Shown: in pieces, positions 1 to 64,000 of the stretch | Layout of the letters: each line of letters begins with the position of its first letter | Numbering within the stretch: position 1 is the first letter of the stretch | Assembly: GCA_016930595.1 (NCBI GenBank) | Contig: JAFGGJ010000026.1 | Span: 1-64,000, forward strand | From: Planctomycetota bacterium | GTDB taxonomy: Bacteria > Planctomycetota > SZUA-567 > JAFGGJ01 | Direction: 5' to 3' | Length of the DNA stretch: 64,000 nt | The notes under the pieces: generated by a model | The model's input: only the letters and a program-made list of their open reading frames with translations | The model's database searches: none | Told to the model about the DNA's origin: nothing | Made by a program: the position numbers and the translations under genes

Positions 1-41
1 CGGCGCGATAACGGCGCAAGAGGGAAAGCGCCGTTTGCGCC
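1..41. repeat. REP-like bulged palindrome, copy 1
   Basis: The segment folds as an imperfect hairpin. GGCGC and AACGGCG on the left pair with CGCCGTT and GCGCC on the right, with a small bulge and a loop of about 12 nt. An inverted copy lies at 292-330: positions 1-16 and 315-330 are exact reverse complements, as are 29-41 and 292-304. Bulged GC-rich palindromes in inverted pairs are the hallmark of REP/BIME elements, and a REP-associated transposase gene follows at 591-1094. The window edge may truncate this copy. Confidence 0.6.
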
Positions 42-291
42 TCCGATTTTTCAAAGACCCCATTAATCGCCGGCCGCGCATGGCACAATACGCCATGGCG
101 GACCGGGACCCCTGGCAGGGGCTGGGGTGGGTGCAGCCGTCCGCCATCCCCCGCCCTACGCGATGAAACTTTAAGGAAGCCCACCCGGATGGCGGACTGA
201 GGGCTTGCGCGGGGGAAATGCTCAATTGCCGAAGGCAGGGAAGGTTTGTTTTCGCGCGGGAACAGGGACACTGATTATTCGGTGTGATAAC

Positions 292-330
292 GGCGCAAAC
301 GGCGTATACCACTTCGCCGTTATCGCGCCG
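292..330. repeat. REP-like bulged palindrome, copy 2 (inverted)
   Basis: Inverted counterpart of 1-41: 13 bp and 16 bp arms match exactly and only the central 10-12 nt differ. It forms its own hairpin with CGCCGTT and GCGCC on the 3' side. The stretch gataacggcgcaa is also directly repeated at 7-19 and 286-298. The arms are conserved while the loops diverge, as expected if the structure is what is maintained. Together with copy 1 it makes a BIME-like pair about 250 bp apart, downstream of the minus-strand transposase gene. Confidence 0.6.
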
Positions 331-419
331 TATATCGTGTAGTTGCAAAAATCAAGTGACGGACCCGTCCCTATTTTTGTACAGGAAGTAGCCGGCGTTG
401 AGTATTGCGTGCGTAGCAA

Positions 420-551
420 CTTCCTGCTCACTGCGTTCGCCCGGAAAGCGAGTTTCCGGGCCACCCGCCTGTCGGCGAGAAAGCGTGATTTTCGCGCAGG
501 CCCCTCGCAGGGGCCGGCAATTTGACCCGGGCGAACGAAGTGAGCAGGAAG
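420..551. repeat. Composite palindromic element
   Basis: A 25-nt terminal inverted repeat (420-444 and 527-551, one mismatch) encloses two further hairpins: ccggaaa/tttccgg at 441-459 and ggcccct/aggggcc at 499-515. No open reading frame here looks real. The arrangement resembles a miniature inverted-repeat or nested REP element. It sits between the REP-like pair and the transposase gene, which may mobilise it. No second copy is visible in this window. Confidence 0.5.
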
Positions 552-590
552 TCCCTCCGCATGCATCACCCAACACGCAGCCTCCGTGTT

Positions 591-1094
591 TCACATACAC
601 TCAATCCTCACTCCAACCGACTGTCCCTTTTCATACCACAGCGCTGAACTGAACCTGTATTCACATGGGGTGTCTGCCAGATTTGCCGCAACAGGGTTAT
701 TGTGCATATAGTTCAGCTTTTCAAGGATTTTCTCTCTGGACACCACGTTGAAATCATGATACCGGGGCTGCCACACCGGTTCTCGCAGGTCGTGTCTGCG
801 TGCGTATTCCGAATTTCTGAGGAACTTCTTTATCTTGTAGGAAGTTTCGCGTTTCCAATCCCGCATAAACGGGCTTATGCGCCCGCCATCCCCGAACCAC
901 ACAAGAACGTGGACATGGTTGGGCATTATCACAAATCCTACGAGCTTGGTTTTGTGCTTGGTGATTTGAGCGCCGAGAGTCCCGACAACAATACGCTTTG
1001 TTTCTTGAAGGGACAGCATGTTTCTGCGCTTGTAGCAGGAGAATGTCACAAAATGCGCATGGCCCTGTTCGTCGTGTATCACCCTTTTGTGCAT
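591..1094 (-). CDS. REP-associated tyrosine transposase (RAYT, Y1/IS200-like)
   Basis: A 167-residue single-strand DNA nuclease of the Y1 (HUH) transposase superfamily. The metal-binding HUH motif is H60-V-H62 within MPNHVHVLV, and the likely catalytic tyrosine is Y129 in EKLNYMHNNPV; both are diagnostic of the RAYT branch. Length is normal for the family. RAYTs bind and cleave REP palindromes and are usually single-copy, domesticated genes rather than active insertion sequences. The palindromes at 1-41, 292-330 and 420-551 directly downstream fit that role. No terminal inverted repeats or target duplications were seen around the gene. The ATG at 1094 lacks a convincing ribosome site. Confidence 0.9.
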   Translation of the reverse strand: MHKRVIHDEQGHAHFVTFSCYKRRNMLSLQETKRIVVGTLGAQITKHKTKLVGFVIMPNHVHVLVWFGDGGRISPFMRDWKRETSYKIKKFLRNSEYARRHDLREPVWQPRYHDFNVVSREKILEKLNYMHNNPVAANLADTPCEYRFSSALWYEKGQSVGVRIECM

Positions 1095-1148
1095 AGGTGG
1101 AGTTTACATTACGAGAAGTGTGAGGTCAAACTTCTTGCGGCATGCGCC

Positions 1149-1171
1149 GCACAGGTTGCAAGAACCTGTGC
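1149..1171. other. Perfect 9-bp hairpin
   Basis: GCACAGGTT and AACCTGTGC pair around a 5-nt loop, followed by a second small palindrome (ccaccctgggtgg). No T-run follows on either strand, so this is not a standard terminator. It lies between the transposase gene, which is transcribed leftward, and the DUF3604 gene, which is transcribed rightward. It could be an operator or a further REP-type hairpin. Confidence 0.4.
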
Positions 1172-1278
1172 CACCCTGGGTGGAGGCAGGCAATGTGGCG
1201 GGTGGGAAGGCATGGCGGGATGTGCGGCGAGCGGATAGAATCAGTAAATCGGCATACAAGCGGTGCGAGGAGGCAAGG

Positions 1279-2772
1279 ATGGACAGGCGGCTGATCAAGG
1301 GTGCCAGGGAGGCGCTCTTCTGGACGAATTGGCGGCTGCACCTGACGATACCTTCGGTACTCGCCGAAGGCGAGGAGTTCACGCTGCGGATGACGGCGTT
1401 CGACGCCGAAGAGGTGCCTGCGGAGGGCTACGGGCGGCGGATACGGTTCGGGGAGTCGCCCGGGGTGGAAGGTCTGCCGGAATCCGCCGCGTTCGAAAAA
1501 GGCGACGGCGGGTGCATGGAGATAAGCGGGCTGAAGGCGGCGGGGCCGGAGCACGCGTTCGTGACGGCGGAGCCTGAAGGGTGCCCGGGGAGAGTGACGT
1601 CCAACGGGGCGTTGGTTTTCAGGAAACCTCCCTGGAGAATCTACTGGGGCGACATCCACGTGCACACGACGTTCAGCAACTGCAGCCCGTGGGCGTGCAA
1701 GGACCCGGAGTTCGGGTACGGGTACGCGCGGGATGCGACGCACCTGGATTTCTGTGCGGCGGCGGACCACCTGCGAGGGATCGCTTCGGACGGGACGCGC
1801 TGGCCCAGGCTGCAGGAACTGGTGCGGCGGTACGATGCGCCGGGGGAGTTCGTGCCGTTACTGGCGTTCGAGTCGTCGCACAAGTCCGGGTACGGCGGGG
1901 ACAACAACGCGTATTTTGCGGGATGGGAGGGGCCGTACTTCTGGGTGGACCGCGAGGACATGAAGGGGACGTCGCCGGAAGTGCCGTTGCAGGATTTGTG
2001 GGCGTTCCTGGACGGGGCCGGGGAAGAGTATTTCACGGTGCCTCACCACACCGGCAGGGCCGGAAAGTACAGGGATTTCAGCGACGGCGTGTATGACGCC
2101 GCGAGGGAGAGGCTGTTCGAGGTGTATTCGGCATGGGGGTCGTCGGAGATGCCCGGGGGGAGGTATCCGCTGTACGCCGGGGAGAGCGAGAGACCCTGCT
2201 ACCTGCGGGACGCTCTGAGGCAGGGGTGCCGGTACGGAGTGATAGGGTCGAGCGACGATCACAGGACGCTGCCCGGGGGCATGTCGAGCGTGTGGTCGGC
2301 GCCGACGGGGCCGAAGGGACTTGCGGGATACATGCAGCACGGTCTGGCCGGCGTGATGGCGGAATCGCTGGAGCGGGACGCTTTATGGGAGGCGCTGAAG
2401 AGGCGCAGGTGCTATGCGGCGACGTACGAGAGGGCGGTGCTGGACGTCAGGGTCGGGGACGTGGAAATGGGCTGCGAGGGGAGGCTTTCCTCCGGGGACG
2501 GGATGAGGCGGAGACGCGAGGTGAAGGTGAGGTATTTCAACCCGAACGCGCGCGGGCCGCGTGCGGTGCTCGTGAGGAACGGGCGTGAAACAGCCGTGCG
2601 GGACATCGCAGCGGGGGAAACGGAGTTTTCATTCGTGGACGAAGAGGACGTGGAGGACGTCGCCCTGAGGGAAGCAAGGTATTATCCCGGGGCGTTCGTC
2701 GTATACTACGTCCGGCTGGAAGACCGGATGGGGCAGACGCAGTGGTCGAGCCCCGTCTGGCTGGATTTTTAG
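1279..2772 (+). CDS. DUF3604 / PHP-superfamily metal-dependent hydrolase
   Basis: A 497-residue protein with a beta-rich N-terminus (about 1-115) and a PHP-type metallohydrolase core. Metal-ligand motifs are GDIHVHT (124-130), AADH (161-164), PHH (255-257) and SSDDH (324-328), the pattern expected of DUF3604. PHP proteins hydrolyse phosphoester or related bonds using a trinuclear metal site; the substrate here is unknown. The start is ATG 1279 with an AGGAGG ribosome site at 1268-1273; the frame stays open upstream to 1087 but without a comparable site. No signal peptide is seen, so it is probably cytoplasmic. A nitrilase gene follows after 18 bp, suggesting a shared catabolic operon. Confidence 0.8.
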   Translation: MDRRLIKGAREALFWTNWRLHLTIPSVLAEGEEFTLRMTAFDAEEVPAEGYGRRIRFGESPGVEGLPESAAFEKGDGGCMEISGLKAAGPEHAFVTAEPEGCPGRVTSNGALVFRKPPWRIYWGDIHVHTTFSNCSPWACKDPEFGYGYARDATHLDFCAAADHLRGIASDGTRWPRLQELVRRYDAPGEFVPLLAFESSHKSGYGGDNNAYFAGWEGPYFWVDREDMKGTSPEVPLQDLWAFLDGAGEEYFTVPHHTGRAGKYRDFSDGVYDAARERLFEVYSAWGSSEMPGGRYPLYAGESERPCYLRDALRQGCRYGVIGSSDDHRTLPGGMSSVWSAPTGPKGLAGYMQHGLAGVMAESLERDALWEALKRRRCYAATYERAVLDVRVGDVEMGCEGRLSSGDGMRRRREVKVRYFNPNARGPRAVLVRNGRETAVRDIAAGETEFSFVDEEDVEDVALREARYYPGAFVVYYVRLEDRMGQTQWSSPVWLDF

Positions 2773-2790
2773 AAAGACAGGGAGGACACC

Positions 2791-3747
2791 ATGCAGATGG
2801 AGAACGTACGGGTGGCGGCGGTACAGTTCGCTCCGGTCGTGGCGGACAAGGATGCGAACCTCGCAAAAGTGAGAGATCTGGCGTGCCGTGCGGCGGAACA
2901 GGGAGCGGAGGCGGTGTGCTTCCACGAGCAGAGCCTGAACGGGTACAACCTGTGGAGCCAGCCCGCCGGGGGCGAGAAGGGCACGGAGAAGGGCGGCATC
3001 TGGGCGCCGGCGTGGAGCGAGCTGGGACTGGATCCGTACAGCGTGGCCGAAGCGGTGCCCGGGGGGCCGTCGGTGCGAGCGCTGGAGAAAATCGCCAAGG
3101 AGAAGAAGATCGTGGTGATGGCGGGTATCCACGAAGTGGACGAAGACAACGCCGTGTACAACTGCTACTTCGCCGTGGGGCCGCAGGGGTTCATCGGGAA
3201 ATACAGGAAGTGCCACTGCGTGCCCGGGGCGGAATACGCGTATTTCAAGCAGGGGAACGCGTTCCCGGTGTTCAACGCGGGGAAGTTCAATTTCGGCGTG
3301 CTGATATGTTACGACAACCATTTTCCGGAAGCGCACAGGATATACGGGATAAAGGGGGCTCACGTGATAGTGATGCCGCACGTGACCGTAGGCCGGGCGT
3401 GGTGGCCGGAAGAGACGCACAGCCTGGACGAGGCCCATGAGCAGGCGCGGCAATGGGTGCTGAAATGGCTGAGGGCGCGGGCGTTCGACAACAGCGTGTA
3501 CTGCATTTTTGCGAACCAGGTGGATCCGGGCGGCAAGGGATGCCTGGGGGCGTCGATGATAGTGGACCCCGAGGGCCGGGTGGCCGCCCGTGCCGGGAAG
3601 GTGGATGAAGAGATCGTGACGGCGGACCTGGACGCGTCGTTCTACTACCAAGTGCGCAAGCGGAGCCACGATTACCTGAACCACCGGCGGCCGGAACTGT
3701 ACGGGGAACTGGTCCGCGGCCCGCGGGTGCAGCGACACAAGAGATGA
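2791..3747 (+). CDS. Carbon-nitrogen hydrolase (nitrilase superfamily)
   Basis: A 318-residue amidase or N-carbamoylase-type enzyme. The Glu-Lys-Cys triad is visible: E46 in FHEQ, K140 in KYRKCH and C173 in LICYDNHFPE. The family cleaves amide or carbamoyl C-N bonds in the cytoplasm, releasing ammonia. Overall length and the YRK-x-H and CYD-x-x-FPE motifs resemble N-carbamoyl-amino-acid or carbamoylputrescine hydrolases, but the exact substrate is not evident. GGAGG at 2781-2785 sets ATG 2791. Its stop overlaps the next gene's start (ATGA, 3744-3747), so translation of the tRNA thiolase downstream is probably coupled to it. Confidence 0.88.
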   Translation: MQMENVRVAAVQFAPVVADKDANLAKVRDLACRAAEQGAEAVCFHEQSLNGYNLWSQPAGGEKGTEKGGIWAPAWSELGLDPYSVAEAVPGGPSVRALEKIAKEKKIVVMAGIHEVDEDNAVYNCYFAVGPQGFIGKYRKCHCVPGAEYAYFKQGNAFPVFNAGKFNFGVLICYDNHFPEAHRIYGIKGAHVIVMPHVTVGRAWWPEETHSLDEAHEQARQWVLKWLRARAFDNSVYCIFANQVDPGGKGCLGASMIVDPEGRVAARAGKVDEEIVTADLDASFYYQVRKRSHDYLNHRRPELYGELVRGPRVQRHKR

Positions 3748-4871
3748 AGGGGGAGCGATCGGCGAGGATGTCGCCGGTGTCCGGGACCGTGCCGTGGCGG
3801 CCAGGCGATGCGGCGGGGGCCGCGGCCGTGCTGATGAGCGGCGGCGTGGACAGCAGCGTAGCCGCGCTGCTGCTGAAGCGGCAGGGACTGGAAACGGCGG
3901 GCTTCACGTTGAAGCTGCCCACGCACGGGACTCCCGCCGATGACGTGCTGAAAGACGCCGGGGCGGTGTGCCGCGAACTCGGAATACCGCATTACGAAAT
4001 AGACCTGGAGGGGATTTTCAGCGCGGCGGTGATAGAGCCGTTCCGCGCGGCGTACGAGAACGGCATGACGCCGAACCCGTGCGTGTTCTGCAACGAGGTG
4101 ATCAAGTTCGGCGTGGCGTGGGACCTTATCAGGGGGGAATTCGGCGAAGTCAGGCTGGCTTCAGGGCACTATGCGAGGATAACGGGAAGGGACGGCAGGG
4201 CGGTGCTGACGCGCGCCGCGGTGCGTGAGAGGGACCAGAGTTATTTTCTGTACCGGCTGTCACCGGGGCGGCTCGGGAAGGTGATGCTGCCGCTGGGGGA
4301 GCTTGACAAGAGCGAGGTGAGGCGTATTGCGGAAGAAGCTTCGCTGCCCGTCGCCGACAGGGAAGACAGCATGGAACTGTGTTTCGTGGGGGCGTGCGGG
4401 TACCGGGAGTTTCTCGGGAGGGGGACGTCGACGCCGGGCGATATAGTGGATGCGGCGGGGAAGGTGCTGGGGAGGCATGCCGGCATAAAAAACTACACGG
4501 TGGGACAGAGAAGGGGACTGGGTATCGCCGCCGGGGAACCTCTGTACGTGACCGCCATAGATCCCGTCCGCAACACGGTGACGGCGGGGCCGCGCGGGTC
4601 GGTCCTGGAGCGCAGGGTGAAGGCGGTGTCGCCGGTGGTGCACATAGCGGAAGCATTCCACGCCGGGAGCGGCCTCAGCGGGAAGATACGTTCGTACGGG
4701 GAGCCTGCGGCGTGCGTGGTGAGGGAAGTGCTGGAAGGCGGTGGGGGATTCGAGGCGGAGTTCGCCGAGGCGTGCTTTGCGCCGACGCCGGGGCAGCACC
4801 TGGTGCTGTACGACGGTGAAGGGGCGGTCGTCGCGGGAGGGGTTATCGAGAAGCCCTCGGGGAGGGAGTGA
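3744..4871 (+). CDS. mnmA: tRNA-specific 2-thiouridylase MnmA
   Basis: A 375-residue enzyme for 2-thiolation of wobble U34 in Lys, Glu and Gln tRNAs. The PP-loop SGGVDS is at 32-37. SGHYARI, DQSYFLYRL and the YTVGQRRGLG segment are typical of MnmA. The catalytic cysteine should be C116 (NPCVFCN) and the persulfide partner C213 (ELCFVG). An additional cysteine, C113, makes a C-x2-C plus C set, the arrangement reported for Fe-S-dependent MnmA enzymes such as that of Thermus; most classical sequences have Asp at that site. Start is uncertain: ATG 3744 overlaps the upstream stop, while ATG 3768 is an alternative. The N-terminus carries about 25 extra residues before the core. Confidence 0.9.
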   Translation: MKGERSARMSPVSGTVPWRPGDAAGAAAVLMSGGVDSSVAALLLKRQGLETAGFTLKLPTHGTPADDVLKDAGAVCRELGIPHYEIDLEGIFSAAVIEPFRAAYENGMTPNPCVFCNEVIKFGVAWDLIRGEFGEVRLASGHYARITGRDGRAVLTRAAVRERDQSYFLYRLSPGRLGKVMLPLGELDKSEVRRIAEEASLPVADREDSMELCFVGACGYREFLGRGTSTPGDIVDAAGKVLGRHAGIKNYTVGQRRGLGIAAGEPLYVTAIDPVRNTVTAGPRGSVLERRVKAVSPVVHIAEAFHAGSGLSGKIRSYGEPAACVVREVLEGGGGFEAEFAEACFAPTPGQHLVLYDGEGAVVAGGVIEKPSGRE

Positions 4872-5108
4872 GGGGGGGGCGTCAATGTGGGGCCGCCTGC
4901 GTTCCCCATTATTCTTATGATGTAATATCGGCGGGTGGCGGCAATTCGTCGATTACGGCTTTCACAATATCTTGCCATTTCCCGGTGCGCATGCTCCTTC
5001 CGAGCTGCGCCTACAACGACCTCCGCTTTGCGGCCGGCCCGCTGTCCGGCTGGGTTTTCGAATCCCTCTATACGTTATATACGCCGCGGAAGTTCGAAGT
5101 GTCCGATT

Positions 5109-5134
5109 GGGGTCCGGTAGTAACGGGGCTGTTA
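5109..5134 (+). repeat. Dispersed 26-nt repeat, copy A
   Basis: Starts GGGGTCCGG and ends GGGGCTGTTA. Matches the copy at 8498-8523 at 23 of 26 positions. Related copies lie at 7671-7696 and 8576-8602. All four are in non-coding DNA of the 4.9-8.85 kb segment. Confidence 0.55.
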
Positions 5135-5208
5135 TTGGGCCTTCGGTTTCTTCCGGTAGTGTGTCAACGGCCAGCCCGCCGCGGCCGCTTCCTTTACGTG
5201 CATATGTT

Positions 5209-5237
5209 TTGACAAACCTTCCGCAAGGGGTTATGAT
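5209..5237 (+). promoter_or_regulatory. Strong sigma-70-type promoter for the hybrid kinase
   Basis: TTGACA (5209-5214), 17-nt spacer, TATGAT (5232-5237). The -35 is perfect and the -10 matches at five of six positions. Predicted transcription starts near 5244, leaving a leader of about 80 nt before the GTG start at 5322. Confidence 0.7.
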
Positions 5238-5321
5238 AATGCTGCAGGTGGCTGCGAAGGGTAAGGCAGACACCATCGCTTTGCTCCGGAGAAAGAACCA
5301 AGATCCTGAGGAGGAAGTAGC

Positions 5322-7610
5322 GTGCCTCACGAGGGTGACCCAGGGCGGACCAAGAAGGTGCCGCGCTCGCTGGCTGCGCGTTACGAAACCATCCTCGCCA
5401 CGGTCCCGGAGATCATCATCGAGATCGACACAGACGAGGTCTGCACCTGGGCCAACGAGAAGGGCAAGCAGTTCTTCGGTGAGGATGTCATCGGGAAGGA
5501 GCTCTCGTGCTATTTCGAAGACAGGCGGCAGTCGTACGAGATTACCAGGCCGTGCTTTGAGAGCGCAGGCGGCACTGCGTGTATCGAAACCCGGCAAAGG
5601 CGAAAGAACGGCGAGGAACGCCTGCTCGCGTGGTGGTGCAGGCCCCTCAGGGACGCCAGGGGTAACGCCACCGGCGCGGTATTGACTGCACGCGACGTCA
5701 GCGATCTCAGACGATCCCAGAAATCGGTGCACGAAATGGAGATGGGCTACAAGGCAATCCTGGAGGCTGCGGTTGAGGGCATCCTCGTGGCGGATATCGA
5801 GACCAGGCAGTTCAGGTACGCCAACCTGGCTATCTGCGGGATGTTGGGCTATTCTGAAAAAGAACTGAGGCAAATGAGTGTAGCGGATATTCATCCAAAT
5901 GAATCCCTGGACCATGTCATCGCCGAGTTCGAGGCCCAGGCGCGCGGGGAGAAGTCGCTTGCTTCTGCAATACCGTGTCTGCGCAAGGACGGGATGGTGT
6001 TCTACGCGGACATCAACACATCACTGGCCGTGATCGACGGCCGGGAATGCAACGTGGGCTTCTTCGCGGATCTCACTGAAAGCAGGAGCGCAGGAACGAG
6101 GCTGCGAGAGAGCAAAGAGGACTTCAGCGACCTCACCGGCAGCATCGCCGACGTTTTCTTCGCGATGGACGCGGATTTTAGGTACACGTATTGGAACAAA
6201 GCGGCCGTGGACCTCACGCACATATCCGCGAAAGATGCCATCGGGAAGAGTCTCTATGAACTGTTCCCGGACATCCGCGGCACGAAGTCCGAAGAATTGT
6301 ACCTGGACGTGCAGAGAACCCGGCGGGCCAAGGCCACGCTGGACGAATACGAACTTCACGGGAAGACATTTGCCTTCGAGCTCTCGGCGTATCCCTCCAG
6401 TGACGGAATCGCGGTTCTGACCAAGGACATCACGGAACGCAGAAATCTCGAGGAGCAGCTTCGGCAGTCCCAGAAGATGGAGGCCGTCGGACAGCTTGCG
6501 GGCGGCATTGCCCATGACTTCAACAACCTGCTTACAGTGATAACCGGCTACGGTGAGATGCTGCTGAGGAAAACACTTGAAGACGCTGAAGCCCATAAAC
6601 GCCTGGAAGCCATCGTACAAGCAGGCAAAAGGGCGGCTGATCTCACCCGGCAGCTCCTCGTTTTCGGCCGCAAGCAGACGCTTCAGCCGAGGGTGCTCAA
6701 CTTGACTGACGTGGTCGGCAATGTACTCAAGATGCTCCCCCGCCTTATCGGCGAAGACATCGTGATTACCCTGCAACTCGAACCGGAACTTGAATACGTC
6801 CTGGCTGACCCGGTAGCCGTCGAGCAGATTGTTATGAACCTGGCGACCAATGCCCGTGACGCCATGCCTCATGGTGGGGGACTTGTCATTGCCACCGCCA
6901 ATGCCGCTTTCTCCGAAGTGCGGTCCGAAATACCACCCGACGCCCAGCCGGGCGGCTACGTGATGCTATCAGTTCAGGACAACGGGTCTGGGATGGACCT
7001 GGAAACCCAAGAACGCGTTTTCGAGCCGTTCTTCACGACCAAGGAGAAAGGGAAGGGGACAGGTTTGGGTCTCTCCACTGTATATGGCATCGTGAAGCAG
7101 AGCGGCGGCCATATCACGGTCAAGAGCGAACCCGGTCGAGGCACAACATTCACCGTCTATCTCCCCACGGTCGAAGAGGCGGTGGAACTCAAGGCCGAGG
7201 TAACTGAAGACGAGCCGGTACTTGAGGGTTCGGGCACTATCCTCGTCGTCGAGGATGAGGAGGGCATACGGGAACTTTCCATCGAGGTTCTTTCAGACTG
7301 CGGTTACACCGTTCTCCAAGCCCGGGACGCGGATGAGGCACTGGAGGTATGCAGAAAGCACAAGGGCGCTATCGACCTTGTTCTGACTGACGTTGTGATG
7401 CCCGGCATGAGTGGCAAGGGACTGGCCGATCCGCTGGCAAGGGATCATCCGTCAATGAAAGTCATCTACATGTCCGGCTACTCCGATGGTGTCATGGCCC
7501 AGCGCGGCGTCTCGAATTCCGGAGTGCAGTTGATCCAGAAGCCTTTCACGCCGGCCTCGCTCAGCCGGGAAGTGCGCAAGGCGATAGGTGAACCACCGGG
7601 GAAAGCCTGA
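5322..7610 (+). CDS. Hybrid sensor histidine kinase with three PAS domains and a C-terminal receiver
   Basis: A 762-residue signalling protein with no clear membrane segment, so probably a cytoplasmic sensor. PAS domains lie at about 20-130, 140-255 and 268-372. The HisKA phospho-acceptor is H398 in [10 protein letters not shown], a motif typical of PAS hybrid kinases. The N-box includes N510, followed by ATPase boxes DNGSGMD and GTGLGLS. The receiver (about 638-755) keeps its acidic pair (VVEDEEG), phospho-acceptor D690 and K740. Start is GTG 5322, preceded by AGGAGG at 5309-5314. It is an orphan: no partner regulator or output gene is adjacent, and it sits in an island-like segment between mnmA and an unknown gene. 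Confidence 0.9.
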
Positions 7611-7670
7611 TCCACGCGTTCACGACCGCCCTGTTGACGTTAGATGTTGGCGCGGTTCGGTAGCCGCATT

Positions 7671-7696
7671 GGGTTGCGGGCGTAACGGGGTTGTTA
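7671..7696 (+). repeat. Dispersed 26-nt repeat, copy B
   Basis: Matches the copy at 8498-8523 at 22 of 26 positions (shared core GCGGGCGTAACGGG and TGTTAACCC flank). It lies just after the kinase stop. Confidence 0.5.
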
Positions 7697-7754
7697 ACCC
7701 CACGGCGGGAGGAATGGCGTGTTGGAATTCAGGCGATGGGCGGCCGCGTGAAAC

Positions 7755-7770
7755 CCCCGCACAAGCGGGG
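7755..7770 (-). terminator. Candidate terminator hairpin for the 7807-8418 gene
   Basis: CCCCGC/GCGGGG stem with a 4-nt loop, 37 nt beyond the stop of the minus-strand gene, followed on that strand by GTTTC. The stem is strong but the T-tract is short, so it is only a probable terminator. It could also serve the kinase gene as a transcript end. Confidence 0.4.
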
Positions 7771-7806
7771 CCGGTTCGGAACATAAGAGATGGAATGGGC
7801 ATCCAT

Positions 7807-8418
7807 TTACTCAAGAAGCTTGCCCACATCTACCATCTCTTGAGGCTGCTCAAGATGCTTAGCATCGACAGGATTCTTGGAAACCTCGACGCGATGCAGC
7901 TCTTGTCCGATCAGGCGATGAAGGACCCGTCGGCGTCCGAAGGTGGTCCAAGCCCTCATATATGCCCTGACGTCAGAGGCACTGGCATTCGGGAAATTGG
8001 CTCGGATGAAAGTGAGGCGCCTTTTGTCCAATTCCTGATCATCTGAAAGCGCCCTGCGATACCACGTCGCGGCCGCGCCAAGTGCGACAACCCAAGTCAT
8101 CAGCGGATCAAACTGCGCAAGGAACTCGAATATTCCCGAGCCCCGATCCACTCGATAGAGAAAGATGGGAGCAGCTCGATCATACGCTTCGCGCGTCAGG
8201 CACTCGGCCTTCACCTCGTGGAACGTGCCCTTGACTGTTTTGTAGATCGCTTCGTGATCGAACAGCGGAAGGTGTGCTGGGTGATTTGCGAAGGTCAGCC
8301 TCAAGAGGTGCAATTCTGAGCCTGCGACTTTTTGGATGTAACCTTGACCATCATCATAGTCTTGCCACAACTGCTCCAAGTCAAGCCCTTTGCCTATCCA
8401 GTACTTTTCTTTGCTCAT
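7807..8418 (-). CDS. Hypothetical protein in island-like segment
   Basis: A 203-residue protein that I do not recognise. It is rich in Arg, Trp and acidic residues and has one moderately hydrophobic stretch (FDPLMTWVVALGAAATWY) that could be a single membrane segment or a buried helix. It has no obvious enzyme motif. The start is ATG 8418 with GGAGG 5 nt upstream; a TTG four codons earlier lies within that ribosome site and is unlikely. The gene has its own near-perfect promoter about 230 nt upstream at 8654-8682. The long leader contains two copies of the dispersed repeat. Foreign origin is likely from context. Confidence 0.6.
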   Translation of the reverse strand: MSKEKYWIGKGLDLEQLWQDYDDGQGYIQKVAGSELHLLRLTFANHPAHLPLFDHEAIYKTVKGTFHEVKAECLTREAYDRAAPIFLYRVDRGSGIFEFLAQFDPLMTWVVALGAAATWYRRALSDDQELDKRRLTFIRANFPNASASDVRAYMRAWTTFGRRRVLHRLIGQELHRVEVSKNPVDAKHLEQPQEMVDVGKLLE

Positions 8419-8497
8419 TCCGTCCTCCAAGGTTCCTTTGCGAGAACTCCAAGCAGGTGGGCTTCACGTTGAGAGGCGATGGTTCGAAAACCTTCTT

Positions 8498-8523
8498 GGG
8501 GTCCGGGCGTAACGGGCCTGTTA
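8498..8523 (+). repeat. Dispersed 26-nt repeat, copy C
   Basis: GGGGTCCGG start and CCTGTTA end, followed by ACCCAGAGAGGGTTGTTAA, which forms a small inverted repeat. Lies in the untranslated leader of the 7807-8418 gene. Confidence 0.55.
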
Positions 8524-8575
8524 ACCCAGAGAGGGTTGTTAAACAGAGAATCAGAGAGTTTTTCTGCGGTTTTTT

Positions 8576-8614
8576 GGGGTCCGGTAGTAAACATGGGGGT
8601 TACGCTTGGACCCC
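8576..8614. repeat. Dispersed repeat, copy D, with a 7-bp inverted repeat
   Basis: The repeat-like sequence starts at 8576 (GGGGTCCGGTAGTAA, identical to copy A over 15 nt). It is closed by GGACCCC at 8608-8614, giving a GGGGTCC/GGACCCC stem. It is transcribed as part of the leader from the promoter at 8654-8682. Confidence 0.5.
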
Positions 8615-8653
8615 GGATTCCCGCTCTTGCGACAGAACATTTCATACCACCAG

Positions 8654-8682
8654 ATTATACCAGCCCGCTCCTTGGGTGTCAA
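8654..8682 (-). promoter_or_regulatory. Consensus sigma-70-type promoter, minus strand
   Basis: On the minus strand: TTGACA (8682-8677), exactly 17 nt spacer, TATAAT (8659-8654). Both hexamers are perfect. It points to the unknown gene at 7807-8418. Predicted start is near 8647, giving an unusually long 5' leader of about 230 nt with repeat-derived inverted structure. Confidence 0.75.
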
Positions 8683-8765
8683 CGGGATATGCGAAACAGG
8701 GAAAAGTTCCTCTCCGGGCGTTTTGCGTTCACCAGACGGCAGTCGGAATTCCGCAATGTTCAAGG

Positions 8766-8841
8766 TGGCGCCCCGGCGAGGGCTCAAACCTGGCACCTGC
8801 TGGTTAACAGCCAGCAGCACTACCGATTGGGCTGGCGTGGA
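8766..8841 (-). tRNA. tRNA-Asn(GTT)-like sequence, probably degenerate
   Basis: On the minus strand the anticodon arm is perfect: stem GCTGG/CCAGC (8815-8811, 8803-8799) around loop CTGTTAA with anticodon GTT. The T-arm (ccagg, loop tttgagc, cctcg) pairs at four of five positions, the D-arm at three of four, and a G discriminator plus encoded CCA is present at 8769-8766. The acceptor stem pairs at only four of seven positions and position 8 is C rather than T. That is poor for a working tRNA, so this is more likely a remnant or an integration scar. It sits at the right edge of the island-like segment, 20 bp from the next gene's stop. Confidence 0.5.
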
Positions 8842-8860
8842 ACCGGGCCGCTGCGGCGCA

Positions 8861-9988
8861 TCAGTATTGCCCGAGTCGGCGTGCGGTGTCCATGTAGAGG
8901 ATGTAGTTGTCCGCCGTTTTTTCTGCAAGCGGGACGTTGATGGGCGCGGCGGTGGGCATCAGGCAGAAACGTCCGCCCGGCTTGCCGTGTTCCATGGCGA
9001 CGGAAACGGCGCTGCGGACGTCTTCAGGCGAGCCGTGTTCCAGAACTTTAAGCTCGATGTTGCCGAAGATGCCCAGGTCCGGATATTGCCCGCGTATGTC
9101 GGCGATGGTGACGTCGCCGTCCGGCGGCGGCTCGGCAGGGTCAATGCCGTTGCAGTTGGTGGCGACAACGGAGTCGAGGTTGTTCTTCAGGCGGCCGTGG
9201 GAATGCAGGCGGGCGTATCTGCCGTAGCTCCTGATGAGATCGCACATCGGCCTGTCGTAAGGGACGACGAATTCGGCGAAGAGTTCCGGCGGGAGGTAGG
9301 GCTCGGAGGCGTATTCCGGCCCGACGACCCTGTACATGTCGCCGGCTTCGGCTTCCAGCATGGCGGCGAGGACGTCCATGACGCGCGGCAGCATGGCGTC
9401 GAGAACGGCCTTGAAGAGATCGCGCTCGGTGAACGCGAAAATGGTGAAGTCGCTCATGGCAAAGAGTTCCGCCGCGATGCAGAGCGGGTCGGCGATGCTG
9501 GGCATGATAATGCCGCGGTCGGCGACTTCGGAGCGGATGCGGGGCAGGTCGTCGAAGGAGGGAGGAACGAATTCGTAGGGGATGGAGAGGACGCGTTCGA
9601 CGTCTTCCGCAGACTTGCAGAAATGTTCCAGGTGCCAGGTGGTGTAAATGCCCGGGTCGTTGGCGTCAACAGCGGTAATGTCGCCCCCGGGGGTATGGAC
9701 GACGGTGCGCGTGACTCTACGTTCGCCTTCCATCCATGTTTCCCGCTCGGCGTCCACGGTATCGGTCCACGTGGTGAAGAGGCCGCCGAGGCCGGCGTTC
9801 GACCATGACGGCCCCCACATTGCGATGCAGTCGGAGTTGCGGCGGATGTAGTCCATGAGACGTGAATAGCTGGGTTCGGAGTTTTCCCAGGCGGCGGAGT
9901 TCCAGCCGGCGAGCTCGTAGGTGCTGACGGGGACCCGGTCGGGCAGGACGCCGTTCATGACGGCAAGGAGGCGTTCTCTGGAAGTCAT
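8861..9988 (-). CDS. Uroporphyrinogen decarboxylase-like (UroD superfamily) protein
   Basis: A 375-residue protein with the UroD/methyltransferase TIM-barrel pattern: N-terminal MTSRERLLAVMNGVLPDRVP, PYDRPMCDLIRSYG, the LHSHG metal-type motif and C-terminal GIDP and GGRFCLMPTAAP segments. True HemE is shorter and has arginine-rich substrate motifs that I do not see. It therefore belongs to the broad family that includes corrinoid- or CoM-dependent methyltransferases and many uncharacterised catabolic homologues. It is probably cytoplasmic. The neighbouring genes give no heme context. Confidence 0.75.
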   Translation of the reverse strand: MTSRERLLAVMNGVLPDRVPVSTYELAGWNSAAWENSEPSYSRLMDYIRRNSDCIAMWGPSWSNAGLGGLFTTWTDTVDAERETWMEGERRVTRTVVHTPGGDITAVDANDPGIYTTWHLEHFCKSAEDVERVLSIPYEFVPPSFDDLPRIRSEVADRGIIMPSIADPLCIAAELFAMSDFTIFAFTERDLFKAVLDAMLPRVMDVLAAMLEAEAGDMYRVVGPEYASEPYLPPELFAEFVVPYDRPMCDLIRSYGRYARLHSHGRLKNNLDSVVATNCNGIDPAEPPPDGDVTIADIRGQYPDLGIFGNIELKVLEHGSPEDVRSAVSVAMEHGKPGGRFCLMPTAAPINVPLAEKTADNYILYMDTARRLGQY

Positions 9989-10028
9989 GGAGGACCTTTC
10001 GGAGGCGAAGTGAGGGGGTGAGGCAGGA

Positions 10029-10964
10029 TCAGCCCTTGTTTTCCTGGTCGAGAATCCAGGTAAGCATCTTCGAGTGCCAGTCCGGGATCTGCCACTTGTT
10101 GAAGAAGAACTTGAGATCGGCGAGGTCTTTCTTGCTGGGAGAGAGAGCGTAGGGATGGGTGCCGATGTCCTTGATGATGCCGGTGTGGCGGAGGTCGTCG
10201 AGGATCTGGCGGACCTGTTTGTCCTTGAGCGCCAGGCCTTTGGCGACTTCGGTGGGTTCGACGATGTTCATGCGACGCTTGACGAGGAAGTCGAGGACGG
10301 CTTCGTGAGTCCTGCTTTTGACCACGTGGCGGATAATGTGCTTGAGGTGTTCTTCCTGTTCTTCGATGGTTTCGAGGTGCGGATCCGGGGATGTTTCGAC
10401 GGGTGCGGATTCCGCCTGATCGGGTTCATCCAGGGAGGTTTCGGCCTGCCTGCGTTTCCAGGAGGGGACAAAGCCGCCCTTGGGCTCGACGTGTTTATGT
10501 TCGGGCTTGTCTTCGGAGACGACTTCGCCGTGCGGCTTGGCGGCGCCGCGCGTGGAACTGGTTTCGCTGGCGCGGCGTTTTTCGACGGAGCCGGCGTCGA
10601 GACGGAGGTTGGAGAGCATATGAGCGGCGTCGTGTTTGCTCCCCCCGAGACGGGACATATCGATGAGCTTGACGTCGGGCTTCGAATCGTCGGCATCTTC
10701 GGGCTGGGGAGCAGACTTTTTCATGCCCAGGCCGCGCTCGATGGCGTCGATCTGCCTGGCGCCGATGATGCCCAGATCGATGAGGCGCTGCTTGAGGTCC
10801 ACAGAGCCGCCGTACTGGCGGACGACAAGGACGTCGTATTCCGCCTGGGCGAGGTCTTCTTCAGAAGCCATGGAAAGGGAAGTGAGGAGTTCCTTGAGCC
10901 TATCTTCTTCCGGTTCAAGAGCAGGCTTATCCAAGAAGGTTCTCCCCTCAGAAAGCACGGGCAC
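10029..10964 (-). CDS. Unknown protein with MshEN-like N-terminus and C-terminal winged helix
   Basis: I do not recognise a family. The N-terminal third (about 20-80) has a short helical repeat ending in LIDLGIIGARQIDAIERGL, reminiscent of the MshEN/GspE N-terminal helical module that often binds cyclic-di-GMP or partner proteins; this is inference. A charged, low-complexity linker (about 85-200) follows. The C-terminal 100 residues (HEAVLDFLVKRR, EVAKGL, KQVRQILDDLRHTGIIKD) read as a winged helix. A regulatory or adaptor role is possible. The start is uncertain: GTG 10964 lacks a ribosome site, while TTG 10934 follows a GAGGGGAG site. Confidence 0.55.
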   Translation of the reverse strand: MPVLSEGRTFLDKPALEPEEDRLKELLTSLSMASEEDLAQAEYDVLVVRQYGGSVDLKQRLIDLGIIGARQIDAIERGLGMKKSAPQPEDADDSKPDVKLIDMSRLGGSKHDAAHMLSNLRLDAGSVEKRRASETSSTRGAAKPHGEVVSEDKPEHKHVEPKGGFVPSWKRRQAETSLDEPDQAESAPVETSPDPHLETIEEQEEHLKHIIRHVVKSRTHEAVLDFLVKRRMNIVEPTEVAKGLALKDKQVRQILDDLRHTGIIKDIGTHPYALSPSKKDLADLKFFFNKWQIPDWHSKMLTWILDQENKG

Positions 10965-11081
10965 GCTGCCGGTATTTTACCGGGACCCGAGGGCGGCGCA
11001 AGCGAGACGCGAAACCGCCTGCAACGCCGGTTCAGGTTTCTGGAACGGCCGGCCATACACATAGTGCCGCGGGGCGATGAT

Positions 11082-11109
11082 TTGCGGACAGGACCGGATG
11101 CGGTAGGAT
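11082..11109 (+). promoter_or_regulatory. Weak candidate promoter for PHP gene
   Basis: TTGCGG (11082-11087), 16-nt spacer, TAGGAT (11104-11109), in the 200-bp divergent gap before the gene at 11171. Confidence 0.3.
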
Positions 11110-11170
11110 ATGAGGACCCGCGTGTCGACGGGCGTTGCGTCGAGCGGGAGAGGCAACGGAGCCAGGAAGC

Positions 11171-12058
11171 ATGAAATACGACCTCCACCTGCATTCGGTG
11201 TATTCATACGACGCGGACGCGGAAGTGCGGACGGTTTTCGAGGCGGCGGCGGCCAGCGGCGTGGATCTGATAGCCGTAACCGATCATCACTGCATGGACG
11301 GCTTCCGGGAGGTGGAAGCGACGGCGGCGGAGTACCCGTCGGTGCGCTGCCTGGCGGGGATGGAGGCCACGGTGGAGACGCGGGCGGGTGCGATCGACGT
11401 CGTCTGCCTGGGTTTTTCGGCCGATGACGCCGACCTGCTCGAAAAACCGGTGATATCGAAGTACCGCGAGTGGATGAGGGAACATAATGCGGCCGTTGTG
11501 ACGGGGTGCGGGCGGTTGGGGATCCCATTTGATGCTTCTGACGTGGAAAAGCTGCTTGCCTGGCGGCCAGGGAGACTGCGGGAAATACAGGGGGAGGTGC
11601 GCGTGGCGAACAGCGTCCTGCGTGATGAGTTCGTGCGGAAGGGGGTGCTGGCTTCGCCGGAGGATTACGGTGAGCTGATGCGCCGAATATGCGAGGCGGC
11701 GAAGTCCCCGCCGTACCCGCCGGCGGGCGAGATAATGCCGTTCCTGGCGGAGCGGGCGGCGGTGGTGTCGATAGCACACCCGATGGGAAGGCTGGAGCAC
11801 ATGGGGGCGGAGGAATTCGCCGGGCTGGTGGAAGAAGTCTGTGCGAACGGTGTCGAGGCGGGACACGCCAGGCACAGCCGTGAGCAGAGAGACGCATACG
11901 CCGGTTTCTGCATGGAGAGAAGGCTGGTGGCTACGGGCGGGAGCGACAGCCATTCGAAGGAAGAGTACAGCCTGGGGATAGGGCGCCACATGGGCGGGGA
12001 TTCCTGGGGGAAGGAAGTCCTTGATCTGGCCGGGCCGGGAGCTATTCGAGGTAAGTGA
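11171..12058 (+). CDS. PHP-domain metal-dependent phosphoesterase
   Basis: A 295-residue PHP protein of the TrpH/YciV-like type. Metal motifs are HLHS (6-9), TDHH (37-40), GMEATV (E65), SIAHPMG and the C-terminal GGSDSHSKEE. Members hydrolyse phosphate ester or diester bonds, often on nucleotides (RNase AM activity is known for TrpH). ATG 11171 is preceded by an AGGAAG ribosome site at 11164-11169; an in-frame TTG at 11135 lacks one. The 3' end overlaps the convergent gene at 12042 by 17 bp. It lies between two unknown minus-strand genes, so partners are unclear. Confidence 0.8.
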   Translation: MKYDLHLHSVYSYDADAEVRTVFEAAAASGVDLIAVTDHHCMDGFREVEATAAEYPSVRCLAGMEATVETRAGAIDVVCLGFSADDADLLEKPVISKYREWMREHNAAVVTGCGRLGIPFDASDVEKLLAWRPGRLREIQGEVRVANSVLRDEFVRKGVLASPEDYGELMRRICEAAKSPPYPPAGEIMPFLAERAAVVSIAHPMGRLEHMGAEEFAGLVEEVCANGVEAGHARHSREQRDAYAGFCMERRLVATGGSDSHSKEEYSLGIGRHMGGDSWGKEVLDLAGPGAIRGK

Positions 12059-13151
12059 GGAGACTTTCGTCATCGCCGATAGCGGCGGCGACGGCGGGCG
12101 AGACTCGGCCGGTTTCGTAAAGATCCAGTGCCAGGACGCGTTCAAGGATCCAGCGGGTGATATCCGCCGAGGGGACTTTTTCCTTGAGGGAGCGCTCGCC
12201 GGCGACGGCATCGAGGAAGGTATTGTTGACGTAGAGCGGGCGGGCGAAGGCGGCGATATCCCTCGCAAGAAGAGGGAAGTTGAGCTTGGTGGAGAGAGTG
12301 AGCCTTTCGCCGAGGTAGTCGTAATTGAAGGCGGCCCGGTCCACGAGCGAAATGACAACGGGGTCGCTGCCCATGACGAGGACGAGGACATCATCGTCGC
12401 GGCCGCTGTTGAGGCTGTTGACGTTGAGCATTATCTGTTCGGCCGCGCGCATGGCCCTGTCGTCGGCGGGACTCTGTGCGCCGAAGAGGATTTTTTCGCC
12501 GAGGGTGGGTTCTGAGAGGACATGGTTGAGCATGGCCCATACGCCTTGGCGCATGGCGATGCTGATGGGACTGTCGTTCTTACGTCCGCCGCCGGCGGCG
12601 AGGTCGAACATGGTGGTATCGGAGAAGGACTTGGTCTTGCCGCCGAAGGAGAGACTTCTGATGGTGTCGCGGCCTATGGCGGACCTGATACCCACGGCAT
12701 TGCCGGAGCCGCCGTAATAACGCGGCATGCGGGGGACTTTTACGCAGCGTTTTTCACCGCCGGCGTCCCTGTGGAAGGCCAGAACGGCGCGCAGGTGGGT
12801 CCACGGGAGGAGCGTGCCGGATGTGCCGTCGCAGCTCTGGACGAGGAGTCCTTCCCGGCCCGGGTCGGCGTTCCTTATGAAGCCCGAGCCGTGCGGGATG
12901 TCGAGGGCGGACAGGGGCTGAGCGACGGCGGCAATTCCCCGTGAGACGAGGAAGTCCGCTCCCGCCTGCGCCCGTTCGGCGGCGAGAATTGGGAGGATGA
13001 AACTGTGCCTGGACTGGAGCTGAGTAACGGCATCGAGGCGAGTCATGCCGACGGCCTGTGCGAGGCGGCCGGCAATCTGCACGGGCCGTTGCCTTCCCAG
13101 TTTTTCGAGGAGCAGGATGCCGTACGTGTCGTCCGTGGAAGGCATGGTCAT
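12042..13151 (-). CDS. Unknown protein coupled to a transglutaminase-fold gene
   Basis: A 369-residue protein that I do not recognise. Residues about 8-75 (YGILLLEKLGRQRPVQIAG, AERAQAGADFLVSRGIAAVAQP) look like a small alpha/beta module of the ClpS or L7/L12-C type that recurs in proteins of little-studied phyla. This is a pattern-based guess. The remainder has no obvious catalytic motif. A Gly-Arg-rich stretch (DLAAGGGRKNDSP) precedes a helical half. Its ATG at 13151 overlaps the stop of the transglutaminase-fold gene (ATGA, 13148-13151), so the two are almost certainly co-translated. The 3' end overlaps the convergent PHP gene. Confidence 0.6.
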   Translation of the reverse strand: MTMPSTDDTYGILLLEKLGRQRPVQIAGRLAQAVGMTRLDAVTQLQSRHSFILPILAAERAQAGADFLVSRGIAAVAQPLSALDIPHGSGFIRNADPGREGLLVQSCDGTSGTLLPWTHLRAVLAFHRDAGGEKRCVKVPRMPRYYGGSGNAVGIRSAIGRDTIRSLSFGGKTKSFSDTTMFDLAAGGGRKNDSPISIAMRQGVWAMLNHVLSEPTLGEKILFGAQSPADDRAMRAAEQIMLNVNSLNSGRDDDVLVLVMGSDPVVISLVDRAAFNYDYLGERLTLSTKLNFPLLARDIAAFARPLYVNNTFLDAVAGERSLKEKVPSADITRWILERVLALDLYETGRVSPAVAAAIGDDESLLTYLE

Positions 13152-15013
13152 TCCTTTACGGACAGGCGGATGGATTTCATCACGGGTGATGCGGGAAGAG
13201 AAAGGGACGAGACGGTCCTGTTTTCACCGGGTCGGAGGGAAAGCGAACGGGTAAGTTCGGCGCCGTCGATTTCGACGGTGAATTCGGCTTCGAGGGGATG
13301 GGAATCCGGTTGCGCCGGGAAAACATCGGCGACGTCCATCCTGGCTTCCGCTTCCCACATGTCGAAGGGAGACCGCACTCGCACGAAGACTTCCGAGAGC
13401 GGCTCGCCGGTGCAGGAGAAGCATGCGCCGTCGCCCCAGGGCCAGTGTCCCTGGCCGGGGACTTCGTGGGGTACTTCCGCCCGGTGGAAGAGGGTCCAAG
13501 GGCCTTCTTCGGAAGGGGCCCATTCGAAGGTTGCTTCGTAGCAGCGCTCGTCCGGCGGGGCGGGGTGAAAGCTGGCGAAGAAATACATCCCGGCGATAGA
13601 GCCGTAAGGCGGAGCAAGCCTGAAGACGGCTTCGAGGGAGCCGTCTTCGGTGCGGAGTTTCGTGGTGTCTTCATCGACACGAGTGCCCGAACAGGAGACG
13701 AGGTATTCGTCGAGCCTGTGAGTCATGCGGACGGTGACCGGGACGGTGGCGGGCATTCCCGCTTCCAGCACGACTTCGTTGTCGCCCGCCATAAGGACGG
13801 GCAGGGTGCCTGGCCAGAGCCTGAACCATGTGGTGAGGTCGAGATCCTTGAGAATGGTGCCGGCGGCGTCGCTTTCGATGCGCAGGACGTAGCGGTAGTA
13901 GTTTTCGACAAGGGGCGTGAAGTCGGCGGAACAGGTTTCCGCGCCATCGCCGGCGTCTTTCACGACGGTGTCAACGGAGCGGAAGGAAACGCCGTCGTCG
14001 GTGGAGACAAGAATTCTGAGGGGAGCGTTGGCAAGGGTCGTAACGGAGAGGACGGCCCCATCATGCGAAGCGTGGGTGTTTTTCCAGTCGTCGCGGATAC
14101 CGTTGATGACATAGGGGGAGACGACGGGTATTTCGAGGGAGGAGGCGTCGAGTTCGGCAACGAGGCCGTCGGTGCCGGGTGCGAATCCTTCGGACTTGAG
14201 TGCGCCCTGAAAGATGCTTTCACCGGTAAGATCCGGTCTGTAGCGGAGGTAGCCGTTGCCATACGTGCGGTGTGGTGCGAAACGTTCTCTGGGGCCGTCG
14301 TCGCCCCATTCGGCGGCATACCGTTCGGCATTGGCAAGCCAGGAGGGAGGTGCGAACCATCTTCCCATGGGGCCGTAGAAGCGGACGATCTCTTCGCCTG
14401 GCCTGAGGAAGTAATCCATGGTTCTGAGTTCCTTGGAATAGCGCGGGTAATACGTGGCGGCATGAGGGCCGTAGCATCCTTTAGCGGAGGATTCGGGCGG
14501 GCGGTCGTCGAGGTAGTAGGGGTCCGATGGGTTCTGCTGGTCCGTTATCAGGGAAAGGTCGTCCATGCAGTCGGCGACGGAAGCGATGATGTGGTGCCTG
14601 GGAGGATGGTGCCTGTGGTAGGCGTGGAGGTCGGCGTCGAGGAGGTGCCAGCCGCCGTCGTAGAAGGCTTCGGACACGACATGGCCGGTGATGCCGACGA
14701 GCCTGCCGCCGAGGCCGGCCTTGTCCCAGAGCCATGATTCGACGCGTGCGACCGTGCCGCAGAGGAAGCTGCCGTAGGAATTTACCAGGGAGAGAGGATC
14801 CTGGACGTAACCGGGGCTTTCCGGGTCGTCAACGGTTTTTTCTTCCGGCGACCAGAAATGGTAGAAGCCGAAGTCGCTGTTGACGCAGTAGCTCCAGACA
14901 GCGACCGCGAGATCTTCAGCCGATTTGCCAGCGAACGCCGGGAAGGCCAGGATATGCCGGGCGTCCCGGGTATCCGGCCGGTGGGGAGTGGTGATCCAGG
15001 GCGAATAGCGCAT
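13148..15013 (-). CDS. Large transglutaminase-fold protein (paralogue 1)
   Basis: A 621-residue protein with a Cys-His-Asp transglutaminase-like core near the N-terminus: C85 (YGSFLCGTVAR), H111 (GHVVSE) and D126 (LLDADL). The conserved HRHHPPRHHIIAS and QQNPSDPYY blocks and MDYFLRPGEEIVRF follow. The C-terminal 350 residues are beta-rich, like stacked Ig or sandwich domains. The paralogue at 21450-23333 has the same spacing, C-x25-H-x14-D. No signal peptide is seen. The likely activity is protease, peptide N-glycanase or amidase on a conjugate rather than cross-linking. GGAGGA precedes ATG 15013; the longer ATG at 15034 is less likely. It is divergent from the GH42-like gene. Confidence 0.75.
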   Translation of the reverse strand: MRYSPWITTPHRPDTRDARHILAFPAFAGKSAEDLAVAVWSYCVNSDFGFYHFWSPEEKTVDDPESPGYVQDPLSLVNSYGSFLCGTVARVESWLWDKAGLGGRLVGITGHVVSEAFYDGGWHLLDADLHAYHRHHPPRHHIIASVADCMDDLSLITDQQNPSDPYYLDDRPPESSAKGCYGPHAATYYPRYSKELRTMDYFLRPGEEIVRFYGPMGRWFAPPSWLANAERYAAEWGDDGPRERFAPHRTYGNGYLRYRPDLTGESIFQGALKSEGFAPGTDGLVAELDASSLEIPVVSPYVINGIRDDWKNTHASHDGAVLSVTTLANAPLRILVSTDDGVSFRSVDTVVKDAGDGAETCSADFTPLVENYYRYVLRIESDAAGTILKDLDLTTWFRLWPGTLPVLMAGDNEVVLEAGMPATVPVTVRMTHRLDEYLVSCSGTRVDEDTTKLRTEDGSLEAVFRLAPPYGSIAGMYFFASFHPAPPDERCYEATFEWAPSEEGPWTLFHRAEVPHEVPGQGHWPWGDGACFSCTGEPLSEVFVRVRSPFDMWEAEARMDVADVFPAQPDSHPLEAEFTVEIDGAELTRSLSLRPGENRTVSSLSLPASPVMKSIRLSVKE

Positions 15014-15142
15014 GGCAATTTCCTCCAGGTTCATTTTGGCCGCTTGCGGGCGGGTGTCAACGGCAGGCGTTCAGCTTGCGCCGGCACAGGGGTGTACATA
15101 CAATCGATTGAACCGGGCAGGAGACAGGCAAAGGGGACAGCG

Positions 15143-17800
15143 ATGGCGAAAGAAAAGCCCAGGATAGTGCTGGATGAGAGCGCGATCGAGAGGAACGAGC
15201 CGCTGATGGGTCTGGTGTCCGCTCCGCCCGGAGAATACGAACTGGTTGCGGTCGATACGTACGGGCGGCACGTTGTGGATGAAAAGATCCGGGTGGCGGA
15301 CAGGGCCCTGCCGTTCTCGTTCGGGATGGAGCTGGCGGCGGCGGTTTCCCACAGGTTGAGGCTTGTCCGGAAGGGGCGGAAGGTGGCCGAGACGGCTTTC
15401 AAGGTGGCGCCGCCCCGGTCGGAGAGGAACTGGGACGACTACCACGTTTGCGTGTGGGCCCGTTACCCGCAGGGTTTCTACGAACTGCTGCGGGAAGCGG
15501 GGGTGAATGCTTCCATGGCGTACCGGATGAATGATTTTTCCACCATAGTGGAGAACGAATTTCCTTTCTACGTGGAGCAGGTGGCGCCGACGTGGCTGGC
15601 GTACTATCACCGCTCGGGGATACCCAACTGGACGGTGCTGCTCCAGCAGCAGAAGGACGCGTACAGGAAGCACAGGCCGCGTCCCGGCAAGGGCCTGCAT
15701 CGGACGGTCTGCCTGTCGAAGCGGGTGACGTACGATGAAATGGAACGGCGCATAGCGAAAGAGGTGCTCGATCACCGGTTTTACCGGCCGCTGTACTACA
15801 CGGCTGCGGACGAAGCCGGCATAACGGACCTGACGACGCCGCTGGACCTGTGCTGTTCTCCGGAATGCCTCGGGCGTTTCCGGGAGTGGCTGAAGGCAAG
15901 CTACAGGAGTCTGAACGCCCTGAACAGGGAATGGGGCACATCGTTTGCGACGTGGGGGAAGGTAATGCCGAGGACGGCCGACCAGGTGTTGAACGATGCC
16001 GGCGGGAATTACTCGCCGTGGGCGGACCACAGGGATTTCATGGACCACGTGCTGGGCGAGGCGTTTGAGCGGGCGCGGTCAATGATGCGGAAGTACGATG
16101 CGGAAGCATTATCGGGGCTTGAAGGCGGGCAGATGCCGGCCGCGTACGGGGGTTATAACTGGTTGCTTCTGGGAGCGGCGGCCGACGTCCTGGAGATCTA
16201 CAACATCGGGCACAACTGCGAGATAGTCCGGTCGCTTCACCCTGGCAAGGTGATGCTGAAGGCGGTCTTTGCCACGGGGACCGACTGGGACGTACACCGG
16301 GTGTGGTACGAGTTTCTGCACGGCGACATCGGGGTGATACTCTGGGACAACGGGGAAGAGCGCGCGAGGTGGATACATCCCGACAGGAAGTATTCGCGGC
16401 ATGCGGTGAAGCTGGCGCCGCATTTCAGGGAACTGCATTCGGGGACGGCGCGCCTTCTCCGGGGTGCAAAACGTGTCGACGACCCGATCGGCATTCATTT
16501 TTCGCAGCCGTCCATCAGAGCGGCCTGGATACGTGAGACCCAGGAACAGGAGCGGCAGGGCATAGACTGGCTGAACCAGGGATCGGCCTGGGGCAGACAG
16601 CATTCGGAATTCCTGAGGGTGCGGGAATCGCTCGGGGCGCTCGTGGAGGATCTTGGGCTGCAATACCGCTACCACGCGTACCCGGACATAGAGGAGGGAC
16701 TGTCGCCTGCGGAGGTCCGGATAATGTTTCTGCCGGAGTCGGCGGCGATATCGGACCGGGAAGCGAGGGCGTTTGAGCGGTACGTGAAAGCGGGCGGGAT
16801 ACTTGTTTCGGACGCTCTTGCCGGCGTCTGTGACGGCCACGTGAAGAGGAGGGGAAAAGGGGCGCTGGACAAGCTGTTCGGGATCAAGCGCGCAGACGGA
16901 GCTTTCTTCCCGTTCGGAGAGAGCATCGAGGTGTTGAAAGCACAGGGGCCGTTCGCCGGCCTGAAGGGGCTTGCGGAGGTAAGCCTCAAGGCGGCCGAGC
17001 CAGGTATCACGGCGAACGGTGCGAGTGTATGCGGTGACTGTTCCGGCGTTCCGGCCCTGATGTATAACAAGGTCGGCAGGGGGATGGCGGTGTATCTGAA
17101 CGTGCACAATCCCGACTACCGGCGGCTGCGGCTGGACACGCGGTCAGCAGCCGCTGCAGGGATCAGGGCTCTCTACGCCACGCTGATCCGAGCCGCGCGC
17201 GTCAGTCCTGCGGCGTTCTTCAGAGGCGGGAATCCGGTCGGTGTCGAGATACACCGTTACATGGACGGGAGGATCGCCTACATTGGCATCGGTCACAACC
17301 CGCACCTGCGGGTAAGCGAACTCGGCGGCGATGAAGCCGCCGACAACGGCATGATCATGAGGCCGCATTCCGGCACGCTGGCCGTCGGCCGAAAACAGCA
17401 CGTTTACGATGTGCGCAGAGGAAGGTACATAGGGTTGAGGGAGTCGGTGCCGGTGAAGCTGCCCGGAGCCGGAGCCGTGATACTGGCGGTGATGCCGTAC
17501 AGGGTAACGGGGATTGAAGCGGCTTTCCGTGGCGAAGGCAGGCCGGGCTCGGTGGTCGCGTTGTCAGGGCGCATCAAGGTATCCAAGGGGGTGCCGGGGC
17601 GGCACGTAGTGCACATGTCGATCCGGCAGCCGGACGGCCGAACGCCGCATTACTTCGAGCGTAACCTGGAAGCACCGAACGGCCGGTTTTCCTGCAGCAT
17701 ACCGCTGGGCCACAATGCGCCCGCCGGGCGTTACAGCGTTACGCTGGCCGACACGGCCACCGGCGTCAAGCGTACGGTAGCGTTAACTGTGCGGCGCTGA
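15143..17800 (+). CDS. GH42-like beta-galactosidase family protein
   Basis: An 885-residue glycoside hydrolase of the GH42 / clan GH-A type. The segment PECLGRFREWLKASYRSLNAL (241-261), ending in NREWGT, is the classic GH42 signature after a Cys-rich turn (C237, C238, C242). The likely acid/base is E224 in AADEAG; a nucleophile candidate is E327 (LEGGQ), less certain. About 100 residues of beta-sandwich precede the barrel and about 130 Ig-like residues end the protein; the middle part (about 560-700) resembles the GH42 trimerisation domain. No signal peptide is present, so it acts inside the cell. AAGGGG precedes ATG 15143. It is longer than typical GH42 (650-700). The 3' end overlaps the convergent GTPase gene by 18 bp. 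Confidence 0.75.
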   Translation: MAKEKPRIVLDESAIERNEPLMGLVSAPPGEYELVAVDTYGRHVVDEKIRVADRALPFSFGMELAAAVSHRLRLVRKGRKVAETAFKVAPPRSERNWDDYHVCVWARYPQGFYELLREAGVNASMAYRMNDFSTIVENEFPFYVEQVAPTWLAYYHRSGIPNWTVLLQQQKDAYRKHRPRPGKGLHRTVCLSKRVTYDEMERRIAKEVLDHRFYRPLYYTAADEAGITDLTTPLDLCCSPECLGRFREWLKASYRSLNALNREWGTSFATWGKVMPRTADQVLNDAGGNYSPWADHRDFMDHVLGEAFERARSMMRKYDAEALSGLEGGQMPAAYGGYNWLLLGAAADVLEIYNIGHNCEIVRSLHPGKVMLKAVFATGTDWDVHRVWYEFLHGDIGVILWDNGEERARWIHPDRKYSRHAVKLAPHFRELHSGTARLLRGAKRVDDPIGIHFSQPSIRAAWIRETQEQERQGIDWLNQGSAWGRQHSEFLRVRESLGALVEDLGLQYRYHAYPDIEEGLSPAEVRIMFLPESAAISDREARAFERYVKAGGILVSDALAGVCDGHVKRRGKGALDKLFGIKRADGAFFPFGESIEVLKAQGPFAGLKGLAEVSLKAAEPGITANGASVCGDCSGVPALMYNKVGRGMAVYLNVHNPDYRRLRLDTRSAAAAGIRALYATLIRAARVSPAAFFRGGNPVGVEIHRYMDGRIAYIGIGHNPHLRVSELGGDEAADNGMIMRPHSGTLAVGRKQHVYDVRRGRYIGLRESVPVKLPGAGAVILAVMPYRVTGIEAAFRGEGRPGSVVALSGRIKVSKGVPGRHVVHMSIRQPDGRTPHYFERNLEAPNGRFSCSIPLGHNAPAGRYSVTLADTATGVKRTVALTVRR

Positions 17801-18898
17801 GCCTCCGGCAGGCTGAGGACACGGTCCTGAATCGGCGTCGTGGTGGACGTCGAGCGGCCCGGACACGAGTTCATCCGGCTCTGCCGTGCCGTGCAGGATA
17901 TTTTCGACGGCGGCCCGCTGCCTGGCGGTGAATATCCCCGGTCCGGGCACGCCGCCCATGAGGCGGGCGAATACTTCTGCGCGTAGAGCGTCGATGCCCT
18001 GGCCGGTAAGCGAACAGACCGGCAGGCCGCCGTTTTGAGTGCCGATGTCGCACTTGTTACCGACGCGAACGACGACGGCAGGGACGTTGTCGGGAAACGC
18101 CGGTTCGACCGTATCCGGCGACACTACCCAGACGAGGGCATCTGCGGCGGCTATGGACTGGAGGGCGCGGCGGCGGGCTTCACGCGGCAGCGGCGTATTG
18201 GCAGTGCCCAGGCCGGCGGTATCTGTGATTTCGACCGCTGCGCCGAGCCAGTCGACGCGACGAATGACGGCGTCCCGCGTCGTTCCCGGGAATTCGCTCA
18301 CAAGGCTCCCGCCGCCCAACGCGTTGACAAGCGTGCTCTTGCCCGAGTTTTCCGCGCCGGCGACGGCTACGCGATGAGTTAGGCAGAGGCGTTCCAGCGG
18401 GCCGGCGCCGGCGAGCATGTCGGCAAGGGCGTCGATATCGCGGCGTTCCGCGGCAGCCCTGAGCACCTTGACACTGTCTCTCACGAGGGCGGAGGCGAGC
18501 GGCGAGGTGGTGCTTTTCAGCACGGAGACCGCTTCGGTTTCAAGGGCGTCACGGTGGCCGGCCTGGAACCTCAGCATGTCCATTTGCCGAACAGGGATTT
18601 CTTCATACCCCATTGCCGCGAGTTCCGAGACGACAAGGCCGGTTACAACGGCGCCTCCGTGGCAGTGGATTTCGAGGTAGTCCGGCTGCCCGTCAGGCAG
18701 GTTGACTATGACTTCGTCAAGGGCCTGCCCATCGGGACCGAGAAAATCGGCCAGTAGAAGTGTGTTAGTTGAGCCGGCGCGGGGCCTGAATCTCGACATG
18801 GCAAGGCGGCGGGCGGATTGGCCGATCAGGGCGATAACTGCGATGGCGGCGTCTCCGGGCGGGGTCAAAACGCAAAACATGCCGCATGAGGGGGGCAT
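17783..18898 (-). CDS. MnmE/TrmE-like GTPase lacking the C-terminal catalytic motif
   Basis: A 371-residue GTPase. The N-terminal TrmE domain is recognisable (VLTPPGDAAIAVIALIG, YLEIHCHGGAVVT). The G domain has G1 GAENSGKST (181-189), a TTRD switch, G3 DTAG (226-229) and G4 NKCD (281-284). True MnmE is about 450 residues and ends in a C-x-G-K motif needed for tRNA U34 modification. Here the helical domain is reduced and the protein ends in an acidic/Pro tail without that motif. It is therefore a MnmE-derived GTPase of probably different function. ATG 18898 or an internal ATG at 18880 (MFCVLTPPG) may be the start. It follows coaX by 9 bp in the same direction. Confidence 0.8.
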   Translation of the reverse strand: MPPSCGMFCVLTPPGDAAIAVIALIGQSARRLAMSRFRPRAGSTNTLLLADFLGPDGQALDEVIVNLPDGQPDYLEIHCHGGAVVTGLVVSELAAMGYEEIPVRQMDMLRFQAGHRDALETEAVSVLKSTTSPLASALVRDSVKVLRAAAERRDIDALADMLAGAGPLERLCLTHRVAVAGAENSGKSTLVNALGGGSLVSEFPGTTRDAVIRRVDWLGAAVEITDTAGLGTANTPLPREARRRALQSIAAADALVWVVSPDTVEPAFPDNVPAVVVRVGNKCDIGTQNGGLPVCSLTGQGIDALRAEVFARLMGGVPGPGIFTARQRAAVENILHGTAEPDELVSGPLDVHHDADSGPCPQPAGGSAPHS

Positions 18899-18907
18899 GG
18901 GCGTCGT

Positions 18908-19663
18908 TCAGAATCCTGCGGCCGTCAGGTCGAGGGCGAGGCCGAGAAGCGTAAGATGCGGTACGGTGGTCACCGCAGTGCGCAGGTGGCGGTTGAGCAA
19001 TTCAGTGTCTCCTCCGGTCAGGTAGACGGGACAGCCGTCAACGGCCTTTTCCCTGCGCATAGCCTTTACGAGGGAATCCACGGCGCCCGCGGCCCCCAGG
19101 ACGCATCCGGAAAGCATGGCCTGCTTGGTGTCGCTGCCGACGGCGCTGATGGGCGAAGCCGCTTCCAGTTTCGGGAGCAGGGCGGTGCGGTTTCCGAGAG
19201 CGTCCAGGGATACCTGGATGCCGGGCAGTATTGCTCCTCCCATGAACACGCCGTCGGCGGTGACGAGGTCCACGGTTATGGCGGTGCCGGCGTCCACGGT
19301 TATGGCGGCGCCGCGTGCGATATAATAAGCCGCCCGGCTGTTGAGGATCCTGTCGTCGCCGGTTTCCATGGGCCGGTCGGTTCCCATTTCAATTCCGGGG
19401 TCGAAATCCACACGGTACCTGAGCACCGGAACATCCAGTTGAACGGACGCCGCTGCAAGCACGTGATCGACAATATCGGGGGCGACGCCGGAGATCCCGA
19501 CAGCAGAGACGTCCCTGTCCACCACGCCGCCGAGCACGGCTGCAGCGGCTCTCGACGGGACGCCGCCGTACCTGTGCGAACCCGTTACGACGGGATCGGC
19601 GTCTTCGAAGACTCCCCACGAGACCCGGGTGTTTCCGATGTCCACTACATAGACAGCAGGCAA
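18908..19663 (-). CDS. coaX: Type III pantothenate kinase
   Basis: A 251-residue CoaX, catalysing the first step of coenzyme A synthesis (pantothenate to 4'-phosphopantothenate) in the cytoplasm. Diagnostic ASKHA-fold motifs are DIGNTR (8-13), GDDRILN followed by the AAY segment, DAGTAITVD and GGAILPG. Length is typical. It heads a two-gene minus-strand unit with the MnmE-like GTPase. It diverges from the GH140-like gene, sharing a gap of about 165 bp. Confidence 0.93.
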   Translation of the reverse strand: MPAVYVVDIGNTRVSWGVFEDADPVVTGSHRYGGVPSRAAAAVLGGVVDRDVSAVGISGVAPDIVDHVLAAASVQLDVPVLRYRVDFDPGIEMGTDRPMETGDDRILNSRAAYYIARGAAITVDAGTAITVDLVTADGVFMGGAILPGIQVSLDALGNRTALLPKLEAASPISAVGSDTKQAMLSGCVLGAAGAVDSLVKAMRREKAVDGCPVYLTGGDTELLNRHLRTAVTTVPHLTLLGLALDLTAAGF

Positions 19664-19744
19664 CGGTGTTCTCCTTGATGTGTTCCAACCGCATTCTACA
19701 CAATCACCATTGCAGTGAAACCCCTAATCTTGGGAATGAACGGC

Positions 19745-19772
19745 TTGACACTGTTTCGGCAGGGCTTACCTT
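19745..19772 (+). promoter_or_regulatory. Promoter for the GH140-like operon
   Basis: TTGACA (19745-19750, perfect), 16-nt spacer, TACCTT (19767-19772). This gives a leader of about 50 nt to ATG 19830 and supports that start over the ATG at 19785, which would be almost leaderless. Confidence 0.5.
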
Positions 19773-19829
19773 TGTTTGCGAACCATGCTGCAGTTCACAG
19801 GAGCCGATGAGCTGACCGGAGGCCGTGGA

Positions 19830-21431
19830 ATGGAATTATTCTGCAGGCAGTACCAGGTCGCTGAATGGCCGTTGGTTTCCACGGTTGACCACGGGGATCC
19901 CTTCAACGAGCTGGACGTAGATATAGTTGTCGCCGGGCCGGGCGGCCTGCGGATGCGGGTGCCCGCGTACTGGGCGGGCGGGGCGGAATGGCGTGTGCGG
20001 TTTTCGGCGCCGCTGCCGGGCGAATACACCTTTTGCTCGGAATGCACGGATGAGGGCGATGGAGGGCTTCACGGGAGGGAAGGCCGCATAACCGCCGCTC
20101 CTGCCGCAGGGAGCAATCCCCTGTATGCTCACGGCGCTGTGCGTGTTTCCGGGGACAGGCGCGGGTTCGAACATGCCGACGGGACGCCGTTCTTCTGGTT
20201 GGGAGACACGTGGTGGATGTGCCTGTCCGAAAGACTGTCGTGGCCGGAAGACTTCCAGCGGCTGGCGGCCGACAGGTGTGGCAAAGGGTTCAGTGTCATC
20301 CAGTTGGTGGCGGGTTTCTATCCCGACATGGACCTCTTTGACGAACGGAACATGAACGGGGCTGGTTTCCCGTGGGAGCGGGATCTTGTGGCCGTCAATC
20401 CCCGCTATTTCGACCTTGCCGACCTGCGTATCCAGTGGCTGGTGCGTTCGGGCCTTGTGCCGTGCATCGTGGGAGGGTGGGGGTATTACGTTCTGAAGAT
20501 AGGGCCGGAGCGGATGGGGAAGCACTGGAGGTACCTCATCGCCCGGTACGGGGCGTACCCGGTGGTCTGGTGCCTGGCGGGCGAAGCCAGGATGCCGTGG
20601 TACCTGTCGGAGAGCAGGGAGGAAGACAGCGAACGGCAGGTTTCGGCATGGACGGAAGTGGGACGAACGGTTCGCAGCACGGATCCGTATCATCGGCTCA
20701 TTACCATCCATCCTGATGTCACAGGGCGCGACCAGGTGAAAGACGACGGCGTCCTGGACTTCGACATGCTGCAGACGGGACATCATGGCAGGGAAGTCGT
20801 TCCCAATACCATCAGGATACTTAAAGCGGAGCTGAAACGCAGGCCCGTGATGCCGGTTATGATCGGCGAGGTTCTGTATGAGGGCATTATGCACGAGTCT
20901 TCCGACGAGATGCAGCGCTGCGTCTTTTGGGCATCGATGCTGTCCGGATCCGCCGGCTACACGTACGGCGCCAACGGGATATGGCAGTTCAACCGGCCGG
21001 GCGCGCCCTATGGCGCTTCCCCGCCGGGACACAACTGGGGGAATACCGCATGGCAGGATGCCGTCGGCCTGCCCGGGTCGCGGCAGTTGGGTATTGCGAA
21101 GTCTTTGTTGGAGCGTTGCGAATGGCGGCGCTTTGAGCCGCATCAGGATTGGGTTTCGCCCGCGGCCGGCGATAAAGACTTCTTCGCCTGCTATGCCGCG
21201 GGGATAGCGGGCGAGGTCCGTATCATCTATGTCTGGCGGGGGGGCTGTTCCTGGGACAGGATTACAGTGCTGGAACTGGAACGCTCTGTGAAATACAGGG
21301 CGTATTTTTTTGATCCCCGCAACGGGGAGGAGCACGGCATAGGCGAAGTTGTTCCGGATGGATCGGGTTCGTGGGTTGCGCCTGTTGCTCCCACGATAGA
21401 TGATTGGGTTATAGTCCTGCAGAAGGCATGA
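19830..21431 (+). CDS. DUF5060/DUF4038 (GH140-like) glycoside hydrolase
   Basis: A 533-residue protein with an N-terminal Ig-like DUF5060 region (about 1-100) and a DUF4038 TIM barrel (from FFWLGDTWW). The barrel has two likely catalytic acids: E252 in CLAGE and E347 in MIGEVLYEG. Characterised relatives include GH140 apiosidases acting on pectin side chains; the substrate here is unproven. No signal peptide is visible. GGAGG (19818-19822) is 7 nt from ATG 19830, so upstream in-frame ATG 19785 and TTG 19776 were not used. It begins a plus-strand operon with transglutaminase-fold paralogue 2 18 bp later. Confidence 0.75.
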   Translation: MELFCRQYQVAEWPLVSTVDHGDPFNELDVDIVVAGPGGLRMRVPAYWAGGAEWRVRFSAPLPGEYTFCSECTDEGDGGLHGREGRITAAPAAGSNPLYAHGAVRVSGDRRGFEHADGTPFFWLGDTWWMCLSERLSWPEDFQRLAADRCGKGFSVIQLVAGFYPDMDLFDERNMNGAGFPWERDLVAVNPRYFDLADLRIQWLVRSGLVPCIVGGWGYYVLKIGPERMGKHWRYLIARYGAYPVVWCLAGEARMPWYLSESREEDSERQVSAWTEVGRTVRSTDPYHRLITIHPDVTGRDQVKDDGVLDFDMLQTGHHGREVVPNTIRILKAELKRRPVMPVMIGEVLYEGIMHESSDEMQRCVFWASMLSGSAGYTYGANGIWQFNRPGAPYGASPPGHNWGNTAWQDAVGLPGSRQLGIAKSLLERCEWRRFEPHQDWVSPAAGDKDFFACYAAGIAGEVRIIYVWRGGCSWDRITVLELERSVKYRAYFFDPRNGEEHGIGEVVPDGSGSWVAPVAPTIDDWVIVLQKA

Positions 21432-21449
21432 TTGCGAAAGGACGCTGAA

Positions 21450-23333
21450 ATGCATTACACGCCCCGGGTTGTATCAGAGCACGTCCCCGATTTTTCTTCG
21501 CTGGGGGCGCTTTTGGGACACAGGCGTTTCCAGGGGAAGTCGGGCCAGGAACTTGCCATAGCGCTCTGGGAACTGATCGTGGACCATGATCTCGGCATTT
21601 ACCATTATCTGCCGGCGATAGAGCGTTTCTGGAACAAGGATGTGTACGATCCGCTTAAGATACTGAACGTATACGGTTTTACGATATGCCACTGTCACGC
21701 GCACATGCTTGCGATGATAGCCAGGGAGGCCGGGTTCACGACGCGCATAGCGAACATACGGGGGCATGAAGGCACAGAGATATTCTATGACGGGGCGTGG
21801 CATTATTTCGACGCCGATATACAGTATTTTCACCGCAAACATCCGCCCGAAGAACACATCATAGCCTCGCGGCAGGATCTCTATGACGACCCGTCGCTGG
21901 TCGACGGGCAGCAGAACCCATCCTTTCCATACGGCTTCCCTGACCGGCTGCCCCAGAACATACGTCCGCTGTACGAGGATGTTCCCAGTTATCTGCCTGT
22001 GTTCGCAGAGCGGATACACAGCATGGATTACCGCCTGAGGCCCGGTGAGGAAATTGTCCGCTTCTTTCACAACAAGGGGCGGTGGGTGGTATTCGATTAC
22101 TATCCTGAAGCGTGGTTGCGTTATGACCGGGAAACGGGTGCAGAGGGACCGACGGAGCGTTTCTGGCCGCGGCGCCAGTGGGGCAACGGGTACTTTCATT
22201 ATGCGCCGTGCCTCAACAGTGCATCGCGGGACGTCGAACTTTCCGATATCGCCATGAAGGGGATTGAGCAGGATCGCGACGGTCTGGTCTGCAGCGGCGC
22301 GCGTGGAGAAGCTGTACTGAGTTTTGAATCGCCGTATATCTACTGCGGGGTTCCGGATCCGCTGAAGCGCGTGCCTTCCGAGCGCGGGGCGTTACTCAAG
22401 GCGCGTTTCATGCTGCCCGAGGGAACGTCTGCCACGGTGACGGCGGTAGCCGGCGGGCGGCGCAGGAAACTGTGGTCTTCAAACGGCCGGTTTGGCGAAG
22501 TCGTTTGCGACGCGGACTATACGGCTTCCGTTGACGGGCTTTATTCGTGTTCTCTGAGGTTCAAGCTGGAAGGTCCCGGAGCACGCCTGGCGGAGGTCGA
22601 CAACACGCTCTGGTTCATGGTATCCCCGCATTCGCTGCCAGCGCTGAAGAATACCGGTCCCAACCGGATGAGGCTGTGCCACGGCGACAAGCACGGCCTG
22701 TTTACAAAGCCCGACCTGCTGGAAGTGAAGATGGAAGGCGCTGAGGGCCCTCCCGGGGCATATTCCGCCGAAAACCTCGTTTACCGGCCGGAAACCTTCT
22801 CCCGTGTCCTGCCGGAGGATCCGTCACGCCCGTGGAGATTGACTTACAGGCTGCGTCCCCCGGAGAAGGGCGCGGTCGCGTGGGTTTCGGCATATGCGAT
22901 ATTCGAAGGCATACGGCCGGGCGAGGATTATGACGGCACACAGGCCGTTATTGAAGTTGCTGTTTCGCCTGACGGTCCATGGACCGAAGCCGCGCGTTCA
23001 CACGTCTATGAACATCCTCAGGGATGGCATTTCGGTCTGCATGGCGAGAGCCTGCTTGAAAAGCCCGCGAGGACCGTCTATATGCGGTTATCGTGCAAGA
23101 AGGGGATTCTGGGTTTTCGCGTCGCCCAGCACTATGTGCCGGCAGGTGCACGTGCCGCGTCCTGTCCTCTTGAAGCGGTCCATGAATGGTACGAGGTGGA
23201 CACCCGTGTCGGCCGGCGGCTCCGCAGCCACGTTGAAAGAGTTGTATCTCCCGAAGCGGAATACGTTGTTGAGTGTGCACAGGAGCCGCATGATGAAAGC
23301 ATTACGCTGCGGGTGCCGTCGGTGGCGAAATGA
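21450..23333 (+). CDS. Large transglutaminase-fold protein (paralogue 2)
   Basis: A 627-residue homologue of 13148-15013. The core has C80 (YGFTICHCHAHM), H106 (GHEGTE) and D121 (YFDADI), with the same spacing as paralogue 1. The shared HRKHPPEEHIIAS, QQNPSFPYG and MDYRLRPGEEIVRF blocks mark a distinct subfamily. The C-terminal half is beta-rich. ATG 21450 follows a GAAAGGA ribosome site. It lies 18 bp after the GH140-like gene and before the LarA homologue, which argues for a role in degrading a sugar or peptide conjugate. The beta-rich C-terminus may bind that substrate. No export signal is seen. Confidence 0.75.
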   Translation: MHYTPRVVSEHVPDFSSLGALLGHRRFQGKSGQELAIALWELIVDHDLGIYHYLPAIERFWNKDVYDPLKILNVYGFTICHCHAHMLAMIAREAGFTTRIANIRGHEGTEIFYDGAWHYFDADIQYFHRKHPPEEHIIASRQDLYDDPSLVDGQQNPSFPYGFPDRLPQNIRPLYEDVPSYLPVFAERIHSMDYRLRPGEEIVRFFHNKGRWVVFDYYPEAWLRYDRETGAEGPTERFWPRRQWGNGYFHYAPCLNSASRDVELSDIAMKGIEQDRDGLVCSGARGEAVLSFESPYIYCGVPDPLKRVPSERGALLKARFMLPEGTSATVTAVAGGRRRKLWSSNGRFGEVVCDADYTASVDGLYSCSLRFKLEGPGARLAEVDNTLWFMVSPHSLPALKNTGPNRMRLCHGDKHGLFTKPDLLEVKMEGAEGPPGAYSAENLVYRPETFSRVLPEDPSRPWRLTYRLRPPEKGAVAWVSAYAIFEGIRPGEDYDGTQAVIEVAVSPDGPWTEAARSHVYEHPQGWHFGLHGESLLEKPARTVYMRLSCKKGILGFRVAQHYVPAGARAASCPLEAVHEWYEVDTRVGRRLRSHVERVVSPEAEYVVECAQEPHDESITLRVPSVAK

Positions 23334-23379
23334 GGCAACCGTGCTGTTCAGGGTATAAGTAATGGACGGCACGGGCCTG

Positions 23380-23407
23380 TTGACAGCAGGCATTGCCGTG
23401 GTAGGCT
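23380..23407 (+). promoter_or_regulatory. Candidate promoter for LarA-family gene
   Basis: TTGACA (23380-23385, perfect), 16-nt spacer, TAGGCT (23402-23407) in the 108-bp gap before ATG 23442. The -10 is weak. Confidence 0.4.
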
Positions 23408-23441
23408 GTCTTGGAGCTTTGATGGGAAGGACAGATGCCGC

Positions 23442-24710
23442 ATGATAGGGATTGGCGCCGAAGATAAAGTCCTGACAGAGGACGAAATAGCATCGATAGT
23501 CAATGAAGCAGCTGCGGCCATTCCGGCCTCCGGAAAGAAAGTACTGGTCCTTATCCCGGATGCAACCCGCACCTGTCCTACGCCGCAGGTTTACCGTTTA
23601 CTGAACGATTCGCTCGGGAAGAAGGCCGAGCGAGTCGATTACCTCGTCGCCCTGGGTACGCATCCGTCCATGACCGACGACCAGATCGAGCGTCTCCTGG
23701 GGATGTCCCGTCATGAGCGTGAAGGGAAATATCCAAACTCGACTGTCTTCAACCATGCCTGGGACGACCCTGCATCTCTTGAGACGGTAGGCGTCATAAC
23801 GGCGGATGAAATCAGGGAAATGACGAACGGGCTCTTTGAAATGGAAGTCCCCGTTGCCGTAAACAGGCTTGTTGCCGGTTACGATATCCTGTTGATTTTC
23901 GGACCGGTATTCCCGCACGAAGTGGTAGGGATGTCGGGGGGCAACAAGTACATCTTTCCCGGTATTTCCGGTCCGGAATTCCTGAATTTCTTCCACTGGT
24001 TCGCCGCGGTCATTACCAATCCGAAGACCATCGGGAACAAGCGTACGCGTGTGCGGGCGCTCATTGACCGGGCCGTGCAGTTCCTGGATATCGAACGCTA
24101 CGCGCTGAAAGCCGTGGTGCACGGAACGGACACGAAGGGCCTGTTTTTCGGTGAGGTGGATGAGGCGTGGTCTGCGGCGGCGGACCTTTCCATAAAGATC
24201 GATATCGTCTACAAGGAGCAGCCTTTCAAGGCGGTCTTGTCGCAGGCGCCGGAGATGTATGACGATATCTGGACGGCCGGGAAGGCCATGTACAAGCTGG
24301 AACCCGTCGTCGCCGACGGCGGCGAGCTGATCATATATGCGCCGCACATAACGGAAGTCTCTTATACCCACGGCAGGATACTCGACGAAATCGGCTACCA
24401 CACGCGCGACTACTTTCTGAAACAGTGGGACAGGTTCAAGCATTATCCGTGGGGGGTGGTTGCGCATTCAACGCACGTGCGTGGCATAGGTACTTTTGAG
24501 GACGGCGAGGAAAAGCCCCGGGTCCGAGTTGTGCTTGCCACCCGCATTCCGGAAGAGCGCTGCAGGAGGATCAACCTGGGCTACCGTGACCCGGATTCGA
24601 TAGACGTCAGCGAATGGCAGGACAGGGAAGAGGAAGGTATTCTGTACGTACCCCGCGCGGGGGAACAGCTCTATCGCCTGGCCGACCCTCCGGCCTGGCA
24701 GCAGCCATGA
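23442..24710 (+). CDS. LarA-family nickel-pincer racemase/epimerase (DUF2088)
   Basis: A 422-residue homologue of lactate racemase LarA. Family motifs are visible: D40-A-T42-R43, H74 (LGTHPSM), H159 (FPHEVVGMSGGNK), K169, the lysine expected to hold the pyridinium pincer cofactor, and H185. LarA homologues racemise or epimerise 2-hydroxy acids, including sugar-derived ones. The sugar-enzyme context suggests an aldonate-like substrate, but this is inference. The cofactor makers LarB, LarC and LarE are not in this window and must lie elsewhere. AAGGA precedes ATG 23442. Confidence 0.8.
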   Translation: MIGIGAEDKVLTEDEIASIVNEAAAAIPASGKKVLVLIPDATRTCPTPQVYRLLNDSLGKKAERVDYLVALGTHPSMTDDQIERLLGMSRHEREGKYPNSTVFNHAWDDPASLETVGVITADEIREMTNGLFEMEVPVAVNRLVAGYDILLIFGPVFPHEVVGMSGGNKYIFPGISGPEFLNFFHWFAAVITNPKTIGNKRTRVRALIDRAVQFLDIERYALKAVVHGTDTKGLFFGEVDEAWSAAADLSIKIDIVYKEQPFKAVLSQAPEMYDDIWTAGKAMYKLEPVVADGGELIIYAPHITEVSYTHGRILDEIGYHTRDYFLKQWDRFKHYPWGVVAHSTHVRGIGTFEDGEEKPRVRVVLATRIPEERCRRINLGYRDPDSIDVSEWQDREEEGILYVPRAGEQLYRLADPPAWQQP

Positions 24711-24802
24711 GTTAATCCGGCGGGCGTACACGGTACGGGACCGGTTGATTTGCAGAGAAATCTCGGTATGCAGGCATTTGTACAACAGCACCAGTTTGTA
24801 CG

Positions 24803-24831
24803 TGTCCACTGAGCCGCCTTGGCTGTAAAAT
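24803..24831 (+). promoter_or_regulatory. Weak candidate promoter for coiled-coil gene
   Basis: TGTCCA (24803-24808), 17-nt spacer, TAAAAT (24826-24831), about 32 nt before ATG 24863. Confidence 0.3.
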
Positions 24832-24862
24832 ATGCGGGACGTTGTTTGAGAGGAATCATGCA

Positions 24863-25675
24863 ATGAAAGTCGTGAACATATTGGGGTTCGTCTTGAGTGT
24901 TATCGCCGTCATACTGGCCTGCCTGGCCTTGCGGCAGGTGCAGAAGGCGGCCGACAAGCCGGTGGCGGAATCCGAAGAGGCGAAGCAGATAGCGGCGCTG
25001 TCAGGCAAAATGGGATCCGTCGAAGCCGCTCAGAAAAAGGCTGCGGCTGACATGGGCAAGATCGGCGCCGATGTCATGTCCGCAAAGATCGGACAGGAGC
25101 GCGACGCCGAAAATATCGAGAACCTCCAGGATGAGGTGGCGGTGTTGCAGGAACAACTGGAATCCGTTAAGGCCGAGGCGGCACAGGCCCCGGCAGTTGC
25201 TCCGCCCGTGCAGGATCCCGCGCCAGGCGCCGTTACCGAAGCCAGAGTCCGGGAGCTGATGCGCGAGGAAATGCGCTCCATGTTCGACAGGACGCGTGGA
25301 GGGCAAGGGGGCAGGCGCGGTGGTGACCAGCAGACCGAGCTCCGCCAGAACGTCGGCCTGGATGAAGCCACGGCACAGCAGGTGGCGGGTATTCTCGAGC
25401 GCAGCAGTGACGCAATCCGGACACTCTGGCGTGAAAACCAGGGCGGCGATCGTGAAGCGATTGCTGAGCAGATGACGGCCATTCAGCAGAAGGCTGACGC
25501 CGAAGTCGCCGAGCTACTTGGTCCCGATGAATTGGAAAAGTACACCCAGTGGCGTCAGGAACGTAACAATCGAGGCAGGCGCGACCGCCGGCCACCGGGC
25601 GGACCTGATGCAAACAACAATGTGAATGACGGCGGGGATGACGGCGGCGGAGGTGCCGCAGCCCCGGGATTCTAG
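24863..25675 (+). CDS. Membrane-anchored coiled-coil protein of unknown function
   Basis: A 270-residue protein. Residues about 5-25 (NILGFVLSVIAVILACLAL) are a single N-terminal membrane segment or uncleaved signal. A predicted coiled coil follows (about 30-110, EKQ-rich with IENLQDEVAVLQEQLESV). Then come a Pro/Ala linker, a helical module (about 125-230; ARVRELMREEMRSMFDRTRGG, QQVAGILERSSDAIRTLW) and a Gly/Asn/Asp-rich tail. The helical module resembles Spy/CpxP-type or heavy-metal-resistor helices in its general pattern, but no clear family is evident. GAGAGG lies upstream; an earlier in-frame TTG at 24842 is unlikely. It is convergent with xerD. Confidence 0.6.
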   Translation: MKVVNILGFVLSVIAVILACLALRQVQKAADKPVAESEEAKQIAALSGKMGSVEAAQKKAAADMGKIGADVMSAKIGQERDAENIENLQDEVAVLQEQLESVKAEAAQAPAVAPPVQDPAPGAVTEARVRELMREEMRSMFDRTRGGQGGRRGGDQQTELRQNVGLDEATAQQVAGILERSSDAIRTLWRENQGGDREAIAEQMTAIQQKADAEVAELLGPDELEKYTQWRQERNNRGRRDRRPPGGPDANNNVNDGGDDGGGGAAAPGF

Positions 25676-25860
25676 AGACACAGAGCCCGTTGTAGATCGG
25701 TGTCCGGCTTCCCGCGGGGAGGCGGTTTCTTCGACTGCGGGCGTTCCGGCACCACGTTGCGTGGGCTATTCAGCGGCTTCCACTGCGTCAAAGGTTATGG
25801 CCGATTGGCAGGGAGTTGTGCCGTACTTGCCGGTTGCTGCGGCAATCGGCAGGTTCGCTG

Positions 25861-26802
25861 TCAGCTCCGGGGGTGGTATTTGCGGTGGATTTCACTGAGG
25901 CGCTTCTGGTCGATATGGGTGTAGATCTCCGTGGTGGTCAGGGAGACGTGCCCCAACATTTCCTGGACGGCGCGGAGGTTTGCACCCCCGCTCAGGAGAT
26001 GCGTGGCGAAGGAATGCCTGAGGGTGTGCGGGTGTATGTGGCGGCGGATACCGGCCTTCAGCGCGTGCCGGCGGACTATGGACCAGATGTCCTGGCGCGG
26101 TATCGCCTTGCCGGACTTTGATAGAAAAACCTGTCTCGGACTGGACGGACGCGCAAGAACGGGGCGGGCTTCTCGAAGGTACAGGGCAAGCGCTTCGGCG
26201 AGTTTCCCCCCGATAGGGACCACGCGCTCTTTCCTCCCCTTGCCGAAGAGACGGACATATGAGGCGTCGACGTTGAGGTCCTTGAGCGGCAGGGAGGCTG
26301 CTTCGGACGCGCGCGCTCCGGTCCCGTAGAGGAATTCGATAAGCGCCCGGTCGCGCATCCCAAGCGCCGTACCGATATCCGGGGCTTCTATTAACGCAAC
26401 GACCTCTTCGACGGAAATGACGTCGGGCAGACGGCGGCCCCGCCTGGGTGCGCTGACAGTGTCGAAATCAACGGCGTCGTTAATATTGATGGAGGCGATG
26501 AAGTCGAGATACGTATGGATGGCCGACAGCCGGCGCTGAATGGTAGCCGGAGCATCGCCTGCACGGGCGCGGTGCCCGCCGAAACGTTGAACGTGGGACG
26601 GCGTAACATCATGAACGGGAATGTCGGAGTCTTTCAGGAAGGCGTTGAATGCCGCCAGGTCGGAAGCATACGCGTCCACCGTATTGAGCGACAGCCCGCG
26701 TTCGAGCAGCAGGTGGTCAAGGAAGTCTTTGAATGCCGGCAGTTCGCATGCGGGACGAGAGGGATCGGTCCCGCCCGAGTCGTCACGTGGCCGTGAGGTC
26801 AT
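25861..26802 (-). CDS. xerD: Tyrosine recombinase XerC/XerD family
   Basis: A 313-residue site-specific recombinase. The complete catalytic set is present: R164 (TGARASE), K188 (GKGRKER), H259-x-x-R262 (HPHTLRHSFATHLL), H285 (LGH) and Y294 (EIYTH). An N-terminal SAM-like core-binding domain spans about 20-105. Length and RHSFATHLL match chromosomal Xer proteins that resolve replicated chromosome dimers at dif. It is the last gene of the mcsA-to-xerD block and overlaps the ispF stop by 20 bp, so it is a housekeeping recombinase, not an integron or phage integrase. XerC versus XerD cannot be told apart here. Confidence 0.88.
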   Translation of the reverse strand: MTSRPRDDSGGTDPSRPACELPAFKDFLDHLLLERGLSLNTVDAYASDLAAFNAFLKDSDIPVHDVTPSHVQRFGGHRARAGDAPATIQRRLSAIHTYLDFIASININDAVDFDTVSAPRRGRRLPDVISVEEVVALIEAPDIGTALGMRDRALIEFLYGTGARASEAASLPLKDLNVDASYVRLFGKGRKERVVPIGGKLAEALALYLREARPVLARPSSPRQVFLSKSGKAIPRQDIWSIVRRHALKAGIRRHIHPHTLRHSFATHLLSGGANLRAVQEMLGHVSLTTTEIYTHIDQKRLSEIHRKYHPRS

Positions 26803-27403
26803 TGGCGGAGTCTTCGGGCGGATTGGCCCCGCCCGGCGGTTGCGGCGGCGCGGAATCCTCTTCCATGGGCAGCGAAATGGATATGGAACGCGGCCTGCTT
26901 TCCTTCTGCGGCGGCAACTCGACGGAGCCGGGTTCTTCGATCAGGCAGACGGCATGCGCCTCGATGGCTTCGAGTTTGCCGATGGGCCCTATGCCTTCCC
27001 CGGTCTTGGCTTTGATGTTCACCTGGAAAGGTTGGATACCGAGCGCTTCCGCTATGTTCTGCGCTATTGTTGACTTGATGGGTTTTATGTTGGGGGCCTG
27101 CAGGAACACGGTGGCATCGATATTGTCTATTGTGAATCCGAGGCCGTGAAGTTTTTCCCCGACCATACTGAGCAGGTCCAGTGAACGTGCGCCTTTCCAC
27201 TGGTCATCGTCATCGGGGAAATGATGCCCTATATCGCCCAGTCCGGCGGCGCCGAGAAGAGCGTCGATAACCGCATGCGTAAGGCAGTCGGCGTCGGAAT
27301 GACCGCGGGCGCCTTTGGCGTCCGCGATTACGAACCCTCCTATGACGAGAGGATGCCCAAAGGCCAGCGGATGAATATCGGAACCTTCACCAATTCGCAG
27401 CAT
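26783..27403 (-). CDS. ispF: 2-C-methyl-D-erythritol 2,4-cyclodiphosphate synthase
   Basis: Fifth enzyme of the MEP isoprenoid pathway, a trimeric zinc enzyme. D9 and H11 (GSDIHPL) and a third ligand in GHSDAD (H34 or H35 by hand count) form the metal site. IGHHFPD and NIKAKTGEGIGPIG are the substrate motifs. The family is usually about 157-160 residues. This one has 206, with an added C-terminal tail of about 45 residues rich in Pro, Ser and acidic residues. It follows ispD by 8 bp; ATG 27403 has AGGGG upstream. Confidence 0.93.
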   Translation of the reverse strand: MLRIGEGSDIHPLAFGHPLVIGGFVIADAKGARGHSDADCLTHAVIDALLGAAGLGDIGHHFPDDDDQWKGARSLDLLSMVGEKLHGLGFTIDNIDATVFLQAPNIKPIKSTIAQNIAEALGIQPFQVNIKAKTGEGIGPIGKLEAIEAHAVCLIEEPGSVELPPQKESRPRSISISLPMEEDSAPPQPPGGANPPEDSANDLTAT

Positions 27404-27411
27404 GACTGCCC

Positions 27412-28113
27412 CTAAGCATAAACGGACCGAAGCACCGATTCGACGAACGCCAGGTCATCCGGCCAGGTAACCTTGACATTCCATCGGTTTCCGGGCACGT
27501 GGTAAACAGTACGGCCTTCCAGCGTCCATGGAATTGTATCGTCAAGGTGAGGGCCCGGGTGTAGTTTCAGCAGGTGAATGTGTTCACCCAGAAGGAAGCC
27601 CTGCGGCGTCTGAACGGCAACGATGGCGTCTCTGTCCAGCGTGTCGGAAAGCTCTTCCCCGGAAACCAGTTTGAGCGTATCCGGTACGGTGATGACCGGC
27701 GTTGCATTCCCATGACGTACGGTGCCCTCAACGACTCTGGAAACGAGCTCGGGCTCGATACAGGGACGGGCGGCGTCATGAATGAGCACGACGGTATCGT
27801 ACGGGAACGATTCGGCGGCTTTCAGCAGGCCGTTCATTACGGATTCGCTTCTATGGGTACCTCCAGCAATGACGGCGGAAACGCGCAGGTCGGCCAGATC
27901 CTGCCATGCCAGGACTTCCTGCTCAAAACCGGGCGGAACGACGGCGATCTGCGCGGAAACGAGTTGACAGAGCGCCATGCGGCGCAGAGTGACGTGAAGC
28001 AGGGATTCTCCCGATGTCATTGTCGCAAAGGCTTTGGGGCACTTCGAGCGGAAGCGCGAGCCGCTCCCGCCCCCGACGACAACGGCGCAAACCGGTTTCC
28101 CCGGCCGCAGCAC
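27412..28113 (-). CDS. ispD: 2-C-methyl-D-erythritol 4-phosphate cytidylyltransferase
   Basis: A 233-residue third-step enzyme of the MEP pathway, transferring CMP from CTP to MEP. The nucleotidyltransferase motif is GGGSGSRF with KCPKAF; HDAARP, DTLK, QTPQ and NVKVTWPDDL follow as expected. GTG 28113 is the start, with AGGAGG overlapping the stop of the PIN/TRAM gene. The adjacent ispF supplies a later step. Confidence 0.93.
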   Translation of the reverse strand: MLRPGKPVCAVVVGGGSGSRFRSKCPKAFATMTSGESLLHVTLRRMALCQLVSAQIAVVPPGFEQEVLAWQDLADLRVSAVIAGGTHRSESVMNGLLKAAESFPYDTVVLIHDAARPCIEPELVSRVVEGTVRHGNATPVITVPDTLKLVSGEELSDTLDRDAIVAVQTPQGFLLGEHIHLLKLHPGPHLDDTIPWTLEGRTVYHVPGNRWNVKVTWPDDLAFVESVLRSVYA

Positions 28114-28125
28114 GGCGGGCGCCTC

Positions 28126-29169
28126 CTAGTCCTTTTCTTTCGGGGCCGGATCGGCGGTATTGTTCTGCCGGTGCGACGGCTTGGCGAAAACCATTCTGCC
28201 GCCGGCCGTGTGCAGTATGCGAGCAACACCGACATCCATTGTTGTCCCGATGTGCGCGGCGGCATTTTCTACCACTACCATGGTGTCGTCTTCGAGAAAG
28301 CCCACGGCTTGGCCTGCAGCTTCGCCGGCGCGGACGAGCTCAACGGCGAATTCATCTCCCACGTTTATGACAAGATGAAGCCTGCAGACGAGGTCCCGTA
28401 TATCGATAACTCCGACATTTTCGACGCGGGCCACCCGTGCCAGGTTGCTGTCGGTGGTAACGAGACGGGTGTCGGTTTCCTGCGCCACGCGGATCAGCTT
28501 GCCGTCAACGTCGGGGATGTCCGGATAGTTGCCGGGCCGGACAACGATTTCGGAGGCATGGTTCTCCTGCAGGCGTTTCAGCAGGTCAAGGCCGCGCCGG
28601 CCGCGTTCACGCTTGATCCGGTCGGCGGAATCGGCTACTTCCTGCAGTTCATGGACAATGAATTCGGGTATGATTATGGAACCGTTGAGAACGCCTGAAT
28701 CATGAATTTCGATAATTCTGCCGTCGATGATGGCGCTGGTGTCAAGCAGGTATCCCCCGGTGGGGGGGCCCTGTTTTGAAAAATCAACATAAGGCAGGAT
28801 GAATCGGAACTGGTCCTTGGTCTGGAGGACTATGGTAACACACAGGTAAGTGAAGAAAAGGCCGGCTATCGGCACGATGCGTGAGCTGACATAAGCTTGA
28901 AGTTCAGGTTCGGCTATCAGCAGTTTGAGCAGGGCCCCGATGACGAACGTGATCCCGACGCCAACCAGAAGTCCGAGAAAGAACGCGACAAGGGTACGCA
29001 GGTAGTGGCGCTGAAAGACTATTTCAAGGATAACGAGCGATACCGCCAAGGCTGCCATCAGGAAGGGATAAGAGGCGCCGACTTCCTCGGGCATGGCTTC
29101 CTTGATGCCCAGACCTACAAGGTAGGCCAGCAGGACAAAGAAGATTCTAGTAACCCAAAGCAGGTACAC
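28126..29169 (-). CDS. YacL-type membrane PIN/TRAM-domain protein
   Basis: A 347-residue integral membrane nuclease-like protein. Four hydrophobic segments (about 5-22, 36-53, 59-83, 95-115) lead to a PIN domain (about 140-260) with acidic residues D143 (YLLDTSAIIDG), E174 (VHELQEV), D222 and D240 (TTDSNLARVA). A TRAM RNA-binding domain (about 268-330) follows. PIN domains are Mg-dependent ribonucleases; the physiological target of YacL proteins is not established. The start is GTG 29169 with AAAGGGGA upstream. In Bacillus the orthologue sits between disA and ispD; here disA is absent. Confidence 0.87.
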   Translation of the reverse strand: MYLLWVTRIFFVLLAYLVGLGIKEAMPEEVGASYPFLMAALAVSLVILEIVFQRHYLRTLVAFFLGLLVGVGITFVIGALLKLLIAEPELQAYVSSRIVPIAGLFFTYLCVTIVLQTKDQFRFILPYVDFSKQGPPTGGYLLDTSAIIDGRIIEIHDSGVLNGSIIIPEFIVHELQEVADSADRIKRERGRRGLDLLKRLQENHASEIVVRPGNYPDIPDVDGKLIRVAQETDTRLVTTDSNLARVARVENVGVIDIRDLVCRLHLVINVGDEFAVELVRAGEAAGQAVGFLEDDTMVVVENAAAHIGTTMDVGVARILHTAGGRMVFAKPSHRQNNTADPAPKEKD

Positions 29170-29315
29170 AGGTATCCCCTTTATCAGGATCTGCCGTACC
29201 GTTGCACGGGGACGTCAGTGACCGTGGCGTTCCCGGCATCGCCCGTTTCGGTCGTCGTGCGGCCGCCGTATGCCCCATACGGTGACAGGTTGCGACAGGG
29301 CCGTCGTGAAAGATC

Positions 29316-30665
29316 CTACAGCATTTTACGGATTTGCGAGACGTTGTCCACGAAAACAACGGAGATATCCCGGGCGTCCGCTGCTTCGGCGGAGTTGCTT
29401 TTTGGGAGGATAATCTGCTTAAAGCCCATTCTTGCGGCTTCCCGGACCCGGAGGGATACGTGGCTGACCCGCCTGACTTCACCGCCCAGTCCGACTTCGC
29501 CCACGAACACCGAGTTCCCGGAAAACGGAATGTCCGCCATGTTGGAAAGGATGGAGGCGGCCACGGCAAGGTCGGAAGCCGGCTCACGGATCGCCACGCC
29601 GCCTGCGACGTTCAGGAAGACGTCTTTACCTTGCAGTTTCAGCCCGACGCGTCGTTCGAGCACGGCAAGTATCATCGAAGTCCGGTTGGGATCGAGCCCC
29701 GAGACCCGCCGGGCGCCGGGACGTTCGGCGTCTGAACCCGAAACAAGGGCCTGAACGTCCAGGAAAAGCACCCTGTCTCCGATAAGAGCGGCGGTGGGTG
29801 CCGTGCCCGAGAGATGAGAATGCGATTTATCCATGAAGAACCCGGAAGGGTCGGAAATGCCTGCGAGCCCCGTTTCTTTCATGGAGAAGACCCCTACGCT
29901 GTCCGTGGAAGCAAACCGGTTTTTTCTGGCTCGCAGAAGACGCAGGGCGAGGTTTCCTTCGGCCTCGAAGTACAACACCGCGTCGACCATGTGCTCGACA
30001 AGCTTTGGCCCGGCGATGGCGCCGGCTTTGGTTATGTGCCCCACCATGAAGACGGCAGCGCCGTTTTCACGATGTGCGTAGCGGCCGAGTGCGGCCGCAG
30101 TCTCGCGCACGGCTGAAGGAGTACCCGAAAGGGAACTGCCCGTCGAGGCGAACATCTGCAGCGAATCCACGACGACGGTTCGCGGGCGGCTCTTTTCACA
30201 GGCGTCCAGAACCGTGTCGAGATCGTTTTCGGCAAGGATAAGGGGATCCGAATCGGGGGCGATCCTGCGGGAGCGCTCCGCTACCGCCGCGGCCGATTCC
30301 TCGCTAGTGACGTAGAGCGCCGGCTGCAGGTGCGGCGAGGCCGCGACCTGCAGCATCAGGGTCGATTTGCCCACCCCCGGTTCTCCGGCTACCAGTATTG
30401 ACGCCGCGGGGGGAATCCCGCCGCCGAGAACCCGGTCGAACTCCGCAATCCCTGAAGGCGTCAGGTTGACCGTCGACGATGGAATCTCGGAAGCTCTCCT
30501 GGGGGCCGATGAAGCCGTTGTGTGCCGCGACCGGGAACCCTTGCCCTGCCGTACCGTGTGTTCGACAAGCGAATTCCATTCCCCGCAACTCGGGCAACGC
30601 CCCTGCCATTTGGGGGTTGTGTCTCCGCAGGAAGTGCACAGGAAGACCGGACGCCTGGTGGCCAT
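29316..30665 (-). CDS. radA: DNA repair protein RadA/Sms
   Basis: A 449-residue RecA-like helicase acting in branch migration during recombination. The N-terminal zinc finger is C10-x2-C13 and C24-x2-C27. Walker A is GEPGVGKS (94-101). The RadA-specific KNRFAS motif is present (ARKNRFASTDSVGVF), and a Lon-protease-like C-terminal domain lacks a protease role in this family. It is complete, and follows clpC by 20 bp as in Firmicutes. Confidence 0.95.
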   Translation of the reverse strand: MATRRPVFLCTSCGDTTPKWQGRCPSCGEWNSLVEHTVRQGKGSRSRHTTASSAPRRASEIPSSTVNLTPSGIAEFDRVLGGGIPPAASILVAGEPGVGKSTLMLQVAASPHLQPALYVTSEESAAAVAERSRRIAPDSDPLILAENDLDTVLDACEKSRPRTVVVDSLQMFASTGSSLSGTPSAVRETAAALGRYAHRENGAAVFMVGHITKAGAIAGPKLVEHMVDAVLYFEAEGNLALRLLRARKNRFASTDSVGVFSMKETGLAGISDPSGFFMDKSHSHLSGTAPTAALIGDRVLFLDVQALVSGSDAERPGARRVSGLDPNRTSMILAVLERRVGLKLQGKDVFLNVAGGVAIREPASDLAVAASILSNMADIPFSGNSVFVGEVGLGGEVRRVSHVSLRVREAARMGFKQIILPKSNSAEAADARDISVVFVDNVSQIRKML

Positions 30666-30685
30666 TGGCGGTAACGCAGGCCCTC

Positions 30686-33199
30686 TCAGGCCTGTTCTTC
30701 GCCGCCGGGTGTAACGGTGGATAGCGAGGTGTCGGACTTGTCGGTGTTGGCAAGAGGGGCAATTTTGAAGGTAAGGACGCCGTCCCCGACGCCGGCGATG
30801 ATACGGCCCGGCCCATGGATCTCTCCAGACAGGATCTTTTCCGCGAGCGGATCTTCAACCATGCGTTCGATGGTTCTGCGGAGCGGACGGGCCCCGAAGT
30901 CAGGGTTGTACCCCGTGTCTATGATGAAATCCTTGGCTGCCTGGGAGAGCTCAAGTTCCAGGTCCTTTTCAACCAGGCGGCCCGTGATCCCGCGCAGTTC
31001 GATTTGAATTATATCGTCGAGGTCCGACCGTTCGAGCGGGTGGAAGACTATTATGTCGTCGAGCCGGTTTATGAATTCGGGGCGAAAGCGTTTTTCGACT
31101 TCGTCTTTGAGGCGTTTTTTGAGGGTTTCATAGGAGGCTTCGGCATCGCGCTTGCCGAAACCAAGGGATCCCTGGTGCCTCGCGAGCCGTGCCCCGACAT
31201 TGGACGTCAAGATGAGGATAGAGTTGCGGAAATCCACCTTGCGTCCGAAGTTATCCGTAAGGCGTCCGTCTTCAAGGATCTGCAGCAGCATGTTGAATAC
31301 ATCCGGATGCGCCTTCTCGATCTCGTCAAACAGGACGACCGAGTAGGGACGCCTGCGGACTTTTTCGGAAAGCTGGCCCCCCTCGTCATAACCCACGTAC
31401 CCCGGCGGAGCACCCACCATGCGGCTGACGGTGTGTTTCTCCATGTATTCGGACATGTCCATCTGGATCAGGGCTTCTTCGGAGCCGAACATGAATTCGG
31501 CAAGGGCGCGTGCCAGGAGTGTTTTGCCGACGCCGGTGGGGCCGAGGAAGAGGAAGGAACCGACGGGCCTTCTGGGATCTTTGAGGCCGGCACGGCTGCG
31601 TCGAAGGCTTCTGGCGACAGCTCCGATGGCCTCATGCTGGCTCACGACCCGTTGATGGATCTTGTCTTCCATTTCAAGGAGCCGGCGGGTTTCATCGCCT
31701 TCCAGCCTGACCAGGGGGATACCGGTTATCGATGAGACGACCTGGGCTACAACTTCCGCGTCGAGCGCAGGGGTTGTTTTGCCTGTATCGAGGCGCCATT
31801 TCTCCTTGTCTTCTTCGAGTTCGCTGCGCATACGGTCGGCGGCGTCACGGAAGGCGGCGGCGGCTTCGAATTCCTGGTTGGCCACGGCTTCTTCTTTTTT
31901 CCGGTCCAGGTCTTTGATTTCTTCTTCCCGGGCTCGCAGGGCCGGAGGATATGTCATGGTTGCCAGACGCAGGCGGCTTCCGGCTTCGTCGATGACATCA
32001 ATGGATTTATCAGGCTGGAAACGGCCGGAAATATACCTGTCGGAGAGAGTGACTGCGGTTTCAATGGCTTGGTCTGAAATCTTGACGCCGTGGTGTGCTT
32101 CGTAGCGATCCCGCAGGCCGTTCAGTATTGCAATAGTTTCGAGCCGGGTAGGGGGATCGACCATGATTATCTGGAAACGGCGTTCGAGAGCGCTGTCTTT
32201 TTCAACATACTTGCGGTATTCGTCCATAGTGGTGGCGCCGATGCATTGGACTTCGCCCCGGGCCAGAGCAGGCTTGAGAACGTTGGAAGCGTCTATTGAG
32301 CCTTCGGCGCCCCCGGCCCCGACGAGGGTGTGCAATTCGTCGATAAAGAGAATGACGTTATGTGAGCGCTTGACTTCGTTCATGACGGCTTTGATGCGCT
32401 CTTCGAACTGTCCCCGGTACTTGGTGCCTGCGACCATCTGAGCCAGGTCGAGGACGACGATCCTGCGGTTGCGGATTATTTCGGGAACCTTGTCTTCGAC
32501 GATGCGCTGGGCAAGTCCTTCAACGATAGCGGTCTTGCCGACGCCGGCTTCGCCAAGGAGGACAGGGTTGTTCTTGGTGCGGCGGCAGAGGATCTGCAGC
32601 ACGCGCTCCACCTGGCTTTCCCGCCCGATGAGCGGATCCAGGGCGCCTTCCGTGGCGAGCTGGGTCAGATCCCGACCGAACGAATCGAGCGCGGGCGTTT
32701 CCGATTCAGCGGGCTTGGCATCCGGCTGTTCGGTTACGGGCTGAGCCTGTTCCTGCGCAAAAGAAGCCCCGAGGAGGTCGAGGACTTCGCTGCGGACAAG
32801 ATCGGGGCTGAGGTCCATATTGAGGAGTACCTGGGCGGCGACACTGTCATGTTCGCCAAGGATGCCCAGGAGAAGGTGTTCGGTGCCAATGTAGTTGTGC
32901 TGGAGGGAACGGGCCTCTTCGCTGGCGTGTTCGACGACGCGCTTGGCGCGTGGCGTGAGGGGCTTCTGGCCCATGGTAACCATGCCTTCGCCCTTTTCGA
33001 CGAGTTTTTCCACCTCCAGGCGGACTTTCTCAAGGCTGACATTAAGGTTTTCCAGGACATTGGCGGCTACACCGGTACCTTCTTTGATGATACCGAGCAG
33101 GATATGTTCAGGCCCGATATAGTCGTGGTGCAGCCGTTCGGCTTCGCGGCGAGCCATGCTCATGGCGCGCTTGGCCCTGATAGTCATCTTGTTGAACAT
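30686..33199 (-). CDS. clpC: ATP-dependent Clp protease ATPase subunit ClpC
   Basis: An 837-residue AAA+ unfoldase. Two Clp_N repeats (about 1-145), first ATPase domain with Walker A 216-223 and DELH at 287-290, a UVR-containing middle region (about 425-460) that distinguishes ClpC from ClpA and ClpB, and a second ATPase domain with Walker A 553-560. ClpC delivers substrates, including McsB-arginylated proteins, to ClpP; clpP is not in this window. The ribosome site GGAGGTGAT (33213-33205) matches the 16S tail perfectly. Its own promoter is probable in the 146-bp gap upstream. Confidence 0.96.
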
Positions 33200-33278
33200 C
33201 TTGCATCACCTCCGTTGTTATTATCGGCAGGGGAAAGAGCATGCGGTAAACCGCGTTGGGAGCCCGAATCCCTACTCA

Positions 33279-33287
33279 ATAATACCA
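33279..33287 (-). promoter_or_regulatory. Extended -10 promoter upstream of clpC
   Basis: On the minus strand TGG-TATTAT (33287-33279), an extended -10; a TTGCAT lies further upstream at a 22-nt spacing, too far for a standard -35. Located in the mcsB-clpC gap, so clpC may be transcribed independently of mcsAB. Confidence 0.45.
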
Positions 33288-33345
33288 TACGCCCCATAAA
33301 ATGCACATGCAAGTCCGGTGTGGCCCGGTTGCCGCTCACGGGAAT

Positions 33346-34395
33346 TCAGTTCACGGCCGCGAGATGTTTACGGACGAGTTCGGGGCGGCGGGCATCACGC
33401 TCCGTTTCCGAAAGACTGCCGCCGAAGATAGTCTGCATGTGTCCAGGCTGAACGAGCATGATGAGGTGATCGAGAGATGCTAACGCGGGTTCCTGGACGA
33501 GCCCCATGCCGATTCCGAACCTGAGGATGGAGAGAAGCCCTATGGCTTCGGTGGAGCCCATGACGGCAGCGGAATCCAGAACGGCCCTGCAGCGGGATAT
33601 TCTGTCCTTCAGCATTAGGGGCTCTTTGTCCATGAGCTTTTTTCTCGAGCGGGTCTCATAAGCTTCGATCTGCGCCACAAGCTCGGCCAGTTCGCCGACT
33701 ATATGTCCTTCAGAACGTCCCAGGGTCCTCTGGTTGGAGACCTGGAAAAAATAGCCCGCGGGGTCGCTGCCTTCACCGTGCATGCCGCGAACGGTGAAGC
33801 CGCCCTGGATAACGGCGGCGGTCACATTGGCAAAACGGCCGCTGATGACAAGCGCCGGCAGGTGCATCATAACGGATACGCGCAGGCCGGTGCCGACGTT
33901 GGTGGGACAGGCTGTCAGGTAGCCCAGTTCAGAATCGAAGGCGAATTCAACGGACCCGTCGAGCAGGTCGTCCACGGCATCCACGGCGTCCCATGCTTCT
34001 TCCGCTGCGAGGCCGGGCCGCAGTGCCTGAAGCCGCACGTGATCTTCCTCGTTGATGACTATGGCGTCGCCTTCGTCCTGCGACAGCAGCAGTGCAGAGG
34101 GCTTGTCTTCGTCGAGCAGCGTTTTGGGAACGAGATGGCGCTCGTGAAGCGCCTGCCTGTCACTGCGGCTCAAGACATCGGTTCTGAACGAGCGTGAATA
34201 GCGGGAAGCCGGAATAGCTGAAGCAGCGGATTCAACAGTAGTAACTACGCGCAGGCGCTCTTCGACGGAGGCGACGGTAGTGAACATGGCGCCGTGCAGA
34301 TTGCGAGCGAGCCTGACGCGGGTAGAGACAACGACCGGGCCGGTACGGTTATCCATCCATGCCGGCGGTTTTTCGATTTCACCTACCGGCAGCAT
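33346..34395 (-). CDS. mcsB: Protein arginine kinase McsB
   Basis: A 349-residue ATP:guanido phosphotransferase-family enzyme that phosphorylates arginines on misfolded proteins to mark them for ClpCP. It has STRVRLARNL near the N-terminus, the catalytic NEEDH loop (115-119) and C163 in TACPTNVGTG. ATG 34395 has GGAG 7 nt upstream and overlaps the mcsA stop by 17 bp. The frame is open 22 codons further upstream inside mcsA but without a ribosome site. It sits between mcsA and clpC, the classic arrangement. Confidence 0.94.
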   Translation of the reverse strand: MLPVGEIEKPPAWMDNRTGPVVVSTRVRLARNLHGAMFTTVASVEERLRVVTTVESAASAIPASRYSRSFRTDVLSRSDRQALHERHLVPKTLLDEDKPSALLLSQDEGDAIVINEEDHVRLQALRPGLAAEEAWDAVDAVDDLLDGSVEFAFDSELGYLTACPTNVGTGLRVSVMMHLPALVISGRFANVTAAVIQGGFTVRGMHGEGSDPAGYFFQVSNQRTLGRSEGHIVGELAELVAQIEAYETRSRKKLMDKEPLMLKDRISRCRAVLDSAAVMGSTEAIGLLSILRFGIGMGLVQEPALASLDHLIMLVQPGHMQTIFGGSLSETERDARRPELVRKHLAAVN

Positions 34396-34837
34396 CGGGT
34401 GTCTCCAGTTCGGTGATCCTGTCCCGAAGGCTTGCCGCTTTTTCGAAGTCTTCGCGTGCAACAGCCCTGTCGAGTTCCAGGTGCAGGTATTGCAGCATCC
34501 GCCGGGTCCTTTCGGGAGCGTTCATACGGGCGGGGTTTTTCCCTTTATGTGTACTTGCAGAATGGTTTTTGAGAAAGATGCTCCCCAGGTGGTCGCGAAA
34601 GGCGGCGTAACAATTTTCGCAGCCGAGGCGGCCCGCGGCGACGAAGTCCTTGAGTGATATGCCGCAGATCGGACAGGTCGTGTTTTCCGCCTCGGGAACA
34701 GTCGTTTCAGCAAGTGTGCCGACCAGACCCATGTGGCTGGCACATTCTTCGCAGAGGTCCAGTTCCTGTTTCTGCCCGTTTTTTATTTCGGTAAGATGCA
34801 CCCGGGCTTCTCGTTGATGGCACTGTTGGCATTTCAC
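34379..34837 (-). CDS. mcsA: McsA, activator of arginine kinase McsB
   Basis: A 152-residue zinc-binding protein with four cysteine pairs: C3/C6, C29/C32, C55/C58 and C73/C76. A C-terminal UVR motif (about 118-146, DRAVAREDFEKAASLRDRI) is typical. McsA binds and stimulates McsB. The start is taken as GTG 34837 because Bacillus McsA begins at the same CQxC residues, and because the -10 TATAAT lies 22 nt upstream. The open frame to 35083 runs into the divergent helicase gene. It is shorter than Bacillus McsA (185) but keeps all zinc pairs. Confidence 0.9.
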   Translation of the reverse strand: MKCQQCHQREARVHLTEIKNGQKQELDLCEECASHMGLVGTLAETTVPEAENTTCPICGISLKDFVAAGRLGCENCYAAFRDHLGSIFLKNHSASTHKGKNPARMNAPERTRRMLQYLHLELDRAVAREDFEKAASLRDRITELETPDAAGR

Positions 34838-34858
34838 GGTGCGGCCCTTTCCGCGTGC

Positions 34859-34891
34859 ATTATACAACGATACAGCGGAATGCTTGGTCAA
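34859..34891 (-). promoter_or_regulatory. Promoter of the mcsA-mcsB-clpC block
   Basis: Perfect TATAAT on the minus strand (34864-34859) and TTGACC (34891-34886) at a long 21-nt spacing. Transcription would start near 34852, right at the GGAAAGG ribosome site. No CtsR-type tandem heptads and no CIRCE element are seen, so stress control, if any, uses another mechanism. Confidence 0.5.
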
Positions 34892-35008
34892 ATACCATGA
34901 CTTAAGCGTGTTCACGCCGTCCTCATGTGACTCGAGAACAACGGCAATTGACGGCATGTTGATGCCGGGGGCTCCAGGCCGTATCTGGCAACGGCCGCGG
35001 CAGGATGT

Positions 35009-37828
35009 ATGATTCATAGCATGAGCAACCCTGAATATATCATATATATCCCCACGGGAATGAGTATTGCCGGGGGGCAGCACGGTCCCGGCGTGCTGGT
35101 ATGGAACGGGCGAGAGAATTTCATCCCATTGATCAAAGGCCGCGTGCGGAACATTGCTTCGACGATAACAGGGTTGTGCTCGGGGGAAACGGTCTACGGC
35201 TTTGACCTGCCGCCCAGGCTTGCCAGGATATTATTCAGGCGAGGCATGCGCGTCCGGGACACATGTGAAATAGCCAGGATCCTCTTCCCCCAGGCAGACG
35301 AGTTCAGCGCCGGAGGCATTGCCGAGTATCTCGGCCTGGAATGGCCCGGGCAGGATATGGTCGCATCCGCCGGGGCGATTGTCGAAGCGTGTGACGGCGC
35401 TGTCGACGCCATGCCGCTGGTCGCCGTCGAGATGGTATATAACCTGTTGAATTCCGCAGGTGAAGGATCGGCCGAATACTTCGATTTCGCGGCGAAGAGG
35501 CTGACCGCGCGGGGCCGGTCGGGGCCGGCGGGCGGCCTGCAGGAATACAAGGCGTTGTTCGGGAGCCGGGTTGCAAGGTATGCTTCTCCGCCGGAGGACC
35601 CGGGCGCAGCGGCGTACCTGGAACCGGGGACAGTCAGGGACTTCTTTGCACCCGATGGACCCCTTGCCAGTGTTCTTCCACAGTACGAGGACCGTCCCGG
35701 CCAGGTCAGCATGGCGGTGCTTGTTGCTGAAGCCATGAACAAGGGCAGCCGTCTGCTGGTGGAGGCGGGCACAGGGGTAGGGAAATCGCTCGCATATCTG
35801 CTGCCGGCGGTGACGTTTTCTCTTTCAAGCGGCCGCCGCGTGGTGGTGGCAACTAACACGAAGACGCTCCAGAACCAGCTTATAAACAAGGACATGGTTG
35901 TATTGGCAAAAGCCCTGGAGATGCCGTTCCGGACGGCCATGCTGAAAGGTCGGCGGAACTACCTGTGCCTGAGAAAGTTCTTTAGGCTGCTGCAGCGCGG
36001 TATCGGGGGTGCAGGAGAGGAAACGGCGTCGGCGGTCGCGTGCCTCATCCCGTGGTCGCTTGTCACCGGGACGGGCGATATTTCTGGGAACACGGCGTTT
36101 CTTTCCAGGGCGTCGAGCGAAGACTGGTTGGGACTGGCGAGCACGCATGAAGACTGCATGGGCCGGCAGTGCAGGTGGTACAGGTCCTGTTTCCTGAGAC
36201 GTGCCAGGGCCGCCGCGCACGGCGCGAACGTGGTGGTTGTGAACTATGCCCTGCTGATGTCCGGCCTGGAAGAAGACAGCGATATTATTCCTCCGTTTGA
36301 AGACGTCGTCCTGGACGAGGCGCATAACATTGAAAATGCGGCGACGGATGCTTTTTCAATAGTGGCGGCGAGATGGAAGACCAGGCGGTTCCTGAAGAAT
36401 ATCGCCGGGGGTTCCGATGGAGGGCTGGTCGGAGCCATGGGCGATCTGATAAGGGCATCCGGCCTGGGGGAAGAACTGACGAAGGTTGTGGGCAGGCTGC
36501 TGAACGAGGCGTCGAGCCATTATTCGATAGCCGACACGGCACAGAAGAATTTCTTCGACACGGCTGCAGGAATGGTGGAGCAGTCAGGCGTCGAGAAGCT
36601 GAGATATGACGGAGCGACGCGTAACCCGGACGTGTTTGCGCCCCTGGTGGAGGCGAAAAAAGACCTTGTAGCAGCCCTTGCCGGCATGGCGCAGCCCTTG
36701 AAGAAAGTTCTGGACCTTGTCGGGCCGCATGCAGGCGGGCGGGGCCTGTTTGCCGGAGACGCCGAACATGCTCGGACTGGAGGTTCCGGCTGGCTCGAGA
36801 TAATGTCGGAATTGTCGGGGCATCTCGATATGGTGGCGGAATTGATTCATGACGTTGACTTTGTGGTCAGTGCAAGCGAGAAGGGCTACGTCTACTGGAT
36901 AGAGAAGACGGGAGGCACTGCGGAGGTCTGGGCGACCCCCGTGGACGTTTCCGGCATGCTGTACGAAAACCTGTATCTCCGCAAAAGGTCCGTGGTGTTC
37001 ACCAGCGCTACGCTGACGGTATCCGGCAGGCTGGATTTTTTTATGCGGAGAACAGGAGCGGCTTATCTCGAAGAACCGGAAACACATGTCGTGCCGTCGC
37101 CGTTCGACTACAGGACTCAGGCGCAATTGCTGATCCCGACATATCTGCCGGAACCGATGGATCCCGATTTCACAGAGGCTTTCGCAAGGCTTATCGGCGG
37201 CGCCGTGGAAGCTTCGGACGGCCGGGCGATGATACTCTTTACCAGCCACAGGATGCTTTCCGGGGTCACTGACATGCTGAGGACGGATTTGCTGGAAGCG
37301 GGCTATGAAGTGCTTCAGCAGGAGGTCGACGGCCCGCGGGACGCTCTCCTGGGCAGGTTCAGGAGAAACCTGAAATCGGTCCTGTTCGGCACGGCCAGTT
37401 TCTGGGAAGGCATCGACGTCAAGGGCGAGAGCCTTTCTATGCTCATACTGGCCAAGCTGCCGTTCCCGGTGCACAGGGATCCTTTGATCGCAGCTCGGCA
37501 GGAATTCGAGGAGGGGAGAGGCAACGATCCGTTCAACGGCTACCTGCTGCCGCTGGCGGTACTGAGGCTGAGACAGGGCTTCGGGAGGCTGGTCAGGAGC
37601 AGGCATGACAGGGGAATCGTAATAGTAGCGGATAAACGGTTGATCAGCCGGCGGTACGGAGGAGCTTTTCTGTCCAGCCTGCCGGCGCCGTACAGGCCGG
37701 TCGCGAGTCCCGCTGAGATGCAGTCGATTACAAGCGGTTTCTTCAGGAACGCCCGGTATGCCGGGGATACGGAAATAGTTTATGAAGACCACGCCGACGT
37801 TGATCCGTATGACATATGGGGTGTTTGA
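35009..37828 (+). CDS. dinG: DinG/XPD-family Fe-S helicase with a degenerate exonuclease-like N-terminus
   Basis: A 939-residue superfamily 2 DNA helicase. Walker A is AGTGVGKS (253-260) and the DEAH box is at 436-439. Four cysteines (C320, C383, C388, C394) match the Fe-S cluster of XPD/DinG helicases. The C-terminal motif SFWEGIDVKGESLSML with the conserved arginine helix GFGRLVRS is typical. Residues about 10-112 follow a DnaQ-type exonuclease pattern (GFDLPPRLARILFRRG, DTCEIARILFP, IAEYLGL) but lack the D-x-E and the other catalytic acids, so nuclease activity is unlikely. ATG 35009 or 35021 may be the start; neither has an ideal ribosome site. It is divergent from mcsA. Confidence 0.9.
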   Translation: MIHSMSNPEYIIYIPTGMSIAGGQHGPGVLVWNGRENFIPLIKGRVRNIASTITGLCSGETVYGFDLPPRLARILFRRGMRVRDTCEIARILFPQADEFSAGGIAEYLGLEWPGQDMVASAGAIVEACDGAVDAMPLVAVEMVYNLLNSAGEGSAEYFDFAAKRLTARGRSGPAGGLQEYKALFGSRVARYASPPEDPGAAAYLEPGTVRDFFAPDGPLASVLPQYEDRPGQVSMAVLVAEAMNKGSRLLVEAGTGVGKSLAYLLPAVTFSLSSGRRVVVATNTKTLQNQLINKDMVVLAKALEMPFRTAMLKGRRNYLCLRKFFRLLQRGIGGAGEETASAVACLIPWSLVTGTGDISGNTAFLSRASSEDWLGLASTHEDCMGRQCRWYRSCFLRRARAAAHGANVVVVNYALLMSGLEEDSDIIPPFEDVVLDEAHNIENAATDAFSIVAARWKTRRFLKNIAGGSDGGLVGAMGDLIRASGLGEELTKVVGRLLNEASSHYSIADTAQKNFFDTAAGMVEQSGVEKLRYDGATRNPDVFAPLVEAKKDLVAALAGMAQPLKKVLDLVGPHAGGRGLFAGDAEHARTGGSGWLEIMSELSGHLDMVAELIHDVDFVVSASEKGYVYWIEKTGGTAEVWATPVDVSGMLYENLYLRKRSVVFTSATLTVSGRLDFFMRRTGAAYLEEPETHVVPSPFDYRTQAQLLIPTYLPEPMDPDFTEAFARLIGGAVEASDGRAMILFTSHRMLSGVTDMLRTDLLEAGYEVLQQEVDGPRDALLGRFRRNLKSVLFGTASFWEGIDVKGESLSMLILAKLPFPVHRDPLIAARQEFEEGRGNDPFNGYLLPLAVLRLRQGFGRLVRSRHDRGIVIVADKRLISRRYGGAFLSSLPAPYRPVASPAEMQSITSGFFRNARYAGDTEIVYEDHADVDPYDIWGV

Positions 37829-37848
37829 GGTGTCTTCGTGGATTTTGG

Positions 37849-37887
37849 CGGTCAAAAAAGCTTGACCGGGGAACGTACGATGGTACG
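37849..37887 (+). promoter_or_regulatory. Candidate operator/promoter with two inverted repeats
   Basis: CGGTCAA/TTGACCG (37849-37868, 6-nt gap) followed by CGTAC/GTACG (37874-37887, 4-nt gap). The right arm of the first repeat contains TTGACC, a plausible -35. The -10 is not convincing. The region lies 35-75 bp before the PHP-CBM9 gene and is suited to binding a dimeric repressor or activator. Confidence 0.4.
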
Positions 37888-37922
37888 GAGTAGTTAGTTG
37901 TGTTGTAGAAAGGGGCGCTTGT

Positions 37923-39407
37923 ATGCCGGTCGGCTTGGATAGTTCCTATCCCGATGAGTGGAAATATGCCCTGAAAGGCAACCTGCATACGCATACGAAC
38001 GTTTCAGACGGTACTCGTTCAATGCAGGCAACAGTGGACGACTATGCCAAACGCGGCTACGGGTTCCTTATGCTGTCGGACCACGACAACTGCGGGGATA
38101 TCGCTTCCATAGACGCAAGGGGCATGATACTGCTACCGGGGGTGGAGGTTTCCGCCAACGGGCCGCACATGCTCCAAGTCGGATCAGGCGAGCCGGCGGC
38201 CCCGGATGCCGACCGCCGGAAGGTCATCGGGGAAGTAGCGGCCAAGGGAGGGTTTGTCATCTGCAATCACCCCAACTGGCAGGGTCATTTCAATCATTTC
38301 CCCCAGGAAATGCTGGAAGAGTTGCAGGGTTATTCGGGGATTGAGATATTCAACGGGTGCATCAAGAGATTGCACGGTTCCCCTCTGGCGACCGACAGGT
38401 TCGACCGGCTGCTGACGGCCGGCCGTAAAATATGGGGGCACGGCGTGGACGATGCGCACCGGCCGACGGACGTCGGCAATGCCTGGGACGTCGTGCTGGT
38501 TAACGAAAAGAGCGCAGGGGCCGTGTTGTCGGCGCTGGCAGCCGGAGCATTCTATGCTTCGACCGGGGTGACTATTTCCGACATAAAAGTGTGCGGAAGC
38601 ACCCTTCACGTGACCGCAGCGGATGCGGAGAAAATGGTTGTTGTTACCGATGGGGGGATGATCGCCGCCGAACATTGGGGTAGCGAAATCATTTACGAAC
38701 TGACACCCGATATCGAAACGTATGTCCGTGTCGAGTGTTACGGCCGTGGCGACATGATGGCCTGGACTCAGCCGTTCTATGTTTCCGGGAACCCGTTGCG
38801 CCAGGAACTCGCCGGTGCAGTTGTTCCAGTGGTGGGGGAAGGGCCGGAGATAAAAGGCGACCTTTCCGACCCCCTGTGGCGGAAGGCTGTGTGCCTCGGG
38901 GGCTTTGTGGATATACAGAACGCGATGGAGGCTGCACGCGAGACCGAAGTCCTGGTCATCGCAGAGCCGGAACGGATCTGCTTCGGGTTCAGGTTTGCCG
39001 AAGACCACATGGATGAATTGATTCTGACCGGCAGGGCCGGGGACTTGTTGGGACTCTATAAAGACGATTCGGCGGAAATGTTCCTGGATGCGGAAGGCAA
39101 GGGTAAAGACTATTTCCACTTGATTGTGAACGCCGCGGGCGTTTGGGGTGGTGCGAGGGGGCGTGACGGGGACTGGGCCCCCGCCGTCGAAGTCAAAACC
39201 GCTGCAAACGATGACGGGTGGACCCTGGAAGTCGCCGTGCCGGTGCGCGACCTGGGGCTGCGCAGGATCGAAAACGGTTCGGAATGGGGCGCTAATTTCG
39301 CCAGGAACCGGGGGCCGGAGGAACGGACGACATGTTCATGGGCTTGGGTAGGAAAGGATTTCCACAGGCCCGCCAGGTTCGGCAGACTCCGGTTTGAAGC
39401 CTCCTGA
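37923..39407 (+). CDS. PHP-domain protein fused to a CBM9-like domain
   Basis: A 494-residue fusion. The PHP metallophosphoesterase-like domain (about 15-290) shows LHTHT (H22, H24), SDHD (D53, H54, D55), a GVEVSANG segment and NHPNW. Residues about 305-494 form a CBM9-like beta-sandwich (GDLSDPLWRKAV, DSAEMFLDAEGKGKDYFHLIVN, GWTLEVAVPVRDL, WGANFARNR), a module that binds reducing ends of sugars. This pairing suggests a sugar-linked phosphodiester or similar substrate. No signal peptide was found. AAAGGGG precedes ATG 37923. It is followed 33 bp later by a Gfo/Idh/MocA oxidoreductase gene, probably co-transcribed. Confidence 0.75.
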   Translation: MPVGLDSSYPDEWKYALKGNLHTHTNVSDGTRSMQATVDDYAKRGYGFLMLSDHDNCGDIASIDARGMILLPGVEVSANGPHMLQVGSGEPAAPDADRRKVIGEVAAKGGFVICNHPNWQGHFNHFPQEMLEELQGYSGIEIFNGCIKRLHGSPLATDRFDRLLTAGRKIWGHGVDDAHRPTDVGNAWDVVLVNEKSAGAVLSALAAGAFYASTGVTISDIKVCGSTLHVTAADAEKMVVVTDGGMIAAEHWGSEIIYELTPDIETYVRVECYGRGDMMAWTQPFYVSGNPLRQELAGAVVPVVGEGPEIKGDLSDPLWRKAVCLGGFVDIQNAMEAARETEVLVIAEPERICFGFRFAEDHMDELILTGRAGDLLGLYKDDSAEMFLDAEGKGKDYFHLIVNAAGVWGGARGRDGDWAPAVEVKTAANDDGWTLEVAVPVRDLGLRRIENGSEWGANFARNRGPEERTTCSWAWVGKDFHRPARFGRLRFEAS

Positions 39408-39440
39408 TTACAGCATGTCAGCATATTGAAAGGATAGGAT

Positions 39441-40553
39441 ATGGCCGCTGGGAAAGTAAAGGTAGGTGTCATAGGCTGCGGAAACATAAGCGGGATCTAT
39501 TTTGATCGTATGGTGAACGTGTTCGAGGTGCTGGATGTCGTGGCGTGTGCTGACCTCGACATGTCCCGGGCGGAGACCAAGGCGGCCGAGTTCCCGGGGG
39601 TGAAAGCCATGAGCGTCAAGGACCTGCTGGCCGATCCCGATATACGGATAGTGGTAAACCTGACCATCCCGAATGCCCACGCCGAAGTGGCCCTGGCTGC
39701 GGTCGAGGCCGGGAAGTGCGTTCATAACGAGAAGCCTCTGACAATCACGCGCAAGGACGGCCTGGCGCTGTTGAAACTGGCCGCTGAAAAGCAAGTCCTC
39801 GTCGGCGGCGCTCCTGACACGTTCCTGGGAGCAGGTCTCCAGACCTGCCGGAAGATCATTGAAGACGGATGGATAGGGGAGCCTGTTGCCGCCGTCGCTT
39901 TCATGACGTGCCACGGCCACGAGAGCTGGCACCCGGCGCCCGAATTCTACTACAAGGTGGGCGGCGGGCCGATGTTCGACATGGGCCCATACTACCTTAC
40001 GGCGTTGGTCAGCCTTGTCGGCCCTGTGAAAAGGGTAACCGGCTCGGCGCGCATAACGTTCCCGCAGCGGATAATTACCAGCGAGCCCAAGTTCGGCACG
40101 GTGGTTGATGTCGAAGTGCCCACGCACGTGGCGGGGATATTGGACTTCGCCAACGGCGCGGTGGGGACGATTGTGACAAGTTTTGACGTATGGGCGGCCA
40201 TGTTGCCGCGGATCGAGATATATGGCACGGAGGGCTCTCTATCGGTGCCGGATCCGAACTGTTTCGGCGGTCCGGTCATGCTTAAACGACCCGGCGCTGA
40301 AAACTGGAGCGAAATGGCGTTGAGTCACGTGTATGCCGAAAACAGCAGGGGCATCGGTGTCGCCGACATGGCGTACGCGCTGTTGTCGGGCCGGCCGCAC
40401 AGGGCCAGCGGCCGGCTGTGCTACCACGTGCTCGATATCATGCACGCGTTCCATGACGCGTCCGGCAAGGGCAAACATGTGAACGTGGAAAGCACCTGCG
40501 AAAAACCGGCGCCGCTCCCGCTGGGTCTGCGCGAAGGCTGTCTCGATCCCTGA
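39441..40553 (+). CDS. Gfo/Idh/MocA-family NAD(P)-dependent oxidoreductase
   Basis: A 370-residue dehydrogenase. The Rossmann motif is GVIGCGNIS (9-17) and the catalytic-lysine EKP motif is at 97-99. [16 protein letters not shown] is the usual second-domain segment. These enzymes oxidise or epimerise sugars, inositols and related polyols; the substrate is unknown. It pairs with the PHP-CBM9 gene upstream, supporting carbohydrate catabolism. AAAGGA precedes ATG 39441. Confidence 0.88.
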
Positions 40554-40625
40554 CCTGTATCCTGCCGTCGCTGCCCGTTCGATGCGAGAGTATGCCGCCG
40601 ATCGCGTTCCGCGCTGTTCAGATGC

Positions 40626-40653
40626 TTGCCCGCCGGCCGCCATCATGTAGAAT
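40626..40653 (+). promoter_or_regulatory. Candidate promoter for ABC ATPase gene
   Basis: TTGCCC (40626-40631), 16-nt spacer, TAGAAT (40648-40653), about 30 nt before GTG 40683. The -10 is good and the -35 moderate. Confidence 0.4.
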
Positions 40654-40682
40654 GCATTACGGTCGGTGATGGAGACCCTGCC

Positions 40683-41747
40683 GTGTTTGGTGTGAGAATA
40701 GAGAATCTCCACATGTCCTATGGGGACCGGGAAGTGCTTCACGGAATCACGCTGGAAGTGAAGCCCGGTGAGATGTTCTTTGTCCTGGGGCCGTCGGGGT
40801 GCGGTAAATCCACGTTGTTGAGAGGTATTGCGGGGCTCGTACCGTCCGCGGCGGGGCACATGTTTATCGGCGAGACGGAAGTGACGGGAATGCCCCCCTA
40901 TATGCGCAACACCGGCATGGTGTTTCAGAACTACGCGTTGTTTCCACACTTGACCGTCGGGGGAAATGTGGCCTACGGGCTCAGATTGAGGGACGTGGCC
41001 AAAGATGAAATCGCCGACAGGGTGCGCCGGATGCTCGCTCTTGTGGGGCTCCCGGGCTATGAATCCAGAAAACCTGCTGAGTTGTCCGGCGGCGAGCAGC
41101 AGAGAGTCGCACTGGCCAGGGCGGTTGTTGTCGAGCCCCAGGTGCTGCTCCTGGATGAGCCGCTGAGCAACCTGGACGCCAAGCTGAGACTCAAGATGCG
41201 CCGGGATCTCAAGGCAATCCAGAAACGGCTTGGTATCACGACCGTCTACGTGACCCACGACCAGCGGGAAGCACTTTCACTCGCGGACCGGGTGGCGGTG
41301 ATTAATGACGGCAACCTTGAGCAGACGGGCGCCCCGCGCGAGATCTACTTCAGGCCGATCAACAGGTTTGTTGCCGGCTTCGTCGGCGAAATGAACATTA
41401 TTCAGGGCAAGGTGAAGGACGTCGAAGGTGCCAGCGTCTTGTTTGATACTCCACTGGGGACGCTGGCGGTTTCCACTGAAGGTGTCTTGCGGCAGGGCCA
41501 GATCCTGGACCTGGTGTTCCGTCCCGAAGACGTGCAGTTGAGTTACAAGAAAGGCGTCAGCGGCAAGGTCGTGTATTCGGCTTTCGAAGGTTTCCAGGAG
41601 GAAGTCTCTGTCGAGGTCGATGGCGCCGGGGTGTTGAAGGCTTTTGTGAAGGGCAAGACTTCCCCCATGGCGCAAGAAGGTGACGAAATCAAGGTTGCTG
41701 TCGAAGAAGGCCGTATAAGAGTTTTTCCGCATGTCAATCACCGCTAG
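40683..41747 (+). CDS. ABC transporter ATP-binding protein (PotA/UgpC type)
   Basis: A 354-residue ATPase: Walker A GPSGCGKST, Q-loop VFQNYALFPH, signature LSGGEQQRVALARA, Walker B LLLDEP and the THDQREAL H-loop. A C-terminal TOBE/OB region (about 240-354) is typical of importers for polyamines, sugars, iron or sulfate. The start is taken as GTG 40683 with GGAG at 40671; the frame is open upstream to 40626. No permease or binding-protein gene is nearby, so the substrate cannot be inferred; it may serve several distant permeases like MsmK. Confidence 0.88.
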   Translation: MFGVRIENLHMSYGDREVLHGITLEVKPGEMFFVLGPSGCGKSTLLRGIAGLVPSAAGHMFIGETEVTGMPPYMRNTGMVFQNYALFPHLTVGGNVAYGLRLRDVAKDEIADRVRRMLALVGLPGYESRKPAELSGGEQQRVALARAVVVEPQVLLLDEPLSNLDAKLRLKMRRDLKAIQKRLGITTVYVTHDQREALSLADRVAVINDGNLEQTGAPREIYFRPINRFVAGFVGEMNIIQGKVKDVEGASVLFDTPLGTLAVSTEGVLRQGQILDLVFRPEDVQLSYKKGVSGKVVYSAFEGFQEEVSVEVDGAGVLKAFVKGKTSPMAQEGDEIKVAVEEGRIRVFPHVNHR

Positions 41748-41836
41748 GACGCCGTCGGAATACCGTTCTGAAACACGATGTGAAATGCCTGTACGGGGTC
41801 CGCTGTCCCGTTGAATTCATCGAAAGGGCCGCACCT

Positions 41837-42646
41837 GTGCTTCCGCCATACGATTGCCACATCCATACATATCTGAGTGGACATTCAAATGACGACATGA
41901 CGCCGGTCGCCATTAGCGGCGCGGCGGCCCGCAGGAAGTTGAAGTCTGCAGTCATTCTGGAGCATGTGCCGCAGATATTCCAGGGCGAAGAACCCCCGGT
42001 ATGGTTTTCCAGAAAGAACGACCGGAGCCACCTTGACCTGTTGTATTCCGAACTTGACGATACAGCACAAGGTGGCGCTGTGCTGTTGATAAAGGGCGCT
42101 GAAATTGATATTGAACCGGTGGCTCTCGACGGCACGGCCATGCTGGATGATACCGGGGGCGTCGAGTATGTTGCGATGGCCACGCACTTGATACCCGGCG
42201 GCCGCTCCTTCTGGTTCAACGTGGGCCCAATGCCCGAACCCGTCGCGCTCCGTATGCTGGAAACGTATGTCGACTGGGTTTCCGCTGCTCTCGTTACGGG
42301 CCGCTTCAGAACCTGGGTGCATCCGGGAGCGTTGATCGCCAAGGCCGGACTGGTCCCGGATTTTTCACGGCGAAGCGTCGTGCTCCTGGAGAAGATCCTG
42401 TCCGTAATGAGCGAGCGGGACGTTGCGTTCGAACTCAACGAACTGCTGGCCAGGAAGATAACCGGGGCCTATCTGGAAACATATGCCGAACTGGTTGGGG
42501 TGGCGCGTTCCTGGGGCATCAGGTTTGTCGTCGGTTCCGATGCCCATTCGCCTGACGCCGTGGGCGTCTTCAAGTGGGTGGCTGCAGTTGCACGCCGGGC
42601 ACACCTTACCAGGGAAGATTTCGTGGGGCCTGACGAACTCCTGTGA
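41837..42646 (+). CDS. PHP-domain histidinol-phosphatase-like protein
   Basis: A 269-residue PHP hydrolase: H8-x-H10 in YDCHIHTY, then ILEHVPQI, KGAEIDI, ATHLIPGG, WVHPGAL, FELNELL and VVGSDAHSP, a full metal-ligand series. GTG 41837 with AAAGGG upstream is preferred to GTG 41780, which has none. It could be a histidinol-phosphatase-like or a nucleotide phosphoesterase; no histidine genes are nearby. It is the fourth PHP-superfamily gene in the window. The 3' end is 13 bp from the convergent transporter gene. Confidence 0.78.
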   Translation: MLPPYDCHIHTYLSGHSNDDMTPVAISGAAARRKLKSAVILEHVPQIFQGEEPPVWFSRKNDRSHLDLLYSELDDTAQGGAVLLIKGAEIDIEPVALDGTAMLDDTGGVEYVAMATHLIPGGRSFWFNVGPMPEPVALRMLETYVDWVSAALVTGRFRTWVHPGALIAKAGLVPDFSRRSVVLLEKILSVMSERDVAFELNELLARKITGAYLETYAELVGVARSWGIRFVVGSDAHSPDAVGVFKWVAAVARRAHLTREDFVGPDELL

Positions 42647-42659
42647 TTGTCCGCGGTAT

Positions 42660-43445
42660 TCAAGCTGTCTTGACAACGATGGATTTCACGAGCATCACCA
42701 GGCCTGAAAGTATTACCAGGGCATATGCAATTTTCCTGAGCTTTGCTGCATCGATGCGATGGAACAATTTGAGCCCCAGCCAGCAGCCGACCGCTACTGC
42801 GGGCCAGCATATGAACCCCAACAGGCAATTAGACGCTGTTACCTGTTCATATCCGGGCGCTCCTTTTATTCCCAGAACGACAAGCCCGGCGAACTTCGTC
42901 ACGTTGGCCACCGTGAAGTAGGCCTGCAGAGACGCGGACGCTTCTTCTTTTGTGACGTCCTGCAGCCACATGTAGATGACGACCGGCGGTCCTCCGATGT
43001 TCGCGCTGCCCGAGAGTATGCCCGACAGGGTGCCGGCGGGCACGGTGGTCCACCCGGGCAGCCTGTATGTCCTGTCTCCGCTGAAGATCCACAGTCCTCC
43101 GCAGCCGAGAACCAGGGAGATGCCGAGGATTTGCCCAAGGAGCCTGTCGTCGGCATAGCCGAACAACAGGTATCCCAGCGGAAGTCCCAGGAGAATGTAT
43201 GTGATGCAGAGCGGCGTTATCTTCCGCCAATTGGCGTGCTTGCGCAGGGACAGCAGTATCTGTGCAGACATGACAGGGGCCAGCGCCGCTACCACTACGG
43301 CGGCCGTCTTGGGCGGCAGAAGGTACGGCAGCATACTCATGGACGCAATGCCGAAGCCGAACCCGCTGGCTCCCTGGAGCATGCCCGATGCCAGAAATAC
43401 GGCGGCGACCGCAGCCAGCGTTCCGGGAGGGGCGTCAAAATGCAT
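42660..43445 (-). CDS. TauE/SafE-family membrane transporter
   Basis: A 261-residue integral membrane protein with about eight hydrophobic segments. The N-terminal SGMLQGASGFGFGIASMSMLP and central SGILSGSANIGGPPVVIYMW repeats are the hallmark of the TauE/SafE (DUF81) family of sulfite, sulfonate or anion exporters. ATG 43445 overlaps the scpA stop by 11 bp; the frame is open another 80 codons inside scpA but those residues are basic shadow sequence. The substrate is unknown. Confidence 0.85.
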   Translation of the reverse strand: MHFDAPPGTLAAVAAVFLASGMLQGASGFGFGIASMSMLPYLLPPKTAAVVVAALAPVMSAQILLSLRKHANWRKITPLCITYILLGLPLGYLLFGYADDRLLGQILGISLVLGCGGLWIFSGDRTYRLPGWTTVPAGTLSGILSGSANIGGPPVVIYMWLQDVTKEEASASLQAYFTVANVTKFAGLVVLGIKGAPGYEQVTASNCLLGFICWPAVAVGCWLGLKLFHRIDAAKLRKIAYALVILSGLVMLVKSIVVKTA

Positions 43446-44565
43446 CCTGCGCAGCCTGTTCCGTGTTGTCGGGCGGGGGATTGTCTGCGGCTTGGCCGTC
43501 TTCTTCCTGGATCGCGGGCGGCGCATCACAAGCGGGAGCACATGTTGCGGGATCCGTATGGCTGCCGTCCCAATCCCCGGCTGTTGCGGCATCGCCGTCC
43601 GCTTCGCCTGCACCGTCGGCGGGTTCAGCAGGTTCCGTGTCGCTCTCCTGTTCGTCGGGCAACATGGTCTTGTGGAGTTCTTCAAGCCGCTTGACCGCTC
43701 TGTGCGCTGACAGCAGACCTTCTGAAAGCTCGTTCAACAGGGGATCGTCGGTTTCCTGCCGCACAATTTCTATGCTGCCCTGCGCCGGCGTGGGGATCGC
43801 CAGTTCATGGTTTGCCGGAGGGGCTTCATCCGGCCGCATGACGACGATAGTGTTCATGTCTTCTATCTGCCGGACTGATGCCAGGTGCTGTTTCACCAGT
43901 TCCAGGATCGCCAGAAATGCAGTCACCACCTCCATGGGATTGGTGGCGTCGCGTATGATTTCATGGAACAGCACACGGCCTTTAGAAGAAAGCGCCGAAA
44001 GGATTTCCTCTATCTTTTCTTCGACCGGTATGTCATCGTAGACTATGGGCCGCCGTCCATATTCGGATATCTCTTCGCGGTATCTCTTGATTATCGCCGC
44101 CAGGATGAAAGGGGATACTTCAAAGGTTTCATCCTCGCCGTCGTCCATGGGACGCCGTATGTGTTCAAGCGTGTTTTCAGGCCGGGCCTGCATCAGCGAT
44201 CGTTTGTGCATGAGTCGTTCAATAAGACCGGCGCGTTCCTTGAAAAAACGGAACCGGAGCAACTGGCGGATGAGGTCTATTTTCGGATCTTCCTCCTCTT
44301 CCTCAGGTAGATCCTCGTCGTCGATGGGGATCGAGTTGGGCAGCAGTTGCCGCGCCTTCATCTCGGCAAGGACGGCAGCCATAACCAGGAACTCGCTTGC
44401 CACCTCTATGTCCAGCTTCCGGACGTCTTCTATCAGTTTCAGATACTGTTCGGCTATCCTGGCAAGGGGGATATCGTGTATGTCTACTTCGTTTTCCCTT
44501 ACCAGGTGGAGCAGCAGGTCGAGCGGCCCCGTGAAGCTCTCCAGCCTTACTGTCGCCGCGTTCAT
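43435..44565 (-). CDS. scpA: Segregation and condensation protein A (SMC kleisin)
   Basis: A 376-residue kleisin that bridges SMC heads in chromosome condensation. The N-terminal SFTGPLDLLLHLVRENEVDIHDIPLA and EFLVMAAVLAEMKARQLLP segments and the winged-helix C-terminal core (TNPMEVVTAFLAILELVK) are characteristic. Typical ScpA is about 250 residues; here about 110 extra, mostly acidic and Pro/Ala-rich residues form a tail. Its usual partner scpB does not follow; a TauE-type gene does. Downstream of trpS by 4 bp. Confidence 0.92.
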   Translation of the reverse strand: MNAATVRLESFTGPLDLLLHLVRENEVDIHDIPLARIAEQYLKLIEDVRKLDIEVASEFLVMAAVLAEMKARQLLPNSIPIDDEDLPEEEEEDPKIDLIRQLLRFRFFKERAGLIERLMHKRSLMQARPENTLEHIRRPMDDGEDETFEVSPFILAAIIKRYREEISEYGRRPIVYDDIPVEEKIEEILSALSSKGRVLFHEIIRDATNPMEVVTAFLAILELVKQHLASVRQIEDMNTIVVMRPDEAPPANHELAIPTPAQGSIEIVRQETDDPLLNELSEGLLSAHRAVKRLEELHKTMLPDEQESDTEPAEPADGAGEADGDAATAGDWDGSHTDPATCAPACDAPPAIQEEDGQAADNPPPDNTEQAAQDAF

Positions 44566-44569
44566 CCCC

Positions 44570-45571
44570 TTATGCCTTGCGCAAGGGCAGGTGCAGGGTA
44601 TCGCGGACTTCGTTCATGGTGTCGCGTGCGATGGATGCGGCCCGGGCTTTCCCGTCGGCCAGGATCGCGTCAATGGTGTCGCTATTCCCCAGTATTTCTT
44701 CTCTTCGGGCCCTGATCGGCTTTACCGTATTTTCCAGTATTTCGGCCAACTCTCTCTTGCAGTCCACGCAGCCGCGCAGGGCGCCCGTACATTCCTTCTC
44801 AACGGTCTCAACGCGGTCCTGCGCGAACACGCGGTAGTAACTGCAGACGTTGCACGTGTCGGGATGGCCCGGATCGCTCTTGCGTATACGGGTTTCGTCC
44901 GTGACCATTCCCAGCACTTTCTTGTTCAGTGACACCGCTTCTTCCGACAGGGCGATGAAATTGCCGTACGACTTGGACATCTTGCGGCGGTCCAGCCCCA
45001 GCAGCCTCGGGGTTCTTGTCAACCGCGCTTCCGGCTCCGGAAATACCTGAACGCCGTAAAGGTTGTGAAAACGCCTTACTATTTCCCTCGTGAGCTCCAG
45101 GTGAGGCAATTGGTCGTCGCCGACCGGTACGGTGTCGGCCTTGTAGAGGCATATGTCTGCGGCCTGCAGGACCGGGTAGCCCAGGAACGCGTAAGTATAG
45201 ACTTCCTTCTCCTGCAGGGCTTCAACCTGCTCTTTGAACGTAGGCACTCTCTCGACCCAGGGTATCGGTGTGACTATGGAAAAGGCCATGCAGAGTTCCA
45301 GGTGTTCCGGCACGTCGCTCTGGACGAATATCAGGGACTTGTCGGGACTCAGCCCGCAGGCGAGCCAGTCCGCGACCATGGAGCGGATATTGGTCTTGAG
45401 TTCGGTGGGATCCTTGTATTCGCTCATCAAGGCGTGCCAGTCGACCACGCAGTAGATGCAGTCGTATTCATCCTGAAACTTGACCCAGTTCTCCAGCGCG
45501 CCGACAAGATGCCCGAGATGCAGGGGCCCTGTCGGCCTCATCCCCGAGAATATGCGTCCCTTTTTCGCCAT
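44570..45571 (-). CDS. trpS: Tryptophanyl-tRNA synthetase
   Basis: A 333-residue class I synthetase. HLGH at 18-21 and KMSKS at 197-201 are the signature motifs. A cysteine set near the C-terminus, C240/C243, C261, C268 and C271, has C-x6-C-x2-C spacing like the Fe-S cluster site of Thermotoga TrpRS, though the first interval is 20 rather than 22 residues. A GGGAGAG ribosome site lies in the end of the upstream protease gene, two bases away. The trpS-scpA order is common in many bacteria. Confidence 0.95.
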   Translation of the reverse strand: MAKKGRIFSGMRPTGPLHLGHLVGALENWVKFQDEYDCIYCVVDWHALMSEYKDPTELKTNIRSMVADWLACGLSPDKSLIFVQSDVPEHLELCMAFSIVTPIPWVERVPTFKEQVEALQEKEVYTYAFLGYPVLQAADICLYKADTVPVGDDQLPHLELTREIVRRFHNLYGVQVFPEPEARLTRTPRLLGLDRRKMSKSYGNFIALSEEAVSLNKKVLGMVTDETRIRKSDPGHPDTCNVCSYYRVFAQDRVETVEKECTGALRGCVDCKRELAEILENTVKPIRARREEILGNSDTIDAILADGKARAASIARDTMNEVRDTLHLPLRKA

Positions 45572-45573
45572 GT

Positions 45574-46239
45574 CTAAATCTCTCCCAGGAATAACAGCAG
45601 TGTCTTTGTGGCCGGTATGCCGCTTATGAGCGCCACCGCCTGTACGGCGTATATTGCCAGGGCCTCAAATACCCCCAGCACGTTCAGCAGTATTATGACG
45701 AGCATCAGTCCCAGAAAGCCTATCCGTTCAATAGAGGCCACTCTTTCGGCCAGACTTCTTGGAAGCAGTCCCACGAGGACCCGGCCTCCGTCCAGCGGAG
45801 GCACAGGAATGAGGTTGAATGTTGCAAGGAATATGTTCAGCACGGCTACTTTAACGAAAATACGCATGTTGTAACTCAAGTCGGGACTGATGAACGGCAC
45901 GCGCAGAAGCAGTATGAAAATCAGCGCAATGGTGAAATTCGTGAGCGGACCGCTGGCGGCGGTCACGGCCATTCCCCGCCTCGGGTTCTTGAATGCGTAC
46001 ATGTTGACCGGCACCGGTTTTGCCCCCCCGAAAATGAACCTGCCCCCCGACAGCAGGTAAAGACCCAGCGGAACGAGTATTGTGAAGAACGGGTCTATGT
46101 GGGCTATCGGGTTCAGTGTCAGCCGGCCCATCCTCTTGGCCGTCGTATCGCCCAGAAGCAGCGCGGAATAACCGTGGGCCACCTCATGCAGCACGATCGA
46201 ATAAATCAGCAGGATAATTGTGGCGACTGCTACTATCAT
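45574..46239 (-). CDS. Site-2 protease family (M50) membrane metallopeptidase
   Basis: A 221-residue multi-spanning protease of the small RseP-like group lacking PDZ and CBS domains. The zinc motif is H18-E-x2-H22 (LHEVAHGYSALLLGD), with the second metal segment NLIPVPPLDGGRVL. About five to six membrane helices. These enzymes cleave peptides within the membrane; targets are unknown. ATG 46239 follows AAGGAG; an in-frame GTG at 46275 is less likely. Heads the minus-strand set with trpS and scpA. Confidence 0.88.
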   Translation of the reverse strand: MIVAVATIILLIYSIVLHEVAHGYSALLLGDTTAKRMGRLTLNPIAHIDPFFTILVPLGLYLLSGGRFIFGGAKPVPVNMYAFKNPRRGMAVTAASGPLTNFTIALIFILLLRVPFISPDLSYNMRIFVKVAVLNIFLATFNLIPVPPLDGGRVLVGLLPRSLAERVASIERIGFLGLMLVIILLNVLGVFEALAIYAVQAVALISGIPATKTLLLFLGEI

Positions 46240-46443
46240 TACCGCGTTTCTCCTTGGTTGTTCTGCCGCAAACACTCCGTCAACTTTACCATTATGCCGG
46301 TATGTCCCTGCCCGTCAAACTGATGCATGGTGTCATCGTGTATGTGTTTCATGCAACACCTGAGCATGGCCGGATAGCCGTCCCGAATATAGGTTTGGAG
46401 GATTGTAGGGCTTTGTTCGGTACGCCGGTGGCTTCGCCTTAGC

Positions 46444-46472
46444 TTGACAATAACCGGGGCTACGGTAACATT
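46444..46472 (+). promoter_or_regulatory. Candidate promoter of the glycogen cluster
   Basis: TTGACA (46444-46449, perfect), 17-nt spacer, AACATT (46467-46472, three of six). Lies 55 bp before the phosphohexomutase ATG, in the 288-bp divergent gap shared with the site-2 protease. Nothing else is recognisable in that gap. Confidence 0.45.
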
Positions 46473-46527
46473 TTCCTCGGTAGCTTTGGCTCGGCGGGTG
46501 GTTCCTGTTGCCTAGGAAGGTGACCCG

Positions 46528-47865
46528 ATGGCCGGTATATTCAAAGCATATGACATCAGGGGCATTGTGCCCGAGCAGCTTTCCATGGATATGGCCGAAA
46601 ATATCGGCCGTGCCGTACCTCCGGTTCTCAATGCATCGACCGTCCTCGTTTCCAGGGACATGCGCGTGTCCGGTCCTGACGTGATGCGGGCGTTGGTCAA
46701 GGGGATAACCGAGAGCGGAGCCGACGTCCTGGATGCGGGGGAGTGCACGACCCCCATGAATTACTTCGGCATCGGACATTTCGGGGCGGATGCCGGGGTT
46801 ATGGTCACGGCCAGCCACAATCCATCCGAATACAACGGGTTCAAGATTTCCAGGGAGGAAGCGAAACCGGTAAACTATGAAACCGGGCTTGCCGCCATCG
46901 AACGCCTAGCCACCGGCGATCTGCCGCCTGCCGCCCGGGTGCCCGGCCGGGTGACTGGGGTTGATCTTGTGGAACCCTACATGGCGCACCTCAAACGGTT
47001 GTCTGAAGGCGTAAAAGGCGGAATGAAAGTTGTGGTGGACAGCGGCAATGGCGAGACCGGCCGTTTTGTCCCACGTATCTGCGGCATGCTCGGTCTGGAG
47101 CTTACCGGTCTTTATCTTGAACCCGACGGCAATTTCCCCAACCACGAGCCCAACCCGTTGAAAGCCGTGAACCTTCGCGACCTCCAGGCCAAGGTTATTG
47201 AAACCGGGGCCGACCTAGGCATCGCCTATGACGGCGACGGCGACAGGATTGCCTTTGTTGATGAAAACGGCGCTATCGCCTCCAGCGACCTCGTCGGCGC
47301 TCTTATGGCCAGGCGAATACTTGATGATAACAAGGGGGCGGCGATTATCTACGATCTCAGGAGTTCCAGGGTTGTGCCCGAGGTTATAACGGCCGCGGGC
47401 GGCAAGCCGCTGGAAAGCCGCGTCGGCCACTCTTTCATCAAGGCGCTTATGCGTGAGCACGAGTCGCCTTTTGCCGCAGAGCTTTCCGGCCACTACTATT
47501 TCAGGGAGAATTTCTACACGGATTGTGGCGATCTCGCCCTGCTGCTCCTCTTGCGCATCATTGCCGAAACCGGACAGCCTCTTTCAGAACTTATGGCTCC
47601 GCTCGCCCGCTATTCTTCTTCGGGCGAGATCAACTTCAAAGTGGACGACAAGGATAGCCGCATGGCCACTATCCGGGATGCCTTCGCAGACGCCACCGTG
47701 TATGAATTGGACGGCATATCGGTCAAGTACGATAACTGGTGGTTCAACGTGCGTCCTTCCAATACCGAGCCTTTGCTCCGCTTGAATCTTGAAGCCGTTG
47801 ATGACGACCATCTGAAGGCTGGTATCAGAAAAGTGGAGCAGGTCATGGGCGTAGAGCCTGAATAG
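46528..47865 (+). CDS. Phosphomannomutase/phosphoglucomutase
   Basis: A 445-residue alpha-D-phosphohexomutase interconverting hexose 1- and 6-phosphates. The active phosphoserine is S96 in TASHNPSEYNGFK. The metal loop is DGDGDR (D235, D237, D239), the sugar loop is in GHSFIK, and the phosphate loop RPSNTEPLLRL lies near the C-terminus. The AlgC-type domain order fits. It leads a plus-strand run into glycogen genes and is placed to feed glucose 1-phosphate to GlgC. GGAAGG precedes ATG 46528. Confidence 0.92.
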   Translation: MAGIFKAYDIRGIVPEQLSMDMAENIGRAVPPVLNASTVLVSRDMRVSGPDVMRALVKGITESGADVLDAGECTTPMNYFGIGHFGADAGVMVTASHNPSEYNGFKISREEAKPVNYETGLAAIERLATGDLPPAARVPGRVTGVDLVEPYMAHLKRLSEGVKGGMKVVVDSGNGETGRFVPRICGMLGLELTGLYLEPDGNFPNHEPNPLKAVNLRDLQAKVIETGADLGIAYDGDGDRIAFVDENGAIASSDLVGALMARRILDDNKGAAIIYDLRSSRVVPEVITAAGGKPLESRVGHSFIKALMREHESPFAAELSGHYYFRENFYTDCGDLALLLLLRIIAETGQPLSELMAPLARYSSSGEINFKVDDKDSRMATIRDAFADATVYELDGISVKYDNWWFNVRPSNTEPLLRLNLEAVDDDHLKAGIRKVEQVMGVEPE

Positions 47866-47892
47866 CAGGACGATTCCGGCCGGGGGCTTTGC

Positions 47893-48759
47893 ATGAAACG
47901 TGTTTCCAGAGAAAAATTGTATCATGTCATATCCGCTCTGAACGAACCTTCCGCCGTGGTGGAGCAGAGCGAGCATTTTGTTGTTGAAACGGAAGCGGGG
48001 CGCGGCGAGCAATGCATAAGAGTAGAAGGCGCCGTTGCCGGCGAAGTTCTGGCCGTCGAAATCCTCAATATCGTGCCCGAGCCGGACGGTTATACGGCTA
48101 ACGGCCCGGGGTGCAAGAGTTTTCCGGACTGGATCCGCTACAGGGGCTGGGGACAGATCAGGCGTGACGTCAAGCTGGCGAACGGGGAAGTTGCCTGGCC
48201 CGGCGGGTTCAGTTTCCCGTGGGCGCCCATGGTCGGCATGCTGGGCACGGCCCCTGAGCCTCCGGAAGCTCCAACTACCGGGTTTCAGGGGATTTACGGC
48301 GGCAACATGGATTGCCCGCTGCTGACGGCGGGCTCCACACTGTATGTCCCGGTCTTGGTTGACGGCGCTTTTCTGCATATAGGCGACGTGCACGCCGTAC
48401 AGGGCGACGGCGAAATCTGCGGCGCCGGCGGCATAGAATGCCGCGCCGAAGTCACCTTGAGCGTCAGGTCCATTCCTCGACCGAAGGGTTTTTCATGGCC
48501 CAGGATCGAGAAAAGCGACACTATTTCGACCGTGGGTATCGGGGGGTCGATGGACCATGCCTACAGGATAGCCGTCGAAGCCCTTCTGCGTTGGATACAG
48601 GCCGAAACATCCTGGCCCGAAGAGGAGGTTTTCCTGCTTCTGGGTTCCGTTCTTGAAGCCAGACTGTGCGAACTGGTGAACCCCAACGTCGCGTTTGTGG
48701 CCACTTTCCCAAGGGCTTATCTGGAAATGATGCGCCCTTGCCCTCCGCCGCCGCGGTAG
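47893..48759 (+). CDS. Acetamidase/formamidase family protein
   Basis: A 288-residue FmdA/AmdA homologue. GGNMDCPLL, LYVPVLVDGA, GDVHAVQGDGEICG and the SMDHAYRIAVEALL segment are family motifs, the last containing metal or active-site residues. Family members release ammonia from small amides. The position between a phosphohexomutase and a GH57 gene is unexpected for an amidase. The real substrate may be a sugar-derived amide, or the gene may simply share a transcript. It is shorter than classical acetamidases (about 310-400). Confidence 0.85.
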   Translation: MKRVSREKLYHVISALNEPSAVVEQSEHFVVETEAGRGEQCIRVEGAVAGEVLAVEILNIVPEPDGYTANGPGCKSFPDWIRYRGWGQIRRDVKLANGEVAWPGGFSFPWAPMVGMLGTAPEPPEAPTTGFQGIYGGNMDCPLLTAGSTLYVPVLVDGAFLHIGDVHAVQGDGEICGAGGIECRAEVTLSVRSIPRPKGFSWPRIEKSDTISTVGIGGSMDHAYRIAVEALLRWIQAETSWPEEEVFLLLGSVLEARLCELVNPNVAFVATFPRAYLEMMRPCPPPPR

Positions 48760-48773
48760 CAAAGAAGGGCGTT

Positions 48774-50912
48774 TTGGCACTGAATGTTGCATTCCTGTGG
48801 CATTTCCACCAGCCGATGTATTCCGATCCGCAGAACGATTCCTTCCTGCTCCCGTGGGTGCGGCTGCATTCCACCAAGGATTACTATCCCATGGGGCTCA
48901 TAGTCCGCGAAACCGGTTGCCCGGTAACCGTGAATTTCGTGCCGTCTCTCGTTCTGCAGATCGAAGAATATGTGGCTGGCAAGACTGACGTGCACGAGGA
49001 CATTTCGAGGATACCGGCGGCGGATGTTTCATCCGACGATCTGGATTTCATGCTGGACCATTTCTTCTCGTGTAATCCGGCGGTGATGATATACCCGCAC
49101 TCGCGTTACCGGGAACTCTACATGCAGCGGCGTCCCGGCAAAGTGTCCGCCAGGGACGTTGCCTCCCGCTTCAAGCCGCAGGATATCCGGGACCTGCAGG
49201 TATGGTGGAATCTGGCCTGGATGCACAGGAGGCTCGGCGGGGAATTCCCGCTCATAGCCGAATTGGTCGCCAAGGATCACGGTTTCACCGAGGACGACAA
49301 GAACGCCCTGCTGGACCTTTTCCGCCCCATCATGGCCGGTATCATTCCTTTCTACAGGCAGCTCTGGGACGACGGTCTCGTCGAAATAACCACAACGCCT
49401 TTTTACCATCCCATCCTGCCGCTTTTGTGCGACGCCGAAAGCGCCCGGGAAGCCATGCCCACGGTACAGCTCCCCGAAAAGTGGGAGCGTGTACCCGAAG
49501 ATGCCGAACTGCAGCTCGTTCGTGCCAGGGATTTCATGCGGGAACGATTCGGCCGCGTCCCCGACGGGCTCTGGCCCTCGGAAGGCTCTGTATCCAGCGA
49601 AACCCTGTCCATCGCATCTTCGGTTGGTTTCAAGTATGCAGCCACGGATGAGGCAATCCTCGCAGGCAGTATTCACAGGAAGGTCCGTGACGAATACGGA
49701 CGGCCGAAGGTAGACCTGTTATACAGGCCCTATCTCTACAGCAGGGATGGGCACGATATCGCCCTGTTTTTCCGTGACAGGGAGCTGTCGGATCTTATCG
49801 GGTTCAGTTACCAGATGGCCGAGGAACAGAATGGTGCCGACGACCTGCTTACCAGACTTGCGAATCTCGCCGGACGCTCGAACGACGGCGCTATCGTAAG
49901 CATTATGCTGGACGGCGAAAACGCGTGGGAACATTATCGCAACCAGGGCGAAGGATTCCTGGGGCGTGTCTACAGCGGCCTGCTGAGTGCCGGAAACCTT
50001 GCGCCTGTCACGTTCGGCCGTTACCTGGCGGAGGGCCACATGCCGGCGGCCGATACGGTCCTCCCCAGGGTCGCCGCCGGTTCCTGGGTTGACGGCAATT
50101 TCGCGATATGGATCGGCGCCGAACAGGACAGGCGTGCATGGAACATTCTCTTCGATGCGAGAAGGGCGGTAGTCGAAGCAGGCGGCGCCCCGGAAGCCAT
50201 GGAGGAGATCTATATCGCCGAAGGATCCGACTGGTTCTGGTGGTTCGGCCCAGACAGAACCAGCTATGATGACGCCACGTTCGACGCAATATTCAGAAAA
50301 CACATCATGGCCGCCTATCAAAAGGCCGGCAAACCCGTCCCCGCCTTCCTGGACGCTCCCATCGGCGCCGGAGCAATAAAGGGTCACGAGCCTCCGCACG
50401 GTATCGTTCAGGCGGTTGTAGACGGCATGGTTACCGACTATTTTGAGTGGCTTGCCGCTGGCAGAGTTCTGCCCGGAGCAGGGGGCGTTATAGCTTCGTC
50501 CGGCGGCGCTTTGCTCAAAGCCCTCTACTACGGTTTTGACAGAAGTGTTCTGTTCCTCAGGGTCGATCCTGCCGATGACGTCGAAATCGCCGGATTGACC
50601 ATAGCCATCGTCATCCCCAGGGAACGCAACCTGGAACTTGAAGGCGCTGAAGAGCCCGGCAGGTTCAGGATCAGGGATGAGGTGGGCCGCAAAGTCGGCA
50701 CCGGCAGGATGAAGAGGATACTGGAACTGGGCGTCCCGTTCGGCGCCCTGGGGGTTTCGCAGGGTGAAGAGGTGGGCTTCCTGGTCAAGGTGAAGGTCGT
50801 AAACACTGCATCTGAGGCCGCCGCCGTCGAAGAGGTCAGGCTTCCGGCGGAAGGCATACTCAAGGTTTCCGTGCCGGAAGCGACCTACGGTCTTGAAGAC
50901 TGGTCGGTTTGA
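48774..50912 (+). CDS. GH57 family glycosidase
   Basis: A 712-residue GH57 alpha-glucan enzyme. The N-terminal strand ALNVAFLWHFHQPMY and the nucleophile region GLWPSEGSVS (E270) with the acid region IMLDGENAWEHY (D380) are diagnostic. The C-terminal 200 residues are beta-rich. It is probably an alpha-amylase or amylopullulanase-like intracellular enzyme. The start is TTG 48774, with AAGAAGGG upstream; no ATG exists near the family's conserved N-terminus. It follows the amidase stop by 14 bp. Confidence 0.87.
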   Translation: MALNVAFLWHFHQPMYSDPQNDSFLLPWVRLHSTKDYYPMGLIVRETGCPVTVNFVPSLVLQIEEYVAGKTDVHEDISRIPAADVSSDDLDFMLDHFFSCNPAVMIYPHSRYRELYMQRRPGKVSARDVASRFKPQDIRDLQVWWNLAWMHRRLGGEFPLIAELVAKDHGFTEDDKNALLDLFRPIMAGIIPFYRQLWDDGLVEITTTPFYHPILPLLCDAESAREAMPTVQLPEKWERVPEDAELQLVRARDFMRERFGRVPDGLWPSEGSVSSETLSIASSVGFKYAATDEAILAGSIHRKVRDEYGRPKVDLLYRPYLYSRDGHDIALFFRDRELSDLIGFSYQMAEEQNGADDLLTRLANLAGRSNDGAIVSIMLDGENAWEHYRNQGEGFLGRVYSGLLSAGNLAPVTFGRYLAEGHMPAADTVLPRVAAGSWVDGNFAIWIGAEQDRRAWNILFDARRAVVEAGGAPEAMEEIYIAEGSDWFWWFGPDRTSYDDATFDAIFRKHIMAAYQKAGKPVPAFLDAPIGAGAIKGHEPPHGIVQAVVDGMVTDYFEWLAAGRVLPGAGGVIASSGGALLKALYYGFDRSVLFLRVDPADDVEIAGLTIAIVIPRERNLELEGAEEPGRFRIRDEVGRKVGTGRMKRILELGVPFGALGVSQGEEVGFLVKVKVVNTASEAAAVEEVRLPAEGILKVSVPEATYGLEDWSV

Positions 50913-50966
50913 ACCTGGTGCTTTGCGAGTCGTGTTGTACTCGGTTGTCGGAAAGGATGGTTGACG

Positions 50967-51965
50967 ATGCCGGAACTCAGAAGAGACCCGGTGCTCGGCA
51001 GATGGGTCATTGTCGCCCATGAAAGGGCTAAGCGTCCGAGCGATTTCCCGGTGGAACTGCAAAGAAAGTCTCCGGATTTCTGCCCTTTCTGCGAGGGGAA
51101 TGAATCCAAGACTCCCAATGAAATATATGCCGTCAGGACCAGGGATTCCAAGCCCAACACGCCGGGTTGGAAGGTGCGGGTTGTACCCAACAAGTTCCCC
51201 GCTCTGGGTATTGAGGGCGACCTGGACAAGCGAGGACATGGAATCTACGACCGGATGAACGGTATCGGCGCACATGAAGTCATTATTGAATCGCCGTCAC
51301 ACAATATCTCCCTGACGGAGCTTTCGGAGACTCACATCGAAGATGTCTACCTGACTTATCTGAATCGTGTCAAGGATTTGGACAGGGATCACCGCATGAT
51401 CTGTCCCATGATATTCAAGAACGTCGGCTTTACCGCCGGAGCGACTCTCGAACACACGCATTCGCAGATAATAGCCACCCCGGTGGTTCCGCGAACCGTG
51501 CTTCAGGAAATGGAAGGCGCCAGGAGATTCTACGACTACCGCGGCCGTTGCCTGTTCTGCGATATTATTGCCCAGGAAAAGGATGAAGGTGTGCGGCTCG
51601 TCGAGGAGAATGACAGTTTCGTTTCATTCTGCCCCTATGCCAGCCGGTTCCCGTTCGAAACCTGGGTGCTGCCCAGGAACCACCAGGCCCGTTTCGACAA
51701 GGAATCGCCGGCCTTGATGCGTGATCTTGCAGGCCTTATGCGCAGGACCCTTCTTCGCCTGGAACGGGCACTCAACCTGCCCCCCTATAATTACATGATA
51801 CACACCACGCCGTTCGATAATCAGGATGTCGAATATTACCACTGGCATATCGAGATTATCCCGAGACTTACGAAGGTCGCCGGTTTCGAGTGGGGCACAG
51901 GTTTCTACATAAACCCGGTCCCTCCGGAAGCCGCCGGCACTTTCCTGCGGGAGGTGGATATCTGA
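50967..51965 (+). CDS. galT: Galactose-1-phosphate uridylyltransferase family
   Basis: A 332-residue HIT-superfamily nucleotidyltransferase. LRRDPVLGRWVIVAHERAKRP starts the protein. The CPFC zinc pair, the H-x-H-x-Q segment LEHTHSQIIATP and the C-terminal YHWHIEIIPR follow. No galK or galE is nearby, and it lies one base upstream of the glycogen synthase start. It may act on ADP- or UDP-glucose in glycogen metabolism, as plant GalT-like ADP-glucose phosphorylase does, rather than in the Leloir pathway. AAAGGA at 50952-50957 favours ATG 50967 over TTG 50961. Confidence 0.88.
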   Translation: MPELRRDPVLGRWVIVAHERAKRPSDFPVELQRKSPDFCPFCEGNESKTPNEIYAVRTRDSKPNTPGWKVRVVPNKFPALGIEGDLDKRGHGIYDRMNGIGAHEVIIESPSHNISLTELSETHIEDVYLTYLNRVKDLDRDHRMICPMIFKNVGFTAGATLEHTHSQIIATPVVPRTVLQEMEGARRFYDYRGRCLFCDIIAQEKDEGVRLVEENDSFVSFCPYASRFPFETWVLPRNHQARFDKESPALMRDLAGLMRRTLLRLERALNLPPYNYMIHTTPFDNQDVEYYHWHIEIIPRLTKVAGFEWGTGFYINPVPPEAAGTFLREVDI

Positions 51966-51966
51966 A

Positions 51967-53424
51967 GTGAAGGTCGTATTCGTTTCCAGCGAAGCGGTGC
52001 CTTTTGTCAAGACCGGCGGCCTGGCCGATGTCGCCGGTGCTTTGCCGCGGGCCCTGGCTGCACGGGGCATCGACGTGGCTCTTTTCCTGCCACTTTATGG
52101 ACGGCTGCGGTCTGCTGATTTGGATATCGGGAGTACCGGGATGCGCATTCGCGTCCCCGTCGGCGGCGTACAGGTGACTGGTACGCTTTACAGGAGCGAG
52201 GTTTCCGGTAACGGTTTTCCGGTTTATCTTGTTTCGCAGAACGACTATTTCGACCGGGACGGGCTTTATGGTACGGGGGACGGCGACTATCCCGATAACG
52301 CGGAAAGATTCTCTTTCTTCTGCAGGGCGGTGCTGGCAGCGTTGGATCGCCTTGGTGTTTCACCGGATATCCTTCATGTGAATGACTGGCAGACAGCCAT
52401 GATTCCCGTCTACGCGCGCACTTCTGCCAAGGCCGCGGGGAAAATGCGTCCCAGGATATTGCTTACCGTCCATAACATGGCTTACCAGGGCAGGTTCCCG
52501 GTCGAAACATATCCGCTGCTCGGTCTGGACTGGCAGTATTTCAACTGGCGGGAACTCGAGTTCTACAATATGGTCAATTTCCTCAAGGGGGGCCTGGTAT
52601 TCTCGGACGCGGTAAATACCGTAAGCAAACGTTATGCAGAAGAAATAACCACGCCGGCTTTCGGGGAAGGCCTGGAAGGCGTCCTGAAAGATCGCAGGGA
52701 CGTGCTGTTCGGCATCGTCAACGGTGTGGATTACCAGGTATGGGACCCGACCTCGGATATCCTGATCCCGGCCAACTACTCGTTTTCGGACCTGTCCGGC
52801 AAGAAAGCCTGCAAGGCCGCCCTTCAGCGTGAAATGGGCCTTGCCGTGGATGCTTCCACCCCGCTTATAGGAATGATCGGCCGGCTGGCGGACCAGAAGG
52901 GGTTCGACATCTTTGCTGACGCTGTGGCCTATCTGATGCAGATGAAGCTCCAGGTCGTCGTTCTCGGCACCGGGCAGCAGCGGTACCATCGCCTCCTTAC
53001 CGGTGTGGCTGCCGCCAACTCGCAGAAAATGGCCGTCCGGCTGACTTTTGACAATGCCCTAGCGCATCGCATCGAAGCCGGCGCCGACATGTTTCTCATG
53101 CCTTCCAGGTTCGAACCGTGTGGCCTGAACCAGTTGTACAGCCTTCGGTACGGTACGGTTCCCGTAGTGCATGCCACCGGCGGCCTGGCGGATACCGTTG
53201 TTGATTATGCTTCAGGCGGCCGGGGAAGCGCCGCAGCCAACGGTTTCAGCTTCAGCGGGTACGGTGCTTTTGATCTTCAAGACGCCTTGCGCCGCGCTCT
53301 TGGCCTTTACAGGCGCCGGGACCGCTGGCGCAGGCTGCAGATCGCCGGTATGAAACAGGACTGGTCCTGGGACAGGTCTGCCGGAGAATATGTTGGTCTT
53401 TATGAAATGCTCATGGAAAGGTAG
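51967..53424 (+). CDS. glgA: Glycogen synthase (GT5, ADP-glucose type)
   Basis: A 485-residue enzyme adding glucose from ADP-glucose to alpha-1,4-glucan. The KTGGLADVAGALP motif (15-27) binds the donor. HVNDWQTAMIP, TVHNMAYQG, RLADQKGFD and the PSRFEPCGLNQLYSLRYGTVP segment are typical GT5. Start is GTG 51967, immediately after the galT stop. GlgC, the donor maker, lies 6.5 kb downstream in the same direction. Confidence 0.95.
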   Translation: MKVVFVSSEAVPFVKTGGLADVAGALPRALAARGIDVALFLPLYGRLRSADLDIGSTGMRIRVPVGGVQVTGTLYRSEVSGNGFPVYLVSQNDYFDRDGLYGTGDGDYPDNAERFSFFCRAVLAALDRLGVSPDILHVNDWQTAMIPVYARTSAKAAGKMRPRILLTVHNMAYQGRFPVETYPLLGLDWQYFNWRELEFYNMVNFLKGGLVFSDAVNTVSKRYAEEITTPAFGEGLEGVLKDRRDVLFGIVNGVDYQVWDPTSDILIPANYSFSDLSGKKACKAALQREMGLAVDASTPLIGMIGRLADQKGFDIFADAVAYLMQMKLQVVVLGTGQQRYHRLLTGVAAANSQKMAVRLTFDNALAHRIEAGADMFLMPSRFEPCGLNQLYSLRYGTVPVVHATGGLADTVVDYASGGRGSAAANGFSFSGYGAFDLQDALRRALGLYRRRDRWRRLQIAGMKQDWSWDRSAGEYVGLYEMLMER

Positions 53425-53429
53425 ACGCC

Positions 53430-55529
53430 GTGCCAGCCCGCCTCGAACTGGTTATTGTCACACACATTCATCAGCCGGTGGGTAATTTTGATCACGTCGT
53501 TGAAGACGCCTACCAGCATTCCTACCTGCCTTTTCTTACGGAACTGGAAATGCACGCCACCATGCCCCAGACGCTTCATGTCTCGGGCTGTCTTTATGAA
53601 TGGCTTGATGCGCATCACCCTGAATACGTGGACCGCCTTTCGGACCTGGCAAAGAGCGGGCTCGTGGAAATCATGGCTGGAGGTTTCTTTGAACCCGTTC
53701 TTACCATGCTCGAGGAACAGGACCGTAGCGACCAGATCGCTCTCATGCGTTCGTATATCAGGGACCGCCTGGGCGTTGAATCGGTAACTGCATGGGTCAC
53801 CGAACGGGTCTGGGAGCAGGGACTTGTCAGGGATCTTGTTGACGCCGGCATACAGGCGGTAGTCGTCGACGACTTTCATTTCAAGTGTGCGGGGCTAACG
53901 GATGACGATCTCACGGGACCTTTCCTCACGGAAGACCAGGGTCGCACGATCAAGGTTTTCCCGGGGTCGGAACACATGCGCTATCTCGTGCCTTTCCACG
54001 ACGTCAGTGAAGTGATTGCCCACCTGCGGACGCTCTACGAAAACGGTTGCCGGCTGGTAACCTATGCCGATGACGGTGAAAAGTTCGGTGTGTGGCCGGG
54101 GACTTACAAGCTTGCTTATGAAAAAGGCTGGCTGAAGAATTTCTTCGCCGCTCTCGAGGAAAACCGGTCATGGCTCTCTTTGCGCGGCCTGGGTGCCGCG
54201 GCCGCCGGCGTGCCCGCCGTGGGGCGTATTTACCTCCCCGATGCCTCGTATCGTGAAATGACCGAATGGGCTTTACCGGCAAAAGCCCTCCGTGCCCTCA
54301 GGCATGCGGACGATTCCCTCAAGGACAACCCCATCTATGAACAGCTCAGACCTTTTGTCCGGGGCGGCACCTGGCGCAATTTCCGCGTCAAGTACCCGGA
54401 AATCCAGTGGATGTACGGGCGCATGCTGGATCTCAGCCGCCGGAGCCGTGCCGCCGTGACGGATCCGGGATCCCTCTCTCCGGCGAGACTCCATATTCTC
54501 CGCTCACAGTGCAACTGCGCCTGGTGGCACGGTGTTTTCGGCGGCCTTTACCTGCCGCACCTGCGCGGCGCGATCTGGAAGGAAATACTCGCGGGCGAAC
54601 GGCTTCTCGGGGATGTTGCCGGGGCCAGAGTCGGCATTGCCGATATCGACCTCGATTCTGCCGAAGAAGCCGTTGTCGAAAACCGGTCGCTGTCACTCTA
54701 CGTCGATCCCGGACGCGGCGGCATCGTTCGCGAAATAGATGTTCTGGATAAGGGAGTCAACCTGCTTGATACGCTTGCCAGGCGCTATGAAGCCTATCAT
54801 GAAGCCGTCCTCAACCCAGTTGCCCAGGATGACTCCGGCACAAAAAGCATACATGAACAGATGCCGCTAAAACAGGATAACCTCGACAAGTACCTTTTCT
54901 ATGACAGGCATCTTCTTGCGTGTTTCCTGGATTACTTCATGACGGATGCTCCCACGCCGGATGACCTGATGCAGGGCAGGGCAGGGGACCCGTCCTGGTG
55001 GAACGCTCCTTATTCCTGCGAGCTTCTGAAGAAAACCGACGGCGCGGGTGTTTCGCTCAGGCGGGAAGGCGTGGCCCGGTCCACCGACGGCCGGGAATTG
55101 TCCCTGCGCGTCAAGCGCAGGATGGCGCTGGATGAACGGGCGCCGTCTTTCGCGGTTGACACCAGGATCGAGTCCGTCGGCGGCCGGGGGGAGATAATCT
55201 GGGGCCCCATGCTCAACTTCAATTTCCTTTCGGCGTCGGGGGAAGATAGAGGCTACAGGATAAACGGCAGGACGGGCGGCCTTGCCGACGAAGTGGCCGA
55301 GACCGCCGGCGAAGTCTTCCTGTTCGACCAGTGGCGCAATATCGGCCTGAAGATACTCGTGGAACCGCAGGCCGATATTCGCATATTCCCCCTCTATACG
55401 GTATCCGCCTCCGAATCGGGTCTCGAATTGGTTTACCAGGCCACCGCCGTTTTGCCCTTCTGGCGCGTCGCCCTGGACAAGTTTAATCCCGTTCGGACGA
55501 CCGTCCGTCTGGAGTTCCTGGATGCCTGA
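53430..55529 (+). CDS. GH57 4-alpha-glucanotransferase / alpha-amylase
   Basis: A 699-residue enzyme of the Thermococcus TLGT subgroup of GH57, transferring maltodextrin segments. The nucleophile is E125 in AWVTERVWEQG and the acid/base is D214 in TYADDGEKFG, both very close to the numbering of TLGT (E123, D214). The barrel is followed by the C-terminal domains (DUF1925/1926-like) with CNCAWWHGVFGGLYLPHLR. It begins at GTG 53430, 5 bp after glgA, and its stop overlaps the sensor kinase start by 8 bp. It is a clear glucan-remodelling partner of GlgA. Confidence 0.92.
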   Translation: MPARLELVIVTHIHQPVGNFDHVVEDAYQHSYLPFLTELEMHATMPQTLHVSGCLYEWLDAHHPEYVDRLSDLAKSGLVEIMAGGFFEPVLTMLEEQDRSDQIALMRSYIRDRLGVESVTAWVTERVWEQGLVRDLVDAGIQAVVVDDFHFKCAGLTDDDLTGPFLTEDQGRTIKVFPGSEHMRYLVPFHDVSEVIAHLRTLYENGCRLVTYADDGEKFGVWPGTYKLAYEKGWLKNFFAALEENRSWLSLRGLGAAAAGVPAVGRIYLPDASYREMTEWALPAKALRALRHADDSLKDNPIYEQLRPFVRGGTWRNFRVKYPEIQWMYGRMLDLSRRSRAAVTDPGSLSPARLHILRSQCNCAWWHGVFGGLYLPHLRGAIWKEILAGERLLGDVAGARVGIADIDLDSAEEAVVENRSLSLYVDPGRGGIVREIDVLDKGVNLLDTLARRYEAYHEAVLNPVAQDDSGTKSIHEQMPLKQDNLDKYLFYDRHLLACFLDYFMTDAPTPDDLMQGRAGDPSWWNAPYSCELLKKTDGAGVSLRREGVARSTDGRELSLRVKRRMALDERAPSFAVDTRIESVGGRGEIIWGPMLNFNFLSASGEDRGYRINGRTGGLADEVAETAGEVFLFDQWRNIGLKILVEPQADIRIFPLYTVSASESGLELVYQATAVLPFWRVALDKFNPVRTTVRLEFLDA

Positions 55530-58056
55530 CGACGGCCGATATATGCCGAAGGTCCTGCTTGTTATTCCCGAGCAGGACGATCTCAGCCTTATCGAGGGCA
55601 TCCTCCGGGATGATGGCTTCGTCGTGAATGTTGTTGCCGATCCGGAGCAGGCCCTGGATTTCCTCGACAACAACAACATGGATCTGCTTATAATCTCGCA
55701 TGATCTCCCCGGGACGAGAGGCGAGGGTTTCCTTGCTCAACTCCGTTCCAGGGACAGGCTGCGTTTCCTGCCCGTTATTGTGCTGCTGAATTCCTACGAC
55801 GCGGAAGACGCCGACCGCCTGAAAGCCGCCGGTGCCGACGAATATCTCCTCAGGCCGCTCAGGGAAGACGGTATACGTTTACGCTCCAGGCTGCTGGCCA
55901 AGGCCGGCGCCGACAGACGCGCCCTGCTGCGAGCTCTCGAAGAAGCGCGCCAGGTTGCCCACAAGGAACGTGACCTCGCTTCACAGTCCCGCCTGTTTAT
56001 CGAAGAAATACTCGCCAACATATCAAGCTATGTAATCGTGATTGACAGCGCCGGGACCGTCAAATTCATAAACCGGCGCGCACGGGAATTCTTCGGCATT
56101 CCTGGCGAAACCCTTCCGGCAACGCTTACCGAGTTGCTTGGAGATGATTTTTTTGCCCAGCCCGAAACCAGGCACGTTCTTGATCTTGCCGCCCAGAACC
56201 GCGAGAGGGGCAGGCTCGACAGTCTCGAAATTACCGGAGTCCATGGACACGTCGCCATTACCGACATGCAGATCGCTCCCGTGATTATGCAGAACGCACC
56301 GCATCTTACCATAGTGCTGGACGACGTTACCCAGCGCTGGGAAGCCGAACAGGAACTGCTTGTCGAAAAGATGAAGCTCGACGACGTTGTCAACGCCATG
56401 GGGGCTTCTCTCTGCCTGATAGGCAAGAACGGCGAAATCCTATGGCATAACCGGACGTTCGCGGAATGGTTCGGCGAGCCGCGTGGGCGCCGCTGCTGGC
56501 AGATCTTCAGGCAGGAACTGCAGAAGTGCGACAACTGTCTTATGGACCAGGGCGTGCAGATCGATGCCGCAGCCTGCCGCGAATGGCGTATTTTCGGCCC
56601 GCAGGGGCGCTTCCGTGCCTTCCAGAACCATTTGACTCCCATCCGGAACATGAGCGGCGACGCCGAATCCGCTCTCGTTCTTACCCAGGATGTCACCCAG
56701 CAGGCCATGCGCCTTGAACAGCTTGACCTCCTTCGCAGGCTCGGTACCACTATCGAGGCTAACCTTGAGCTGGACCGGCTCCTCCATATGATTCTTACCA
56801 TGGTTACAGCGGGACACGCCCTCGGTTTCAACAGGGCATTCCTTTTCCTTCTGGATCGTGACGGCAGAACCCTGCGGGGCAGAATGGCCCTGGGCCCGAC
56901 CAGCCGTGAAGAAGCCTTCCACATATGGGCGGAACTCGCCGGCCGCTCCCAGGATCTTCAGAGTTTTCTCGAAATGGTTGACAGGCCCGTCGCACCCGAG
57001 GAAATCCCGCTGTCCCATCTCGTTCTTGATCTCGTCTACGATTCGTACTCCGACAAGAGTCTCCTCGTTGACGTGGTTACGCGGGGGAAGGCCGTTCATG
57101 TCACCGATTCCTGGCATGACCAGCAGGTCTCCGACGATATCAGGCAACGCTTCCATGCCAGGGAATTCGTCCTCGTTCCCCTCAGTTCCAAGGCCCGGGC
57201 CCTCGGCGTTCTCATGGCCGATAACCTCTACAACGAACGTCCCATTACGGATGATGATATCCTTCTCCTCAAGACCTTCGCACAGCAGGCTTCGCAGGGG
57301 ATTCTCAACGCCATCAGTTTCGAACGCCTGCGGGAAACCATCGATGAACTTAACGCCACCCGGCAGCAACTGCTGGAAAGCGAAAGACTCGCCGCCATCG
57401 GCAAGACCGCCGCTTTTGTCGCACATGAAATCCGCAACCCTCTTGCCACTATCGGTGGCTGGGCGCGTTCGATCCTCAAAAAGTCCACCAACAGGCAGCG
57501 CGTCGAGGAAGCCGCAGGCATCGTTCTCGAGGAAACCACCAGGCTTGAATCCATGCTCAAGGATGTCATGGACTTTGCCCGCCCGTCCAAGCCAGTCTTC
57601 ACCGTGGAACAGGTGAATCCGATTGTCGCCACCACCCTGAACAAGCTTGCACGCGTCATCAATTCGGCCAGGATTACCGTTGATAAAAAGTTCGCCGATA
57701 ATCTCCCCAGGGTAAAAGTCGATGCCGCCCAGATCGAACAGGTCCTGCTCAACCTCATCAAGAATTCGGTCGAAGCCATAGGCCAGAAGCAGGGCACTGT
57801 CACCATCAGCACCTGGAAGGACGGCAGTGATTTTGTGGCTATCGGCGTCAAGGACACCGGCGGAGGCATATCGACGGATGTCATGGGGAGAATGTTCGAT
57901 CCTTTCTATACTACCAAGCATCGGGGTTCTGGGCTGGGACTTGCCGTTTCACGCGGTATAATCGCGTCACATGGCGGCCGCCTCGATGTTGTCAACAAGC
58001 CGGGCACCGGCCTCGAGATGATTATCAGGCTGCCTGCCGGCGAGGTGTCCCCGTGA
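55522..58056 (+). CDS. Sensor histidine kinase with degenerate receiver, two PAS and a GAF domain
   Basis: An 844-residue cytoplasmic kinase. The N-terminal receiver-like domain (about 9-120) has S59 where the phospho-Asp should be (DLLIISHDLPG) and R111 for the conserved Lys, so it probably cannot be phosphorylated. A PAS domain (about 160-270) and a second PAS (about 285-395) with a C325 and C336-x2-C339 pattern follow, then a GAF domain (about 405-605). HisKA has H635 in VAHEIRNPLATIGGW, and the ATPase region has NLIKNSVEAIG, DTGGGIS and GSGLGLAVS. It is translationally overlapped with the glucanotransferase gene, hence probably tied to glycogen control. Confidence 0.9.
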   Translation: MPDDGRYMPKVLLVIPEQDDLSLIEGILRDDGFVVNVVADPEQALDFLDNNNMDLLIISHDLPGTRGEGFLAQLRSRDRLRFLPVIVLLNSYDAEDADRLKAAGADEYLLRPLREDGIRLRSRLLAKAGADRRALLRALEEARQVAHKERDLASQSRLFIEEILANISSYVIVIDSAGTVKFINRRAREFFGIPGETLPATLTELLGDDFFAQPETRHVLDLAAQNRERGRLDSLEITGVHGHVAITDMQIAPVIMQNAPHLTIVLDDVTQRWEAEQELLVEKMKLDDVVNAMGASLCLIGKNGEILWHNRTFAEWFGEPRGRRCWQIFRQELQKCDNCLMDQGVQIDAAACREWRIFGPQGRFRAFQNHLTPIRNMSGDAESALVLTQDVTQQAMRLEQLDLLRRLGTTIEANLELDRLLHMILTMVTAGHALGFNRAFLFLLDRDGRTLRGRMALGPTSREEAFHIWAELAGRSQDLQSFLEMVDRPVAPEEIPLSHLVLDLVYDSYSDKSLLVDVVTRGKAVHVTDSWHDQQVSDDIRQRFHAREFVLVPLSSKARALGVLMADNLYNERPITDDDILLLKTFAQQASQGILNAISFERLRETIDELNATRQQLLESERLAAIGKTAAFVAHEIRNPLATIGGWARSILKKSTNRQRVEEAAGIVLEETTRLESMLKDVMDFARPSKPVFTVEQVNPIVATTLNKLARVINSARITVDKKFADNLPRVKVDAAQIEQVLLNLIKNSVEAIGQKQGTVTISTWKDGSDFVAIGVKDTGGGISTDVMGRMFDPFYTTKHRGSGLGLAVSRGIIASHGGRLDVVNKPGTGLEMIIRLPAGEVSP

Positions 58057-58066
58057 GGGTTTGCTT

Positions 58067-58072
58067 TATAAT
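58067..58072 (+). promoter_or_regulatory. Perfect -10 element before the response regulator
   Basis: TATAAT at 58067-58072, 27 bp before ATG 58099. The matching -35 position (GGTGTC) is poor. It may allow separate expression of the receiver from the upstream kinase. Confidence 0.4.
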
Positions 58073-58098
58073 ACGTCTGTAGGCGGGAGGTTGCAGAT

Positions 58099-58467
58099 AT
58101 GGCCAGTGTGATGATAGTTGAAGACGAGGATAATCAGCGCCTGCTGTATGTCAGGGAGCTCGGCGACGAAGGCTACGATGTCATCGAGGCCGCCGGCGGC
58201 AGGGATGCCATTGATATCATCAGGTCCGGCAAAAAGCCCGATGTGGTCGTCCTGGATATTTCCATGCCTGACATGGACGGTATTGAAACCCTCGGTAAAA
58301 TCCTCAGCCAGGATAATTCTATCCCCGTCATTCTCAACACGGCTTACTCCACCTATAAGGATAACTTCATGACGTGGTCGGCTGACGCCTATGTCGTCAA
58401 GTCCGGCGACCTTACGGAACTCAAGACCAAGATCAAGGATGTGCTCGAACAGCGTGCAGGCGGTTGA
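58099..58467 (+). CDS. Single-domain response regulator
   Basis: A 122-residue CheY-like receiver with no output domain. The acidic pair is in VEDED (E8-D11), the phospho-acceptor is D53 (VVLDISMPDMDG), and the conserved Thr/Lys positions fall in NTAYST and YVVKS. It is likely phosphorylated by the kinase just upstream, whose own receiver is degenerate. It must act by binding another protein. GGGAGG precedes ATG 58099, and glgC follows after 36 bp. Confidence 0.93.
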   Translation: MASVMIVEDEDNQRLLYVRELGDEGYDVIEAAGGRDAIDIIRSGKKPDVVVLDISMPDMDGIETLGKILSQDNSIPVILNTAYSTYKDNFMTWSADAYVVKSGDLTELKTKIKDVLEQRAGG

Positions 58468-58503
58468 TGCCGCCCGGAAAGGATCTTACAGGATAGTCCC
58501 GCC

Positions 58504-59742
58504 ATGCAGACCTTGTCGCTGTTGAAAAGTTCTTTGGCCGTTATCCTCGCCGGCGGCGAAGGCCAGCGTCTCTATCCTCTGACGCGCGACCGGGCCAAGC
58601 CCGCCGTCCCGTTCGGCGGCGTCTACCGTATTATCGATTTCACGCTCTCCAACTGTCTCAACTCGGGCATCAGGCGGCTTATCGTTCTTACCCAGTACAA
58701 GTCCCTCTCGCTTAACCGCCACCTTTACAGGGGCTGGAATCTCTTTAACCCCGAACTTGATGAATTCATGGAAGTTATTCCCCCACAGCAGCGCGCCGGT
58801 TCCTCCTGGTACTCCGGCACCGCAGATGCCATCTTTCAGAACATCTATACTCTTGACAAGATCCGCCCGGAACGTGTCGTCATACTGTCCGGCGACCACA
58901 TCTACCGCATGGACTATCTGGATATGCTCGACACCCACGAGAGTGCCGGCGCCGACTTGACAATTTCTTTTCTGGAAGTGCCCAAGACGGAAGCCGCACG
59001 CTTCGGCGTCGCCCGGATCGATCGGGACAACAGGGTTATCGATTTTGTCGAAAAATCTCCCGACCCGCCGGAAATCCCCGACAAGCCCGGCTGGTGCCTT
59101 GCCAGCATGGGGATCTATGTTTTCGGCACCGAAATCCTTGTCCGGCGCGTTTCCGAAGATGCCCGCAAGGCCACCGCGCACGATTTCGGCAAGGATATCA
59201 TCCCGGGGATGGTCCAGAGGGGGGACAGGGTCTTCGCTCACCGCTTCCACGGCGTCGGCAACGAATCGTCAAGCTCCCCGTATTGGCGGGATATCGGACT
59301 TATCGACGCCTACTACACTGCCAACATGGACCTCGTCGATGTCGTGCCGGCCCTTGACCTTTACAATAGGGACTGGCCCATACGGACGTACCACGGCCAG
59401 GTCCCGCCCGCCAAGGTTGTAAGGGGCACCAGCGGCGGCGAAGGCCAGATCCTCTCCAGCCTCATGGCCAACGGATGCCTCGTGTCCGGCGGCACCGTCA
59501 GGCATTCGATCCTTGCGCATTCTGTTCGTATCGGCGATTCTGCCGATGTCCAGGACAGCATATTGATGGAAAAAGTCCAGGTGGGTCCGGCCGCCCGCGT
59601 CCATAATGCCATTCTCGACAAGGGCGTTCAAATCCCGGCGGGTATCGATCTGGATGATTCGCGGGGACGGTTCCCCGTTACCGATGGCGGTATTATTGTG
59701 GTGCCGAAGGATACCCCGGAAGAGGTGTTCCTTGGTAAATGA
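58504..59742 (+). CDS. glgC: Glucose-1-phosphate adenylyltransferase
   Basis: A 412-residue ADP-glucose pyrophosphorylase, the committed step of glycogen synthesis. AVILAGGEGQRLYPLT (12-27) binds ATP. YRIIDFTLSNCLNSGI, GTADAIFQN, LSGDHIYRMDY, FVEKSPDPP and YWRDIGLIDAYY are family motifs. A C-terminal left-handed helix domain (GTVRHSILAHSVRIGDSADVQDS) is present. Full-length. It lies between the response regulator and the DUF4912 gene in the same direction. Confidence 0.95.
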   Translation: MQTLSLLKSSLAVILAGGEGQRLYPLTRDRAKPAVPFGGVYRIIDFTLSNCLNSGIRRLIVLTQYKSLSLNRHLYRGWNLFNPELDEFMEVIPPQQRAGSSWYSGTADAIFQNIYTLDKIRPERVVILSGDHIYRMDYLDMLDTHESAGADLTISFLEVPKTEAARFGVARIDRDNRVIDFVEKSPDPPEIPDKPGWCLASMGIYVFGTEILVRRVSEDARKATAHDFGKDIIPGMVQRGDRVFAHRFHGVGNESSSSPYWRDIGLIDAYYTANMDLVDVVPALDLYNRDWPIRTYHGQVPPAKVVRGTSGGEGQILSSLMANGCLVSGGTVRHSILAHSVRIGDSADVQDSILMEKVQVGPAARVHNAILDKGVQIPAGIDLDDSRGRFPVTDGGIIVVPKDTPEEVFLGK

Positions 59743-59793
59743 GTATTGTAACGCCGGGGCTGTGCTCCGGCCTTGTTTTGGGGGATAAATAAC

Positions 59794-60570
59794 ATGGCGA
59801 AGAAACGTAAGCCCGCGGCGGGCAAGAAGAATTACTCCGTCAAGGAACTCCGTCAGATGGCTTCCGACAGGAAAGTGCCCGGCCGCAGCAAGATGAACAA
59901 GTCACAGTTGCTGGACGCTCTCGGTCTTTCCGATACAGTTGCCGTCGCGCCCCCCCCGGCACCGACCCCGGCTGCCAGAAAGGCCGTGGCGAAAATCGCC
60001 GAACACGTTGCCGCCCAGCCCCCCGCTTCCGCCCCTCCGGAAGCTCCCGCAAAGTCTGACGGCGTCTTTATCGACTGGGGTCCCGATATCCCCAGGGCTT
60101 ACGGACAGGATGTCATCAGTCTCGTGGTCAAGGATCCCGAATGGCTTTTTGCCACCTGGGAGCTCACCGGCCCGCTTTCCAGGTCCACCAGGGAGCGTAT
60201 CGGCCAGGATGCCGTGCTTGCCCTTCGAATCGAACGGCTCGACGGCGCCTTCGCAGACATCCGCCCCGGCGACAGTTCCGACTGGTACCTGAGCGTTACG
60301 CCGGGCATGGTGTACCGCGCTATTATCGGTTTCCTCGACCGGGACGGCGTTTTCGTTCCCGTTGCCGCCTCCCGCACGGTCAAGACGCCGCGGGTCGGCC
60401 TCAGTGATTCCGTCGACGCCAAGTGGATGATCGTCAGGCAGAGAATCGATGAGCTTCTGCGGTACCTGGGTGGCCTCCCGGCTTCCGGATCCATGTTCGC
60501 CATCGAAGCCGGGAATTGGCGTATCGTCAAATTGGCCTGGTCGGGCACTAACCTGCAGAAAAACCCTTGA
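59794..60570 (+). CDS. DUF4912 protein with Rho-N-like N-terminus
   Basis: A 258-residue protein. A basic start leads to a Rho-N/SAP-like motif (14-45, YSVKELRQMASDRKVPGRSKMNKSQLLDAL), which usually binds nucleic acid. A Pro/Ala linker (about 51-88) precedes DUF4912 (about 90-250, DPEWLFATWELTG, SDWYLSVTPGMVYRAIIGFLDRDG). DUF4912 genes often lie next to GH57 and glycogen genes; their activity is unknown, but the fold looks like a sandwich, possibly binding carbohydrate. ATG 59794 has GGGGGAT upstream. It ends the glycogen cluster. Confidence 0.8.
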   Translation: MAKKRKPAAGKKNYSVKELRQMASDRKVPGRSKMNKSQLLDALGLSDTVAVAPPPAPTPAARKAVAKIAEHVAAQPPASAPPEAPAKSDGVFIDWGPDIPRAYGQDVISLVVKDPEWLFATWELTGPLSRSTRERIGQDAVLALRIERLDGAFADIRPGDSSDWYLSVTPGMVYRAIIGFLDRDGVFVPVAASRTVKTPRVGLSDSVDAKWMIVRQRIDELLRYLGGLPASGSMFAIEAGNWRIVKLAWSGTNLQKNP

Positions 60571-60574
60571 TTCG

Positions 60575-60592
60575 AGGCCGACGAGGCTTTTT
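60575..60592 (+). terminator. Weak candidate terminator of the glycogen cluster
   Basis: AGGCC/GGCTT stem (one G-T pair) with a 5-nt loop and a TTTTT run, in the 21-bp gap between converging genes. Short, so low confidence. Confidence 0.35.
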
Positions 60593-61977
60593 CACTCGTA
60601 ATCGGGCAGGGGGACGCTTTCCACCGGTATTGCTTTTGTCAATACCAGCAGGGCCCGTGCGATGTGCAGTCTTTCCTGCTCCGTTTTCTTGCCCTTCAGG
60701 GCGGCCTTGCTGAACAGCGATTCCTGCACTCGTGCCACTGAATGCCTGTCCCCGTGTATTGAAAGTCCTTCGATACCCACCATCTTCACCCGGGGGAGCG
60801 GGCTTACAAGGGCGAGCGTTTCAAGGTCTGTGAGGTACGACCCTTCCCCCACCGTTACGAACACGCGCAGCGCGCCTATCCGGTACATGTCGTTCGTGTG
60901 GAACGTCATCGCCCGGGTCAGGGCGGGGCATCTTCCGGCGATAACCTTGCGTATCGGCGCCCCGTCGGCCTTCTCGGCGTTTCGCGCCAGTTCGATCAAC
61001 GCTTCGGCATCGCCGTCAAGGCCCGCCTTCCACAGCAGCAGGGCGCTTTCAACAGTGCCCATTTCTCCCAGGGTCTTGGCCGCCACAACGCGTTCTGCCG
61101 TCGATTCCTGGTGCAGCATGCGCTCAACCAGCGGCGTCAGTGACGCGATCTTCAGCCGTCTGGCGCTCATCGCCGCACTCTGCCTTACGCCCGAATCTTT
61201 GTCTACCAGCAACTGCTTCAGGATAGCCTCGGCGAACCTCGGGTTGCCGGTAAGATATCCCATCACTCTTGCCGTCTGGCTTCTGACCGACAGGTTTTCT
61301 TCCAGCGCGGACGACATCAGCAGCTTCACTCCGCTGTAGTCCTCCTGGTTCAGCAGGATTACCGCCGACAGCAGCCTTTCCGCAGCCGTTCCCGCTTCCG
61401 GTACCGTCCATCCCGATACTTTTACGTCCGGGCGCTCGGCCAGAAACGTCAGTACGTACAGCCTCCGCTCCGCGTCCGATCCGGTCAGGTCGTCCTGCAG
61501 CATTTCCAGGACCTTGTCCCGGTTATCTTTCCTGCCCCGGTCATAGAGCGTTGCGAGCGCCGCCTTGTGGACAAGTGCCGACTGGTCGCGCAATGCCCTC
61601 ATCAACAGCATCTCCGTAGCCCCGTCGTTCGATTCCTTCAACGCCGCCACCGCCGCTGCACGCACCTCCGGGTTCGTGTCCGACAGCGCCATCTGCGCGG
61701 CCCGGGCGAATACGTCGCTGTCCGGATAGGCCGCCAGCAGCTCTATTGCGGCCTTGCGTACTTCCGGCCATTCCGATTCCGACAGTTTCTTGACTTCGTC
61801 CCTGGCGCGCGACGCGATACCTTCTTTTTCTTCGGGTGTCAGGAATATCTCGCTTGTTCTGCCTGCGGGAGGCAATCCCACGGTGTTGTCCCCGCACCCG
61901 CTGCATATGCCAATGATCAGGCCGGCCACAGCCATGCAGCCCGAGAAATGCATGTGCCGCTTTTTATTCCCGTTCAT
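60592..61977 (-). CDS. HEAT-repeat putative lipoprotein
   Basis: A 461-residue protein. A basic start and a hydrophobic stretch end at C28 in GICSGCGDN, a non-ideal lipobox, so a lipid-anchored export is probable but not certain. The rest is HEAT-like helical repeats (VRKAAIELLAAYPDSDVFARAA, NPEVRAAAVAALKES, VRSQTARVMGYL, VRQSAAMSARRLKIASL), a scaffold for protein binding. ATG 61977 overlaps the peptidase stop (ATGA, 61974-61977), so the two are co-translated. The function is unknown. Confidence 0.7.
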   Translation of the reverse strand: MNGNKKRHMHFSGCMAVAGLIIGICSGCGDNTVGLPPAGRTSEIFLTPEEKEGIASRARDEVKKLSESEWPEVRKAAIELLAAYPDSDVFARAAQMALSDTNPEVRAAAVAALKESNDGATEMLLMRALRDQSALVHKAALATLYDRGRKDNRDKVLEMLQDDLTGSDAERRLYVLTFLAERPDVKVSGWTVPEAGTAAERLLSAVILLNQEDYSGVKLLMSSALEENLSVRSQTARVMGYLTGNPRFAEAILKQLLVDKDSGVRQSAAMSARRLKIASLTPLVERMLHQESTAERVVAAKTLGEMGTVESALLLWKAGLDGDAEALIELARNAEKADGAPIRKVIAGRCPALTRAMTFHTNDMYRIGALRVFVTVGEGSYLTDLETLALVSPLPRVKMVGIEGLSIHGDRHSVARVQESLFSKAALKGKKTEQERLHIARALLVLTKAIPVESVPLPDYE

Positions 61978-63077
61978 TTGCCTTTGCTGTCTCCTCTCAG
62001 GCCGGTATCCGTGAGAAGCTTCTCGATTTTGCCTGTGTCCAGGGCTTCCACTCTGTGTCCGTCTATTCCGTCGACCGTTTCCGCCGTCAGTACGCCGTCC
62101 AGGTAGCTCTCTTCCGTCGCTTCTATTACAGCTTCGAAAAATACCGATATGTCTTCTTCCCTTATTATACGCGATTCGCCCTGTTTTCTTCTGCTTTTTC
62201 TTCTGCTTGCCTCCGGGGCATCGCACGTGGACACCGCTATCGCATAGTCTCCTGAACGGTGGCCGCTTGTCATACCCGTCCTCGCGAGTCCGTGTGTCAC
62301 TCGCCCCGCCAGCCGCCTCAATTGCCGTGATGTAAAGTTGCCGTCCGTCGCCACTATGAATATTATCGACCCTTTTTCGGCTTCACCCAAGCCCTTGCCG
62401 GCTATCCCCACCGACGTTCCGGCTATCCTCAAGTGTTCGATGTTGCCCGTGTTTACGACTGTCAGAACCCCCACGCTTATCATGTGCCCGTCGTATTCCA
62501 CCATCCTGCTGGCGCTGCCGACGCCGGCCTTGTATCCCAGCCCGCGCATGCCCGTACCTGCGCCGGTCGAACCCAGCTCGAATATCTTCCGGGCGGATTC
62601 CACGGCTTTTCTCACGTGGTGCGGTTTTACGTGGAAGCCCCGGATATCGTTCAGATACCCGTCATTGCATTCGCCTACCACCGGGCAGACCGACTGCACG
62701 TCCGCGTGTTTTTCCAGCACCATCTTTACAAGGGTTTCGGCCGCCGTCCACACCGATAGCGTATTCGTGATGCAGACGGGCGTCTCGATCCGCCCCGTCT
62801 CGCGCAACTGGTCCAGCCCCGTCGCTTTCCCGTACCCGTTTATGACGTGTACCGCCGCGCGTACGGGGTCCATGTATACGTCGCGCCCCGGGAACACAAG
62901 AGCGGTTACCCCCGTCCGCACGACTCCGTTCACCCGCCCTTCCCGGCTCTGCCCCCTTACGATGCTCGCATGCCCCACCGCCGTCCCCGGTACATCCGTT
63001 ATCAGGTTCAGTCTCCCTGCCGGATGCTTCCAGATGTTTACCCCCAGCTCTCTTATGCGCCGGCGTCTTGTGCTCAA
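61974..63077 (-). CDS. P1-family (DmpA-like) self-processing aminopeptidase
   Basis: A 367-residue Ntn-hydrolase-like peptidase. DmpA enzymes cleave themselves between Gly and Ser and use that Ser as N-terminal nucleophile; the site here is G236-S237 in EKGSIIFIVATD. NTLSVW, VVGECNDGYLND, GSTGAGTGMRGLGYKAG and the RQLRRLAGR segment are family motifs. Characterised members release N-terminal D- or beta-amino acids. The start is TTG 63077, with AAGGAG upstream, overlapping the glnD stop (TTGA). The HEAT lipoprotein is co-translated downstream. Confidence 0.88.
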   Translation of the reverse strand: MSTRRRRIRELGVNIWKHPAGRLNLITDVPGTAVGHASIVRGQSREGRVNGVVRTGVTALVFPGRDVYMDPVRAAVHVINGYGKATGLDQLRETGRIETPVCITNTLSVWTAAETLVKMVLEKHADVQSVCPVVGECNDGYLNDIRGFHVKPHHVRKAVESARKIFELGSTGAGTGMRGLGYKAGVGSASRMVEYDGHMISVGVLTVVNTGNIEHLRIAGTSVGIAGKGLGEAEKGSIIFIVATDGNFTSRQLRRLAGRVTHGLARTGMTSGHRSGDYAIAVSTCDAPEASRRKSRRKQGESRIIREEDISVFFEAVIEATEESYLDGVLTAETVDGIDGHRVEALDTGKIEKLLTDTGLRGDSKGK

Positions 63078-64000
63078 GTCTCTTTCTCCTTGGCGGCCGC
63101 TTCTATCACGTCCCGCAGGCTGCTCATGTCCGTTTCCTCTTTCAGTTTTCCGCCGCCGGATTCCGTTATGTAGAACACGTCCATGGCGGTTTCCCCTCGG
63201 GTTGTTATTCTTGCGAAATGTATGTCCATCCCCTTGCTGAGTATGGCGGTTGTAAGATCATATAACAGGCCCTGCCTGTCGGGACATACCACGTCCACCA
63301 CCGTGTACCTGTCCGATATCCGGTTGTCTACAGTTACGGAAGCCCCGCTTGTTCCGCTTCCCGTTCTTTTCGGCTGCACTGCCTGCAATTGTCCGCGCTG
63401 CTCCATCAATTCCCTCACCGACGCCCTGCCGCCCAGCACCGACAGTATGTTTGCTCGGGCCGTTTCCCACGGCGACGCCATCAGCGAATCCTCCGGAACC
63501 GTCGCCAGGAACTTGTCCAGCACGATTCCGTCCTTCCGCGTGTATGCCACCGCACTCTGAATGTCCAGTCCGCTCGCCGATATTGAGCCGGCTACTTCCG
63601 CCACGAGTCCGGTCTTGTCGGGCGATACCACCCATATCTCGCCGTGTCCGTCGGCTACCTTGTACATCGCCGCCGCCCCCTCTTTTGCAGTCGACATCTC
63701 TTCGATGAGACGCAGGTGCTCCAGGGCTTCTTCTACCGTGACCTCCAGCTTATATCGCGGCGGCACCAGCTCCAGGTGCTGCAGGGCCGCCGCTTCGCTC
63801 ACTTTCTCCGGCAGGGCTTCCAGCAGCGCGCGCCGGAAGTCTTTTTCCTCTCTGGCAGGCGTCCTGCCTTCGAGTATCAGGATCTTCACCTTGTGGTACA
63901 GTTCGTTCAGTATCGTGTCTTTCCATGCCGGCCATCCGCCTCGTCCCAGCGATGATACGTCGGCGTATGTCATCAGGTAAAGATAGTCCAGCATTTCCAC
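63074..64000 (-). CDS. glnD: [Protein-PII] uridylyltransferase GlnD, C-terminal part
   Basis: The 3' part (308 residues) of a gene running out of the window. LDYLYLMTYADVSSLGRGGWPAWKD, followed by the LNELYH segment, marks the end of the GlnD HD domain. Two ACT domains follow (about 115-190, VVSPDKTGLVAEVAGSISASGLDI; about 235-305, VVCPDRQGLLYDLTTAILSKGMDI), which sense glutamine. GlnD uridylylates PII to report nitrogen status. The nucleotidyltransferase part must lie beyond 64000. Ends overlapping the P1 peptidase start. Confidence 0.9.
   Translation of the reverse strand: MEMLDYLYLMTYADVSSLGRGGWPAWKDTILNELYHKVKILILEGRTPAREEKDFRRALLEALPEKVSEAAALQHLELVPPRYKLEVTVEEALEHLRLIEEMSTAKEGAAAMYKVADGHGEIWVVSPDKTGLVAEVAGSISASGLDIQSAVAYTRKDGIVLDKFLATVPEDSLMASPWETARANILSVLGGRASVRELMEQRGQLQAVQPKRTGSGTSGASVTVDNRISDRYTVVDVVCPDRQGLLYDLTTAILSKGMDIHFARITTRGETAMDVFYITESGGGKLKEETDMSSLRDVIEAAAKEKET

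Follow-up and report, generated by a model that had tools for sequence, protein, structure and literature searches.

Two paralogous genes next to glycoside hydrolase genes

The window, that is, the whole 64,000-nucleotide stretch of a Planctomycetota contig analyzed in this study, contains two similar genes adjacent to different glycoside hydrolase genes, which raises the question of what family they belong to and whether its members take part in glycan catabolism. The first protein, P1 (622 aa; 13148..15016, minus strand), starts at the ATG at 15016 in an ORF that opens at 15034, and the second, P2 (627 aa; 21450..23333, plus strand), at the ATG at 21450. Both start codons probably lie 18 bases inside the respective ORFs; they are preceded by GGAGGA in P1 and AAAGGA in P2, and match the starts of relatives. 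P1 and P2 are full-length paralogs (33% identity over 537 aligned columns, E 2e-77). As the original prediction had it, both ORFs exist and both products carry all four motifs named there: C-x25-H-x14-D, HRxHPPxxHIIAS, QQNPSxPY, and MDYxLRPGEEIVRF. The predicted catalytic residues of P1, from alignment and conservation, are Cys85 (codon 14762..14764), His111 (14684-14686), and Asp126 (14639-14641), all on the minus strand and counted from ATG 15016; those of P2, on the plus strand and counted from ATG 21450, are Cys80 (21687..21689), His106 (21765-21767), and Asp121 (21810-21812). A hydropathy scan found no N-terminal hydrophobic export segment in either protein, in agreement with the absence of an export signal predicted before, and the beta-rich C-terminal parts are visible only in low-confidence models.

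The gene neighborhoods are also as predicted, P1 being divergent from a GH42-like gene and P2 lying directly 3' of a GH140-like one. The GH42-like gene (15143..17800, plus strand, with 15143 as the probable start) exceeds the cut-offs for Pfam GH42, and its start is separated by 126 bp from that of P1. The GH140-like gene (19776..21431, plus strand; Pfam Apiosidase, E 2.4e-69) has its stop codon 18 bp from the P2 start, and no other gene of this genome matches Apiosidase. A gene for a LarA-family nickel-dependent racemase/epimerase (23442..24710, plus strand), 109 bp downstream of P2, is likely the last gene of the P2 operon; among NCBIfam models it comes closest to that of a putative hexonate epimerase (E 1.7e-51, under the model cut-off).

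The pairing with GH140 thus holds in the window, but it is not conserved: in two other genomes (G003 and G011) the GH140-like genes are far from the relatives of P1 and P2 described below, and a search of G005, G007, and G045 found no GH140-like genes. We therefore rejected a conserved GH140 partnership.

Two further genes of the region deserve mention. A 369-aa protein with no Pfam match over cut-off is encoded at 12042-13151 (minus strand); its start overlaps the P1 stop by 4 bases, so that co-expression of the two genes is possible. A short MnmE-like GTPase of 371 aa (17783-18898, minus strand), which has TrmE_N and GTPase domains and scores far under the MnmE model cut-offs, is encoded next to, and downstream of, a gene resembling type III pantothenate kinase; locus L046 shows the beginning of a further MnmE-like protein.

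Relation to the transglutaminase-like superfamily

Neither P1 nor P2 matches any Pfam or NCBIfam model over cut-off. For Transglut_core (PF01841, curated cut-off 23 bits), P1 is unmatched, and P2 has a sub-threshold match of 12.8-15.1 bits at 21645-21770 on the plus strand. The link to the transglutaminase superfamily is drawn from three observations: two paralogs from the same genome (G000:C94 and C39) exceed the PF01841 cut-off, 7 of 22 family members give weak Transglut_core matches (best E 5.7e-6), and a profile comparison by hhalign with bona fide Transglut_core proteins encoded in this genome gives E 7.6e-5 (probability 62%). In the hhalign alignment, C80, H106, and D121 of P2 fall on the known triad positions. 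The transglutaminase fold proposed for the pair is therefore supported both by paralogs at the PF01841 level and by a profile alignment with the triad in register.

P1 and P2 have in common with Transglut_core the Cys-His-Asp order, an AG-x-x-x-R turn, and strands of the form H-x3-E-x-FYDG-x-W-x3-D. They differ from it in scoring under the cut-off, in lacking the Trp found in the usual HAW motif, and in about 500 extra residues with beta-rich regions and an LRxGE motif of the family's own. Two AlphaFold2 models, built from the window and a limited set of loci and with a mean pLDDT of 45 each, place a predicted helix (79-93), which the Cys may head, and strands (97-103, 106-113, and 116-120) around the triad, as expected for the fold; models of this confidence do not establish the active-site geometry. 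Foldseek searches of these models are to be read as leads only. The N-terminal model has Streptococcus pyogenes TglA (9crn) as its top fold match (probability 0.90, E 0.11), and the full model, at pLDDT 45, matches CBM35/CBM6-type and PNGase C-terminal domains (E ~0.01 to 0.04). We know of no link between TgpA/TglA-type proteins and glycan loci. Unlike TgpA, which is anchored to the inner membrane (PMC10318531), P1 and P2 are devoid of a hydrophobic N-terminal segment. With the cytoplasmic PNGase (NGLY1/PNG1) they share the transglutaminase fold and, as far as a weak match of a low-confidence model can suggest, a possible sugar-binding beta-sandwich after the core; unlike it, they have glycoside hydrolases and sulfatases as genomic partners, and neither the Pfam nor the PDB sequence searches match them to PNGase.

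Sequence searches of the PDB with P1 and P2 yielded no credible relative, and two scans for viral homologs found none. Judged from homology to the transglutaminase core, P1 and P2 are of a known kind, and their family is not named by any curated model; in this sense the pair is indeed undescribed, as had been proposed. The fold and the triad are already known, and the family, its non-exported branch, and the glycan context appear to be undescribed in the literature searched, where we found no paper linking transglutaminase-like proteins to planctomycete glycan loci.

Family distribution and the non-exported branch

The first profile search identified eight copies of the family in the genome that contains the window; the highest number in one genome, 23 matches, was found in a Phycisphaerae MAG reached through locus L009. 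At the threshold of the phylum-wide count (E up to 1e-20), 32 of 294 sampled Planctomycetota genomes have family matches. In the Armatimonadota, the phylum of locus L012, the count is 11 of 121 genomes. Each of the Cys, His, and Asp residues is retained by almost all of the 79 relatives collected, so that the triad pattern of P1 and P2 is more than a chance resemblance. Three relatives deviate: in L095 the Cys is replaced by Glu, in L103 the His by Asp and the Asp by Asn, and in L011 the Asp by Glu; L095 and L103 have lost the triad and are possibly inactive paralogs. Conserved throughout the family are the Cys, GH-x3-E-x-(F/Y)YD-x2-WH-x2-D, an Arg, IAS, and LRxGE. Most of the 79 relatives have a hydrophobic N-terminal export segment by hydropathy. 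The proposed intracellular subfamily thus stands insofar as P1 and P2 are not exported, but the family far exceeds this pair and is mostly secreted.

The His/Pro block, taken in the original prediction as the mark of the subfamily and a pointer to a specific substrate, did not hold up. In a side-by-side alignment with relatives, the complete HRxHPPxxHIIAS occurs only in P1 and P2; relatives of the P2 type have looser versions, for instance RPPQAHVIAS, and in the four closest relatives of P1 the HPP is absent, with only R...IAS left. We rejected the HPP/HIIAS block as a family signature, as it is confined to P1 and, loosely, to P2-type proteins. Since the block is not a family-wide feature, the substrate argument built on it fails.

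Fourteen non-exported proteins, including P1 and P2, group together in a tree of 77 rows (SH-aLRT 98), and in a more careful tree of 22 rows, 16 non-exported proteins are split from an exported outgroup at 99/98. The latter tree divides the branch into four subtypes. The P2-type subtype, the L109/L112 subtype, and the third, sulfatase-linked subtype (L056/L057/L111) each have a support of 100/100, and the subtype of P1 and L052 to L055 is moderately supported (86/89). Several subtypes coexist within the same genomes (G000, G005, G045, G110, and G061), and hence P1 and P2 are old out-paralogs and not products of a recent local duplication. By sequence relationship, each represents one subtype within the non-exported branch of a large family that has no name and has expanded in some Planctomycetota.

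Among the secreted paralogs, tandem arrays of six and three genes were observed in L062 (G009:C23, 3989-16882) and L063 (G007:C322, 5757-12174), respectively; ahead of these arrays lie an ECF sigma factor-like gene and a partner-like gene, and behind them a conserved gene encoding about 587 aa. In L049 (G000:C2, 2779-9415), a divergent secreted paralog lies beside three genes that, by their N-termini, look like the uroporphyrinogen-decarboxylase/methyltransferase (URO-D) type, with sulfatase genes also near.

Glycan-related gene context

The link to glycan genes seen in the window extends beyond it to most loci of the non-exported branch. By our count, a glycoside hydrolase, polysaccharide lyase-like, deacetylase, or sulfatase gene is found within about 4 kb in 9 of 16 branch loci, a number that rises to 12 of 16 with sugar isomerases included. 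For instance, the P1-type loci L052 to L054 contain genes for a LacI regulator, an L-fucose isomerase, and a PfkB kinase, and L055, also of the P1 type, two rhamnogalacturonase-like beta-helix genes. In L110, a P2-type member is followed by two Gfo/Idh genes and a GH32 gene. Members of the third subtype adjoin a sulfatase in all three loci, from two genomes. Further, GH2 and GH123 genes were found in L112, a polysaccharide deacetylase gene in L051, and a sub-threshold heparinase-like protein in L113; L050, L108, and L109 have no recognized glycan gene among their neighbors. The glycoside hydrolase partner varies by locus, and no neighbor points to one substrate. The starts of the glycoside hydrolase, sulfatase, and LarA neighbors show no obvious signal peptide, which fits a cytoplasmic step.

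We compared 78 proteins encoded next to branch members with 81 proteins from 13 loci picked at random in these genomes. Sulfatases occur four times on the branch side and once in the control, and glycoside hydrolase families on the branch side only, the control being represented by the 25 most frequent of its 112 families; this enrichment is supportive but approximate and not a formal test, as the branch gene calls were partly chosen by hand and are uncertain in G+C-rich loci.

Locus L111 (G110:C6) has a long run of genes on the same strand (229-18548) around the member of the third subtype. It encodes beta-helix proteins, a carbon-nitrogen hydrolase, two GDSL-like hydrolases, an FG-GAP protein, a metallophosphoesterase, a sulfatase, a product of the aminoglycoside 3-N-acetyltransferase family, and a GHL6-like protein. 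A conserved large gene is present beside members of two subtypes, in L059 (6842-8965) and L111 (10816-12825), the copy in L111 having an FG-GAP match.

Proposed function

The transglutaminase superfamily includes proteases and other peptidases, deamidases, cross-linkers, acyltransferases, and PNGase-like enzymes. The reaction cannot be read from the fold alone, and no firm choice among those of the superfamily is made here; to our knowledge, the fold was not previously found in glycan catabolism loci. Considering together the core homology with the triad aligned, the conservation of the triad, the absence of an export segment, and the repeated linkage with glycan genes, we suggest, at about an even chance of being right, that P1 and P2 are cytoplasmic cysteine hydrolases of glycan catabolism, with the subtypes serving different glycans. 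The reaction is probably the cleavage of a sugar-linked amide or ester, the candidate substrate being inferred. The Cys would attack a carbonyl group of a glycan fragment that has been imported or partly degraded, and the resulting acyl-enzyme would then be released to water. Removal of the amide- or ester-linked substituent could allow the neighboring hydrolases, sulfatases, and sugar isomerases to act. By locus content, the P1 type may correspond to the glycans of L-fucose isomerase loci, the P2 type to those of GH140 or GH32 loci, the third type to those of sulfatase loci, and the fourth to those of GH2/GH123 loci.

The main alternative is a cytoplasmic protease or another protein-modifying enzyme (peptidase, deamidase, or cross-linker), in which case the neighboring glycan genes would be explained by the regulation or processing of glycan enzymes rather than by a reaction on the sugar. 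Many described transglutaminase-like enzymes do target proteins or peptides (PMC4866520, PMC10318531), and the tandem secreted paralogs of G009 and G007 adjoin the genes resembling ECF sigma factors and their partners. However, the non-exported members recur with genes for sugar isomerases, kinases, glycoside hydrolases, and sulfatases, and each subtype keeps a separate glycan context, so we consider a protein substrate rather unlikely. Another alternative, in line with the glycopeptide or amide-linked sugar put forward as a possible substrate in the original prediction, is a PNGase-like amidase that would cut the N-glycosyl amide linkage between sugar and asparagine or a comparable glycosylamide, PNGase itself being an established transglutaminase-fold enzyme that releases N-glycans (see also PMC2866665, PMC2791212, PMC9102325). 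The carbon-nitrogen hydrolase and aminoglycoside-acetyltransferase-family genes of L111 would agree with such an activity, as would the CBM35/CBM6-type and PNGase C-terminal domains matched by the full model, but these beta-sandwich matches are generic and come from a model of pLDDT 45. The sequence searches against Pfam and the PDB give no PNGase match, nor were peptide-handling genes seen to recur beside the branch, which makes this activity distinctly improbable.

An acyltransferase that transfers an acyl group to or from an amino sugar, in the manner of arylamine N-acetyltransferases, would belong to the same broad class of thiol fold and triad (PMC4866520); we regard it as very improbable, since no conserved acyl-CoA-binding feature was identified and the AAC(3)-family acyltransferase gene that could speak for it occurs in a single locus, L111.

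Returning to the cytoplasmic cysteine hydrolases of glycan catabolism, a broader claim would be that the branch forms a novel class of thiol enzymes that process glycans in the cytoplasm, with subtypes for different glycans, removing amide- or ester-bound groups beyond the reach of the glycoside hydrolases, lyases, and carbohydrate esterases known so far; this extension seems to us somewhat doubtful. The family itself, with up to 23 matches in one genome and the triad kept, is without a curated name. If the link with glycans is true, it would fill a gap among the catalytic steps by which these bacteria use polysaccharides and provide, locus by locus, a short list of candidate substrates.
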